Assembly (NCBI RefSeq): GCF_025698545.1
Contig: NC_068569.1
Span: 2,914,001 to 2,978,000 of the forward strand
From: Gossypium raimondii
Taxonomy: Eukaryota > Streptophyta > Magnoliopsida > Malvales > Malvaceae
Direction: 5' to 3'
DNA: 64,000 bases
A program made the position numbers and the translations under genes. Below the pieces are notes generated by a model. It was not told where the DNA came from. It did no database searches and saw nothing but the letters and a program-made list of their open reading frames with translations. Positions 1 through 64,000 of the stretch are shown one piece after another. The first letter of the stretch is position 1; each line of letters begins with the position of its first letter.

Positions 1-3000
1 TTGCAAATTTTCTCAAGCATTCTAGAAAAATAAAATTAAAAAGGTTAGATAGTATAAAGCAAATAGCAATTTGACATGGTGATGACAACGTGTTGAACAG
101 TGAAAGAACGCACAGAAATAACTAAAACCAATGCCCCAGTAATTGCAACAGCCACTCAACTAGAAAGGGCACCGTACCTGAGAACACTCATTTTTTGGTT
201 AACGGGGAAGTCTGAACCATCCAATGACCGCAAAATAATCAAGGGAATAAAGACACCAATTTCACCCTAAAATGGAATAAGATAAAAGTAGTCAAGCATG
301 AAGCAAAGATGTTGTCTATCACAGCAATAATGCTTTATTTGAAGGAACTAGCTTTCATAATCTCTAAAGATAATAATCATACTTTAAGACTCTCTCGATA
401 TCGCAACAAAAGCACAGAAAATATCCCAGTAGCATACTGCAACATAGAAATGCATAGTCAGAGAAAGATTCTCATAGCAGATTATTCTAAAACAGGATAA
501 AGAAAAGATATTATGTAGACACAGATAACCTGAAATATGACAGCGGATTGTGAAACTGAAGCCTGCAGCAAAGCAGATAGAAGATATGCTTTCACTGAAT
601 CAATTAAATGGAAGTTCTTTGTAAATGAATGGCTAACCCCTTCCAACAAACCCTGCAATACCATAAAGGCCAGAAAATATAATTAAGGATATTAGCTAAG
701 CTACCCATTCTTTATTACAGATAAATTTTAGCATTTTAAAACAATGAGTATATTTGAATTTCAGAGTTCCCTATCTATCCAATCTCAAATATGATGATGA
801 TCACGAATGCTTTCCCTGCCAATAATAAAGAATAAAAAAAGCAAATATATCCTTTTAACATAGAAAAAAAAAAATGAAGCATAAATAAAAATGACCCAAC
901 ATTGTTGGGACACCGCTGTGTTCTATTATCGGTTAAAATACTTGGGAAGTCCCTGTATTATAGGGACCGTATCAAATTAGCCCTCTATTATTAAATGGAT
1001 CAATTTAGTCCCTATACGATTAAAAAGAATCAAATAAGTCCAAATTGGTAACAAAGTCTATATAAAAAATGTTTTTAAAATTATATTTTTCAACTGCAAT
1101 TCAATTCCAAACAAAAGATTTCAGTCACAAAACCATAAAAACTTTAAATATATTAACTCTATTAAACAATAATTGACTTATTTTATACAATAAATGTTAA
1201 CTCTATTCCAGTTTGGCCTTATTTGATTCTTTTTAATAGTATAAGGGCTAAATTGATCCGTTTAATAATAGAGGGACTAATTTGATCAGGTCCCTACAAC
1301 AGAGGGACCTCTAAGGACATTCACCTTTATTATCCAAAGACACCAAACATTCTTATATAAATTAAATTCATAAAATTAACCTGAAGAAGCTCAAGAGACA
1401 GAATCTGTGTCTTGGTGTCATCAGTATCTTCCTTCTTGCTCATCTGGAAGAAAAAAACATTTCATGAAGGGAATCCTAGCAGAGACTTCAAAATGCAAAG
1501 AACAATTGGTGACAGTATAATTAGTACCTTGCAAAGGGTGCGGAACACTAGTAATGCATCACGTTTACCAAGACTCATGTTCTCAAGGTCAATCCCTCTG
1601 AGATAAGTTTCAAAAGAGTCAAGATAGCGAGCATCAACAAACAATTGCAACAAAAATGTCAGCCAAAGTAAGATACAAAAACTAGCAAACAGGGAAAAAT
1701 ACTTTGGCACATACCTCGTGATCTTTTTACCATTCTCAACATGCACAACATTGTCAAGAGCAGCCTCTAGACCCTATAAAACAATAAGTTCCATATTAAG
1801 AACCACAAAATCAAAAGAAAACTTCACTAAAGAAAACACCTAGCAAATGCTACAAAGGTTAAGGCCCACAAATCAAATGAATCAAAACAAATAACAGCAA
1901 ATAGAAGAAGGATGCACCTTGAGGTCAGCACCTCCAGCTAGTTTTTGAAGTTCCTCAATAGATGCAAATGTTGTATCCTTGACCCAGTTTAGTGCATCGC
2001 CTAAAGTCGTTCCATTGTCATTTTGGTCGCTTGAGGAAGCAGCTTCAGTATGATCTGCAGAACCGGATGAAGTAGGGACCTGAATTTCATGTAAGAAGCT
2101 ATTATCCTTTCCCAGATATAACATGGAGGCAAAAGATAGTTGAAAGCTTAGAGATAAAATTCCATACTACATCAGTCTCCATTCTCCTAAATAAGATGCT
2201 AATCATCTGTGTCAACATTGCCTTTGATGTTGCTTGGGTTATAGGGCTCTTGCTACAAATCCAAGCCACAAATTATGAGAATGACTTTAAGTTGGTGAAT
2301 AACTATCATTAACAAATATAAACACCACCTGTGAAGAGTAATATTGTAGCAGACTCTGATAATTCCAAGCAAAGGTTCCCCATGGACTGCAATTCCAATT
2401 AGAAAATTGCAACAAGACTCAGTTCATATACTAGACAAAGAACAAGATAAATAGATCCTGGACAATTTACCTCTGAACTTTGTCGATGCTACAGCAGTAA
2501 GAAGTACCTTCAGAACTTGCAGGATTGTACTGCAAATTGTTTTCTGGAATTAAAAAATGCGTAACAAGTGACATATGCTAAAAACAAGGTTAACAGACAC
2601 GAGAGCTCATACCTGTCAGTAGAAGAATTATCAACACAATTGCAAACCATATTCAGAATGTCTGTAAACAGAGGAACATTTTTACCACCATCTAAACCAG
2701 GATCTCCCTCCAGATGATCATAGGCAATTAGTTTCTGTTCTTATGAAATTACAGACCATGTCAGTAACATTATGCAAAAAATGAAGCATTTGAATTTCCA
2801 AAATCAAATTGAACAAAAATAGGGAGGTGGAGGTCCTTTCAGAATATAAATAACAAGCTTTCAGATGGATTATGTCTTCCCTTAATGCTATATAAAAAAC
2901 ATACAGAAGACTATTAAGCAGAAAATAAACATTGAAAAATTGTAAATCTAGAAAGAAAGCAACTACATACATGAAGACAATCCAAAGCTGGTTCAAGGAT

Positions 3001-4566
3001 TTTTAAGTTCTTAGTCTCGAATGCAAGTCGAAGAGGATTTAGAACAAGCTCCACCTCAGCCCCTTCCAAGGTGTATCCTGCATTTGCCAAGGCAGTTGTG
3101 ATGGTTCCACTAAGACCGGTTGGCTTACTAACATGCTGTGTATCCCCAGTGGAGCTACAAGTAAAACAAAAAAACAAAAATTGGAGGTCATCCATGAGGT
3201 AGCTATCTAGTTTTAGTTCTGAGGGAACTGCAAGTAAAACAAAAAACAAAAATTGGAGGTCATTGGTAATTGTTACAATATCAGACATGACCACATTACC
3301 GCAAATGATATCAATTCCACTTTAATTTTAACAAGGCCATTTAAAGTGTTGGCTGAATCTGACAAAGGCTATAGTGATGGGTAAAAACTTTAGCTCTGAA
3401 CTATAGGGAGCCTAAATAATTGTAAACAAATTGACCAAAAGACATAAAAAAAGGCTATTTCATTGGGTTTATATCTTGGATAAGAAACTAGGGCCGAGAA
3501 AAAGAGAGTAGCAGATTATAAGATTGTAAACAGAGTAAACCTTCCATCTCCAGGTCTAGGCTCGGTGGATGAAGAATGTTGATTCCTTTGTTTTGGACTA
3601 TCTGAGGAATGCAAAAATATAACAAAAAGTTAATAGGTGAAAACTGTGACCAACCAGCAACAATTTCAACATGAAATTACAGGAAACCTCATCATTACTC
3701 TCCCACCCTCCTCTTCTTAATGACTTCTTATTTCATGTAGCAACCCTATCAGCAAGATTGCCTTCTAGAGAATTAGTCAATCGGGGGAGAAGAAGAAACA
3801 ACATACTCCTAGACTCATCCATTTTAACAAGAAAAAGAACAAAGATAACTATCAATTTGTTTTTCATGGTTCTTTTATTATTCCCTTTGGATAAAAACAA
3901 GTTTGAAATACACAGATTTCCCCTACACATCCCTTCTAAAATCCATCAGACATGATAGAGAAAATCCTAATCATTTTGCTCATAGAAATGTAGAAGTACT
4001 TGATAGAAACATGAAGCTTCTTAATCAAATCTTAGAACAGATCATAACTTGTAAGTTCCACAACTACTCCAAAACCCTACTGTGTGTCCTAAGTACCATT
4101 CTAACTGCATTTTAAGTAATTTAATAGTTGAATGCGATTAAAAAGGAAGGAAAAACTCAAATAACTGAACAACAGCTAATGCTGTACAAAATTCAATAAA
4201 GCATGTTCCAGAGTCAGGAAATATGACTTTTTAAACTCGCATCGGTGTTTAAATTCACTGAAAATCAAAATTAGACTAACGAATAACAATAAGAAGAAAA
4301 CGTACTAAATGCAAAGAAATTATAATTAAAGCACAATTACCAGATAAAAGAAGATCAATAAAAATCGCAAGGCAAATTCAGCTTCGAATCCAAAGAAACA
4401 ATAAAAAGAGTAAAAGACAAAGATCCATGAAATATGAATTTAAAAAGAAACTACAGATCTGACCTAAATAAGTTTGAATAGCCTTTTGAAGATCAGGATT
4501 CTTTTTGGAGGAACATTCCTTGAGCATCGACTCGAATGCTCGACTCACAAATCCACCTGCCGCCAT
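1..4566 (-). CDS. BIG5: BIG5/MIN7-type ARF-GEF, N-terminal part (3' end beyond window)
   Basis: Large Sec7-family guanine-nucleotide exchange factor for ARF GTPases. The family acts at the trans-Golgi/early endosome in vesicle traffic, and Arabidopsis BIG5 is also known as MIN7/BEN1. Coding exons traced by frame-consistent GT-AG junctions: 4566-4464, 3601-3541, 3154-2971, 2734-2613, 2529-2471, 2386-2329, 2252-2171, 2079-1918, 1773-1715, 1597-1528, 1443-1381, 652-530, 436-383, 266-178 and 21 to the left edge. They join without a stop to about 436 residues, roughly a quarter of the usual 1,700-plus. Only the N-terminal DCB-type region is present; the catalytic Sec7 domain lies outside. The start at 4566 gives [18 protein letters not shown], matching the family N-terminus, and follows an A-rich context with a GCG second codon. 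Recognisable blocks are [17 protein letters not shown] and [19 protein letters not shown]. The introns contain a MITE and a duplicated acceptor. Identity as BIG5 rather than BIG1-4 rests on recognition of the N-terminus. Confidence 0.9.
947..1311. mobile_element. Long-TIR MITE in a BIG5 intron
   Basis: A segment of about 365 bp has terminal inverted repeats of about 95 bp. The left end AAGTCCCTGTATTATAGGGA pairs with a right end that reads AGGTCCCTCTGTTGTAGGGA on the other strand, and the similarity continues through ATCAAATTAG, CCCTCTATTATTAAA and AAAAAGAATCAAATAAG. It has no coding capacity and sits in the intron between BIG5 exons 1443-1381 and 652-530. I found no convincing target-site duplication, so the superfamily is open; long TIRs suggest a Mutator-type MITE. 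Confidence 0.7.
3158..3270. repeat. Direct repeat duplicating a BIG5 3' splice site
   Basis: A segment of about 35 bp starting CAAGTAAAACAAAAAA and running into AATTGGAGGTCAT occurs at 3158 and again at 3231 (73-bp period). On the minus strand both copies read as a pyrimidine-rich tract followed by ACTTGYAG, that is, two consecutive acceptors before BIG5 coding exon 3. Confidence 0.85.
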
Positions 4567-4860
4567 TTTATTCTTCTCTTCCCCGACGCTTGAGCGCAAT
4601 AGTTTCGGAGTTTCTCGCTCTCTCACCTAAAACGCAAAATCCATAGACCAAACAGATAAATTGGGCGCTTCTAGATCGTCAGAGGAAGAGGTAGGATCTG
4701 CGAATGTATACACACAAATAGAGAAATATATACATACATGTAAGGAAGAAGAAAGAGGAGACTTACACACAAATAGAGAAATATATACATACATGTAAGG
4801 AAGAAGAAAGAGGAGACTTACCACGCTTTATAAATTGCTCCGAGAGAGAAGAAATTGTAG
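4567..4860 (-). other. BIG5 5'UTR with a probable 5'UTR intron
   Basis: Upstream of the BIG5 start the minus strand shows a donor GTAAGT at 4821-4816 (exon ending CGTG at 4822). An acceptor TTTTAG at 4632-4627 lies about 60 nt before the ATG, so a 5'UTR intron of about 195 nt (4821-4627) is likely. The donor sequence is repeated 55 nt further in by a tandem duplication. The transcription start is not visible; the upstream limit given is approximate. Confidence 0.55.
4711..4820. repeat. Perfect 55-bp tandem duplication containing a splice donor
   Basis: Positions 4711-4765 and 4766-4820 are identical 55-bp copies beginning CACACAAATAGAGAAATATA. On the minus strand each copy carries a GTAAGTCTCC donor-like string (4821-4816 and 4766-4761), so the 5'UTR of BIG5 has two equivalent donors. 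Confidence 0.9.
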
Positions 4861-4869
4861 CGAAAACCC

Positions 4870-7270
4870 ATGAAGATGTGGAAAAGAAATAAGCAGATTT
4901 AGCGAATTGATTATATTTGCAGGAAAATGTTTAAAAGAGTATGCATTGTATGTGTTTACTGGGCTTTAGTTGCGATGAACCCGGACAATCCCGGATTTTG
5001 ATTGGGTTTGGCGTTAGGACTAATAACGGTCAGATTTGTCCTTTCGATCTTTGCTAAAATTGTTCTCTTTTTATTTTAATTCTATACAATTATTTTCACA
5101 ATATAGTACAAGAAATTAAATGTCAATTAATTTTGTTCGGAGCTAACACTTGTTTTGAGCGAATTTTTGAAGTGATGTGTATACTTTATAAGGGGTTTAT
5201 AGATTTCTCAATGATTGTTGATATTGTTGATTTTATCTTAAAATTTATCTTTTGATTTCGTAAAAAGTCTTTTAAGGTTTCTAGCACCTTACTCGACAAA
5301 GAAATATGAGCAGTTATCCTCTACGGGATTTGAATCTATGTCCCTCTATGACATTTGTAGGTAAGATGGGTGCATGCCTTTATATACGCTTCTACCGTAT
5401 AGATCCCATTGTTGAATTGGAAGACAAAAATTTAAATATTAAATTGAATATTTTGTTAACTTCCCCTAAACAAAAAGGTACTTTATATAAAATTTAATGT
5501 GTATCAATTTACTTCTAATTCTGATAAAATGGTAATCTACCAGTAACATTTAAAGGAAAAAGCATTTCTCTCTCCTATAAATTTCAATATGTATTGATTT
5601 ACTTTTAATTTCTAACAATATGGTAATGTATGTGTACTGTGTTTATCAATATTTAAAGAAAAACATAAGGGTCTGAAAATATATAGATCATATTTTCTTA
5701 AAATCAGTAAATTCTATATATTAGATTATAAAATTATAAAATTGATAATAATTTTTTTACTTTTAATAAACAAAAAGTGTTTATGACAGCTTTTTTTTTT
5801 TAAATTGCCACGTAAGTTATAATCTTTAATGCATAAACTATTAATTAATTGCCAACTATTTAATATACAATCAGATTAGTTGATAAATTTCACATAAGAC
5901 GTTGCTCTACTCATAAACTTTTACATAATTAAAAATATATATCAAACCATTTGCATCAATTACCCAAAAAAAAATAGAAAACTCAAATTTTGAACCCAGT
6001 TTCAAGCCCAAACCCCCTTGGATGGAATCATGGAATATTGACTTCGAATTCGGGCCAATAAAATGGGCTCAAGAGATGTAAAGAGTACTCGTTTCCAAAT
6101 TCTATTCGATTGACTCTTTTTATATGTATTTTTAGAAAAAGTAAAAATGAGGAGAGGAATTTCCTATACCGCGGAGGTGGAGGTGGAGGTGGAGATTCTT
6201 GATTATCTATCAACCACTTGCTTTTTTGTTTCCTAGCTTTTCCATTTTCACAATATATATATATATATAAAATACTCTCAACGAACCTAGTGAATTGGTC
6301 TAGAAAAAGGAACTATTGTAATTTTATTTATACCTCTTTAGTAAGTTATTATCTCACTGTCCAACTTTACTATTAGCTATATATATGTATACCACAGAGA
6401 AAAACAAATTCATTTTATTATTTTTTAAAATTTTTGACATTGGATTAAATTTATCACATTTTGATTTTAGTTGTCAAAATTTTAAGCTCCAACCTCTTTT
6501 TTTTTTAATTTCACTATAGATAAAAGTTTTTAAAATATATTATAAAACTTCCATGGAAGTAGTTTTGAATTACATTGGTATAAAATTTAATTAGTTGAAA
6601 TATTTATAACAATTGAATTTTAATTTTAATTTTATTAAAAATATGGATACTTTTACCCAGGTAGTTTAAATAGATGATACATATAGCATCTCTTAATTTT
6701 ATATGTAAATTATTTAAATTTTTTTAATGTGCAAAAGGAAACCCGAAAAAGGAAAAACTTTATATAAAGTGAATTATATATGTGCGGTCCAGAGAAATCC
6801 CTAAAAATTAATAACACTAATATTATTAAAAAATTAGCAATCAAAAGCTTCCTTGACCAAAGTCTTTGACTCGTTCATCCACTCATTGCAAAGCTATATT
6901 ATTAATATATACATATATAATTTTACATAGTTTTTTTTTTTAACTCAGAGATAATAGGCAATAGGCATGTTAGGAATACGAGAAAAATAACACAAGAAAA
7001 GAATAATATGTATTTCATTATATATACATACATCTATTCAAAGGATCAAGCTTTTAGAGTTTAGACCACTTGACTGTATTTTTTTTTCTTCTCTTCACTT
7101 TAGACTTCCCCAAAGAACAAAATTGACCCTTGTCCCTATACCCAAACCATCAACTGACTACTAAATATACAATAATTATTGCTCCAAGCTCTATCTCCAT
7201 GATGAATTGAGCAAATAATATGTTAAAAAGAAAAGAAAAAAAAAACTGTAGAAAATAGATGAAAGGACGT
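4870..7270. other. AT-rich intergenic DNA between BIG5 and the RING-H2 gene
   Basis: No coding sequence is supported. It contains a short (AT)n run near 6252-6270, a GGAGGT/GGTGGA-type microsatellite at about 6174-6196, and an imperfect direct repeat around 5497-5660 (GTATYRATTTACTTYTAATT). The proximal right end would hold the 3'UTR of the RING-H2 gene. Confidence 0.6.
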
Positions 7271-7273
7271 AGA

Positions 7274-7825
7274 TCAAGGCAGAAGATCGTCCCCGAATAG
7301 GTAAAGGAGTCGCTCGACGGCCCAACTAGGTTCATTCTTAGGCCACACCGAGCATTGTGAAGAAGTGAGTAAAGGGGCCCTGCACAGGGGGCAAGTCTTG
7401 TGATTGTTACTATCATCTTGATCATGATCATAATCATGATGGTCGTGATCTTGATCTTCATCATAGTCAACCCATCTGTCAATGCAATCTTTGTGGAACA
7501 CGTGACAACAGTTCCTCAATTCTCTGACCTCGTCACCTTCCTTCAGCTGATTCAAGCAGACTGCACACGTGTCAGAAACCCAAGGCACCCTTTCCTTAGC
7601 ATCTTCGAAGGTTGTCAACACCAGGCTGTCTCTAATCATTTGTGAAGAAACCAAAGAAGAAGAAGTGTTGTTTTGGGAGTCAGATGAAAAAATGAAACTA
7701 AATAAACTCGTGTCTTTAAACCTAAGAGCCCAAGACCAGACCCATCTTAAAACTGCTAAAACAACAGCTGTTTTGTAAAGAAGATGGGTTACAATTAGCC
7801 CTGGATCTTCTACAAAGAAACCCAT
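7274..7825 (-). CDS. RING-H2 E3 ubiquitin ligase, BRH1/RHA-like
   Basis: Single-exon gene of 183 residues. An N-terminal hydrophobic stretch (about residues 10-34) could be a membrane anchor. The RING-H2 core begins with CAVC and continues through NCCHVFHKDCIDRW to KTCPLCR, giving the C-C-C-H-H-C-C-C ligand order of RING-H2. Proteins of this group (BRH1, RHA1/2, XERICO-like) are small membrane-anchored ubiquitin ligases in hormone and stress responses. The arrangement NC.H.FH..C.DRW followed by KTCPLCR is closest to BRH1/RHA1. Between the sixth and seventh zinc ligands lies an Asp/His-rich insert of about 20 residues (DYDEDQDHDHHDYDHDQDD), longer than the short spacer usual there. The ATG at 7825 lies about 115 nt downstream of a TATA box. 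The exact subfamily is uncertain. Confidence 0.9.
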   Translation of the reverse strand: MGFFVEDPGLIVTHLLYKTAVVLAVLRWVWSWALRFKDTSLFSFIFSSDSQNNTSSSLVSSQMIRDSLVLTTFEDAKERVPWVSDTCAVCLNQLKEGDEVRELRNCCHVFHKDCIDRWVDYDEDQDHDHHDYDHDQDDSNNHKTCPLCRAPLLTSSQCSVWPKNEPSWAVERLLYLFGDDLLP

Positions 7826-7940
7826 TGAAGCAACGGAAAAAAAAAAACCAGCAATGAAAGGGAGAGAGAATGGAAAGTAATTGGCAAGAGAAAGGAAAGG
7901 AAAAAGAAAGGGGGGGAATTAGAGGAGCATCTGAGGGGAC

Positions 7941-7948
7941 TTATATAA
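7941..7948 (-). promoter_or_regulatory. TATA box of the RING-H2 gene
   Basis: The minus strand reads TTTTATATAAGTCC here, about 115 nt upstream of the ATG at 7825. The position and sequence fit a plant TATA box; the cap site would fall near 7910. Confidence 0.55.
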
Positions 7949-8149
7949 AAGTCAAGAGCCCAAGTGGGGCAGAGATAGTGGATTTCTTTGTTGGAATTTG
8001 TTGGTGTGTGAGTAAGCTTTGGAATAAAGGGAAGATAGAGAGGCAGGGGGAGGTCGAAGGGTCCAAGTGAGTGATTACGGCATTACGCCACCATCGGGTG
8101 CAATCGTGTAAGTCACAGCTCACAAGGACGGTGGTCGATTATCTCAAGT

Positions 8150-11100
8150 ATCTTTCAAAAAAGAATTTTGTGGTATTTAATTGGAAATATATATAAATTT
8201 TCTTTTAGAAAATATTATAAAAAAAGTTATCAAGACAAGGAGAAGTAAAAATATTGGGAGAGAACGCATTGGTTAGATTAGATCCAATAATTTATATAAT
8301 TATACATGGGCGGTTAAACACGTTATATTATATATAAGGTATTTATATTTATATAAATTTTATACATTATTTATTTGTATTTTGTTAGTATATTGATAAT
8401 ACATATTTTTATTCTACAAACAGTCTTAAAAATGATCATGTGTCTTTTTTTAATATTTATTTTTTACTATTATACTCTACTTTTATAAAATACTTATCAA
8501 TTCATTGATCCTAATTATGGTGTTAACTAAATATTATTTCATATTTTCATACGTACACATTAACTATTTTTAATGTTGTTTAAAGTTTTTGTATTTAAAA
8601 GGATTAAAGTGCAGCGTAGTGTATCGTATCATGAGAGATTGTGGATGTACTAAATGAATCTGGTGTTTGCTTTGTAAGGAATTAGGTAATGGAAAGTCTA
8701 TCAAAAGGTTGTCCAGCACTAACTACATTGTTTGCAACGATCAAATTTTTTCTTAAATGACAAGATAAAATAGAAAATTAATTTTTTTACGTGTCTGTTT
8801 TTTTTTAGTTACCAGATTCTTTGATTTTAAAACTATGATTCATTTCACTTTAACGTATTATTTAAATGTTTATTTGTTGAATGAGATAATAGTGATAATT
8901 AATTTTTTATTTTTTTAAGAGAAGTTTGTGAGGTATTGTTTGTTCAGAGTCATCAATTTTTTCAACAAATTTAGCATTGCCTTTAATGGGTGGCTTTTAG
9001 ATTCCGCCAAGAATTCAAGTGCCTGAAAAAGAGCTATAAGATGAGATGGCGGGTTCATGGAGTGAGAAAGTCTTGTGGTTGGATGTTTACCCATATATAG
9101 GGCACAAGTCCAAATTCCAGCAACAACAAATGTTGATTTTCTTGGTGGGTGGCCATGTCCATTCGCATGATCCTGCCTTTTCAAGCACCCGATGAGGCGA
9201 TCATATGCTTTATGAACCCGCTGCTTCTTTAGACACTTGGGTTTTCAGCAAAGTCGAGATACAAAACCCTCATTGGGAACAATACCAAATGTGTTGAGGG
9301 GTTCACCAGCTCTTAACAGGCAAAACTTCGCAAACTTCTACCGACGAAGTTGGTCACCCCACAATAGAATGAAGTTTGTAAAGTGTAGTCCGTTGGTGGA
9401 CCCTTTAATGGGTCTACATTGTCCCCAACAGGGGTTTTGTCTCTCAAATTTGTTAAGACCTTGAGTTCTCAATAAGACATGGCCTCAAAAGGCAACAAGT
9501 TCACAAAGTGGGAGTACCACACCAGGTGCTTGAGAATACAGACCATGTGGACGCACATGGTCACTCACTTAGGAAATCTCAACATATTACTCTTGGTGGG
9601 ATTTGAACTATTGCCAAATATATGACACTTATGAGTAATTATACCTTTTTTGTTGAGAGGAAGTTGATTCTGTCAAGAGAAATCTGTAAACTGTCGTTCG
9701 TCAAAAGCTAGTAAACTCCTCAACAAGTTGGTATTGTCCTTGGTGGGAGGGTTTATCTACTAACAGTTTGTGTTTTTGAAGAGACTGCAGGTTCATAGAG
9801 GATGATTAATTCGTTTGGATGCCTAATAAGGTGAACCATGCGCTCGGGCTCATAAGTTCACCTGACCTACAAATGTATATACCTCTTCAATTAAATGTAA
9901 AGTTATCAATAAAAAAAATAACACATGGCCTACAAGTGCCTCCGTTAGTACCTCTTTAAACCATGTAATCACCGATGGATACATTCTCTCTCAACACTAT
10001 TTCCCCCTCTCCAACTCTCTACACCCTTTCCTCCTCCACTTAAAACATGAAATACCACTCGTGGCTCTTGGCCCTACGAGTGCATCGTCGATATGAACGG
10101 TCTCCAAACTTCTAGGACATGTTTGTATCGACATTTCTAAATTGAAACATGTTTTCATATTACAGGATTTTGATCCAGGAAGAAATCAATAAAAAGATAA
10201 AATATTTCTCCATTTCAGCCGTGATTGAAGCTAAAAAAAGATGCTGGACTTATTTTACATGAAACTGTGTGCTTTTACTTTTTCTCCTTTAAAGAAAAAA
10301 TGAACTCACAAATTCGTTTAAAAATTAAAAATTGAATATGAATGATGTCTCATAACAATGTCTTAAAGTACAAAATATATAATGTAATATCGTGTATAAA
10401 TTTGTTTATTTACCTCTAACACTTTTTCATATTTAAATATATAAAATATATCAAAAGAAAGAAAAGAGATTGACCAAATCTTATTTATATGTATTCTCTA
10501 GCTTTAAGAGATCGTGTCAGTGTCAATTTTTATGATGTAGTGTTTACTTTCATAATAAAACGTAGAAACACATATTGTATAACTTATTGTAGTGATAAAA
10601 TATGAAACAAAAATATACTAGAACCGTTATTAAAAAATCCATGGAGGTTAAGATTATATTTATGCAGGCCGATGGACCCATCTTGTAGGTTAATTGAAAT
10701 GCTTTTCTCCGGCATGTGCTCTATTGGTTGCTGCCTCTTTATTTTGCCTGAATCTGATGTGTGCCCCAAGGCCTAAAGCATCCCATTCAACTCTAAAGGC
10801 ACCGACAAGGGAAAAAAAGAAAGGAAGGGCAATGAGGTAATAGTGACTCATTTTCAATCATCACACGAATCATCCATTAAGTAAAGAGCATAATAATTTT
10901 AGATTGTTAGGTAGAGGATAGGAAAATCTCATTCCAGCTATGTACGTAAAAACAAAGAAGATAGCTTTTGATTTTTCACTGACACGTTAGAAATGGCCCC
11001 CATCGAACGTGGGTTTCCACAATCCAAGTCAGATCCCACCCGGTCACTATAACAATGAGGGAAAAAATACATTAAAGAATGCATTAAAAATTTTAAAAAT

Positions 11101-11250
11101 TTTGGACAATAAAATCTTGGTACAACTGGTAAATACGGAGACTTTGGATAGTGAATATTTAGTATATGTTTATTTTCATGTGTGAATTCTAATCTTGTTA
11201 AGTAAAATTGTGTGAATTCTTAATTTATTCGTGTTATGATTATTTGTGTT
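8150..11250. other. Intergenic DNA, mostly AT-rich, with one less AT-rich block
   Basis: No gene is supported. Most is AT-rich. About 8990-9830 is noticeably less AT-rich and has no transposon termini or domains I recognise; short open frames there (89 and 75 codons) have no recognisable product. On the minus strand a stretch near 9590 reads TGTTGAGATTTCC, which resembles the start of plant TRIM-type LTRs, but no second LTR was found. Confidence 0.5.
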
Positions 11251-11804
11251 AAATTTAAAGGGTAAACTATTCCAACAGTCACTCAATTTTGGAGTAGTTT
11301 ACAAAACAGTCACTCAAGTTTCAATTCAGCCACTCAACTTTCGAAAAATAACAAAACAGTCACCACCATTTTCCGTTACAGACTTCCATTTTTCATCCCC
11401 CTATCCCATCCCTGTCCCTCTTCCCATAGTCCAACCCTCTTCCCCTAATTTGATTCTTTCCCTCTCCCCCACCATCCCTCCTCTTACTCCAATTCTCCCA
11501 CTCTCTTCCTCTCGAAAATCATTAAGTTTGCTGCTTTGGCCATCGGTAAGTGATTGAATTCCTTAATCCAAATTCTCTTTTTAATTCCAGGGCTAGGGTT
11601 TCATAGCTCTTTTTGTTGAAAACCCTAGTCTAATTCCACTTTCTAGGAAATTTGGAGTAGTTTCCCAATGAGGAATCATTGTCTCCATGCTTTAAAAGAT
11701 CCCAGATTTCGTGGAATTTTCAATAGATTATTTGCTTTGATTTTGATTTTGATTTTCCTACTCTACACCCGGGTTGATTTATTAAGAAACCTTCAATTCG
11801 CCAG

Positions 11805-12107
11805 TTGTCTCGGTTTATTAACCATGTGACTCGAGGACCTGGTTTCACTAATGGGTGTGATCATTTTAGTGTTATTCATACAAAAAACAGTGAACTTGAT
11901 GCAAATTCATCAAATTTAGCTGATAAGAATGCTCAAGAGAATGATTTGAGCATAAGCTTGAGCAACCCTGCTTTGTGTTATGGATTGTTTAATCATAAGG
12001 GTTTTGTTAATCCATGTGAGTTCTTGAAAGCTCATCCCCAATGTTATTCGGATGGTTCTTTGATTACATTAAGTTTTTCTATTGTGGTTGTGAAGAATTT
12101 AGGATAG
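11805..12107 (+). pseudogene. Gene fragment inside the MULE (captured 5' exon?)
   Basis: A 100-codon open frame inside the MULE, lacking domains I recognise. The frame is open upstream of its first ATG. Balanced composition and ordinary codon use (GFTNGCDHFSVIHTKNSELD) make it look like real coding sequence rather than AT-rich noise. The preceding 11540-11800 resembles a 5'UTR/intron plus a leader (AGGGCTAGGGTTTC). It may be the captured 5' end of a host gene, perhaps for an organelle-targeted protein. Product unknown. Confidence 0.35.
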
Positions 12108-12239
12108 CAGAGTATGTGGTAAAATAGGGACAAATACAGGTGAAATGGGTCTTAATAGTGTGTTAGGTGGTGCAATTTTTATTAGTTGTGTTTTTGTAGG
12201 GACTATCTCCCTTTGTGTAGAAGAGAAGAGGATCCAGAT

Positions 12240-12450
12240 TGATAAACGATGCTTTATTAGAGAATCGGAGTAGGGGGAGGGATGATGGATTAGAGAGAAA
12301 GAATCATAGGGGGAAAAGGGATAGTGGGGGGAGGGAAAGCATGAGAGTAGGGGGAGGGATGATGCTTTGTTAGCAAATGGATGATGTGGGGGGGAGGGAA
12401 AGCATGAGAGTAGGGGGAGGGATAGTGGGGAAGAGGGAGAGGGACAGGAG
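12240..12450. repeat. GA-rich imperfect repeats in the MULE
   Basis: Imperfect repeats of GAGAGTAGGGGGAGGGAT and GGGAGGGAAAGCAT occur several times. The region is roughly complementary to the CT-rich stretch at 11395-11515, extending the inverted structure beyond the TIRs. Confidence 0.6.
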
Positions 12451-12933
12451 AGGGGGTGGAAAATGGAAGTTTGTAACGGAAAATGGTAGCTCTGTTACAG
12501 ACGTAACGGAAAATGGTTAGTGGTGACTGTTTTGTTATTTTTCGGAAGTTGAGTGACTGAATTGAAACTTGAGTGACTATTTTATCAAGTACCCCAAAAT
12601 TAAGGGACTATTGGTGAAATTTACCCAAATTTAAAAAAAAAAAACAAAAAACAAAAGAGAAAAAACTTAACCATCAATCGCTCTGACTTTTGGGAAACAA
12701 AAGAAATTTGTTACCTAAAAGCCATCGAGGAGTTCAGGCAGACACATGTAAGAAAAATGAAAGCCATCATCTGTCATTTCCTAGTGACTAGGCCAAGTTT
12801 GATTGTTATCATTGTTTATTATTTCAATGTTGGCAAACTTGTGATTAAGAAGATTTTGTTGAATAAATGCGGAAACTAAAAAAAGTAGAATTCGACCCCC
12901 TTAATCCATAACCTTTTTCACCACGCTGCATTC

Positions 12934-13310
12934 TAGAGGTGCTCATGGGCCGGGCCGGGCCCATAAAAAAATTTCAGCCCGTGTCCTAGGCCCGGGCTCG
13001 ACCCTGCCCGAAATATGGGCCTAAAATTTTGTCCAGGCCCGACCCGGGGAAAAAATCCTAAGCCCGGGCCCAGCTCGGCCTATTTTTTAATAAACACCAA
13101 AAAAATAAAAAAAGTATTTTAAAAATATTTTAATATTTGTAAAATATTTTTAAAAATAGAAAATAAAAAAATATTTATTATATTCGGGCCGGCCCGGGTC
13201 AAAAAAGTGGTGCCCGAGGCCCGCCCGTTTTTAAACGGGCCTCATTTTTTTGCCCAAGCCCATATTTCGGACCTATATTTTTATCCAAATCCTCCCATAT
13301 TTCGGGCGGA
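12934..13310. mobile_element. GC-palindromic hAT-type MITE, degraded copy
   Basis: Starts TAGAGGTGCTCATGGGCCGG and contains alternating GGCCCGGGC-type motifs around an AT-rich core, then AAAAAAGTGGTGCCCGAGGC and AAACGGGCCTC. It shares order and motifs with the intact copy at 41362-41747 but has lost a recognisable right terminus, so the right limit is approximate. Confidence 0.6.
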
Positions 13311-14427
13311 CCGCATTATAAAAAGAAAAAAAAAGATTAATTTTAAGTTTTAACATACCATTTAATATTTTTTTGTTATATTTATATTTACAGGATGGAA
13401 CGGGACAGGCCATGTGACAAGCCCAAAGCATAAAATTGTTTAATTCATCGACCGACCAAGGTGGCCCATATCACATTCTCTCACACGTTGTATGTTAAAA
13501 CAGAACAGTAACTTTATTAACAAGATGGGGCCATCACATTCTCTCACACACGTTACGTGTTGCCAGAACAGTAACAAACCTAACTCGTTAGGTAAATTAC
13601 ACGGGAAACTTTTATCATTGCCTAACAAACAGCAACTTGATTGAGCTTCCATGTCGTGCGACGACCAGTTTGATGGATTGTCTACACATGTAATAACATA
13701 CATACACTTGCAGCATTATATTTTGATAAATTTTTTCGAACCATAACAATAAAAATTATTGTTGAAGTTGACGGCATGCATACGTGTCGAGTTCATGCAT
13801 GTCGGTTAACAGAGTGAAATGATGCACCTTCCTTCACATTTGCTTGTCTATTTGATTTCATACCGTGATCACTCTTTTTCATCTTCATTTTAAGTGGTGG
13901 GTGGTGGTGCAAAATCCATTGGTGTTTTCGCCGGGAATTTATGTGGTTCCAAAGTGTATTGTCATTTGCATCCAACATGGGAATCATATAACTATTCAAT
14001 CACTTAATTAAAGAAAGCTACCTCTCCATGAAAATCATAATTCATCTGAAATTTATCTACATGAAAATCATAATCCATGATATTACTATAGCATCCAACT
14101 TCAGGTTTTCACTTAATTGATCACAAGGCCAATAGGCAGAGTACGGTAAAAGAATGGTAGCCAAATTAACATTATATATATAAAGACTTAACGTACCATT
14201 TAATACAGTTTTAATATTAAATTTAATACTTAAATTTTTTATCTTAATTTAGTATTTAAATTTAAATTTAATATTTAATTTAATACTCGAATTAAACAAC
14301 ATCATGCAATCCAATAAATGTTTTATATTTGCTCTAGTAAAATAATCAAAATATTAAACTAAGCTTAATATTAATGAGAGTCGAGTTTCAGGTTCAGATC
14401 CAAAGCCGAACTCGCATGTTTCTACAT
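13310..14427. other. AT-rich intergenic DNA
   Basis: No coding region is supported. Apart from the short tandem duplication at 13469-13580 I see only AT-rich sequence with repeated ATTTAATA-type motifs around 14200-14290. Confidence 0.5.
13469..13580. repeat. Short tandem duplication
   Basis: TCACATTCTCTCACAC followed by an AGAACAGTAAC motif occurs twice (starts 13471 and 13534), spacing about 63 bp. No gene is associated. Confidence 0.6.
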
Positions 14428-14856
14428 TAAGGGTCCGTTTGTTTGCCAGTAAAATATTTTCTGTAAAATGATTTCTGGAAAATATTTTACTTTTCTGTAA
14501 AATGATTTACAGAAAATATTTTCTAGTGTTTGGATGAATCTGTGTAAAATATTTTCTGCTGTTTGGCAGATTTCCTAAAAATATTTTCCGGAAAAGTTGT
14601 TTTTACATATATTTTCCTGAAAATAACTACTGTTCTGCTGAAAAAGGTCACTAATGGCACAAGCTGAATCCTCAGTATGTGAGGCATTTAAATGTTTTTA
14701 ATGTTTATTATTTATCAAAAGGGACACAAAAGCCCGTAGACCATTGTTTAACCCATGGTGAACTAAAACATGGACTATATAGGCATTGAAGATATAAGTG
14801 CCCTAATCGCATAAAATGTTTTCAGTGAGGAATCAACACCTATGCATTCTTTCAGA

Positions 14857-14861
14857 AGTTT
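14857..14861 (+). repeat. Target-site duplication, left (AGTTT)
   Basis: AGTTT immediately precedes the left LTR and is repeated at 22961-22965 immediately after the right LTR. The 5-bp size is typical of plant LTR retrotransposon integrases. Confidence 0.85.
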
Positions 14862-17800
14862 TGTAACACCCCTTAACCGTATCCAACACCGGAATAGGGT
14901 ACGAGGCATTACCAAAACACATACACTTGTAAACGTATTTAACCGAGTTATAAAATTTCATCAAAATTAAAACTTTCAAAATAATTAACATGTTTCTATA
15001 ACTTTTCACAATATATCCTCAAAATATTATAATCATAATAATTAGGGCCTGCGAGACCCGATACATACTCATGCAATTTAATGCTTCATTTCCATTTCAT
15101 TCAATTCGCAATTTCTCATGCTCATAATTTAAATCATATCACTAGCAATTTCCATTTAATTCACGTACAATTCAATGACATCAAATTCAAAACTAATACG
15201 TATTTACCATTTAACTCAATGTTTATTGATTATACCATTCAATAACACATTTATGAAATTCTCAATTTAGCAATAAAAATATCACTTTAGTTTGAATAAC
15301 AACATCGTCCTGATATAAATACACTACCACTTATCCATTTACTTTAATTCTTTCGGGCCCATTTGTCACTTACCATCCTTAATCAAATTAGGGAACGGTC
15401 ACGGAAAATTGAGTACTTCACTTTCACTTTGCCATAGTATAACTATGGTCTTACGTATGATCACTTATCACTTGTCCCTGATCAGATAAGTGTAGCCACC
15501 TATCACTTTGTTTCTGATCAGATAAGTGTAGTCACTTATCACTTTGTTTCTTGATCAGATAAGTGTAGCCACTTATCACTTTGTTTCTTGATCAGATAAG
15601 TGTAGCTAAAGCTATTACTTATCACTTTGTCTCTTGATCAGATAGGTATAGCCGAAGCTATCACTTATCACTTTTCACTTGTCACTTGATCAGATAAGTG
15701 TCACTTATCACTTTCCACTTTCCACTTGTCACTTGATCAGATAAGTGTAGCTGAAGCTATCACTTATCACTTTGTCACTTGATCAGATAAGTATAGCCGA
15801 AGCTATCACTTATCACTTTGTCACTTGATCAGATAAGTATAGCCGAAGCTATTACTTATCACTTTCCACTTGTCACTTGATCAGATAAGTGTAGCTAAAG
15901 CTACCACTTATCACTTTTTCACTTGATCAGAAGTACTCAAATCCGGCGTTCCGCTCAATTTGATCATTTATTCATATATCAGGCTTACCAACATGTGTTA
16001 ATTCATAAACCATTCATGGTATTATTTCATGCCAAATCATATACTGAATATACCATACACACATACTATGAAACTTTATTTTCACACATGAGCTTAAACC
16101 ATGACCAATAATGCACAAAATAAGCATCATTCATATTTCATCGTTTATGAGTTATAATCAAACATATGACCATTTATACACGAATCATTCATATATTTCC
16201 CAATTTTCCTCCTCCTCCTCTCCATTCCACATCCTTAATGTGTATAACACACTTAAACAACATTAACCATAATTTCAATATTCACTAACATGTATATTCA
16301 AAGCTGTTTATCCGAGTCAGAGTCACTAAATTATTTTTATCTGGAGCTACAGAGCTCCAAATTAAGATCCGTTAATTTTACCTGAAACTAGACTCACATA
16401 TCTTCATACCATAAAATTTTCATAATTTTTGGTTCAGCCAAATAGTACAGTTTATTCTTTAAAGTTTCCCCTGTTTCGCTGTCTGACAGTTCCGACCACT
16501 CTTCACTAAAAATTAATTATCTCATTGTACAGAATTCGGATGATGTTTTAGCTTGTTTCTTCTAAAAATAGACTCACTAAGGATTCTAACCATATAAACT
16601 ATAACTCATAATCATTTTTTTACAATTTTTAATGATTTTACAAAGTCAGAACAGGGGAACCCGAATTCATTCTGACCTTGTCTCACAAAATCTATTATAT
16701 CTCATGATTTACAATTCCATTGCTTACATCATTTCTTTTATAAGAAACTAGACTCAATAAGCTTTAGTTTCATATTTTATTCATCCTCTAATTCAATCTC
16801 TACAATTTTGGTGATTTTCAAAGTTACACTACTGCTGCTGTCCAAAACTGCTTTAGTGCAAAATGTTGATTTCCATTTTGCCCCAAATTTCACAGTTTAT
16901 ACAATTCGGTCCTTTCTCAATTAACCCTCAATTAATCTAATTTTCTCAATTAGTACTTTACTAGACATTATAAGTTGTTACACAACTATTGAAATTCAGA
17001 ATTTCCACATATAACTCTATCTTCAAACTCTTTTACTATTAGGTCCCAAACATTCACTTTCTATTCAATTCTTTCAATAAAATCAGCATATGAACAATTT
17101 AAAGCTCTAATTTCATGGTAAATCATCATATACTTCCAGCACATATTCATATCAACTTTCAACTTCTTTCATAAAATCAAAAACTAATGAATTTAACAAG
17201 TGGGCCTAGTTGTAAAAGTCATAAAAATACAAAAATTTCAAGAAATAGTCAAGAATTGAACTTACTTGTAATAAAATATGAAGAACCAGCTTGAAGAAGC
17301 CCTTCCATGGTGTTTTAGCTGATGAGAATTCAGAAAAATGAAGAGAAATCTAGATAATTCCACTTGGGTCCTAACTTTATTAAGCAAATTTTCCAATTTT
17401 CCAATTTTGCCCTTAATTCTCCTTACTTTCTTGCTGATTTCATGCCTCTGCCGTCCAGCCCAAATAGACCTTGGGTCTATTTGTCTTTTAAGCCCTCTTC
17501 CTTTTATCATTTAAGCTATTTAATCATTTCCCAAAATTTTGCATTTGTTACAATTTAATCCTTTTTGTTCAATTAATTATCGGAACTTTAAAATTTCTTA
17601 ACGAAACTTTAATACTAACTTTTTAACACTCCATAAATATTTATAAAAATATTTATGGCTCAGTTTAAAATCCCCGAGGTCTTGATTCCTCATTTCAATT
17701 CTAATTATTTTAATATTTATTTCTAGTGCACTATTCACTATTTCAAAAATTTTCCTAACTTCATATTTAACTTATACTTACTAAATTAATAATATTTTCT

Positions 17801-17934
17801 ACCCATTTGTCGAATTTAGTAATCTCGAATCACCGTTCCGACACCTCTGAAAATTCAAGCCATTACATTTTTTTTCGTCGGATTTGTGGTCCCGAAACCA
17901 CTGTTCCGACTAAGCCTAAAATCGGGCTATTACA
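14862..17934 (-). repeat. 3' LTR (left copy) of the LARD-like element
   Basis: Plus-strand start TGTAACACCCCTTAACC, end ATCGGGCTATTACA. It contains the GATAAG hairpin array at 15440-15935. It aligns over its full length with the right copy, with scattered single-base changes and a 13-bp difference near 15695. Confidence 0.93.
15440..15935. repeat. Tandem hairpin array in the left LTR
   Basis: About ten degenerate units of roughly 45-60 bp contain ACTTATCACTTTG, CTTGATCAGATAAGT and AGCTAAAGCTAT. ACTTATC and GATAAGT within each unit are complementary, so each unit can fold. TGATCA is itself palindromic. The array occurs in both LTRs. Confidence 0.88.
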
Positions 17935-17950
17935 ACTCTCCCCCCCTTTA
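17935..17950 (-). promoter_or_regulatory. Polypurine tract
   Basis: On the minus strand TAAAGGGGGGGAGAGT directly abuts the LTR start TGTAATAGCCC. Such a tract primes plus-strand DNA synthesis, and it fixes the element's orientation as minus. Confidence 0.85.
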
Positions 17951-19870
17951 GGGATTTTCGTCCCCGAAAATCTTACCAGATGGTAGGTTAATGATTTACT
18001 TCCACAGTATATTTCAAATTCACACATGATTTTGGATTTTCATATCTTTTACAGATAATCACATAGATTCATAAGAAAATCAGGATAGCGATATTTCAGC
18101 ATCTGAAGCTACACAAAGTATCGAAAAATTACAATCCATATAGAATGATATCCATTTTGATAATCTGAGTAGTTTTCAGAACTATCAAATATTTCTCTCT
18201 TTTTATATTGTCCTCATTTTCTAATTCATTCACTTTTCCGACCACATTATTATTCTCCCGTACACGAACTTCTGTAACACTACACTCGTAAGCTTATTCA
18301 ACCAAAATCTCACAAATTTCATTGTAACATTTTACTAATATGGGGTGAGTGTAGTAAAGCCTCAAATTTATCTTACACATAAATGCATAACACATACCAT
18401 CACAAATAGCCAATTCATTACTAAGTTCACATTCTCAAAGCATTTAATAAACATTTGCTTTTAATCACTTTTGTTCTCAACACAAAATTCTAACTCAAAT
18501 CACTAATTCACAATCAAAATTTCTATATAGCATCATAATCCAAATATCATAACTCATATGCTTGTATAATTATAACATTCATCAATAAAAAATGTTTTAT
18601 TCTTTGATCCATACCTTTATGAGTTTCAACTCATAATCAATACATTTTCACTCAAACATTTTAGTATTTATTTCTATACTATTAGAATTAACTCGGTTGA
18701 AAAACATATCTGTCTCATCAAGATAATTTTCGTCATAGAACAATCTTGATAAGGGGTGATGGTGAAGTCATAAATCTTTCAACTTGCTCTCATAGATACA
18801 TATATATATATATGATTTTGTATTCATCATCAATGTAATACCATCATAACCACGTAATTCATTCCAAGCAAATTAACACATCTATTTATTACAAATGTTT
18901 TCTGTCACTCACAATTTCACACAACGAATTTACTTACTTAAGCTCAATGTTAATATCTAATTAAATTCCAATACTTGGCTTCTATTTTACTTACCGACAT
19001 TTGCCAAATTAGAGAACGTCTTACGGAATTGAGTACTTCGTTTTCTCGATGCCATAGTCCAACTATGGTCTTACACGTAATCACAAATCACATACCGATG
19101 CCATAGCCCACTATGGTCTTACACGAAATCACATATCACTTACCGATGCCATAGCTCACTATGGTCTTACACGAATCACATATCACTTACCGATGCCATA
19201 GCCCACTATGGTCTTACACGGAATCACATAATCACATGTTCACATGTTGCCATGGTCAAACCATGGTCTTTTCCAAATCAATTCATCACATATCACCGAG
19301 CGAAAGTACTCATTCCTGCGTTCTACTCAATTTGACTTCCAATTCAATTTTTCATACTATTATAATATTCATGGTTTAGACATAAAACAAAATATCTTAT
19401 TATCTTTAATTTAACAATTAAACATAAGATTCTATCATATGAACATACTAATTTCACTTATTCAAGCGGATGTACATACACACGTTCCATCTATTTAAGT
19501 AAATTTGCTTATCATATTCACTTAATCAAATATGTTGAGCACATAGCATTATATAATCACCAACATACTTGGATGAGCTTATCACAACATAAACTTTTTT
19601 TAACTTATAGTCATCTCTTTTCATACATGAACACATCCATATCACAAATTTTATACTTACCTTTCCAAATTCCAACATAACGTGAGCATATTTCATTTAT
19701 CTCAATATCATTTTTAGCATTATCGAAAATAGCTCGATTGAAAATCATCTCTGTCTTAACAAAGCAATTTCGTTAGAGCCCGGAGATATCACATCATCAA
19801 GAGTAATAACGTGGCATGTATAGCTAGGCTCACATATGCTACGTTTGGTCCGAGAACCGACTAAACCGTA
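17951..19870 (-). other. Non-coding internal domain of the LARD-like element
   Basis: About 1.9 kb without retrotransposon genes. Its section at about 18980-19380 resembles the LTR segment at about 15350-15990. Shared blocks are AAATTAGRGAACG, GAATTGAGTACTTC, CTATGGTCTTAC, AAGTACTCA and TACTCAATTTGA versus CGCTCAATTTGA. The rest is AT-rich with no recognisable gene. Confidence 0.7.
19045..19270. repeat. Internal CCATAG/CTATGG hairpin array
   Basis: Five units (the first four about 50-60 bp apart) have the form CCATAG..CACTATGGTCTTACAC, mostly followed by ATCACATATCACTTACCGATG. CCATAG and CTATGG in each unit pair. A single unit of the same type (GCCATAGTATAACTATGGTC) starts the array in the LTR. 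Confidence 0.85.
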
Positions 19871-19882
19871 GCTCTGATACCA
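19871..19882 (-). promoter_or_regulatory. Primer-binding site (initiator Met-tRNA type)
   Basis: The minus strand reads TGGTATCAGAGC, the common plant PBS complementary to the 3' end of initiator-Met tRNA, 5 nt (TTTAG) inside the 5' LTR at 19888-22960. It defines minus orientation. Confidence 0.9.
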
Positions 19883-19887
19883 CTAAA

Positions 19888-22800
19888 TGTAACACCCCTT
19901 AACCGTATCCAACACCGGAATAGGGTACGAGGCATTACCAAAACACATACACTTGTAAACGTATTTAACCGAGTTATAAAATTTCATCAAAATTAAAACT
20001 TTCAAAATAATTAACATGTTTCTATAACTTTTCACAATATATCCTCAAAATATTATAATCATAATAATTAGGGCCTGCGAGACCCGATACATACTCATGC
20101 AATTTAATGCTTCATTTCCATTTCATTCAATTCGCAATTTCTCATGCTCATAATTTAAATCATATCACTAGCAATTTCCATTTAATTCACGTACAATTCA
20201 ATGACATCAAATTCAAAACTAATACGTATTTACCATTTAACTCAATGTTTATTGATTATACCATTCAATAACACATTTATGAAATTCTCAATTTAGCAAT
20301 AAAATATCACTTTAGTTTGAATAACAACATCGTCCGATATAAATACACTACCACTTATCCATTTACTTTAATTCTTTCGGGCCCATTTGTCACTTACCAT
20401 CCTTAATCAAATTAGGGAACGGTCACGGAAAATTGAGTACTTCACTTTCACTTTCCCATAGTATAACTATGGTCTTACGTATGATCACTTATCACTTGTC
20501 CCTGATCAGATAAGTGTAGCCACCTATCACTTTGTTTCTGATCAGATAAGTGTAGTCACTTATCACTTTGTTTCTTGATCAGATAAGTGTAGCCACTTAT
20601 CACTTTGTTTCTTGATCAGATAAGTGTAGCTAAAGCTATTACTTATCACTTTGTCTCTTGATCAGATAAGTATAGCCGAAGCTATCACTTATCACTTTTC
20701 ACTTATCACTTGATCAGATAAGTGTAGCCGAAGCTATCACTTATCACTTTCCACTTTCCACTTGTCACTTGATCGATAAGTGTAGTGAGCTATCACTTAT
20801 CACTTTGTCACTTGATCGATAAGTATAGCCAAGCTATCACTTATCACTTTGTCACTTGATCGATAAGTATAGCCAAGCTATTACTTATCACTTTCCACTT
20901 GTCACTTGATCGGATAAGTGTAGCTAAAGCTACCACTTATCACTTTTCACTTGATCGGAAGTACTCAAATCCGCGTTCCGCTCAATTTGATCATTTATTC
21001 ATATATCGGGCTTACCAACATGTGTTAATTCATAAACCATTCATGGTATTATTTCATGCCAAATCATATACTGAATATACCATACACACATACTATGAAA
21101 CTTTATTTTCACACATGAGCTTAAACCATGACCAATAATGCACAAAAATAAGCATCATTCATATTTCATCGTTTATGAGTTATAATCAAACATATGACCA
21201 TTTATACACGAATCATTCATATATTTCCCAATTTTCCTCCTCCTCCTCTCCATTCCACATCCTTAATGTGTATAACACACTTAAACAACATTAACCATAA
21301 TTTCAATATTCACTAACATGTATATTCAAAGCTGTTTATCCGAGTCAGAGTCACTAAATTATTTTTATCTGGAGCTACAGAGCTCCAAATTAAGATCCGT
21401 TAATTTTACTTGAAACTAGACTCACATATCTTCATACCATAAAATTTTCATAATTTTTGGTTCAGCCAAATAGTACAGTTTATTCTTTAAAGTTTCCCCT
21501 GTTTCGCTGTCTGACAGTTCCGACCACTCTTCACTAAAAATTAATTATCTCATTGTACAGAATTCGGATGATGTTTTAGCTTGTTTCTTCTAAAATAGAC
21601 TCATTAAGGATTCTAACCATATAAACTATAACTCATAATCATTTTTTACAATTTTAATGATTTTCCAAAGTCAGAACAGGGAACCTGAATTCATTCTGAC
21701 CTTGTCTCACAAAATCTATTATATCTCATGATTTACAATTCCATTGCTTACATCATTTCTTTTATAAGAAACTAGACTCAATAAGATTTAGTTTCATATT
21801 TTATTCATCCTCTAATTCAATCTCTACAATTTTGGTGATTTTTCAAAGTTACACTACTGCTGCTGTCCAAAACTGCTTTAGTGCAAAATGTTGATTTCCA
21901 TTTTGCCCCAAATTTCACAGTTTATACAATTCGGTCCTTTCTCAATTAACCCTCAATTAATCTAATTTTCTCAATTAGTACTTTACTAGACATTATAAGT
22001 TGTTACACAACTATTGAAATTCAGAATTTCCACATATAACTCTATCTTCAAACTCTTTTACTATTAGGTCCCAAACATTCACTTTCTATTCAATTCTTTC
22101 AATAAAATCAGCATATGAACAATTTAAAGCTCTAATTTCATGGTAAATCATCATATACTTCCAGCACATATTCATATCAACTTTCAACTTCTTTCATAAA
22201 ATCAAAAACTAATGAATTTAACAAGTGGGCCTAGTTGTAAAAGTCATAAAATACAAAAATTTCAAGAAATAGTCAAGAATTGAACTTACTTGTAATAAAA
22301 ATATGAAGAACCAGCTTGAAGAAGCCCTTCCATGGTGTTTTAGCTGATGAGAATTCAGAAAAATGAAGAGAAATCTAGATAATTCCACTTGGGTCCTAAC
22401 TTTATTAAGCAAATTTTGCAATTTTCCAATTTTGCCCTTAATTCTCCTTACTTTCTTGCTGATTTCATGCCTCTGCCGTCCAGCCCAAATAGACCTTGGG
22501 TCTATTTGTCTTTTAAGCCCTCTTCCTTTTATCATTTAAGCTATTTAATCATTTCCCAAAATTTTGCATTTGTTACAATTTAGTCCTTTTTGTTCAATTA
22601 ATTATCGGAACTTTAAAATTTCTTAACGAAACTTTAATACTAACTTTTTAACACTCCATAAATATTTATAAAAATATTTATGGCTCAGTTTAAAATCCCC
22701 GAGGTCTTGATTCCTCATTTCGATTCTAATTATTTTAATATTTATTTCTAGTGCACTATTCACTATTTCAAAAATTTTCCTAACTTCATATTTAACTTAT

Positions 22801-22960
22801 ACTTACTAAATTAATAATATTTTCTACCCATTTGTCGAATTTAGTAATCTCGAATCACCGTTCCGACACCTCTGAAAATTCAAGCCATTACATTTTTTTT
22901 TCGTCGGATTTGTGGTCCCGAAACCACTGTTCCGACTAAGCCTAAAATCGGGCTATTACA
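19888..22960 (-). repeat. 5' LTR (right copy) of the LARD-like element
   Basis: Same 3073-bp length as the left LTR and bounded by TGTAACACC and GCTATTACA. It differs mainly in and just after the hairpin array: GATCAGATAAG in the left copy is GATCGATAAG in three consecutive units here, and CCGGCG is CCGCG. Confidence 0.93.
20465..20965. repeat. Tandem hairpin array in the right LTR
   Basis: Counterpart of the array at 15440-15935. The first half matches the left copy well; units after about 20770 carry repeated single-base losses. Confidence 0.88.
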
Positions 22961-22965
22961 AGTTT
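22961..22965 (+). repeat. Target-site duplication, right (AGTTT)
   Basis: Matches 14857-14861 across the LARD-like element. Confidence 0.85.
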
Positions 22966-23160
22966 AAACAGAGATATACATTTTCCAGGAGAAAAAAACA
23001 TCCATCATTTCATATCTGAATACACTTGTTTGGTACAAAATTGCTGAAATGAAAATTCTACAAACCTCAGTAAGAGAGATTTCAGATGTAATTTTTCAAC
23101 AGACTAAGGGGGCAACTAGGGAATGCAAAGAAAGAAAGTAGTAGAGTAGCAACTACATCA

Positions 23161-23265
23161 TGGCTAAAGATCCAGAGCAGCGTGTTGCGCACATACCTCC
23201 TATTGTTGCACCAGGCCCTGCAGGTCAACATGGTTTAAGATGATAATGTTACACTCAAGCCAATA

Positions 23266-23305
<40 letters not shown>

Positions 23306-23511
23306 TCCTTTCATCAAGGAGTGTAGCTGAATGTTGCAATAAGTTATTTTTCATTAAGAAAATGATATGTTGCAAGGATAACTCTAACAAACTGACCTGG
23401 ATCAAGAGGGAAAAATAAACCATAAGGCTCCAAGTATTCATTAAGTTCCATCCATCCAATTCCGGGCTCAACTACAACATCCATGTCCCGAATATGCAAT
23501 GCCTTAACTCT
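23161..23511 (-). pseudogene. D-lactate dehydrogenase (cytochrome) gene fragment
   Basis: Two exon-like pieces are joined by a valid GT-AG intron (23396-23218): 23511-23397 encodes RVKALHIRDMDVVVEPGIGW and continues to YGLFFPLDP; 23217-23161 encodes GPGATIGGMCATRCSGSLA. Together they match part of the FAD-binding (PCMH-type) domain of plant mitochondrial D-lactate dehydrogenase (DLD), which oxidises D-lactate from methylglyoxal detoxification to pyruvate and passes electrons to cytochrome c. After SLA the family residues stop: the frame meets a TAG within two codons and the DNA is unrelated. No upstream or downstream exons are present, so this is a broken fragment. It is surrounded by LTR elements and may have been carried by a TIR transposon. 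Confidence 0.8.
23266..23303. repeat. (TA)n microsatellite in the DLD fragment
   Basis: About 18 TA repeats lie inside the intron between the two DLD exon pieces. Confidence 0.9.
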
Positions 23512-23519
23512 CTACAAAT

Positions 23520-25177
23520 TTAAAAAAAAATCACTCCTAGTATCACAAATTAAAAAACCAAATGGATAGAATTGCAAATTCATTTTACACGATGGAACAT
23601 TGATGATTTTATCACAAAAGTAATTGCAAATTCAAGTACCTGATTACAAGCATGAAAGAACAATTAAAATTTTATACTTGCTCAAGAAGAACCAAGACAT
23701 TTTGTAGTAGTTCCATGACATTACAAAACATCTTATTCAGATGTATGTAATAAAATACAATGAGACTCGCAAATGGTTTATCACAAATCTTCGCTAGAAG
23801 CCGACCTATGTAAGAAGTTTCGGTTTTGCTACATGTTCAAGTTCAACATAATCCTAGTAGTAGTTCCATGACATTACAAAACATCTTATTCGAACATTTA
23901 TTTGGGTGATTTCTTAGTTATCCAAGGAAAACAAAAGGGCATAAAAAATTTGAAAATTTTCTCTGAAACAACAGTTGAAACTCAAATTTCACTCAATCAA
24001 AAATGACAAAAGTTTCCTCGATCTGAAATTTACAATTGAACCCAATAAAACATAATATGAAACTAATGAAACATGTCCAAAATATAATCCTTCAATAAGC
24101 ATGATAAATTCCACATCATTATCCCTTAATATGAGAAAATGCAGGATCAAATGTTAAAGTATTGAAGTAAAAGAAATGACCAACATATCCTTGTACAAAA
24201 TGCCAAAGAAGATATCCAAACTTTTATTGACACTTCCAATAGAACTAGCATGATCTTGTCCTTCATCACATGTAAATCACCTTCTCTTAACTCTCTAAGA
24301 AGGAAGAGCAATTCTATTGCTAGGACGGAGGACGATACATAGAAAAACTAGCAGATCCCTAATGTATAAACATAGCATTGAAGGACAATTTCTGAAGCAC
24401 ACTATTAACCTTGCAACAAATGCCAACTCAACAAAGTCAAATACTTGTGGCAAAATTGTGCAGGCAAGCTCATCAAGCAAAATCAGAAATCAGGCAACTA
24501 TTAGCAAGGAATTATTGTTAGATATTATATATGTATAGTTTCTGTATTAAGAGATTATGACTGAACAGACTCAAATTCCTTTTTCTTCTCGGCCTCTCTT
24601 CTCAATTCTTGATTAAGTAAAATTTGGTTTTAGAGCTAGTCAAGATTCACCATAGAAATTTGGAAAAGCACAAGAAATACAAAGAAATGGCAGAAGGAAC
24701 TAGACTCAATACCCATTCTAGATTCAACTGGACACACTTAAGGAATCTAACAACCAGAAATATGCTAACTTTGTGGAAAATCAAGAACATATCACTAGAA
24801 TTTTGGAGTTAATGGATAAAAAAGGACTACTAGCAAACCAGAAAATACTAACAGATGAGTCTAAAGTTAGTGTGAGTCCAAGCTAAGATCAAGCAATCAT
24901 TTAAACCCAACACTCAATATCCACATCATAACACAAAACTGTAGCTCAAATTGATCGGGTAAGACAAAGTTGAAAAACGAAGGGCTTCGATTTTTCTTTT
25001 TTATTATTTAAAAAAATTTTTGTATTACATGAAACAAAAATTAGAGAGAAAAGGAAGGAAAACATAAGAGTAATCGATCAGAGATGAGACATTAGAGAAA
25101 TATGCAGATACCTTGAGGAGATCAGAGATGAATTTTTCTCGACTGTGGACCCTAATGTTTTAGGGTTTCTTCAGAAT
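23520..25177. other. Sequence between the DLD exons and the second LTR element
   Basis: AT-rich, with no further DLD exon recognised. Its right end on the minus strand reads GAAACCCTAAAACATTAGGG, then CTCCTCAAG followed by GTATCTGC. This looks like a leader with a splice donor, so it may be the 5'UTR or first exon of the source gene. The flank beyond the LTR element (29593 on) continues the same leader in minus orientation. Confidence 0.4.
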
Positions 25178-25182
25178 ACAGA
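25178..25182 (+). repeat. Target-site duplication, left (ACAGA)
   Basis: ACAGA precedes the 5' LTR and recurs at 29588-29592 right after the 3' LTR end. Confidence 0.8.
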
Positions 25183-28100
25183 TGTAACAGCCCAATTTTT
25201 AGTAGTGTCAGAATAGTGATTTGAGATCACTAAATCTGATGAAAACGTTAGAAAAATTTATTAATTAATAATTATAAGTTCAGCGTGATTTTAGAAATAT
25301 TTTTGAATGAGTGAATTTTGTGATTTAAAAGAAATTACTAGGTAAATTGGGTCAAAAACGAGGTATCGAGACCTCGATACTATAAACTGAGTTGTAAATA
25401 TTTTTATAAATATTTAAGGAGTGTCATTAGGGTAGTATTAAAGTTTCGTTAAGAAATTTTAATGTTCCGATGATTAATTGATTAAAAAGGACTAAATTGC
25501 AACAAGGGTAAAAGTTTAATTATAGATTAAAGAAAAGTTAAAAGGACTAAATAGGTAAATATGCCAAGCCCCATAAATGAGGCGGCATATGCATGGTAAA
25601 AATCTGAGATTTTTTTTAAGTATATTATTATATTATTATATTGTAAATTATATTAATTATATTATATTACTATATTTTTAAATAAACAAAATTGTTGACA
25701 AATGCATGGTGTATAGGATGACATGTGGAAAAATGAGATACATATATATTAGTAATGATTACATATTTACTTATTATTTAAGTAAGTAATTTTATATTAT
25801 TATTTTATTGTTATTATATTAAACTAATTAAATAAAAGAAATAAAAGATGGAAAAGAGGAATAGAAACAGAATAGGCAAACGAAACAGAGAAGGAAAGAA
25901 GGAAAGGAAAGAAAAGAAAAAAAAGGGAAGGAAAGGAAGAAAATTTGGGATTTTAAGCTTTCAAGCTTAATTGGTAAGTTAAATTAAGTCCTTTTCTTAT
26001 AATTTTTAGTTTTTGGTATTCTAGAATAAAGTATTATTGGATTTATGTTGAAATTTTTGAAGTTATTATATTTCTAGACATTGATTATGTTGAATAAATG
26101 AAAGAATTAGGGTTAAATTGATTAAATTTCAAGTTAAAAGTTAGTAAAAGGTTGATTTGTAAAATAAATTATAGGCTTTGAATTAATAGGGACTAAATTG
26201 AGAGAATTTCAAAATTAAGGATTTATGGTGAAAATGAAGAGTTAAAGTGAATTCATAGTAAGAATTAAGAGAGCATATGGAGTTAGATTGGGAAAATAAA
26301 ATTAGTATTGATAAGGGATTAAATTAGAATTTAGGTAAAGTTTAGGTATAAATGGAAATATTTTAATGAAATTGTGTATTAATAATTTTTAATTGTTTAA
26401 TTACGTAGCTAATGTCGTGCAAGAGTCATTGCCGAGAAAGGAAAGGGGAAGGTGATCAAGGAGTGACTCGAGAAAATTTACGGTTAGTATTACCATAATT
26501 CGAATTTAATTATTAATTGTTAAAATTTAAATTAATATACATGATAAGCAAATTGAAGTAAGTATCATGATTGAATTGAATGATAAATACGTATTGATAT
26601 TGAATTTATTAATAGCAATTGTTGAATTTTGAATAATATGTTTAGTAAATAAAAATAAGGTGAATATTGATATTGAATTAAATGATATTGAATCGTATGT
26701 GAATTGAATGAAATTAAATGAAGTATGAATATGTATGAGCATTTGATGGTATACTGATTGGAAGATGAAAAATGTATTGAATTAAATTGTGATTAAATTG
26801 GAATTGAAAGTATGAGAAAGTGATTGAATTGAAATGTGATTCGAATACCCTATTAACTTATCGGACTAGATTGGATACAAATGGCATGCCATAGGATTTG
26901 TGATGTGATAAGGAGATTTGTAGCTCGGCCGAGAAGATGATTATGTTATTATATGCTTCGGTTTATCCGAAAAGGCATTTAATGTCTTATTGGTGTGTTT
27001 GGGAGGATATGATATATTGGGTGTGTTATGGAGGATTTATATTTATTTTAGGTGTGTTTTGGTTGGATATTCTGGTGTGTTTGGGTGGAATCCGCGTATC
27101 TGTCAGAGTCCGAGTCAAGTTAATAGGGGTAAATGAATAATTTTGATAATATAAATTTTATTGAATGATCTTGAATATGAATCGAAAAGAAAAATTAAAT
27201 TGAGATATAGAAAATGAAATGTATGAACCATGGGTTCAAGAAATAGATAATGATATAATTCATGAAATGGTTTTGGTAGTAAGAGATGATGTAAAATCTA
27301 AATGAAGAAAAGCAATTTGAAATAGCTTTTGTTGAAAAATGAGAAGTGAAAATTAAATGATTTGAATAGTGAAATTATATGTGAATTTAATTGAATACAA
27401 GTTATTGAAATTTATTTATGGATTTAATGTATAAATTGAGTGTTAAAAGATTATATGTGTAAATTGATTTAAAATGAGCGAATCGAATTGAAAGATAGAA
27501 ATTTTATAAAATTAGTTATTATTATTATTGAAACATGTTGGTTTAAACGTTTAATTTGATTATTAAAAGATTAAAAGTATAAAATGAATATAGATAGAAA
27601 TGATAATGAATGAGTTGATAAAGTGATTGAATTTGTATAAATTGGAATGAGTTACTAGAATGAGATGTTGAAAAATCCAATAGAATTGAGATAGTGAAAT
27701 AAGGTATGAATACAATTAAATACAAGAATTGAAATATTGCTTATTGTTATTAATTATCAAGTTGGTTTTATTTACGAGATAATTAATGAATAATTATAGA
27801 CATAAATTAAATGTATATAATTTATCGATTAATATTATTAATTTGAATTATAGTAATACCATTGAGTATTCCCATGCTCACGTCACAGTTGTTTCCGTGC
27901 GAGTTAGTAGAAATCCGATGTTCGGTCCAGCATCCAGAGTAGTCCCGACCTCAGAGAAATTTTAGTGATGTACCTTTGTTTGATAATGTGGCATATACCT
28001 AGGTGATGTATAGGTTAAGTATAAAAGTTTTGTTATTACGGTTGTAGAATGATGTTTATATTGGTTATAAGTATGAAATGGAACCAATATGACATATTTG

Positions 28101-28215
28101 ATACAAGTATGCTATATCTGTTATTTAATTGTGAACTAGTTATAAGTTATCTGATATATCTGGTAATGCTCCGTAACCCTAATCCAGCGATGATTTAGGG
28201 TTAAAGGGTGTTACA
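25183..28215 (+). repeat. 5' LTR of the Tekay-like element
   Basis: About 3.03 kb, TG...CA bounded. AT-rich, with a purine-rich tract at about 25850-25950 and four GGTGTGTTTGGG-like repeats at 26990-27095. It shares a block around AAATATTTTTATAAATATTT and TATTAAAGTTTCGTTAAGAA with the LTRs of the other element. Confidence 0.85.
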
Positions 28216-28220
28216 TGTAG

Positions 28221-28232
28221 TGGTATCAGAGC
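28221..28232 (+). promoter_or_regulatory. Primer-binding site (initiator Met-tRNA type)
   Basis: TGGTATCAGAGC, 5 nt (TGTAG) after the 5' LTR end. Same PBS as in the LARD-like element. Confidence 0.9.
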
Positions 28233-28363
28233 TATCGGATTTAGTCGATTCTCGGACTAAATCGGGCTCAGAATTGAGTTTAGATGTACATGCCACAATC
28301 GAGTCAAACTGAGTCGGGATTTTTGGATGCTGATATAATTATTTGTTTTGTTTTATAGTTAAA

Positions 28364-29008
28364 ATGTCGAATGAACACGTGGAAGATGTAGATCAAGAAA
28401 TGTATATCAGAGATAAAGAATTGGATGAAACAGAATCAGCTACACCGAGTGTAAATCCATTAGGTAACCAACCTAATATAGAACGGGAAAATGTTAGAGA
28501 CAGAGATGACTCTCATTTACTGAGAATTATAGCCGATGCTTTGCAACGAGTAGCGAGAACTGTACCTGCTACGACATCTACTCCTACTACTAGACGGGCC
28601 CCAATCAAAGAATTACGAAAATACGGTGCTACTGAATTTTTGGGTTTGAAGGGAATTGATCCACCCACTGCAGAAAATTGGATGGAATCAACTAAACGAG
28701 TTCTGCAGCAATTAGAATGTACCCCCCGAGAGAGCTTGATCTGTGCTGTTTCTCTACTGCAAGGAGAAGCTTATTTGTGGTGGGAATCTGTAATACGACA
28801 TCTACCTACAGAACAGGTGACATGGGATTTATTTCAAAAAGAATTTTAGAAGAAATATGTTGGGGAGCTGTATATTGAAGATAAGAGGCAGAAGTTTTTG
28901 ATGTTGAAACAAGGTAACCTGTCTGTTGTAGATTATGAACGTGAATTTTCCAGACTCAGCCGATATGCTTCTGAGTTTATACCGACAGAGGCTGATAGTT
29001 GAAAAGAG
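28364..29008 (+). pseudogene. Truncated retrotransposon gag
   Basis: The open frame starts MSNEHVEDVDQEMYIRDKEL and enters a retrotransposon gag domain (ENWMESTKRVLQQLECTPRE, GEAYLWWESVIRHLP, TWDLFQKEF). In-frame stops occur at 28847-28849 (TAG) and about 28999 (TGA). Between and around them the family sequence continues (KKYVGELYIEDKRQKFLML, SRLSRYASEFIPTEADS). Near 29008 it passes into LTR-like sequence; the zinc knuckle and pol are absent. Confidence 0.85.
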
Positions 29009-29587
29009 GTTAGAGTCTCGGTTCAGCATCCAGGACAATCCCGACTCCAACATAAAGATTTTGGTGATGTTTTCTTCCTTTAAGAGAAAGTGGCATGTAC
29101 ATAGGATTTATAATAGTTATTTTGGCATGTTATATAGTTTTGTTGTAAAGTAAGATATTATGTGTTTTGATGAGTATATTAGAAAAATGGTATAAGTTAT
29201 TTTTATAGCATTGGTATCAAGTTGAAATGGCTTAGTTAGTTTTATGTGTTAATTAGAAATGATAATTGGATTTTATTTACTTAAGTTGTTATGTCTATAA
29301 GTCAAGTAGGATTAAGTATATAAATGCATTGGTTGAAATCTTGAAATTAGGTTGGTTATGTTTGAAATTTTGTAGGGGGTTTAATGTAAAAATAAGTCGA
29401 AATCTTTTAAATTTTTATAAATAAAAATAAAAAAATGAATGAAATCAATTAGTACAAATTTATAACAATTTATGAATTATTTTAATATGTTGGTTATTTA
29501 TTTCGATTTATTTATAAATTGTTTGATATGTCCGGTAATACCTCGTAACCCTGTTCCGGCGACGGTTTGGGGTTAGGGGGTGTTACA
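29008..29587 (+). repeat. 3' LTR remnant of the Tekay-like element
   Basis: Aligns with the last ~330 bp of the 5' LTR through TTCRGTCCAGCATCCAG-like, GTCCCGACC-like and CTCCGTAACCCT-like blocks, ending GGGTGTTACA. Divergence by eye is far greater than for the LTR pair at 14862-22960. Confidence 0.7.
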
Positions 29588-29592
29588 ACAGA
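29588..29592 (+). repeat. Target-site duplication, right (ACAGA)
   Basis: Matches 25178-25182 across the Tekay-like element. Confidence 0.8.
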
Positions 29593-29696
29593 GGCAAGGC
29601 CGATGGTCGACCGACAGAGACGACGATGCAAAGATGGTGCGGTGAGGCCAATGAACGGAGATGAGGAGTCGGAGGAAGAGGGAGAACCACTACTTA

Positions 29697-30308
29697 GGGT
29701 CTGTTTGATTGCCAGTAAAATATTTTCCGTAAAATGATTTCTGGAAAATGTTTTACTTTTCTGTAAAATGATTTACTGGAAAATATTTTCTGGTGTTTGA
29801 TTGAATCTGTAAAATATTTTCTGCTGCTTGGCGATTTTTTGAAAATATTTTTCGGAAAAGTTGTTTTTACATATATTAATATATATTAATAAATTTTTAT
29901 ATTTTAAATTATTTTTACATATATTGCATTGATTTATTTATAATAATACTCAATTATTAAGCTACAATATTAATCGTTATAAATTGAAAAAACTAATATC
30001 AAATAAATTATTTGTAATTGTGTTAAAAAATAAGTATTGAATAATTAAAAAAACAAGTTACTGGAAAATCGATAAACAGAAGTAATTTTCTACCGAAAAT
30101 GAAGGAAGGAATGAAGGAGGCGATAGAGAGGAGAGCACGGAAAATGTCTTACGGAAATTGAAAGGGTAAGACATTTTCCCTAAAATGTAACCCATTTTCC
30201 CTTATTTTGGAGTTCATTTTCCAAATGGAAAATATTTTCCTCCAATCAAACGCTGGAAAAGTTAGAAAAGATTTTTCGAAAAATCAATTCCGTCAATCAA
30301 ACAGACCC
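29697..30308. mobile_element. Tourist-like MITE (PIF/Harbinger type)
   Basis: The 612-bp element has perfect 15-bp TIRs, GGGTCTGTTTGATTG and CAATCAAACAGACCC, with TTA at 29694-29696 and 30309-30311. Non-coding interior with many GGAAAATATTTTCC-like inverted motifs. Inserted within the right arm of the larger element 14431-30492. Confidence 0.88.
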
Positions 30309-30495
30309 TTAGAAGAGAAGAGGGAAAATGTCTTACGGATTAGAAATCGGTAAGACAATTTCCAAAATTTGCTTTTGATTTTACCCGTGTTTGTAAAATG
30401 TTTTCATATGGGAATTCATTTTACACAAAACAAACACCGGAAATTTCGGAAAATGTTTTCCGGAAAACATTTTACACCAAACAAACGGACCCTAA

Positions 30496-31040
30496 GACGG
30501 GCACATTTTCTTGCTGAGGGTATGAGCCCGTTGCTTTGTTGTTGGACTTGGCCTGATGACCATTGTTTGGTTGATATGTCCTTCGGACTTTTAGGCCTTT
30601 CGTCTTCGAATTAATGATTTTTCCGGTTTAATAAAAAATGATTTTTCCTGGAAAAAGAGAGAGAGAGAGAGAGAGCAAGAATAAAATATTCAGCTTATAA
30701 ATCAAACAGACAAGTGAGTGACCTGACAAAATGACACGACATTGCATATGTCGCTTTGCTTTTGCACCTCGTAGCCTGGTCCCCACTCCACTCAACCTTT
30801 GAAAACCACGCAATTTTCCTTGACAATTTTAATATCAATCCATCAAAAATTTGGTTTCTTATATGATTGACACGTGTTACTACAAACAATAAACACAACC
30901 ATCACCCTTGGATCGGTTAACTTTTCACTTTCACATTCTTTTTTGCAGTTTTTAATCACATTTTGGTCTGCCTATAGCAAAACAGATCCAAATTCAGCAA
31001 CAAAAGCCAAGGTCAAACGAAGGCAAAAATAAGGTTTTCC
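30496..31040. promoter_or_regulatory. Upstream region of the JAZ gene
   Basis: About 540 bp between the transposon complex and the JAZ start. It contains a (GA)n run at about 30656-30675 and a CACGTG-core-like ACACGTGTTA at 30870-30879 that could be a G-box. No certain TATA box. The nested transposons stop 550 bp short of the gene. Confidence 0.4.
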
Positions 31041-33488
31041 ATGGAAGGGGAAGCTGGTTCATACGAGGACGTTAAGCCAAACGTCGTCGCTAAACAAAGT
31101 AATGGCGATGTTGTCGGGGATAATGGTGTTGGAAATCTGGGATCCGTTGAAGCCCCTGATTTTCTTTCCAAGAAAAATTTCCAGAACTGGTAAGGGTTAT
31201 TTATTTTCTTTCCTGGGGAAGGAAGAGAAAATTTATTTCTGGATATGGGTATATTATTAGACTGCAGTCCGGTTATTGTGGCATTTTGGATTCGAAAATA
31301 GAAAGTTTTCACTTTGAGTTGGTTAATTTATCTTAATCATGTGAAAATTAAATGCTTAATTAATTACCCTAATCTAATTTGTTGAGGATAAATTATGCGG
31401 CTATGATTTATTCTTTTTTCCTGCTGGGCTATTTTATCGACACTGCATAATTCTAGAATATAGTAGTAGTACTATTAGTTTTTGTTGAGATATTAAATGG
31501 CTGGAAGGTGACCCACGGCTTTGCATATTTTGAAAACATAGTACTACTACTGTTAATTGAGATGATGGTTGGAAGGTAACCCACGCTTTTTTCGATTCTT
31601 TCATATAGTCAATCCTTGTAAAAGTGCAGATTAACAAGTTTCAGTTGAAATTGCAGCACTTGTAAATTTCAATAATTTCTTTATTTCCTAATTACCGTCT
31701 TTTTATTTTTATTTTAAAATAAAAGGAATGGGTAGAGGTACAGCAAGCTTTAGATATTAGATTCTAGGTAATTGTTAGGATTTGGTTGAATTCTAAATCT
31801 CATAGTTCTTTTGAGGGCTTCTAGTTCTAGTTATGTTTTCCCTTGGTATATAGCTTTTTCCATAGCACTTGAAGATGTTCTATTCTTCTTGTATTCTACA
31901 ATATTTATAGCGGGACAAACTTAAAAGGAAACGAGGAAAAAAAAAAGAGCAATCAATTTATGGTTGTTGTTACCGCATGACGATGTATCTAACCATTTTG
32001 TTGAATTCTAAATCTCATAGTTCTTTTGAGGGCTTCTAGTTCTAGTTATGTTTTCCTTTGGTATATAACTTTTTCCATAGCACTTGAAGATGTTCTATTC
32101 TTCTTGTATTCTACAATATTTATAGCGGGACAAACTTAAAAAGAAAAGAGGAAAAAAGAGAGCAATCAATCTATGGTTGTTACGGCATGACGATGTATCT
32201 AACCATATAACTAACATCAGAGAACGGTATTAGTTTGTATAAAGTCATAGATATAAGGAGAACAACTTCTTTTTGGATGTGCATGTACCACTTGTATGTT
32301 ATGTTCCTATGACAGGCTTCTATAATGTTATCAACGCTTTTTCTTTCGTTTGTGAATAAGTTCCGTGGCAACTCCTGCATCTGGACTGAATTCCACTAGC
32401 CCTGCTCCATCTCAACTAACCATCTTCTATGATGGACACGTTTGTGTGTTTGATGCAATTCCTGTGGAAAAGGTTGGCCTTTTTACTTACTAAGTTCTAG
32501 CAGAATGAGGTCTTATTACAAAATTCAACATCGATTCATGTCTGTCAGGTGCGGGAGATTATGCTTATTGCTGCAACTGGTGCTGCTAACTCTGTTGACA
32601 TGAAGAAAGTTGCAACTGATTGTGCCACCACCTCACCTGTTCTTACGAGGTCTCCTTCGCTTCAAAGTACTGCTACTGCAACTGCTCTGGCTTCACCACA
32701 GGCACAGGTGTATCCTACTAACAGGACCCCTTTCTGCAAACTGAAAGGTCAGTGACTCTCAACTAATTTATCTGGAAGACGGATGAATTTAAAATGTAAA
32801 TATTTTTATGATTAATCATTTCAACTCATGTTAGCTAATATAGCTTGATGCTTCTGTAAATATCTATTGGATCAGAACTACCAATTGCAAGGAGACACTC
32901 CCTTCAGCGATTTTTTGAGAAGCGGCGGGACAGGTACCTCTTCCACACTGAACTACCAGCCTCCTTGTTTCTTTCTTTCTTCTATCAAGCAGAATAAAGT
33001 CTTCCTTTTTCATGTTTAGGTTTATGTTTCTAAGCATTCATGATAGACACTTAATATATACAATAAGATGATGTTATATCAATACAAGTATTGTTAGTTA
33101 TTGTTGTGATTTACTTTAGATGAAAACTATCAACTATTCACTAAGTGGACAACATTATTATATGATAGTCGTACATCTTCCTTTTCCTTCTCCCTTTATA
33201 TATATATATATAAAAAAATAACGGTTATAATATAATATTAGCTATTTAGAATTTGTGTCAAGCATAGGGATTGGGGAATATAGTCGAGGTGGTAAGTGTT
33301 ACCATTTGCTTGTTTCCTTTTGCAGGCTGGTGAACAGGAATCCATATCCTAATCCATCAACACCAAAATCATTTGATGACACCAAAGCTAACCTCAGTGC
33401 TGCAACTTCATCAGAATCGGGTTGCTTTGGTAAATCACCTGTTGCTCAAGAAGAATTCCATCCAAAAGCTCCAGCTCATGTTGCATAA
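31041..33488 (+). CDS. JAZ12: JAZ/TIFY jasmonate repressor, JAZ11/12 (TIFY3) type
   Basis: Five exons, all GT-AG and in frame: 31041-31189, 32361-32472, 32549-32747, 32876-32933, 33326-33488; 681 nt, 226 residues. A TIFY domain (SQLTIFYDGHVCVFDAIPVE, about residues 65-90) recruits NINJA and mediates dimerisation in this family. A Jas motif (ELPIARRHSLQRFFEKRRDR then LVNRNPYP) includes the LPIAR degron used with COI1 and binds MYC-type factors. Order TIFY then Jas is standard, and the long Jas with RLVNRNPYP and an acidic EEF-containing tail resembles JAZ11/12. JAZ proteins repress jasmonate-responsive genes in the nucleus until degraded. Exon 2 uses acceptor GAATAAG at 32360, chosen because it alone keeps the frame and the TIFY domain. 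The symbol denotes the closest Arabidopsis group, not proven orthology. Confidence 0.88.
31786..32206. repeat. 215-bp tandem duplication in JAZ intron 1
   Basis: 31786-32000 and 32001-32206 are near-identical copies, beginning TTGAATTCTAAATCTCATAG and ending GACGATGTATCTAACCAT. Differences are a few substitutions and short A-run/TTG length changes. Lies within the 1.17-kb first intron. Confidence 0.88.
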
Positions 33489-33489
33489 G

Positions 33490-35550
33490 TTAAGCATATA
33501 CGAATCCCTATATATATTTGATAAAAACTAAACTAGCTGTGTTATTATTGTGAAATGCAAACTGAACTAGGATAATGACTTTGATCTGTCGGTGGAGTTG
33601 ATGTTGTTTGCAAGTGTACAACTTAAAGTAGGTCTCATGGTAGGTTTGCTATTGTTTGCCATGAGAGTGTTGTCTAAATGTAGAATCAATTCTCTTGTTC
33701 TCCTATTGCCTCTAGGGGGCCGTTGTGATGTCTTTTAAACCTAGGCACCATGTCTATATTCTTTCTGCCAATTAACAAACTAAGCTATCTAGGATCTGCT
33801 ATGTATGTATCTTCACCTTGGTTGTTTCTATCTGTTATTTTCGTAAGTGAAGACTGATGATTTGTGCGATCTTGATAGAACATTTGACGTTGCATTGATT
33901 TGCAATTAGCATCATATGCATCTATAGAGCTTAGATTATAGAAGCATATGAACTAGGCCATCATTTATACGCATCGTGGGCAAAAATTTAATTGAAAAAA
34001 AAAATGAAGAAAAAGAAAAGATGTATTAAGTGGCAGGTTTTTATCTCTTCTAACACACTAGAGACGTAAATTACTCGTCTTTTGCAACATAAACAGACAT
34101 TACCGAGGTCTATTAATGAAAAAGGAGGGACTTACCAAGCCCAAGGGATGAGCCTAAAAGTGGTTTTATGGGTAGCTCAGTAAAGACGTAACAACCCTCG
34201 TGCAAGAGGCGACTTTTGGTTGCCGCTCTTCATGTAGCCCCATAACGCCTCCCCGTTTACATATCTACCTGAATGAATCAAAATAATGTTTTTCGCATCC
34301 GGATTTGGTTCGCTACATGTGAGCACACTTAACCACCTGTCAAACTTTGGGACATTGACAAAACAATCTTTTTCATACTACCGCCATCCAAAAACTTCCC
34401 TCCTTCAGTCTAACTGTCACTTCCACCGCTATTATCCCCATCACCACCGCCTCCTCTTCAGTTCGCGTGCCTACTTCGATGTCAATTCCTCCTCCCTTGG
34501 CAGAATAAACAAGGAGGTGGTGCTTTAGCCACTTCTTTAAGCTTTCTTTGGCATAGCTTTTGGCTCTAGTGCGTTGAAGTTAAAGGTACTTTTTTTTTCA
34601 CTGCAATGCACCAGTCAGTTCTGCTGTTTGGCACACCACCAGTCCAGTGAGATTGTCTCACTGGTTGCCAAGAGCTGAAAATATCGGGCAATCATCACCG
34701 TCAAAGGTTGTAGCCTTTGAAATGATTGAAGCTTTGGGCTTTGGCAAAAGTGGAAGAAGAGACGTACATTAAACACCATCAGGTATCAATAAATCAAAAT
34801 CAAATCTGCCAGTCCCTTTTCTTTTTGGACTTGCCTCTATTTTCTTTTCCCATCCTTGGACTTTCCAGAAGAAAAGGAATGGATTCAGTGGATATTAACC
34901 AGGCCTGGGCTCTTGTGTCTAGGAAAATGGGCTCAATCCATAAAAACTTGGTATGGGTTAAGAACTGCGGTGCATCGAGATCCGAGTCTTTCTGTTTTGA
35001 TTCTGAAAACTCAGCAGAGAAAAGAGATCGTAATTAACGGCTTTTTCTTTTGTCTTTAGAGTTTAGATTAATGGTTTAACTGTTTTTTATTTTTGGGGTG
35101 AGGTTTGTAGGAACCGGCTCTTGCTTCTTGGGCATTTTGACTTTTAATAAACAACATATACTAATCTGACTGCGGCCAAAGCCAAATGAAAGAAAAAAAA
35201 AGGAAAAGAGATGAAAAGATTCCTCAACGAGGAAGGCAAACAAAATAAAGCAAATTATACCCAACCAGAAAAAAACACTGTTTATCTCTTTCTTTCGGTT
35301 GCTTTTGCTTTATGGTGTATATATTATTATTAATATTATTATATATTATAAAGGTCAGCAACCGAACAGAGTCTCTTCAGACAAGCCTCAACCCTTCACG
35401 GTCTCACTCCTTTGACATAGAAATGCCATTCTTTTTTGTTTCTTCTTTTCTTTTACTCAACCAGGGTTACGTGTGTTTTCACTTTCTTTTTTTGATTAAA
35501 GTGCAAATACAACAAACAAAATTCTTGAGCTTTGAAACTTTGTTTTTGTT
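33490..35550. other. Intergenic DNA between JAZ and F-box genes
   Basis: The first 250 bp are probably JAZ 3'UTR. An 80-codon frame at 34286-34528 (Ser/His/Arg-rich start, reminiscent of an organelle transit peptide) lies in less AT-rich DNA and ends with RINKEVVL; the next frame stays open a further 20 codons. I do not recognise it; it may be a decayed exon. A 103-codon frame at 34726-35037 is also unassigned. Confidence 0.35.
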
Positions 35551-35584
35551 CACGGGACGGCCCGACCCAGAATCCAATGCACAC

Positions 35585-35620
<36 letters not shown>
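35585..35620. repeat. (CT)n microsatellite
   Basis: About 16 CT repeats upstream of the F-box gene, probably in its promoter or 5'UTR, in a generally CT-rich stretch that runs to 36060. Confidence 0.9.
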
Positions 35621-35622
<2 letters not shown>

Positions 35623-36073
35623 CTCTGTTACCCTATACTGACCCTGTCTTGTAGACTACCCTTCCTTGTAGAGTTGTAGAGTTAAAGAGTCAACTCAGTA
35701 GATTTTGTTTTGCTTTAGCTGCTTTTTTTTCCTCTTTTCTTCTCTCTCCACTCGTGTGTGTGTGTGGGAGTAATGTGAGCCTGTGACTCTTAGAGAGGCT
35801 TCACCTTCACTTTTGTTTTCGTATGAGTATAAATCTTTGGTTTTGTTCTCTCTCGCTCTTATGCCCTTCTATTGTCAACGCTTGCAAAAAAGAAGTTTAC
35901 TACCTCCCTTCTTCCTTCCCCTAAAGCCCATTTACTTTCCCTCTCTTTGCTATTGCTTTCCCTTTTGTTTTGTTTTTGGACTGTCTCCATTTCAACTTTG
36001 TCCCTTTGTATTATCCCCCCATAGCCCCCACTAAGCTTCACTCTACGCTTCCCTTTCAGCTTCATATCACCAG

Positions 36074-36798
36074 GTACATTTGTCCCTCCCTTTATCTTCT
36101 CATCTTCTTCTATGTCAAGCTCATTTCTGCTTCTTTTTTTATCAAGCTAAATGGGTTTTTTATATATATATATATAGTTGAAAAATTAAAATAGTCTCCT
36201 GCAAAATGCAAATAAATGGTATTTAACACAAAACTTACCTCTTTTATACTATCTTGAGGTTTCCTCTTTAATTTGTGGCTTCCCATGATTGTTGCTCTTT
36301 TAGTAACTTTGTTTGAAGAATTTACTCTATGCATTCATTGAAGTGAAATTGAGTGGAGCTATTTCGTGTTCGAATTGGACCCCTTTCGGGAAAAATAAAG
36401 GAAATTTCTATGGCCCTTTTGTCATAACTTCTAACCAAGTTGTTATGATGTTGTCATTTCTTTAATAGTAGTACTATTCTTTGCTCTTCTTTACCCTATT
36501 TATTTTCCCCAAGAGACTTTTTGGTGAGTGAAGAGCTTAGGAAAAGGAGAGCCTCTTAGTGCTTTCAAGTCATGTGTGGACCTTTGATGCTTATGTTAGT
36601 TAGGTTGTCAAATTTTTCCTAATCTTTAATTGATGTGATATATTCAAGCCTTATTTGCCTTGTTTCATATATACCCTACGATGGGAGATATATTTGACAA
36701 AGAATTTGGGTTTTTTGGTTCATCTGTTTAATGGTTAAACGATGATTTATAATGGCCTTTTATTAATAGTGTCGCTATCCTCACTTTTATCATTGCAG
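36074..36798 (+). other. 5'UTR intron of the F-box gene
   Basis: Donor CACCAG/GTACATTTG at 36073/36074 follows a long CT-rich leader. Acceptor CATTGCAG ends at 36798, 24 nt before the ATG. Removal joins the leader to the coding exon. Leader introns of this size are common in plants; transcription evidence is lacking. Confidence 0.6.
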
Positions 36799-36822
36799 GT
36801 AATTTTCTGAAATAATCTACCA

Positions 36823-38067
36823 ATGGAGAAGGCTAATGGCTGCATTTCAAGGCCATCTAGGAAGAGAAAGTTGCCACAAGAAGGCAACGATGTGTTGAAC
36901 TTCACCTTGGATGAACTCAGTGACGACCTCCTTGAAAGGGTCCTTTCATGGTTACCAACCTCGACGTTCTTTCGCTTCAATTTGGTGTGCAAGAGATGGA
37001 AATCAGTTGCAGCTTCTGAAAGTTTTAAGCTAGCTTGTTCGAGGATTCCGTCACGGGAACCTTGGTTTTTCATGGTGGATCCCAATCTTAATCAATCCGT
37101 AGTCTTCGACTCTGTTGAGAGAAGTTGGAAGAAACTCAGTCATCCGCCTCTCCTCTCGCAGAACTGTAACTGCAACTCCATTCCGGTTGCAGCAGCTGGC
37201 GGACTCGTGTGTTTCCGCAATATGTCCGGCGATTACTTCGTTTGCAATCCCGTAACAGGATCATGTCGTGAACTCCCTCCGGTGAATCCGGATTCTCACC
37301 ATCGTTCCCTTCATGCTATAGCAATGAATGCATATTCCAATTATCATGGCTCCTACAAACTATTCTTAGTCTCGGGTGATCTTCCGAAGCTTTCATACAA
37401 AGTTTATAACTCTAGTGCTGATTGCTGGGAAGAAGAGATTATGCTAAGGAGAAAAACCGATGACTGCACGGGATTCGATTTTGATTCGAACGATGACGAT
37501 GATGCCGTGTACTTCCTTAGCAAAGCTGGAAACGTAGTGGCAACTAACATGCAGAGAAGCCCCTCCAAGCAGTTTTCATCAGTTATTACTCATAAAGATG
37601 GTGAGGAGATTGTTTATTTCCTTAGCTCCTCCGGAACAGTTGTGGCTTGCAATCTGACCCAGAAGCATTTCTCCGAATATCCCAGACTGTTGCCCGTCTT
37701 TTTAGAGTACTCCATCGACGTAGTGGAGTGTAAAGGCGAGATGTTGGTCGTCATGTTATCAGAGTTCTTCGAAAGTGCAAGCATTAGAGTGTGGAGATTT
37801 GATGAGAAAACCAAGACTTGGAATCAGATTGCAGGCATGCCTCCTTCGATGTCACACGAGTTTTATGGCAAGAAAGTTGACATAAACTGTCTTGGGGCTG
37901 GCAACCAGATATTCATCTGCTTAAGCTCTGCTGAGCTTTGCAGTTATTTTAGGTGTGATATTGTGACTAATGAATGGGTTGAAGTTCCCAAATGTTGTCT
38001 GAATGGTGAAGCCATGGAGTTCATGTCGGCTTTCTCGTTCGAGCCAAGGATTGAAGCTTCTGTATGA
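36823..38067 (+). CDS. F-box protein with kelch-like C-terminal region
   Basis: Single coding exon, 414 residues. An F-box lies near residues 30-70 (ELSDDLLERVLSWLPTSTFF followed by FNLVCKRWKSVAASESF); it binds SKP1 in an SCF ubiquitin ligase. The rest has repeated hydrophobic-strand blocks (GGLVCFRNMSGDYFVCNPVT, SYKVYNSSADCWEEE, IRVWRFDEKTKTWNQIAGMP) of the plant F-box-associated/kelch type that form a substrate-binding propeller. An acidic stretch FDFDSNDDDDAVYF sits in the middle. The start at 36823 precedes a basic KRKLP segment. No miR394-like target site was seen, so it is not the LCR-type member of the family. Substrate unknown. Confidence 0.9.
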   Translation: MEKANGCISRPSRKRKLPQEGNDVLNFTLDELSDDLLERVLSWLPTSTFFRFNLVCKRWKSVAASESFKLACSRIPSREPWFFMVDPNLNQSVVFDSVERSWKKLSHPPLLSQNCNCNSIPVAAAGGLVCFRNMSGDYFVCNPVTGSCRELPPVNPDSHHRSLHAIAMNAYSNYHGSYKLFLVSGDLPKLSYKVYNSSADCWEEEIMLRRKTDDCTGFDFDSNDDDDAVYFLSKAGNVVATNMQRSPSKQFSSVITHKDGEEIVYFLSSSGTVVACNLTQKHFSEYPRLLPVFLEYSIDVVECKGEMLVVMLSEFFESASIRVWRFDEKTKTWNQIAGMPPSMSHEFYGKKVDINCLGAGNQIFICLSSAELCSYFRCDIVTNEWVEVPKCCLNGEAMEFMSAFSFEPRIEASV

Positions 38068-39754
38068 ACACATGGTGTGGACTTTTGCTATGTTTTGAAA
38101 GATTTGATAATGCCGTCTGTGATTCCTTATTTTTATATTTTTGCTTAATTTATTTTGTACTTGTATTCTTTTAGAGCATTGATTTTTTCTTCTCTTATTT
38201 GAATTGTTTAAGCAAATTCAGCCCCTTTGCTGATGTATTAATTAATGAGATAATGTTACCTATTAGAGTATTGGTTGCCATAGAAAAAACTTAATTGTCT
38301 TTTTTACTCAATGCTAATGTCTCTCAACATATTTATTTCATTTACAAAACCAACATAAAAAGCTGATGCCAGAAAGATGATCACTATCTCTATATCGCCT
38401 TTCCCAAGTTTCTGAAAGAGAGATCCACTGGTTCTTAAAATATGTAATCCAACGCTGCTCCATTAAAACGGCAATGCGTAGATCACGTTTCGTAAGGCAC
38501 GCAACTGAGGAAGTAGTTTCAATGTTTGATTAATCTTTGGCTTCGTTAGTGTCCCAAATAAATCGAATCCCACGTTAGCAGAGCATAAAAAAAAAAAATC
38601 TAAAATTCAGCCACATCTGGAGAGCAAGTGAAAGCTACAGAATGGGGATGGTGGACCAGGAAGCATGCTATAAAAGCATAGGCATGTCATATCTGAAGGT
38701 CCAGCGTTTTTTTCCAATGACTTATATCATGATGTTCCTCGCATTGTCCCTTCAACCTTCACATTTCTGCATGATTACTACTTGTACCATCCCTCTCTCT
38801 TTCCCCACTTGTATATATATACATAATACACACTTTCTTGCATGTTATGGTAAACTGAATAAAGGTCTAAATCATAACAGGTCGTGTTTACTATGATTAC
38901 AAATTGAACTAAATATCACCGCAGTGGGTTGCATTGAAGATCGACGACAAAAAGCTAAATATCACGACATAGTGAACATAACCCCTTATTTTTAACACTG
39001 ATTATTATTTGTGTTCCATTTAATTCAGCATAAAAGTCAATAATTTCGTTTTTCGATGCCAATGCATGCAGACAATGCTTATGGTTCAATTGGTTCCACA
39101 TTATAATGATGGGTAGGTTTAATTTAAACATGTCTGCAGGTTGCAGCAGCTACTGCACTCTACTGAAAGTTTCTGCTAAACTATATATATATATATATAT
39201 ATGATTGTTCTAATGTTTAACAGGCTTTGAATAAATGTGGTGTAAAAGATAATCATGGCATTCCTCTGATCTTCACAACAGTGGCGAGTGAAATATGATA
39301 TAAAAAAAACCTTTATTTCAAATAAAGTTAACTTTTAAAAATAACTAAATGACCAATTGAATTAAACTATTTATCATGCAATAAGAATGCAACTTATTAC
39401 CATATGTTATGGTACTTACTATTTGCTTCTTAACTTTTTCTACTTTTATTATTGCTTCTGCAATTAAATAATCTTCTTTCCTGTTCAAACTTTGACTTAG
39501 TTTCTGAAGAGCGACTCTTGAAAAAAATATGAAAGTACACTAAATTGTTTTGAATTTATGGGAATGGGCCATTGCCACTATAACCCAATATCTGAAGTTC
39601 GTTAATAGCGTGGGCCTAGCTGCAGGGATTGGGCAGGAAGAAAGCAAACCAAAGATTGGACCGCTTACTTCAATTTGGTTTTATGTGTTCAATTTTGGAA
39701 AATTCTCCTGTGACTTTTAAGCTCACACTCAAATTTCTACCGTTTTTATAAATA

Positions 39755-39800
<46 letters not shown>

Positions 39801-40440
39801 CAATAAATTAATTAATTAATAGTATATAATTATTTTTATTGCTTATTTCTAAAATGAATTTTTTTCCTATTTCAAATAGATGTTATTTTTATAAGAATTA
39901 TTACTTCTTTTTTAATTTTAAGTTTAAATTTATATTATTTATTTTTATTTTATATATAATTATTGTAATACATATATAATAAATAATTTTTTTGTTATCA
40001 CACTAATAACAAAACAGAGGATTTTATGGAACAACTACGAAGGAAATTTTTGACAAGTTAGTCATCGGTTGATTTACGCTTGCTTTAAGTCTTTTGTTGA
40101 CATGGACAGATTCCCTTCCCATTACCACTAATCAAAATTAACATTTAAGTTTTCATAAATCTGTTGTTCCAAGTGGCCTCTGTAATGGACCAATAAAAAC
40201 ATTGTCTCAGTCAGCAAGGGCAGGCTTGGTCAGCAAAATGGAAAATTCTTGTTTTAGTCCTCTAAAATTTATAAAATCTTAACTTAATTTATGGTAAAAT
40301 AATTGTTTAATCTCAAAAAAAATTAGAATTTCAATTTAATCCTTCTGAAAACTATAAAAATAAAAATCAATACAATGATAAAATTGTATTTTAACTCTTA
40401 TAAACTCGGTTTCCTTAAAAAAAATTTTTGTTTTATCCCT
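38068..40440. other. Intergenic DNA after the F-box gene
   Basis: The first ~180 bp look like F-box 3'UTR (T-rich, TTTGTACTTGTATTC). The rest is AT-rich with (TA)n microsatellites at about 39182-39203 and 39757-39797. No gene supported. Confidence 0.55.
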
Positions 40441-40450
40441 TGTCGGTAAA

Positions 40451-40990
40451 GGTACTCATGGGCTGGGTCAGGTTCGGACCAGGCTTAAAAATGATATTAA
40501 AACACTTTATACTTGTCAAAGTCTGGCCCGATCCAAAATATGGGTCTGAAATTTTGGTCAAGCCCACTCATAGTTGTAAATGGCTAACCCCAAGCCCATT
40601 TTAGACCCCCATATAATTTTTAAAAAAATTTAAATATATATTTTATATATATTTTAATTTAATATTTAATGATTTAATATTTTTATTTATTTATTGTAGT
40701 TTTATATATAGTCATCTTAATTTTTTTTAATGTTTACATTATAGTATTTAATTTTTATGTGCTAGAACTTACATAATATATAAAAATAACATAATATAAA
40801 ACATCACAAACTTGAGTAAATTTTATATATAGCCTTGAATGTTTAAGCCCGAGCTTGGCTCATATTTTAAACGGGCCTAAATTTTTTGTCAAAACTCATT
40901 TTTCGAACCTAATATTTTTACCAAAAATCCTTCCAAATATTAAGTAAGCCTTAGACTTGCACGGATAACCCGACCCGTAAACAAATCTAC
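40451..40990. mobile_element. Diverged copy of the GC-palindromic hAT-type MITE
   Basis: Begins GGTACTCATGGGCTGGGTCA and contains CCCGATCCAAAATATGGGT, TTTAAACGGGCCTAAATTTT and a terminal ACGGATAACCCGACCCGT. Same order as the copies at 12934 and 41362 but strongly mutated; boundaries approximate. Confidence 0.45.
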
Positions 40991-41361
40991 TTGTAAATAT
41001 GGGATAGATTCAATGGTAATTTGAACAATACTCTTCTTTTTGCTTCTTTATACTTGCAAAATGTAGCAGTATTGGACAATAAATGTTAATTGCATCGACA
41101 CCCTCAAATTATAACTCTCGATCTAAATTAGTTTATAGACTTTTGACGTTTTAATTATATCTCAAACTATAAAGGTTATATTAATTAGGTAATTTCGTTA
41201 CTAAAATAGTTCATATATCTATTAAATGACACATAAAATCTCATATGACATAATTTAAAGTGAATTTTCAAAGAAAATTAATAATGAAAAAATGGATGTT
41301 GTAAAAATTTTGGTTTTGAGGTTTTTAAAATTTTTACAAAAGCTTTATGATTCACTCTCAC

Positions 41362-41747
41362 TAGACCTGTCCATGGGCCGGGCGGCCCGACCCAGCTCGA
41401 CGGCCAGCCCGAAATATGGGTTTGGGCAAAAAACGAGGCCCGTTTAAAAAACAGGTCGGGCCTCAGGCACCACTTTTTTGTACCGGGCCCAGCCCGAACA
41501 TAATAAATATATATTTTTTATTTTTATTTTTTAATTTTAAAATACTTTTAAAATAATTTTTTTATTTTTAAAATATTTTTTTAATGTTTATTTTAAAAAT
41601 GGGCCGGGCCGGGCTCGGGCTTATGATATTTTTCTGGGCCGGGCTTGGGCAAAATTTCAGGCCCATATTTCCAGCCGGGCCGAGGCCGGCCCTAGGAGGC
41701 GGGCCAAAAATTTTTTCCGAGCCCGGCCCGGCCCATGGACAGGTCTA
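41362..41747. mobile_element. Intact GC-palindromic hAT-type MITE
   Basis: 386 bp. TIR TAGACCTGTCCATGGGCCGG at the left is mirrored by CCGGCCCATGGACAGGTCTA at the right, with an exact 8-bp duplication ACTCTCAC (41354-41361 and 41748-41755). An 8-bp duplication and a TA-start terminus fit the hAT superfamily. GC-rich arms (repeats of GGGCCGGGC, GCCCGAAATATGGG) flank an AT-rich centre; no ORF. Confidence 0.88.
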
Positions 41748-42074
41748 ACTCTCACACATTCTCATTATTTCTTTTTTTTTTTCTAATTTAACTTTTAAAG
41801 TTTATGTGTTAATATTTTACTTTTCTTTTAAAAAATTATTTTAAATTATCTTGCATAAGATTTCATACCTCATTAACGATTAAATGAAATGATAGATATA
41901 ATTTAGGAAATTTGAGGATTTTAAGAATGTATAGTAGAATTTAACTTGGATAATAATAAATAAGTAAAAGAGATATTATTTAGAAATTGGATAAAATTAA
42001 ATCGTAAAGATGACTGTACAAATGGATTAGGTTAGGCTGAAGAAAGTCCTTTTTTTATGAAGGAAAAGACATGA

Positions 42075-42491
42075 ATGATGCAACAAACTGAAAAGAAAAA
42101 GAAGGTTGTAATAAAAACAAATGCAGATTTGTCGACTTTAGGAGATGTACCGTTTCAAGCGAATGAATCAGCACCCACATCAGCAAACTTAATTGGTTTC
42201 AACACTCACTGTAACTCTTCAAATCAATTGAAAATTGCTCAGCAATGGTGTTTTTTTGGACGGCTTTCAATGTGGTTCCATCCAAAATTAATCCATCAAC
42301 ATGTTGAGCTAAATGACAGATTTCATCCCAAATTAAGAAAAAAAAACACAGATATAGAGCATGAAATTGCTGTCTTAAAGCAGCTAAGTCGAGTTGAAAA
42401 CTTGTTTGTCTCCTTTGAAAGAATTGAATTTGGAATAACCTTTAATCCACTAATAAAATTGGGTTCAATCGTCTTTAACCATTCACATTAA
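42075..42491 (+). other. 138-codon open frame of unknown status
   Basis: An open frame starting MMQQTEKKKKVVIKTNADLS with no domain, signal or transmembrane segment I recognise. No splice or promoter context supports it. Could be a small lineage-specific gene, a decayed exon or chance. Confidence 0.2.
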
Positions 42492-42779
42492 ATGGTAAAA
42501 AGTTAAAGAAAGGATGATATATATAAATCCAGAAAATTCCACAGTAATGTTAGCTGTTAAAGCAATTTTTTTTTTGGTTCATTCATGGATAGCCCATTGC
42601 TTCTTAATTTGAATGCATGCATGCGGCTGATAAGTCTCTGATATATTTCTTTCTTCCTGCATGCATGTCACCTCTCACCATCAACTCCTATCATGTGCTT
42701 GCATTAAAGTGGAATAAAATTTACATATCTTTCCAATATTACACCTCAAATCAATGAGAATAACAGTGTGTGCGTGTGA

Positions 42780-42811
<32 letters not shown>

Positions 42812-44047
42812 GGATTTTAATTATAAATGATAAGATTGAAAGATATCAGGGACTATACTGCACTGCAGTTTTCTCTTTGTGGTCATCCTTTTGCACTTTA
42901 TATTTCAGAGAAAAAAGACAGTGTTTTGGCATAGAATTGGATTGATAATGCTAGGTTTTTATTGGCTGCAACTTGTCATTCAAAAACCATAACCAAAGCT
43001 GTAATGTTAAAAAAAAGGGTCCAAAACATTTGATGCGATCATCTCTCTCATCTTTGGGGTTCTAGAAAGAGAGTTGTGTTTGCAGTAGTAGCAGTATGTT
43101 GTTGGTGGCAGATTGAAAAATAAGGAAAAAAATGGTCCCACCGCCACCACCACCCCCACGCCCTCCCACTTATGGCGGAAAGTGACCATACACTTTGGAG
43201 GGTAAATGGAGATGAAAAACAGTACGAGGGGGATGCATCGATATCCTATGAGAAAACAACTCAACTCGGATTTAAATTTCAATCACGTCGTATTTATGAT
43301 AATCGTGAAAGTAACGAATGGTATCGCGGTCAATTGAAAAATCGAAACCGTATCACTTAAAATGACACCATGGACCAGAACTTCATTTTACCAAAATAAA
43401 CACAGCTGCGGTTATTAAATACTAACAGGATATGTTAAACCCTGAAAGTCAAATTCAAATTGGAAATCATTTAAGCCATTCTTGATGGCAATGGCATTGA
43501 CCACTGTTTTTAATTTTACCAGCTGATAGAATTCAATATGTGGAAGGGAACTTAAATAACTTGAACGGCAAGTAAAAGATAAAAGTTCCACAGTGAATAA
43601 GAACGTGCGAAGCAGTATATTTCTAGTTCTCCAGTATTACAGATAAAACAAAATAAAGGGTTTTTTCCAGGGATGAGTTGAAGATAGGCATGCAGAGAAA
43701 GGTTTTTTCAAACAAAACGGTTTTAGAATTATAGTGGGTCAAGTTGATTGAATATGATATTAATATATCCAAAGTTTTTAATTTTCTTTCATCATGCATA
43801 AAATCCAAACAATATAGCTTGTGGTTACAGGTAAGCTTTGCATTGTTAATTATTGGACGTCTTCTTTTTTATTATTATTTTTATCAACAATATGTTAATT
43901 TAGGTGGATTAGAATAGTGAAATTACGGAAATGAAGATGTTACGGTAGGGAAGCGAAGAGGAAGGGGGGGGTGGAAGGAAAGGAAAGGCGCAGGCTTTTT
44001 CGGCGGTGGGCAGTGACAGCCAAGAAGTTGTCCCTTTCCGTGCAATC

Positions 44048-44270
44048 CCACGTGGCAAACTGCCTCTGATTGGAGCCACATAGGTATAACCACGTGGCGT
44101 GAAAATGTCAGGAAATGCTCCCTCAGTGGAAAATAGCCGTTTGATTATGACCCATCATATCATGTCCGTCTGTCCTTTGCAGGCCGGCGGTCCCACCCCC
44201 ATTCTTAGGCAATTGGATAATCAATTCCATCCTCTTCATCCCTCCCTCGAGACACTGTAATATATAAGAG
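44048..44270 (+). promoter_or_regulatory. Promoter-like island with paired CACGTGG (ABRE/G-box) motifs
   Basis: CCACGTGGC occurs at 44049-44057 and CCACGTGGC again at 44091-44099, both in less AT-rich DNA, followed by a TATA-like TAATATATAAGAGG at 44260-44273. No coding exon follows: the first ATG opens only about 23 codons. It could be the surviving promoter of a lost gene or the promoter of a non-coding transcript. Confidence 0.35.
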
Positions 44271-45108
44271 GAAAAAAAAAGAAGAAGGAAAAACCTCTGC
44301 TCAATGCTCCTGCAATCGCGATAACGCCTAAAATGACAAACAAGACACTTCCGGTTCTATCCACATATATATACAAAATCACAAAATACATCAAGAATCC
44401 ATACTAGTATTCGTGTTTTAAAAGTTTTATCTGATCAGTTGTTACAAATATATCCAGAAACTAAAATAACGATATAGTAAAAAAATTGGGCTAAAAATAG
44501 GAATTCTTTTTTAATTTAGAAATTAAAAAATTATTATCTAAAATTTTAGTTATATTTTCTCAATTTAATTATAAATTTAATTAATAAAACACATCAATTT
44601 AATTATAAATTTAATTAATGTCTTTGAGATTAGTGTATGAGAAAATGATCAATTATTGATTTTATTTTACCTTAAAAGATTACATGCAAAAGAATAAAAG
44701 AAAAGAAAAATTGGGTGCCAAATTATTAAAGGTTTAACTATAAAATTCATCTTCTCTGCAACATTCAATAAAACTATAAAATTCGACTTTAAACTATATA
44801 CAAATTAAAATATTTTGATTAAAATATTTAAACTATTAATTTCAATCTCATTTTACTTTAAAAGTGTGCAATATCCATTAAAAATATGTTACATGCCATT
44901 CGATGGTATAATATTTTAAGAGTAAAATGTGACCAAATTTAATACTTTAGATACTGTTTTTATAAATAGAAAAAAAAAAACTTTAGGCATCTAACTAGAA
45001 AAAGTGAAAAAAAATTTATGGTCATTTTTACATTTAAGCCAATTATAAAATTATAAGGAATATTTTTTTATACAATACTTACATTTACCTATAATCTCAA
45101 ATCATTAA

Positions 45109-45247
45109 GGGTGAGTTTGGATGAGTAATGCGTTTACTTGCGGTTAGTATAAAAACAGTGGTGGCGGTGAGATTAGATACTACAGTATGAAATAAAAAGT
45201 AAATTAAATGCATCGCACCGTATTCCACCGTCTATTCAAATCCACCC
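45109..45247. mobile_element. Small Tourist-like MITE
   Basis: 139 bp, starts GGGTGAGTTTGGATG and ends CAAATCCACCC (imperfect TIR), flanked by TAA (45106-45108, 45248-45250). Same family as 47948-48097. Confidence 0.75.
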
Positions 45248-45250
45248 TAA

Positions 45251-47944
45251 ATTAGAGAAAAATTCGTGATTAAGTATAATCATTCCATTGAATATTGTAA
45301 TAATAACCAAACCAAGTCTCTATTTGCGTGAAAAAATAAAAAAAATTTAAAGAAAACGGTATTCTACATGTCTTAAAACCTTTTAAGTTCTTAAGATTTA
45401 TTTACAGAGCATTATGTAATTTGCAATTGAAATTACTCAAACAATAGACTCATTTGTAAGCATTCAAATAATTGTTTGGGTAATTATTTTGTATTCAAGT
45501 AAAAATTTAATTTTATAGGCAGGTTATTGATATTTAAAGATAAATTAAATGAAACATTTTAATTTTAATTTTAATTTTATGGATTTTTGTTTAATCAACG
45601 AATTACATGATGTCAAATTTTAAAATTAAATTCACTTCTATTTATGATGATGTATCACATCTAATTTATTAACAAAATTATACGCATCAAATATTAACCA
45701 TAAGCAGGAGGGATCTAATTAAGAGACCCCAAAGAAGTAACGCCGTTGCTGCATTAGGAAAAAGAAAAGGTTGGAATTGATGCCCTAAATAAAATGTGCG
45801 GATGGTATAGGTAAGGAGAGCTAGCTGTAGCAGTATTGTTGTAAAAGGATAAAAGGGTAGGTAATTTACAGAGGCAGAGAGGGCAGTGGTGTGAATGGAA
45901 TCCAAAGGCATGCAGCGATGCTAAAGCTAAGGCATGTATGAATGGAAACATGTAGGGGGGGATGGATGGATGACGATGATGTGCTTGCTTACCTTAGCTT
46001 ACCTGCTTAAATAATTATTTGGTTCGTTGAAAGCGATCTTTTTCATCTAAGGGCCGGCATGCCATGCAATTTCTAAGCAACCTGAAAAACCCTCTTCAAT
46101 GTCGGAATGCTAGTTGCATTGCTACTTGCTAGTGCCTAATACCATGCATCTTTATCCATTTCACACCAGCACCCCTGCCCCTCCCCCTGCCCCTGTCCCC
46201 TCTCTTTCTCTGTATATATGTATACTGTTTTATTTTTATCCTAGCTATAAATATTTCTGTCTGGTGTCACTTGCAGGTATCTCAATGGCCATGGTTAAAC
46301 ATTTCACATTTTTGTTTCTGTTCTGTGTTTACTCTATATTTCAACCCTCTCTGCTTAATTTCACCGTAATTATCTAACTTATTCACCCTATGTAATTACC
46401 GCCCCCCCCCCCCCTTTTTTTTCCATTTTGTTGTGTATGTTAAAATAACATTCTCACTTAACAGGTGAAATTGAGTTGGGCGGCCAAATTTAGTGATTTA
46501 GTGTCGTATATTTCCCAACAATCATTAGCAAGCATTATTGTAAGCACATCATCAGGGTTGGGTTCATTGCTTCCATTCTTAGGCCATAATGATGAGGTAA
46601 GCAGCGCTTGACTTTACAATGACTTTATTTTCTTCGTAAATTTTTAATTCAAACCACAACCGTCTATATATAATATTAATTAATATATAAATTTCTCGTT
46701 TTTTTTTTTCAGAATTGCGTATGGAAGCAGCTGATTTGTGCAATATTATTACTTACCATCATTGACAGCAGTAATAATATCTCTTCTCTAGGCTTTATTT
46801 TCACTGTTTTTGGTGCCTGAAAAAGCTCTGATAAAAGCAGCAGAAAACCATACCTCTGCCTCTGTCACCTCCAATCGGAGTAAGAATTAAAAGAGTTACA
46901 GTAAAAAAAAGAAGAGGGTCAAATGAAAATGGCAGCAAACAGTTTTAGAACGATATACATAAATGATGAAGACGATGGCATGGGACAGATTCAAATCATG
47001 TGGAACAATTTGTTTGATGAAACAGAAGTGGCTCAAACATGTGTTTCAACTTGCCGTAGAAAGGGTTCACAAAAGGTCCAAGTTCTCTGTTTCAAAAACA
47101 GATGAGACTCAAATCATCATGTCCAACAATTTTGTTTTTTAAAACAGAAATATTGGAACCCTGTTTTTTTCTTCCCTTCATATATATAAAGGAAAGTTAC
47201 AACAGTAATGGAGATTCTTCTGTCAGTCTCTTGTGTTTAGGGTGTTGCCGACGTTGCTCATATAGCCTGGTCCCATCGTACTTGCAGACAAAGATACCAC
47301 ATAATAGCCCATCTATCTTTTCCTTTGGCCTAAATTTTACTCTGCAACAAATTACAAACTAAACATTAAAACCCTTTTCATGACAATAATTCACTCTGGT
47401 TAATGAGATTACAAACCAAACATCAAACCAATTATTTGAGGAAACAATAATTCCAGACAAATTTTCATGATTAGATTTCTAAAGTGTAGTTAGACTTATT
47501 ACTCTTTATTAAACTATTGGAGGTTTTATTTAAGGTATTGAATTATTCAAGGTTTTATTTTAGTCATTTGAATTATTAAGTTTTTAAAATATTTGGATAG
47601 TAAATTTCAAGCGATGATTTTATGATCAATATCGTGGATCATTACTCATTATTGAGTATAAGAAATAACTTATATCCAATTCGATTCGACGATCCGTGTC
47701 AAAAATCGAAAAAAACTATTTAAATTTTAGTTTACAAATTCTTAAAATTAATTTTATAAAAAAAAGCAATAATAAAAGAGATGGGGAATGAGAATTTTTT
47801 ATTGGTACAACAATAAAAAACAATAATAATTAATTTATAATTTTTTAAAATTAAATTATTAAAACATAAATTTACTAATAATTTAATAAATTTGATTCCA
47901 GATTATATTTGATTTCATCAAAATCAAATAGGAAGAGACCTTAT
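45251..47944. other. Intergenic stretch with short spliceable-looking segments
   Basis: No gene established. At 46276-46377 a short frame MAMVKHFTFLFLFCVYSIFQ follows an acceptor-like CTTGCAG and looks like a hydrophobic leader, but the frame stops after 30 codons and the 46465-46600 segment does not extend it. A C14/T9 homopolymer pair lies at 46401-46424. Confidence 0.4.
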
Positions 47945-47947
47945 TTA

Positions 47948-48097
47948 GGGTGAGTTTGGATGGGCGATTGAGTGCAGTGCGGTGTGTTTAGTTTACTTTT
48001 TGTCTCACGCTACAGTGTTGCTACAGTATCTAATCACACTGCCACCGCTGTTTTTACACTAACCACAGATAAACGCACTGTCCATCCAAACTCACCC
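47948..48097. mobile_element. Small Tourist-like MITE
   Basis: 150 bp with GGGTGAGTTTGGATGG and CCATCCAAACTCACCC as perfect TIRs, flanked by TTA (47945-47947, 48098-48100). Inside are GTGCGGTG and CACCGC-like inverted motifs. Confidence 0.88.
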
Positions 48098-48100
48098 TTA

Positions 48101-49500
48101 GTTATTCTCCATTTACCACTTAACCTCATTTTCACCGTCCAAAATCCCCAGCCTAGGAGTCAGAAGCCGTCCCCTTCGACATAATGAGGACCAACAACCA
48201 AATCCTCCATTGTTTGTATATAATATTTATTTTTTCATTTTAAAAACAATGCAGGGCACAGGCATAAGAAAAACAAATATATTGTTCATAGTGAGATTTA
48301 TATTTTTATCATGCAAGCATGAAAAAATTTGCAAGTTTTGCTTCAATGATTGAGCTAACTTGTCTCCTATATTTGTCTCAATTCAAGCCACACAATTTTA
48401 TTAGGATAAATTCAATAATTTAAGTTACTGTTCAACTATTAATTTAAACTTTGTTTTAAAAAACATAATCATAATTTTAGTCTTTAATAGTTACCTCTTT
48501 TATTAATTTAGCTACCATTCTTAAGTAAATTTGGCCTCGAACTTTTTAAAATAGTCAATTGGACTATTAATTTTTAGAAAGAGTTGAATTATTGTTTATT
48601 AAACATAAATATTGAATAAAACGTTGAATTTTTAAACATGATAGCTTGTACGGTAATCCACGTATAATTCATGATTTTCTTTTGAATTTTACAAACTTTT
48701 ATGTTTTTAAATTATTCGATGTAATATATAAGATAAATGATATCATGTTAACACGAAATATCGTGTCACGCTAGTTGTCATGCTAATATCGTTAAAAAAT
48801 AATATTTTAATCAACATTTTTGTTAAAAACGATTTGACTTTTTAAAAAATTAATGACCAAATTTAACTCAAAAAGAAAGAATAAAGACCAATTTAATAAA
48901 AATAAAAACTAAATCTATCTGTCAATTTTTTATTTTAAAAGCTCATGATTTAAATTATTTTAATATATTATATAAAAATTAAAAAAACAAAACTATACTA
49001 CAAATATTTCTTAATTGAATTAGTGCTCCAGCGCAAAAAATTCTTAGTAAAAAATAAAAATTCTAGAACTTATTCAATTACCGTGAGTCAGCAAGGGGGT
49101 TTGTTTTCAATTTTGGGTTGCTTGAAGGAAGGGAAAGCATCGAAGTTACAATGTCCAAATGGCAAAGGGAAGGCAAGCTTGTTGTAAATGTAGTTGAAAG
49201 CCGAGGGCATTTTAGTAAAGGAGGAATCTGAAATCTTAACTGCCCATTTAAAGCATGTAATAAAATGGTAACAAATGTTGATTACCAAAACCAGGAAAAA
49301 TCCAAAACAATTGAAAAGCCCTAGGCTAGGTGGAGACTTTAGTCCCCACTGCCCCCAAAACCAACCCATGGCTTTTACTAGTATTTATATTACCCCTCGC
49401 CTCCGCCCTTAACCATTATCACCCTCTGCAGCCTGTACTCTTTTTTTTTTTTCCCTCTAAGAATATTTGAGAGAAAATCAATGATTTTTTTTCTCTACCG
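48101..49500. other. Upstream region of the proline/glutamine-rich protein gene
   Basis: AT-rich, no gene. 49385-49533 is CT-rich (TTACCCCTCGCCTCCGCCC, T-run, CCCTCTAAG) and probably includes the promoter and 5'UTR of the downstream gene. Confidence 0.45.
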
Positions 49501-49533
49501 AGCTCTAAATTGAAAAAACAAAAAAAGTGAGAT

Positions 49534-51347
49534 ATGAAGGGTCGATCTTCCAAGCATGAAACAAAAGAAGGAATGGAAATTGATCAAATTAGTAAACTCA
49601 AAGAAGAGCCTCATCTGTCTGGTGCTTATATCCGTAGTCTTGTTAAACAACTCACCTCTACTAGAACCAAAACCCAACCCATGAACCTTCCCAAAGAACC
49701 TGACGACGGTTTCAATGGCCAAAACTCGGCCAAATTCAGTGATGGTTTTAGTGAAACACCGCCACAAACGACCCACCACAAACCCCAACCTCCTCAGCAG
49801 CATAAGAAGCAAGTGAGGAGGAGACTTCACACTAGCAGGCCTTACCAAGAAAGGTTGCTTAACATGGCTGAGGCTAGGAGAGAAATTGTCACTGCACTCA
49901 AGTTCCATAGAGCTTCCATGAAACATGCAAATGAACAACAACAACAACAAACCCAACAACAAGAACAGCAATTATCACATGCCTCTCATCTTTCATCACC
50001 ACCACCTTTTGAACAAGAATCAAAGACAAAGTCTAGGAGAAATCCTAGGATATACCCAGCAAGCACAAACAACTTGTCTCCTTATAATCTAGACAGTTTT
50101 TCATGTTCATCTTTCTCACAACATTACCCTCCTCCTCCTCCTCCTACAAATCCGTATTCATGGCCTGCTTCTCTTCAATCTCCTCTTCCATCTCCCACAG
50201 ATGCTATCAACTTCACTCTGCCAAACCAACCATTAGGCCTAAACCTCAACTTTCATGATTTCAACACCATAGACACCAACCTTTACTATAACACCAACAA
50301 CCCATCAATTTATTCATCATCATCTCCAACATCTTCATCTTCTCCAACTCTATCCGTTGTAACCGAAGAAGTTCCTTCAGTTGCACTATCGCATGAAGTG
50401 GGGCGGGCCGCCGATCTAACTGAGGCCTACGGTGGGGGAGGAGGCCTGCATCATGCTATGGACGATGAGGAGATGGCGGAGATCAGATCATTAGGAGAGC
50501 AGCATGAAATGGAGTGGAATGACACCATGAATTTGGTAACATCAGCATGGTGGTTCAAGTTCTTGAAGACTATGGACCTGGGGGCACCTGAACTGAAAAC
50601 TGAGGATGATGGTGGGTATCAACCGTTTGATCAAGTGATGGAATTCCCTGCCTGGTTGAATGCAAATGATACTTGCTTGCAACACCATTTCACTGATCTT
50701 TGTCCTGATGACTACTTCCGGGATCCTGCCTTACCTTGGTAAGAGTCCAAAATTTTTTTTATACAAAACTAAAAGTTTATCTATTATGGAATATTTCTTA
50801 GGTCATGTCCATTCGTACATTGAATATTTACTATGATTTTGATTCTCAATATAACTACTATAAAAGAAAAAACAAAATATTTCGATAAATCCATCAGACG
50901 GTAATTGGATTGAATTCCACTCAATCCAATTCAATTGAACTTTGTTTCTCAATTTTGATCAAGAAAAGAGTGAATTTACCCTAAGTTTCTTCCACAGACA
51001 CTTCCAATAAATACTACCTTTTTTTTCTTTTTTTGTTATCGTAATAATCCAGTAAATACCAATTATATCCTTATCAAACCCAATGCAGAAATAGCCCATT
51101 TAAGTCAAGGATATGGGCTTTCCTTATAGAAGCTTCTCTTCTTCTTTTTTACAATCTTAGCAATTATTAAAAGGTTTATAAATTCCATTGCCATAATTCA
51201 ATATGTTTATACAAGAGAAGTGTATTCTTTTTATTATAGAAATTTGAGATTTTATAAGTAGAGGAACTTATTTAATTTTTTTGTTGTGATGCACACAGCA
51301 TGGACATTGGAGAGATTGAAGGAATAGATGGCGAATGGCTGGCTTAA
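49534..51347 (+). CDS. Proline/glutamine-rich plant protein (hydroxyproline-rich glycoprotein-like)
   Basis: Two exons, 49534-50738 and 51299-51347, 417 residues. The long exon's own frame would stop at 50742. But CCTTG/GTAAGAG is a strong donor, and acceptor CACACAG at 51298 restores the frame to add MDIGEIEGIDGEWLA and a stop, which looks like a conserved ending. The N-terminus has LSGAYIRSLVKQL; a basic block KKQVRRRLHTSRPYQERLLN and MAEARREIVTALKFHRASMK follow (about residues 90-130). Then come a poly-Gln stretch, Pro/Ser-rich low complexity with PPPPPP, and a conserved C-terminal segment (EIRSLGEQHEMEWNDTMNLV, SAWWFKFLKTMDLG). No signal peptide is seen, so the glycoprotein label in databases is probably compositional; the function is unknown. 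Confidence 0.82.
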
Positions 51348-54300
51348 CAAGGATTGATTGTGTTTTAGTTTAATCAAACCTTTTTTTGGCATTTTATCTC
51401 CCTTTGTTTTTCTTTTTTAAGTTCTTATTCTCCCTACTGCTATTCTAGAAATCTAAATAATAAAGGCTTGCGAGTATGTGAAAGGTTGGCATGCATCGCA
51501 GCCGATTGAGAAAAATACTATTACTATATATATATATATGTATAAGCAAGAGGAGTTTGTTTTTTTCCTCTACCAATTTTCCAATATCGAACAATTTTAT
51601 ATTTCTTTTCTCAACCTTTACTCGGGCTTAAATTGATTCCCCTTTTATATCAATATTTTGAATATATCGTAAAATTTAGATAGAAACACAAATAATTTCA
51701 ATACACGTAGAGAGTTTATGAAAAATAAAGGAGAGAAGTGGAAGAAAATCCAAGAGGGAAAAATACTGAGAGAAAGGCAGCTATAAGCTAAGCTTTAAAG
51801 CAGAAGCGGTCCAAGTCCAAGTGTACAAAAGCAGCCATGCAAAGGGGCAAGCGTCAAAGCCTGGTTATAAAACACACACATATATATACTGTTAAGCATG
51901 GTATTGCCATGCAAATTGCCAGATCAGTTCATGCATCTCTTACTGTAATTAACAGGAAAAAAAAAGACTCTTAGCCAACTTGATTCAAGTAAATAAATGA
52001 GGGATACTCTTAAACTGGTAAGTAAAAGTTGAAGTCTGCGTGATGAGAATCTCAACGTTTGTAACCTTTAGTCAAATATATTTTCAAACTATGGAAAAAT
52101 AAATAAATAAACTCAAAAAACCAGACCAGAGACCCAGTTGAAGTTGAGCTTTCATATTGAAAAGTCAAGCTATATGTTATGAAATGTTGCAAATTTCAAT
52201 TCTCATCTTCCCTAATGAAGCAGTTTGATGAATTTGCTGAAAAAGCAATGTGAAGGCAAAGAAAAACGTGAAAACAATGAACAGCTTCATGCTTAAAGTT
52301 TTGACAATTACCGTTCGTTCTAAAAAGAAAAGGTTTTTATTACCTGATACAACCAATAAGTAAGTAAGCAAAGTTACACTCGTATAAATGAAACTCGAAA
52401 GTCGTGAGAGCTTAAAGAACATTTTAAGGGGCCCACTTGAACTATGAATGCTTTCACATTTATCACGTCCAGTGTATGTTTAGCTCGTCATCGACATGCA
52501 ATTTATATTAAAAACAGATGATACCTTGTAAAACACAGCGTAAAACATGTACAAAAGGAAACGGCAAAGAATGTGAACCCAATGATGTCTTTTCCAACTC
52601 TGCAATTGCCCAAGCAGGATTTCCATCTATAACCTCCAAAATCTCAACCCCTTTCTTTAGATTTTACCACCCTAAAATGCTGAGGATATGTTTACATTGA
52701 ATCACCCATTTGGCCCTATACTCAACCCACAAAACCAAAATCTCCCTTAGCTGAATCCATTTATCAATCTACATCATTAGAATCCCAGAACATTTTTAAG
52801 TGATTGTTACTCGATCAACCGTTCCTCTTCTTCTTCCAAATAATCTTATCTTCATAGTCACAAGCCATTTCCCTTTAATTAGGAATGGCAATGGGATAGG
52901 ACAGGATAAATGTTGCTAAATCCACCATCATTTCACAGTTGGTACATTTTGTTCCACCATCTCTATTGTGGATGTATAATCTTAAAATCTACTACCACTT
53001 TTATGGACATTGGATGCATCTATTCCCGCTCCACTTCAATTTAATTTTTGCTACTTATTTTTAATATTTTTAAAGTTAAGTAAATATTTAAACATAATAT
53101 ATATTTATAATATATCATTACATTTTTATTCTTTTAATAGTTATATATATATACAAGAATAAAATGATAATTTTATATAATAGAGTAAGGCAGAACAATC
53201 AATTATCTCTATACTCATTGTCTAAAAACAATTCAGTCTACTTCACCCTTCCCTATATCTATTTTTCAAATGAAGTGGATTGATTCAAAATCTATGAAAC
53301 AGTTCAAATTTTGTCATCCTTAAATGTTTCGTGATCAATCAGTTAGCTTGTGAGGTTTGGGTAGATTAATTTGCTTCTTCAAAACATCAAAAGCAATATC
53401 TTCGGATGATATTTTCTATTCTCTTTTTCGATTTGAAAGTTCATGTGTTCTTGCTTCGTCTACCGGATGACGTCAATGATCGGCTTTGAAACCACCCAAA
53501 CAATAGTTGTTTGGAAACTCTAGCAAAATATTTCACCTAGGGTTTAAAGTTACATTTTCTAGTGTTGATTTCTTGGAATATGTTGCTTCCAGGTTTAGGT
53601 AGGAGTGAGTAAAGTCCGATTTGATTCAATAAATTCAATAAAAATTTTAAATTTTAAATTAAATAGTTCAAGTTATTTGAGTTAATCGAGTTATTCAAAT
53701 AAACTGGAATAAAAAATTAAAATTTTCGATTTAACTTGAATATGAATTACATGATTTCGTTATCCGAAAATCCATATAATAAAAAGCAAAACTACATCGT
53801 TGTGATAAATGTTTATCTTTTCTAAAGTTAAAAATCAAAATCATTAAGTAAAAGGCAAAACTACGACATTTTAATAAATGTTTACCCATCAACCTTACTT
53901 ATGTAGTTAAATAATCTTGTATTTCGTCTACTAGTTAAATAATCAGTCGATGTAAACGCAACATTAACTATAAATAATATGTTTCGTTAACTCAACTCGT
54001 TTCGAAAAAATTTCAAATTGAATTCAGTTGCTAAAATAAGATTCTCAACTAGACTAACTAAAAATTTTCTAACTCAATTCGACTCGATTGAATACTCAAC
54101 TCTAAATTTAGGCATTCAACAATGCAAATATCATATAATTAATGGTTATTATTAGTACTCAAATCTAAACAGGCCTGAAGAGCCTGTTAACATAAAATGC
54201 TCAAATGCAAACAGGCTTGAAGAGGTTATTTTCCTAAAATGTAAACAGGCGTGAAGAGTCTCACAAGGGATCATTATCCCCGCAAGCCCAGCATGGCAGC

Positions 54301-57300
54301 ACAACACTCTGCGCACTCCTTTATGAAGCAGCAAGAATCTTTTATAAACTTACACCAGCTCAAATCATTTGGTAAAATGAAGCATTACCCGAGTAGCTTT
54401 GGGCAAACATTAGAAAATCTATAAATATTTGCATCGTGACATTCATCAGGTATGAACTCTCTCCAAATTCTACACCATTTTAACTCATTTCTTCAAATTT
54501 TATTAAGTATCGAAGGGTGCTCTGAAAGATGAATTCGACACCCTTTATCATGTTTCTTGTCTTGTAAATCACTTGACGCGTTAATCTGACCATTCCGAGT
54601 CATCTCGTCAAAAACTGAACTCAACAATTATATTTATACATTATGTTTACATAAGTAGGGTTCCAGCTTTTGTTTCAATGGTTTTTAGAAGTCAACTGGA
54701 ACTTTTTATAGGTTCAACGGGTTCAACGGCATGTAAGACTCAGACTTAATCCAAGGATTTAATTTCGTGGATTGATATTATTCTATGTAACATTATGTCA
54801 TTATCTCAATTTTCTTTATTTTTATTAGCAAGTTTAATGAAGAAAAATAACTTGAACAGAAAGTATTTGAAAATCAATGCAGATTTTTAAAAAGAGACGT
54901 CAAGATTTTATGTGCATGAATAATTAACATTAGCATATAAAAAGGATTAGAGGAATATGTTTTCTTTTAATCCCTTTTAGTTTTTGTCAAGATTTGGTTG
55001 GTTGAAAATTTTCAGAATTTGCAGCTCTGAAATCTTAGCTAGCCCACAGTTCAATTGCAGGCATGGGTTTGCCTTTTTCTAAACCCGGTTAACTAGCCAA
55101 CCCAAGTCCATCCTATTAACCCAGTCTACTAAGAAAGAAAAACACTACAAACAATAATAAACTAAATCCAAGCAGTGAGTGTGAGGTACGATTATATGGT
55201 TAAAATAAAATTTATTTAAAGAAAAATAATTAGTAGAAATGATAAATAGGATGGAATCTATACAGATTGGGATCTCTGATTAAAATAAATAAAATAAGGA
55301 AGGTGGTTTTGTTTAAAGAAAATTAAAAATTTAAATCAGAATTTAGAAAAATAAAAATAGCAATAATAAATGTTTTGAGAAAACTAAAGTTTTAGTTTGA
55401 TTCAAATGTGCAACGATAAATTCTAATGTTCTTTAATTAATTGGTTATAGTTGCTGACAATCGTCAAGTAACCTAATCTCTTATTCCTTTCTCTATAATT
55501 AAGACAATTGTCTTGACAAACAACTCTATAACAATCACTTGGGAATTTAATTTATCAATAGCATGAAAGAGACCCAATTCCAACCAACAAACGCACAATC
55601 AAGATTTATTTAAGTTAGATTGCATGCCCACACTACACAAATTATCATGCGGTCGACACAATTATTAGAAATAAATCGATAGACTAATTACCTAATTGAC
55701 AAATCAATTATTCTAAGAAAAAAAATTAAGAGTACTTAGATCTCACAAAATTGTGGAATTAAACTTCGAATATTATTTCAACTAAAAAAAGAAGTGTTTA
55801 GCGATCCATAAGAAAATAAAACGCAAATTAAATTAAAACTAAAACACCGCAGCAGAGGCTCGAGGTGCTGGATGTTGGGTTGGCACCGCGGCACTGGGTT
55901 GTGAGGCTGCGGCCTATTTGTCCTTGTTTGGACTCGCCTTCCAAACTCATATGTACTTAATTTAAGTTACGAAAATACTCAAAATAATTACTTATAACCA
56001 ACAAACATAAAAACAGACTAAAAAAAACATGGATAAACAATAATACTAAATGCACAAATAAAACTAAAACATGGAACAATAAAATATTAAGTAGAAAGAT
56101 ATGAAATATAAATGCTTTTATTTGTTTAATGGAAAAAGAAAAGAAGAAAAAAAAGGTAGCTCCATTGACCCCCGCTCTTGTCTTTTGAATATATACTTTC
56201 CTAAACTCGATGATTTTGATAACACAACTAAAAAGAAAAGTTTCATCTGTTTCTGCGTTGACAGAATCTTTAACTGCAACCCCTACCTTACTGCTTAACT
56301 TTGGCCCCGTGCCTCTACTTCTTTCAGCTCCATTCTCCCCAAACATCAATCAATATATTTATGTATGAATGTTGAATATGACAGATATATAATTTTTAAT
56401 TAAATGAAAAATTAAGCAATATAGATTTTCTATGGTGGGAGCCACAAGCTCTTTGAATTTTACGACTTGTTTGATAATATAGGAATAGGCCATACCCTAA
56501 AGCTAGATTAATGCTAAAGACCTTTTAGCTTTCTTTTTTTTTTTTTTTGTGCGTGTAGATTTTTCCTACAGGTTTTGATATATTACAGCAACAATGACAT
56601 AAAAAAGACAGTGGCCAGTTAAATAGGATCTTGTAGGCACTAGATGGTTAAAGAAAAAGAGTTGATGATATATACATGACATGACTCATGTCCATTGTCC
56701 CACATATTTGTATCTAGATTTATATAACTGAACACTTCTGCTTCTAAACAGAACTTACATATACATACATGAAAAAATTGGATGGTTTATTAATCATTTC
56801 ATGGTGGACTCAATCCCCTTCCCTTTGTCATGATGTGCAAGCCAGATGAAGTTTGGCCAATCAATGTGATATCCATATTTCCCATGCGCGTGCACTGCCC
56901 TCTCTGATTTATTCATATCTTCATTGGATAGCTCCAGATTACCAGTAATCACTGCCCAAACTGATAACACCTTACATACATACCTCCGTACATGTATATA
57001 TCATGATCCAACAAAACAAAAACAAAAAAGTACTTGTTGGCAATTTGAGACTAGTTGAGAGTTAGGACAACATTAAATTATGTGAATAGATACATTTGCA
57101 TGTCGTCCTGTTACTGCTACTCTTGTTTCAAATAATTTGTTTCTTCTACAAGATGAATCATGTTTCTTGATTCAAATTAGTTACTGCTTTTAGTATATAT
57201 ATATATGTGGTAGATTATAGACAATAGTGTTATTTTTCTCATATCGTAAAAAACTCTATTTAATAAAATGTCAAGAGTCAACGGAACATCAAGCTCAACC

Positions 57301-59050
57301 AAATTTGAATGAGACACCTAGTATATATTTTAAAGGATGCACACTTTTATACCTATGGTGTCCTTCTCCTGTTTTGGAGGAAATTTGAATCATATTTGGT
57401 TTATAGCTGCCTTCATAAATGCAGGGAAAATTGATTTCTAAAACTAATGGAGGTAGATTTAATTTGTGTCCCAAATGGTCATAGTTATGAAGTGGATAAA
57501 AATATGGGTCACTTTCAATAAAATATATAATAGGAAGATTTTGCATATGTTATCTCGTTCTGTTTCTCCTCCACAAATCAAAAATATCTTTCTACTGCCA
57601 CATATCAAATCAATTATTAAATGTTAGTTTTGGAATATATTACTTAATTTAATTTTATTTTTATATAAATTTAGTTTATTTGATATTTTTAAGTGGGTTG
57701 GCATAAGTTACAATATGATACTAATTTACTTTGGTATTTTACTTGCGCAACCGTATATTAATTTTGTCACTTAAATCAAGGCTTAAGACATCATTTAATA
57801 CTTGAGTTTGACTCTTTTGTCAAATGTGGTATGTGCCTTTTAGTATTTTTATTTGTCAAAAGTTACATATTTCGGTACTCAAATAACGTGTTTAATTCGA
57901 GTTTTATATTAATTTGATGAAAATTAATTGTTAATATTATCATATTTAAATTTTTATGACTTTGTTTAAATTTTTGGTTTTATTCTATTAAACGCAGCTT
58001 GATTGTTGCGATTACTTCAAGTTTTAGAGTAGAATTGATAAAATTTAATTATAATTTTTCATCGAAATAATTCTAATCCCTAATTTTAATGCTTAAAATG
58101 TATATATATTTTAATTTAAGCATTAAAAATGTTAAACTCAAATACAAATAATAAATTAAACCTAAAAATTATATTTATTTTAAATTTAATGATAATTTTT
58201 AGAGGTGGTTTAGATAAAAAGTTGTTAAAAGTTATCTTATTTTAATATATTATTTAAGAACTTCAAAGGAAAGTATTTTAAAAATATTAATTAATTTTAA
58301 TATTAAATTTTATAATTATGAAAATACTAAATACAGTATCCAAAATTACAGCAATTGATACTAAACTAGTTAATTTTCAAGTCCAAAAGTAGCTGCTGCA
58401 GTTTATTTATTTCAAGGGGTTTCTGTTTCAATCACAGATACTTTATTTGTCGCAAATGACAGTAATTTTGATAAAGCGGAAAAAGGTCACATCAATATCA
58501 TTCATGGACCATTCCCATTTGCTAGGGTTCAATTCAAAATTCCGACCTTCATATTCCGTTTGACTTTGGTCAAATATTTGTTTTTGTGTTGAAGTTGGGT
58601 TCAAGATATAATTTTATTATTCGAGCTCCATTAATAAATTTTTTCTTTAAAGATAAAATTAGAGTTTAAACTCTGTTAAATAATAAAATTTAAGATTAAT
58701 AATATATATTAAAGATAATTACATAATTTAATAATATAAAAATATAATTTTTTATAAGATTCGTGAGTCATTCAAATCAAGTATTATTAAATTTAAATTT
58801 AACTCTATTAATAGTTTGAGCTCGATTCTATAATTGTTGAATCAAATTTTTCTATCAAACTCTAAAATTTATCAATACTAATATCTTATTTATTCCTTAA
58901 ATATAGAGTCTAAGAAGGCAAAAAATATTTTTAATGAATAATTTTATATATTATTAATAAATAAAATGACCGAATATTATAAAAAATATATAATTTTATT
59001 TTAATAATAAATTGATAATATATAAAATTATATACTCAAAAATTAAATAT
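51348..59050. other. 7.7-kb AT-rich intergenic region
   Basis: No gene supported; open frames are short and without recognisable product. A three-copy motif AAACAGGCNTGAAGAG lies at 54168-54262. A stretch around 55430-55930 (ATCTCTTATTCCTTTCTCTA, then a GC-rich piece at 55850-55915) has a repeat-like look but no termini. (TA)n runs lie near 51527 and 57197. Confidence 0.5.
54168..54262 (+). repeat. Three-copy short tandem repeat
   Basis: AAACAGGCCTGAAGAGCCT, AAACAGGCTTGAAGAGGTT and AAACAGGCGTGAAGAGTCT occur at roughly 38-bp spacing, each preceded by AAATG or AATCT-like A-rich sequence. Confidence 0.75.
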
Positions 59051-59052
59051 TA

Positions 59053-59599
59053 AAGTAAATTACATCCAAGATCACTGAATTATTAGTAAATTTATATTTT
59101 GGCCACTCAATTTCAAAAAATTACAAAATATTTATTAAACTATTCAAAAGTTTTTTTATTTAAGTCAGTGACCTATAAAAATCATTGTTGCATGACATTT
59201 TCTATTCGCATCGTCTGCACTAATCGAAAGCTCTCATTCCCATTTTCTTTAACAGTTAAGTTTTTTTTTATGAAATAGTTTTAAATATCACGAATCTGTC
59301 AATCAAATTTTAAATAGCTTTCTTCCTCGATCTCCAACATTGTTCATTGGATCGACTTAGATTTAAAGCATATTTTTTTTCTCGTCAACGTATACTAATA
59401 TACCGTACCAATCGTTGGATCGTTACTTAAAACTCATTAGCTAGACTTCTCTTAACATAATTTAACAAACCAATAACTTAAATAAAATATTTTAAATAAT
59501 TTAATTACTTAAATAAAAAATTTTAAACAATTCAATAATTTTTTTAAATGATTAAAAATAAATTTATTAATAATTTAACGATATTAGGTATAATTTACC
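59053..59599. mobile_element. Possible Mutator-type MITE
   Basis: The left arm AAGTAAATTACATCCAAGAT with TGAATTATTAGTAAATTTAT resembles the complement of the right arm (GGTAAATTATACCTAATATC, TTAAATTATTAATAAATTTA). Flanks TAAATATTA (59044-59052) and TAAATATCA (59600-59608) would be a 9-bp duplication with one change. Arms are imperfect, so moderate confidence. Confidence 0.4.
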
Positions 59600-59609
59600 T
59601 AAATATCAA

Positions 59610-60423
59610 CACTAAAGAAAAACCAGGCAAGATGCATTTAAAAAAAACAGCTCGGCTTCATCGAAGTCACCACCAGCATTTGGTTTAATGATTAATGAGT
59701 AATTCTGTACCTCAAAGAGCGGCGTTGGAATCCTCTTTTATTTTTGAATATTATATATATATATAACAGGCTAAAAACTAAAACCATTGCCGCCATTTAA
59801 GGTAGGGGGCCTCTACAATGGTGGAGCCCCTGCAAGTCTGCGAACTTGGCTAGGTGCTCGTGAATTCAATAAAATCATAAACCCATTTTAGAGGAAAAAG
59901 GAAAAGGACCAAACTTTTGAAAGCACGAGAAATTTACAGTAAAAAAAAGCCCAAAAAAAACCCCTGTCCCGTGCTCTGGATATAGTTGGCTAAGCTGGCT
60001 TTTTTTTCTTCTGCAAACTTTGAACGGTTACGACTTTGTATTCAAAAGATCACTCAATACAGAAAAAAACACACACACACACACACACACACACCCAAAG
60101 TTGATCTCTGTATTCAATCTATGACTGTGTATGGCAGAGCTCCAAAAACAAATCACTTCCTTCAAAAAGAATTCACCTTTTCTTTTTTACCATAGCCTTT
60201 TTGTATATAATAAGTTAACCTACTGATGAAAATATAAACTAAAAATCCTCGTTTGTCTCCAATCTCTGATTCCCATTTGCCTCCTCTCTCTCTTACTTTT
60301 ATTTTTTTCCCTTATTTGATTCCTCTTTTTTCACATTCAGGATTCCTTCTTTTGACTCGCTTATTTCAAGTTTTCTTTCCTTGGGTTCATTTAAATTCGT
60401 TTGTTTTGAAAATTTTGAAGTGA
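59610..60423. other. Upstream region of the BRCT gene
   Basis: Contains an (AC)n microsatellite at about 60068-60093 and a CT-rich leader at 60240-60380 (TCTCCAATCTCTGATTCCC, CCTCCTCTCTCTCTTAC), the likely promoter and 5'UTR. No CDS. Confidence 0.5.
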
Positions 60424-63351
60424 ATGAAAGAAAAAAAAAACATGGGTGGTGTTAACAAGGTGGAAGTGATAAACAGCAAAGGTTGTTCAAAGTTGTTTGT
60501 TGGGTTCTCATCTTCGGTGCCATCATTTAGAAGTTTCCAATCGTTTGAACCAATGTCCCCTGCTTCTACTTCTCTTGGTTCTGAACCGGTTCGATCCACT
60601 GGTCCATTTTCCGGTCTTGTTATATGCGTTACTGGCTTGTCCAAAGGTTGGCAAATTTGCATCTAAATGAAATCCTCCCCAGAATTTTGTGCTTTGTATT
60701 CATGTTAGATGATGTGTTGGTTGCAGAAGCAAGGAAACAAGTAATGGAGGCTACAGAGAGATTAGGTGGTCAATACAGTACCAGTTTACATCCTCAATGC
60801 ACTCATTTGGTGGTCCAGATATCCTTTTCTCATTGTTATTGTTTTCTTTATATTGGCTGATTGGAATAAAGAGAAAAAGAATGACCAATATGATTGTAAT
60901 TTTTCTAACATTATTGTAACTGGCAGATGGATAATAATAAGGTTTCCTATTGTCTGTCTTTTATATTGTCTCTGCTGCTGCAAGTGCAGTTGTTGTGTCC
61001 AACCTTAATATTAGTCACAGTGTTACTGGACGTAAGTTCGATCACGCTGTAAAACATGGATCGAGAAATGGTCTATTCCTTGTTAAACTTGGATGGTTTG
61101 TGGATAGTGTCAAGAGGAATGGTAAGATTAGGATATGCCTCTCATTTTATACTTCCCTGTAGTGTAATGTTCTGTTGCAATATGAAGGATTTGCTGCAAT
61201 GCTTGTTTAATACGAAAATTCGAACTCAGTTATTCTACTACTTGTTAAGATTAGGATACCTTATGTTACCTGTTGTTGCTTGCCTTGTTAACGGAAGCAG
61301 AAATGTTAGTTTATAATTTTTGTGGGGTAATTTGATTTCTGTTAGTTTATAATTTTTGTTTTCTCCATTCATGCAGTAAGGTTAAGTGAATCACTCTACA
61401 CCGTGAAGGGTGCAGAAGAACATGCCGCATGTGTAGATGAGTTGAATCGGCTTGCTGGGTCTACTGCTTCCGAAAGCTCATGTCTTCCTGCCGGTTTTCA
61501 TGAAGCAAAGAAACTAGACATGATAGGAAAGCCAAATGTACGGTATTCTGGAAGAGTCCTCAATAGAAGTATGGACTCAGTGTTATCTGGTCATACAATA
61601 TACATCGATTCTGATATTTCAGTTGAACTACGTAATAAGGTAACATTCTGAAACTCATGTTTCCTTTTTGTAATGCTAGTTTAGAATATGTTGCATCTGC
61701 TGCATGGTATAAGTCATAAACTAAGGTCATAGATTTGGTGTATCAGTCTATATATCACTGAAAGACTAGTAAATGATTCACTATTTTAGTTACTGTCGGT
61801 TTCTAGGTTGCTTTTAGCAATTCTTTGAGACATTTAGTATGTTGATAGGTTCTCGAGGCAGCATCAGAAGAAGGGGCCATGGCAGTAGATGGTTGGTTTG
61901 CTGGTTGCAGTGCAAGTCATGTAGTGTGTGAAGGAAACTCTGTACATCGATATATTGGCCACTCGAACAACATAGTTACAGTGAGTGCTTCTGTATTGCG
62001 TTATGGAAATAGGGTTCTTTTATGCATAATCATCAAAAGATATACGAAGCACTTATAGGAACAATCAATGTTTGTTATGCTTGAACTGAATTTGATATTA
62101 ATGTCTCAGCCATTATGGGTCCTGAAAACAGCCGAGGATAGAAATTTGCAAAGGCTTGTTCACATGTCTGCTGATTTGGCCAGGCAAATTGGGATACTGC
62201 TTGAAAAATCTCAGAATGGCATTGTAGGAGAGGTACTTTTGAAGATATTGCTGTCAGAATTACAGATAGTACTATATTATGCCTTCCTTGTGATGCTAGA
62301 AAGACCGAGAATGATGCTAATGTTTTCACCTTTTCTTTAATAGGAAAATAATGTGGCTAGTTCAACAATATCTACTCGGAGCGTTAGAGGGAATGCAAGT
62401 CATGAAGAGAGGCAACAAATTGTACATTTGGCTAAAACGGGGGTTAGAAATCATCGCAGTCTCCGTATGCAGGCAAGTGGTTTAATCATGTTTGGTATGT
62501 GCTAGAGCTTCATACTAATGTGAATTCTTGCATTTCTTTGAACATCTGTTTTTCTTTCAGACTTGTCAAAACCCTTTCCGTCCAATAAGCCCAACCATTC
62601 TTCTGGAGACAATTTGTTGGTCGATATCGGAGCCAACTTCGACTGCCTCTATTTTCACAGACACTGTTAGTGGCGAAGATGCTAGTGAGCATCAATCTGT
62701 GTTCTTTGATGCAAATGGTGATGGCAAGGATTCTGAGACCTCATTTACTAACATAACCCGGTCACTTACAGAAAGGTGATGGATCACTCTCTTGATATTC
62801 TATTGATTAGCCCTGTAATTTTCGGTTCCTTCTCATGTTTTGATTCAATTCTCCTGCAGTGAGAAAAATGAGTTGATATTCAAGAACCATTTTCTTACCA
62901 TACTATTTCCAGCTGATCGATTTTCTGAAATGGGGCCTTCTTCACGGACATATTTCAGCAATAATGGCTTTACACGTCTGCAGATTTTGGATTTTATATA
63001 TGCTTTTTATCAGGTATGACTTGTATACGCCTCTAGCTTATTGTGTTAATGGAACCTGTTCAACTATTGCACTTGTCCTGAAAGCAATCAATCTTTACCC
63101 GGATTCTCTTTGCTGTTGCTCATCTTTTGTAGGAGAACATGTCAGTCCATGAAATAGAGGCCGCTATTCACACAGACTCAAGGCATGCTGACAGGCTTCG
63201 ATCAGCATACTGTAGCAAAGAGACAATAGAACATGGATATACGGTTTTCAAACGAATAGATTTCCTAGGAAGTCGTAAAAGCTTTGAAATGCTGAAGCGT
63301 GTTAGCGGAGATAATGACAGTAATGTATATGAACTCTTGATTAGAGCTTAA
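60424..63351 (+). CDS. Tandem-BRCT domain protein (DNA-damage/repair type)
   Basis: Ten exons, joined in frame: 60424-60646, 60727-60818, 61019-61121, 61377-61639, 61849-61980, 62110-62232, 62344-62472, 62561-62775, 62860-63013, 63133-63351; 550 residues. An in-frame ATG at 60442 (MGGVNKVEV) could be the start instead. BRCT1 spans about residues 60-150 (FSGLVICVTGLSK, GGQYSTSLHPQCTHLVV, GLFLVKLGWFVDSVKRN with its hallmark Trp). BRCT2 spans about 208-285 (LSGHTIYIDSDISVELRNK, GCSASHVVCEG, PLWVLKTAED). BRCT pairs bind phosphopeptides in DNA-damage signalling. The C-terminal ~260 residues carry NPFRPISPTILLETICWSIS and match no domain I know. The introns include one AT-AC and one GC-AG. Expected nuclear; partners unknown. 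Confidence 0.85.
60819..61018 (+). other. AT-AC (U12-type) intron of the BRCT gene
   Basis: The exon ends GTGGTCCAG and the intron starts ATATCCTTTTC, the U12 5' splice-site consensus. Near the end lies CCAACCTTAATATT, a good U12 branch-site match, about 10 nt before AC at 61017-61018. Only this AC acceptor keeps the frame (S-V-T-G-R-K-F-D-H-A); the nearby CAG acceptor would bring a stop after four codons. Confidence 0.85.
62473..62560 (+). other. GC-AG intron of the BRCT gene
   Basis: The exon ends CGTATGCAG and the intron starts GCAAGTGG, the strong sequence context normal for GC donors; acceptor TTTCTTTCAG ends at 62560. The join keeps the frame (RMQ/TCQNPFR). Confidence 0.85.
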
Positions 63352-64000
63352 ACATGCCATTTGCATTAGATGCCTTCATATACCACTACCGAAGATGGCT
63401 TCGAATCTTCAGTTAGCAGCATCAACATTTCAACGGAAAAAAATAGTTACACATCGTATTATGACATGATCCTTGTTTAGTTATAGTGTGTCCGGTGTGA
63501 AAGGAAGAGTGAATGAGCGAACTTAAAACTTTGTTTGTCATAGCTCTATATTTAACATGATGAAGATCAGCTTCGTCCTAAAATACTGTGAAGAAATATG
63601 AAGGAAAATGGCCGACTGCCGGATAATACAACATTCTCTATTGATATATTGAAACAAAAAGATGGTAGGACCCAATGATGAGATTCCCCTCCTTTAAAAG
63701 TTGATAAAGCTTAAAGGGTGTTGCAGTGTCCCAACAACTTTTGTTTTTGGCAGCCCTTGCTTGCATTCCATCATGCAGAAATCTGGGTGCATTGAAGGTG
63801 ATCTTTTTTTTTATGCAAAGCTGATGAGAAAACCCCCTTTTTTCTAGTCTATCTCAGGCTCAGCACAATGGCCAAATTTCCGAAGGATTACCATCAAGAA
63901 AAAAGCGAGAACGATAAGAAACTAGCAGTGATCATAAAGTTGAAAAAACAAAAGATTGGTCAGGTAAGGTTACTCAGTTGGGTTAATATCCTTTCAACAA
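63352..64000 (+). other. 3' region after the BRCT gene
   Basis: Probably 3'UTR for the first 200-300 bp. No other gene is supported to the window end. Confidence 0.45.

Follow-up and report, generated by a model that had tools for sequence, protein, structure and literature searches.

In a 64,000-nucleotide stretch of Gossypium raimondii DNA (hereafter the window), the region from 14428 to 30495 probably represents a Pack-TYPE non-autonomous element of the PIF/Harbinger superfamily (Tourist type), formed by fusion of two MITEs, moved as a unit and later hit three times by other transposons; we put the probability of this reading at about 0.65. As a probable Pack-PIF/Harbinger element, it would illustrate an established process well without introducing a new one. 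We propose that two MITEs of the same family, inserted in the same orientation, flanked DNA holding a piece of a D-lactate dehydrogenase (DLD) gene. Both MITEs would have lost their facing inner halves on either side of 2,566 bp of intervening sequence, and the outer left half and the outer right half, with their matching 15-bp repeats, would have come to act together as a single pair of termini. With transposase provided in trans, about 2.9 kb could then have moved into a TAA site. The composite would later have received three insertions, namely a LARD-like LTR element, a Tekay-like LTR element that is truncated, and a further MITE of this family. The features are as follows.

14428-14430, unstranded: TAA flanking the outer element on the left, presumed copy of its target-site duplication (direct reading)
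14431-14613, plus strand: left MITE arm of the outer element, starting with the terminal repeat GGGTCCGTTTGTTTG (homology to the inner MITE)
14614-14856, unstranded: segment 1, putatively captured or filler DNA, without similarity to the inner MITE
14862-22960, minus strand: LARD-like LTR element, probable later insertion (primer-binding site, AGTTT duplication)
22961-25182, unstranded: segment 2, putatively captured DNA (first five bases are the right AGTTT copy, last five the left ACAGA copy)
23159-23217, minus strand: DLD exon B, (G)PGATIGGMCATRCSGSLAM, then M and stop
23218-23396, minus strand: DLD intron in genomic form, GT...AG, containing a TA microsatellite (borders by eye)
23397-23511, minus strand: DLD exon A, RVKALHIRDMDVVVEPGIGWMELNEYLEPYGLFFPLDP plus the first base of a split G, preceded by AG and followed by GT
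25183-29587, plus strand: Tekay-like LTR element, truncated after gag, the end piece of its 3′ LTR being dissimilar, probable later insertion (ACAGA duplication)
29593-29693, unstranded: segment 3, putatively captured DNA continuing segment 2 (leader-like by eye, minus strand without ATG)
29697-30308, plus strand: inner 612-bp Tourist-like MITE, probable later insertion, belonging to the outer arms' family and oriented like them (TTA duplication)
30312-30492, plus strand: right MITE arm of the outer element, ending with CAAACAAACGGACCC (homology to the inner MITE)
30493-30495, unstranded: TAA flanking the outer element on the right, presumed copy of its target-site duplication (direct reading)

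The outer terminal inverted repeats are identical at 15/15 positions, and each occurs once on the plus strand of the window, GGGTCCGTTTGTTTG at 14431 and CAAACAAACGGACCC at 30478. TTA/TAA is the usual target of the PIF/Harbinger superfamily, so the matching TAA is weak evidence alone. The outer element has the 3-bp TTA/TAA duplication that characterizes PIF/Harbinger (Tourist type) elements. Perfect 15-bp inverted repeats spaced by 100-25,000 bp and bordered on both sides by the same TAA or TTA formed three pairs in the window (one from the outer termini, one from the inner MITE and one from a 150-bp element spanning 47948-48097) versus none in 20 second-order Markov resamplings. With all 15 of 15 positions paired, GGGTCCGTTTGTTTG also shows the repeat length (14-25 bp) and the initial G(N)5GTT by which PMC2213677 defines such repeats. 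Matches to the 15-mer in 15 IMG/VR stretches were attributed to chance, as only 2 of the 15 had an arm match at E ≤ 0.01 (19 and 17 bp), and an Rfam scan gave no match at gathering scores. Only two open reading frames of at least 100 aa, one gag-like and one in the LARD LTR, lie between the outer termini, a count that spliced genes could escape. A transposase helper for the outer element would sit elsewhere in the genome.

The initial annotation had described perfect 15-bp termini with TAA outside each and three nested insertions, and both descriptions hold: TAA is found at 14428-14430 and 30493-30495, and the AGTTT, ACAGA and TTA duplications are all intact. The LARD-like element lies between AGTTT copies at 14857-14861 and 22961-22965 and is assigned to the minus strand by its primer-binding site, the reverse complement of which is at 19871. 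Its two LTRs of 3,073 bp each (14862-17934 and 19888-22960) differ at 16 of the 3,058 positions aligned without gaps, and a further 32 columns are gapped. The second LTR element, which presumably belongs to the Tekay lineage, is flanked by ACAGA at 25178-25182 and 29588-29592. Its 5′ LTR spans 25183-28215 and its primer-binding site is at 28221; it also retains a portion of gag and an end piece of the 3′ LTR. This copy is truncated, since the best local alignment between its LTR end piece and its 5′ LTR covers only 131 columns, 97 of them identical; it is perhaps chimeric, a feature absent from the earlier description. Both elements carry the 5-bp duplication and TG...CA ends (TGTAAC...TTACA) of LTR retrotransposons. 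The Tourist-like MITE was likewise seen at the coordinates and with the TTA duplication ascribed to it, with TTA at 29694-29696 and 30309-30311 and terminal repeats matching at 15/15 positions.

Judged by alignment, the outer ends are two halves of the inner MITE's family, in the correct order and orientation, which the initial annotation had missed. Aligned with the inner MITE's first 181 bp, the left arm has the same base at 167 of 180 ungapped positions (plus 4 gap columns). The right arm, aligned with the last 184 bp of that MITE, agrees with it at 134 of 172 ungapped positions (plus 21 gap columns), with a local score of 82 against a maximum of 31 across 200 shuffles. The middle of the inner MITE (about positions 182-430) is absent from both outer arms. 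Mismatches to the inner MITE are fewer in the left arm (13/180) than in the right arm (38/172; P = 7e-5, Fisher's exact test), a comparison that uses this single reference copy and in which mutations in repetitive arms may be non-independent; a shorter right arm gives P = 1.4e-4. This unequal divergence argues against one opened MITE and favors two neighboring MITEs, and it suggests that the two outer arms derive from different MITE copies. An origin of the termini in separate short MITEs had been named earlier as evidence against a single DLD-carrying element. The ends are indeed MITE arms, probably of two copies, and this modifies the proposal without overturning it, because the Pack-TYPE model forms elements that way. 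Beyond the 15 bp, similarity is equal between outer left and outer right and between inner left and outer right (both 72.8% over 81 columns). The outer left arm is thus no closer to the outer right than the inner left is, and the arms alone do not prove pairing. The right arm also stops within about 10 bp of the point where the inner MITE inserted, a proximity that the proposed reading does not account for.

Without the three insertions, 183 + 2,566 + 181 bp remain, about 2.93 kb, in agreement with the 2.9 kb estimated before. Segments 1 and 3 are no more similar to the inner MITE than shuffled sequences (126 of 300 and 198 of 500 shuffles, respectively, score as high), which rules them out as a diverged MITE middle, and segment 2 matches the inner MITE solely within the TA repeat. 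Segment 3 is continuous with segment 2 by virtue of the ACAGA duplication at the Tekay-like insertion, as expected from the earlier claim that the right flank of that element continues its left flank. A protein search with the translated joined flanks across the Tekay-like and MITE insertion points gave no candidates, a null of little weight because that frame need not be annotated. A leader here would have a possible splice donor at about 25111 on the minus strand. The host gene fragment that a Pack-TYPE element carries between its termini is here two DLD exons with their intron. The D-lactate dehydrogenase fragment named in the initial annotation was confirmed in this form, the joined exons matching PF01565 at 3e-10 and a PDB D-lactate dehydrogenase at 1.3e-10. 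In the Gossypium barbadense protein P0016, exon A is joined to a preceding DLD exon that is missing here, which indicates that a fuller DLD copy exists. No convincing counterpart of that preceding exon turned up in the window: the best E values were 1.5 for P0016 and 0.60 for P0001, both near position 10,100 and running across a stop. A complete DLD gene in place was rejected on this ground.

The spliced fragment of the window is identical at 50 of 50 residues to P0004, a 50-residue predicted protein, including its unusual AMM-stop end. P0004 represents two member sequences on six contigs, named V6Z12_A11G071000 [Gossypium hirsutum] and, by a partially shown tag, ES332_D08G04.... We take A11 and D08 to be chromosomes that are not homoeologues. 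An identical fragment under two Gossypium locus tags suggests dispersal, and these protein tags indicate copies of the DLD fragment at two cotton loci, although one of the two loci may be the window itself. It is quite improbable that the composite is a dispersed cotton family that spreads an AUG-free leader exon together with canonically bordered DLD exons, from which a short chimeric transcript (the predicted protein P0004) would arise at several loci of both subgenomes.

An alternative that we consider unlikely is that two MITEs of the same family inserted to the left and right of a DLD pseudogene already in place, that the inner half of each was lost, and that the segment was never mobile as a unit. 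The inner copy shows that this family inserts at this spot, segments 1 and 3 lack MITE sequence, and the arm asymmetry also fits two half-MITEs without joint movement. However, two independent losses would be needed, both sparing the outward halves and leaving 15/15 repeats and the same TAA, and a static pseudogene leaves the A11 and D08 tags of the altered-end fragment unexplained. More doubtful still is a single MITE opened in its AT-rich middle, filled with DLD sequence by gap repair capture and then mobilized. The absent part is just the middle of the MITE, and a single origin yields matching repeats and TAA without extra assumptions, but equal arm divergence would be expected and the opposite is observed, unless the inner MITE is a mosaic. 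A chance match of the termini with no element is scarcely credible and is ruled out by the resampling and by the homology of both ends to one MITE family. A non-autonomous PIF/Harbinger element that carried a DLD fragment and was later split, as first proposed, gains support from the repeats, the TAA, the ordered and oriented arms of one family and the A11 and D08 tags, with the refinement that its two ends probably derive from separate MITE copies.

The Pack-CACTA capture model reportedly comes from Catoni et al. 2019. As outlined in PMC8903248 and the review PMC13317346, neighboring insertions shed their facing ends and form one hybrid element, much as proposed here, although in the CACTA rather than the PIF/Harbinger superfamily. 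A fusion mechanism for Pack-TYPE elements has been published with maize Pack-PIF cases (Gisby and Catoni 2022, PMC8903248), which reports the same orientation in 12 of 13 maize PIF pairs. Like the Pack-PIF elements described there, the cotton element is non-autonomous, has 15-nt terminal repeats and holds an internal host gene fragment, and growth by fusion of neighboring insertions, the mechanism there, is proposed here. Unlike the maize example given in that paper, where the inserts measure 163 bp and 58 bp and elements average 535 bp, the cotton element holds 2.57 kb with two exons and an intron and is split by three later insertions. Among the Medicago truncatula PIF/Harbinger-like elements of PMC2213677, which share the TTA/TAA target, the MtPH-A6-1 subfamily has the terminal repeat consensus GGGTCCGTTTGGTTC, identical to GGGTCCGTTTGTTTG in 13 of 15 bases, and elements reach 25,288 bp between termini of this type. 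The complete Medicago elements there were detected via transposase, whereas the arms here belong to a short MITE family and no transposase was identified among the open reading frames. Among open-licence PMC papers, we found none linking D-lactate dehydrogenase, MITE and Gossypium, and none linking lactate dehydrogenase, Gossypium, pseudogene and transposable element.

These results suggest that later insertions can conceal Pack-type elements, and that the annotated 50-residue "hypothetical protein" is probably a gene piece carried by a transposon. If confirmed, the cotton element would offer a clear case of Pack-PIF in a eudicot, with its two source MITE arms still distinguishable, and the published fusion mechanism could be tested through the subfamily membership of the arms, namely whether they belong to two subfamilies.

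The outer element (14431-30492) is probably a Pack-PIF/Harbinger element that was assembled from two MITE arms and into which three other elements subsequently inserted. Its 15-bp inverted termini are exact, as the initial annotation had them: on the plus strand of the window, GGGTCCGTTTGTTTG occurs only at 14431 and its reverse complement only at 30478, and TAA can be read in the sequence outside each terminus. Scanning for perfect 15-bp inverted repeats with 100-25,000 bp spacing and identical TAA or TTA outside, we found three pairs in the window and none in 20 second-order resamplings. The three pairs are the outer element, the inner MITE nested within it and a separate 150-bp element. The insertions and this short element are as follows.

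14862-22960, minus strand (given by the primer-binding site): LARD-like element, AGTTT duplication
25183-29587: Tekay-like element, ACAGA duplication, intact
25183-28215: full 5′ LTR of the Tekay-like element
28221: primer-binding site of the Tekay-like element
29697-30308: inner MITE, 612 positions, TTA duplication
47948-48097: Tourist-like MITE, 150 bp, GGGTGAGTTTGGATG as perfect inverted ends, TTA on both sides

The insertion coordinates first proposed are correct to within the AGTTT, ACAGA and TTA duplications, all of which were seen. The LARD-like element is young, because its 3,073-bp LTRs differ at just 16 of 3,058 ungapped positions (K = 0.0053). Self-BLAST also revealed imperfect tandem repeats in both of these LTRs (15461-15935 and 20485-20963). 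The lineage label of 25183-29587, presumed to be Tekay-like, follows the initial annotation. Its gag is partial and consists of two pieces with a stop between them; the piece beyond the stop matches PF03732 (3.2e-6), and the piece ahead of it reaches just 0.023, under the curated cut-off. The best alignment of its 3′ LTR end (28999-29587, the start being set by eye) with its own 5′ LTR has 97 identical positions among 131 columns. The element may be chimeric, having been formed from two related templates before it inserted. The same 3′ LTR end matches the LARD LTR in 43 of 54 columns, at its extreme end.

Two comparisons bear on the outer ends. In a self-BLAST of the window, 14422-14613 matched 29690-29877 at 90%, and 30312-30492 aligned directly to the inner MITE's right end with a local score of 82 (maximum of 31 in 200 shuffles). 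These matches indicate that the outer ends, a left arm (14431-14613) and a right arm (30312-30492), belong to the inner MITE's family, as its left and right half respectively, in the same orientation. The middle of the MITE (approximately positions 182-430 of 612) is absent from both halves, which are separated by 2,566 bp when the three insertions are excluded. Within this DNA, MITE similarity did not rise above the shuffled background in 14614-14856 (observed score reached by 126 of 300 shuffles) or in 29593-29693 (198 of 500), and a TA microsatellite was the sole match between 22961-25182 and the inner MITE. The insertion point of the inner MITE (30309-30322) lies within about 10 bp of the left edge of the right arm, for which we found no explanation.

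The proposed D-lactate dehydrogenase (DLD) fragment between the arms was borne out, and comprises the following.

23397-23511, minus strand: DLD exon A
23218-23396, minus strand: DLD intron, 179 bp, GT/AG borders
23159-23217, minus strand: DLD exon B

The two exons encode RVKALHIRDMDVVVEPGIGWMELNEYLEPYGLFFPLDPGPGATIGGMCATRCSGSLAM on the minus strand, and the 58 joined residues match PF01565 (3e-10) and mitochondrial D-lactate dehydrogenase structures (1.3e-10). Since the intron is kept, the piece is of genomic rather than mRNA origin. An exact 35-bp direct repeat in the captured DNA (23704-23738 and 23857-23891, self-BLAST) may have arisen when this DNA was assembled or by local duplication.

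A protein search returned 53 proteins, of which the sequences of 10 were compared. Exon A is joined to earlier DLD sequence in P0015 (G. hirsutum, tag D04) and to the preceding DLD exon in G. barbadense P0016, and their gene may be the source of the piece. For that preceding exon no credible match turned up anywhere in the window, the best hits having E values of 1.5 (P0016) and 0.60 (P0001), around 10,100 and spanning a stop. The 50-residue P0004 is identical to the spliced fragment over all 50 residues, including the GSLAMM-stop end; among the other compared proteins, only P0001, P0005 and P0053 continue beyond GSLA, with V as the next residue. P0004 represents two member sequences on six contigs, named V6Z12_A11G071000 (Gossypium hirsutum) and ES332_D08G04..., the latter tag being presumably G. 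tomentosum. We take the tags to denote chromosomes A11 and D08, which are not homoeologues of each other. This window may itself be one of the two loci. Should both placements, read from locus tags, be correct, the DLD piece in its altered form would be dispersed, which is what a moved element would give.

Elsewhere in the window, a region of about 1.4 kb (11260-12626) with an inverted-repeat structure (107-nt arms 87% complementary, with further arm pairs within) is perhaps another TIR element. Self-BLAST found a dispersed inverted pair, 12944-13270 and 41409-41737 (80.5% identical, 339 columns), probably two copies of one repeat, and, to the right of the outer element, a sequence of about 217 bp duplicated in tandem with 94% identity (31780-32206). 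By eye, three long ORFs resemble the following.

7274-7825, minus strand: RING-finger protein-like
36823-38067, plus strand: F-box protein-like
49534-50742, plus strand: proline/glutamine-rich protein-like

We then consider whether the arms came from one MITE or two. A single MITE opened in its middle should leave equally diverged arms, but mismatches to the inner MITE number 13 in 180 ungapped positions for the left arm (with 4 gap columns) and 38 in 172 for the right (with 21). This difference (Fisher P = 7e-5; 1.4e-4 with a shortened right arm) is measured against the sole reference copy in the window, which could itself be a mosaic, and changes within repetitive arms may not be independent of each other. 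Outside the 15-bp repeats, the outer right arm resembles the outer left arm no more than the inner left arm (72.8%, 81 columns each). The initial reading of a PIF/Harbinger element with three later insertions is probable, and the unequal arms argue against one opened MITE as the source of the ends. Equal divergence is not required if two neighbouring MITEs lost their facing halves, in which case the remaining outer halves would form the arms of the outer element. Such fusion of neighbouring insertions is the mechanism published for Pack-TYPE elements, including Pack-PIF examples from maize (PMC8903248), and a 2026 review restates it for Pack-CACTA (PMC13317346). Both MITE halves of the outer element share orientation, as do local PIF pairs of maize in 12 of 13 cases (PMC8903248). 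The fusion process is already known, and the outer element, probably a further example of it, would provide a test case of moderate interest for the MITE fusion mechanism.
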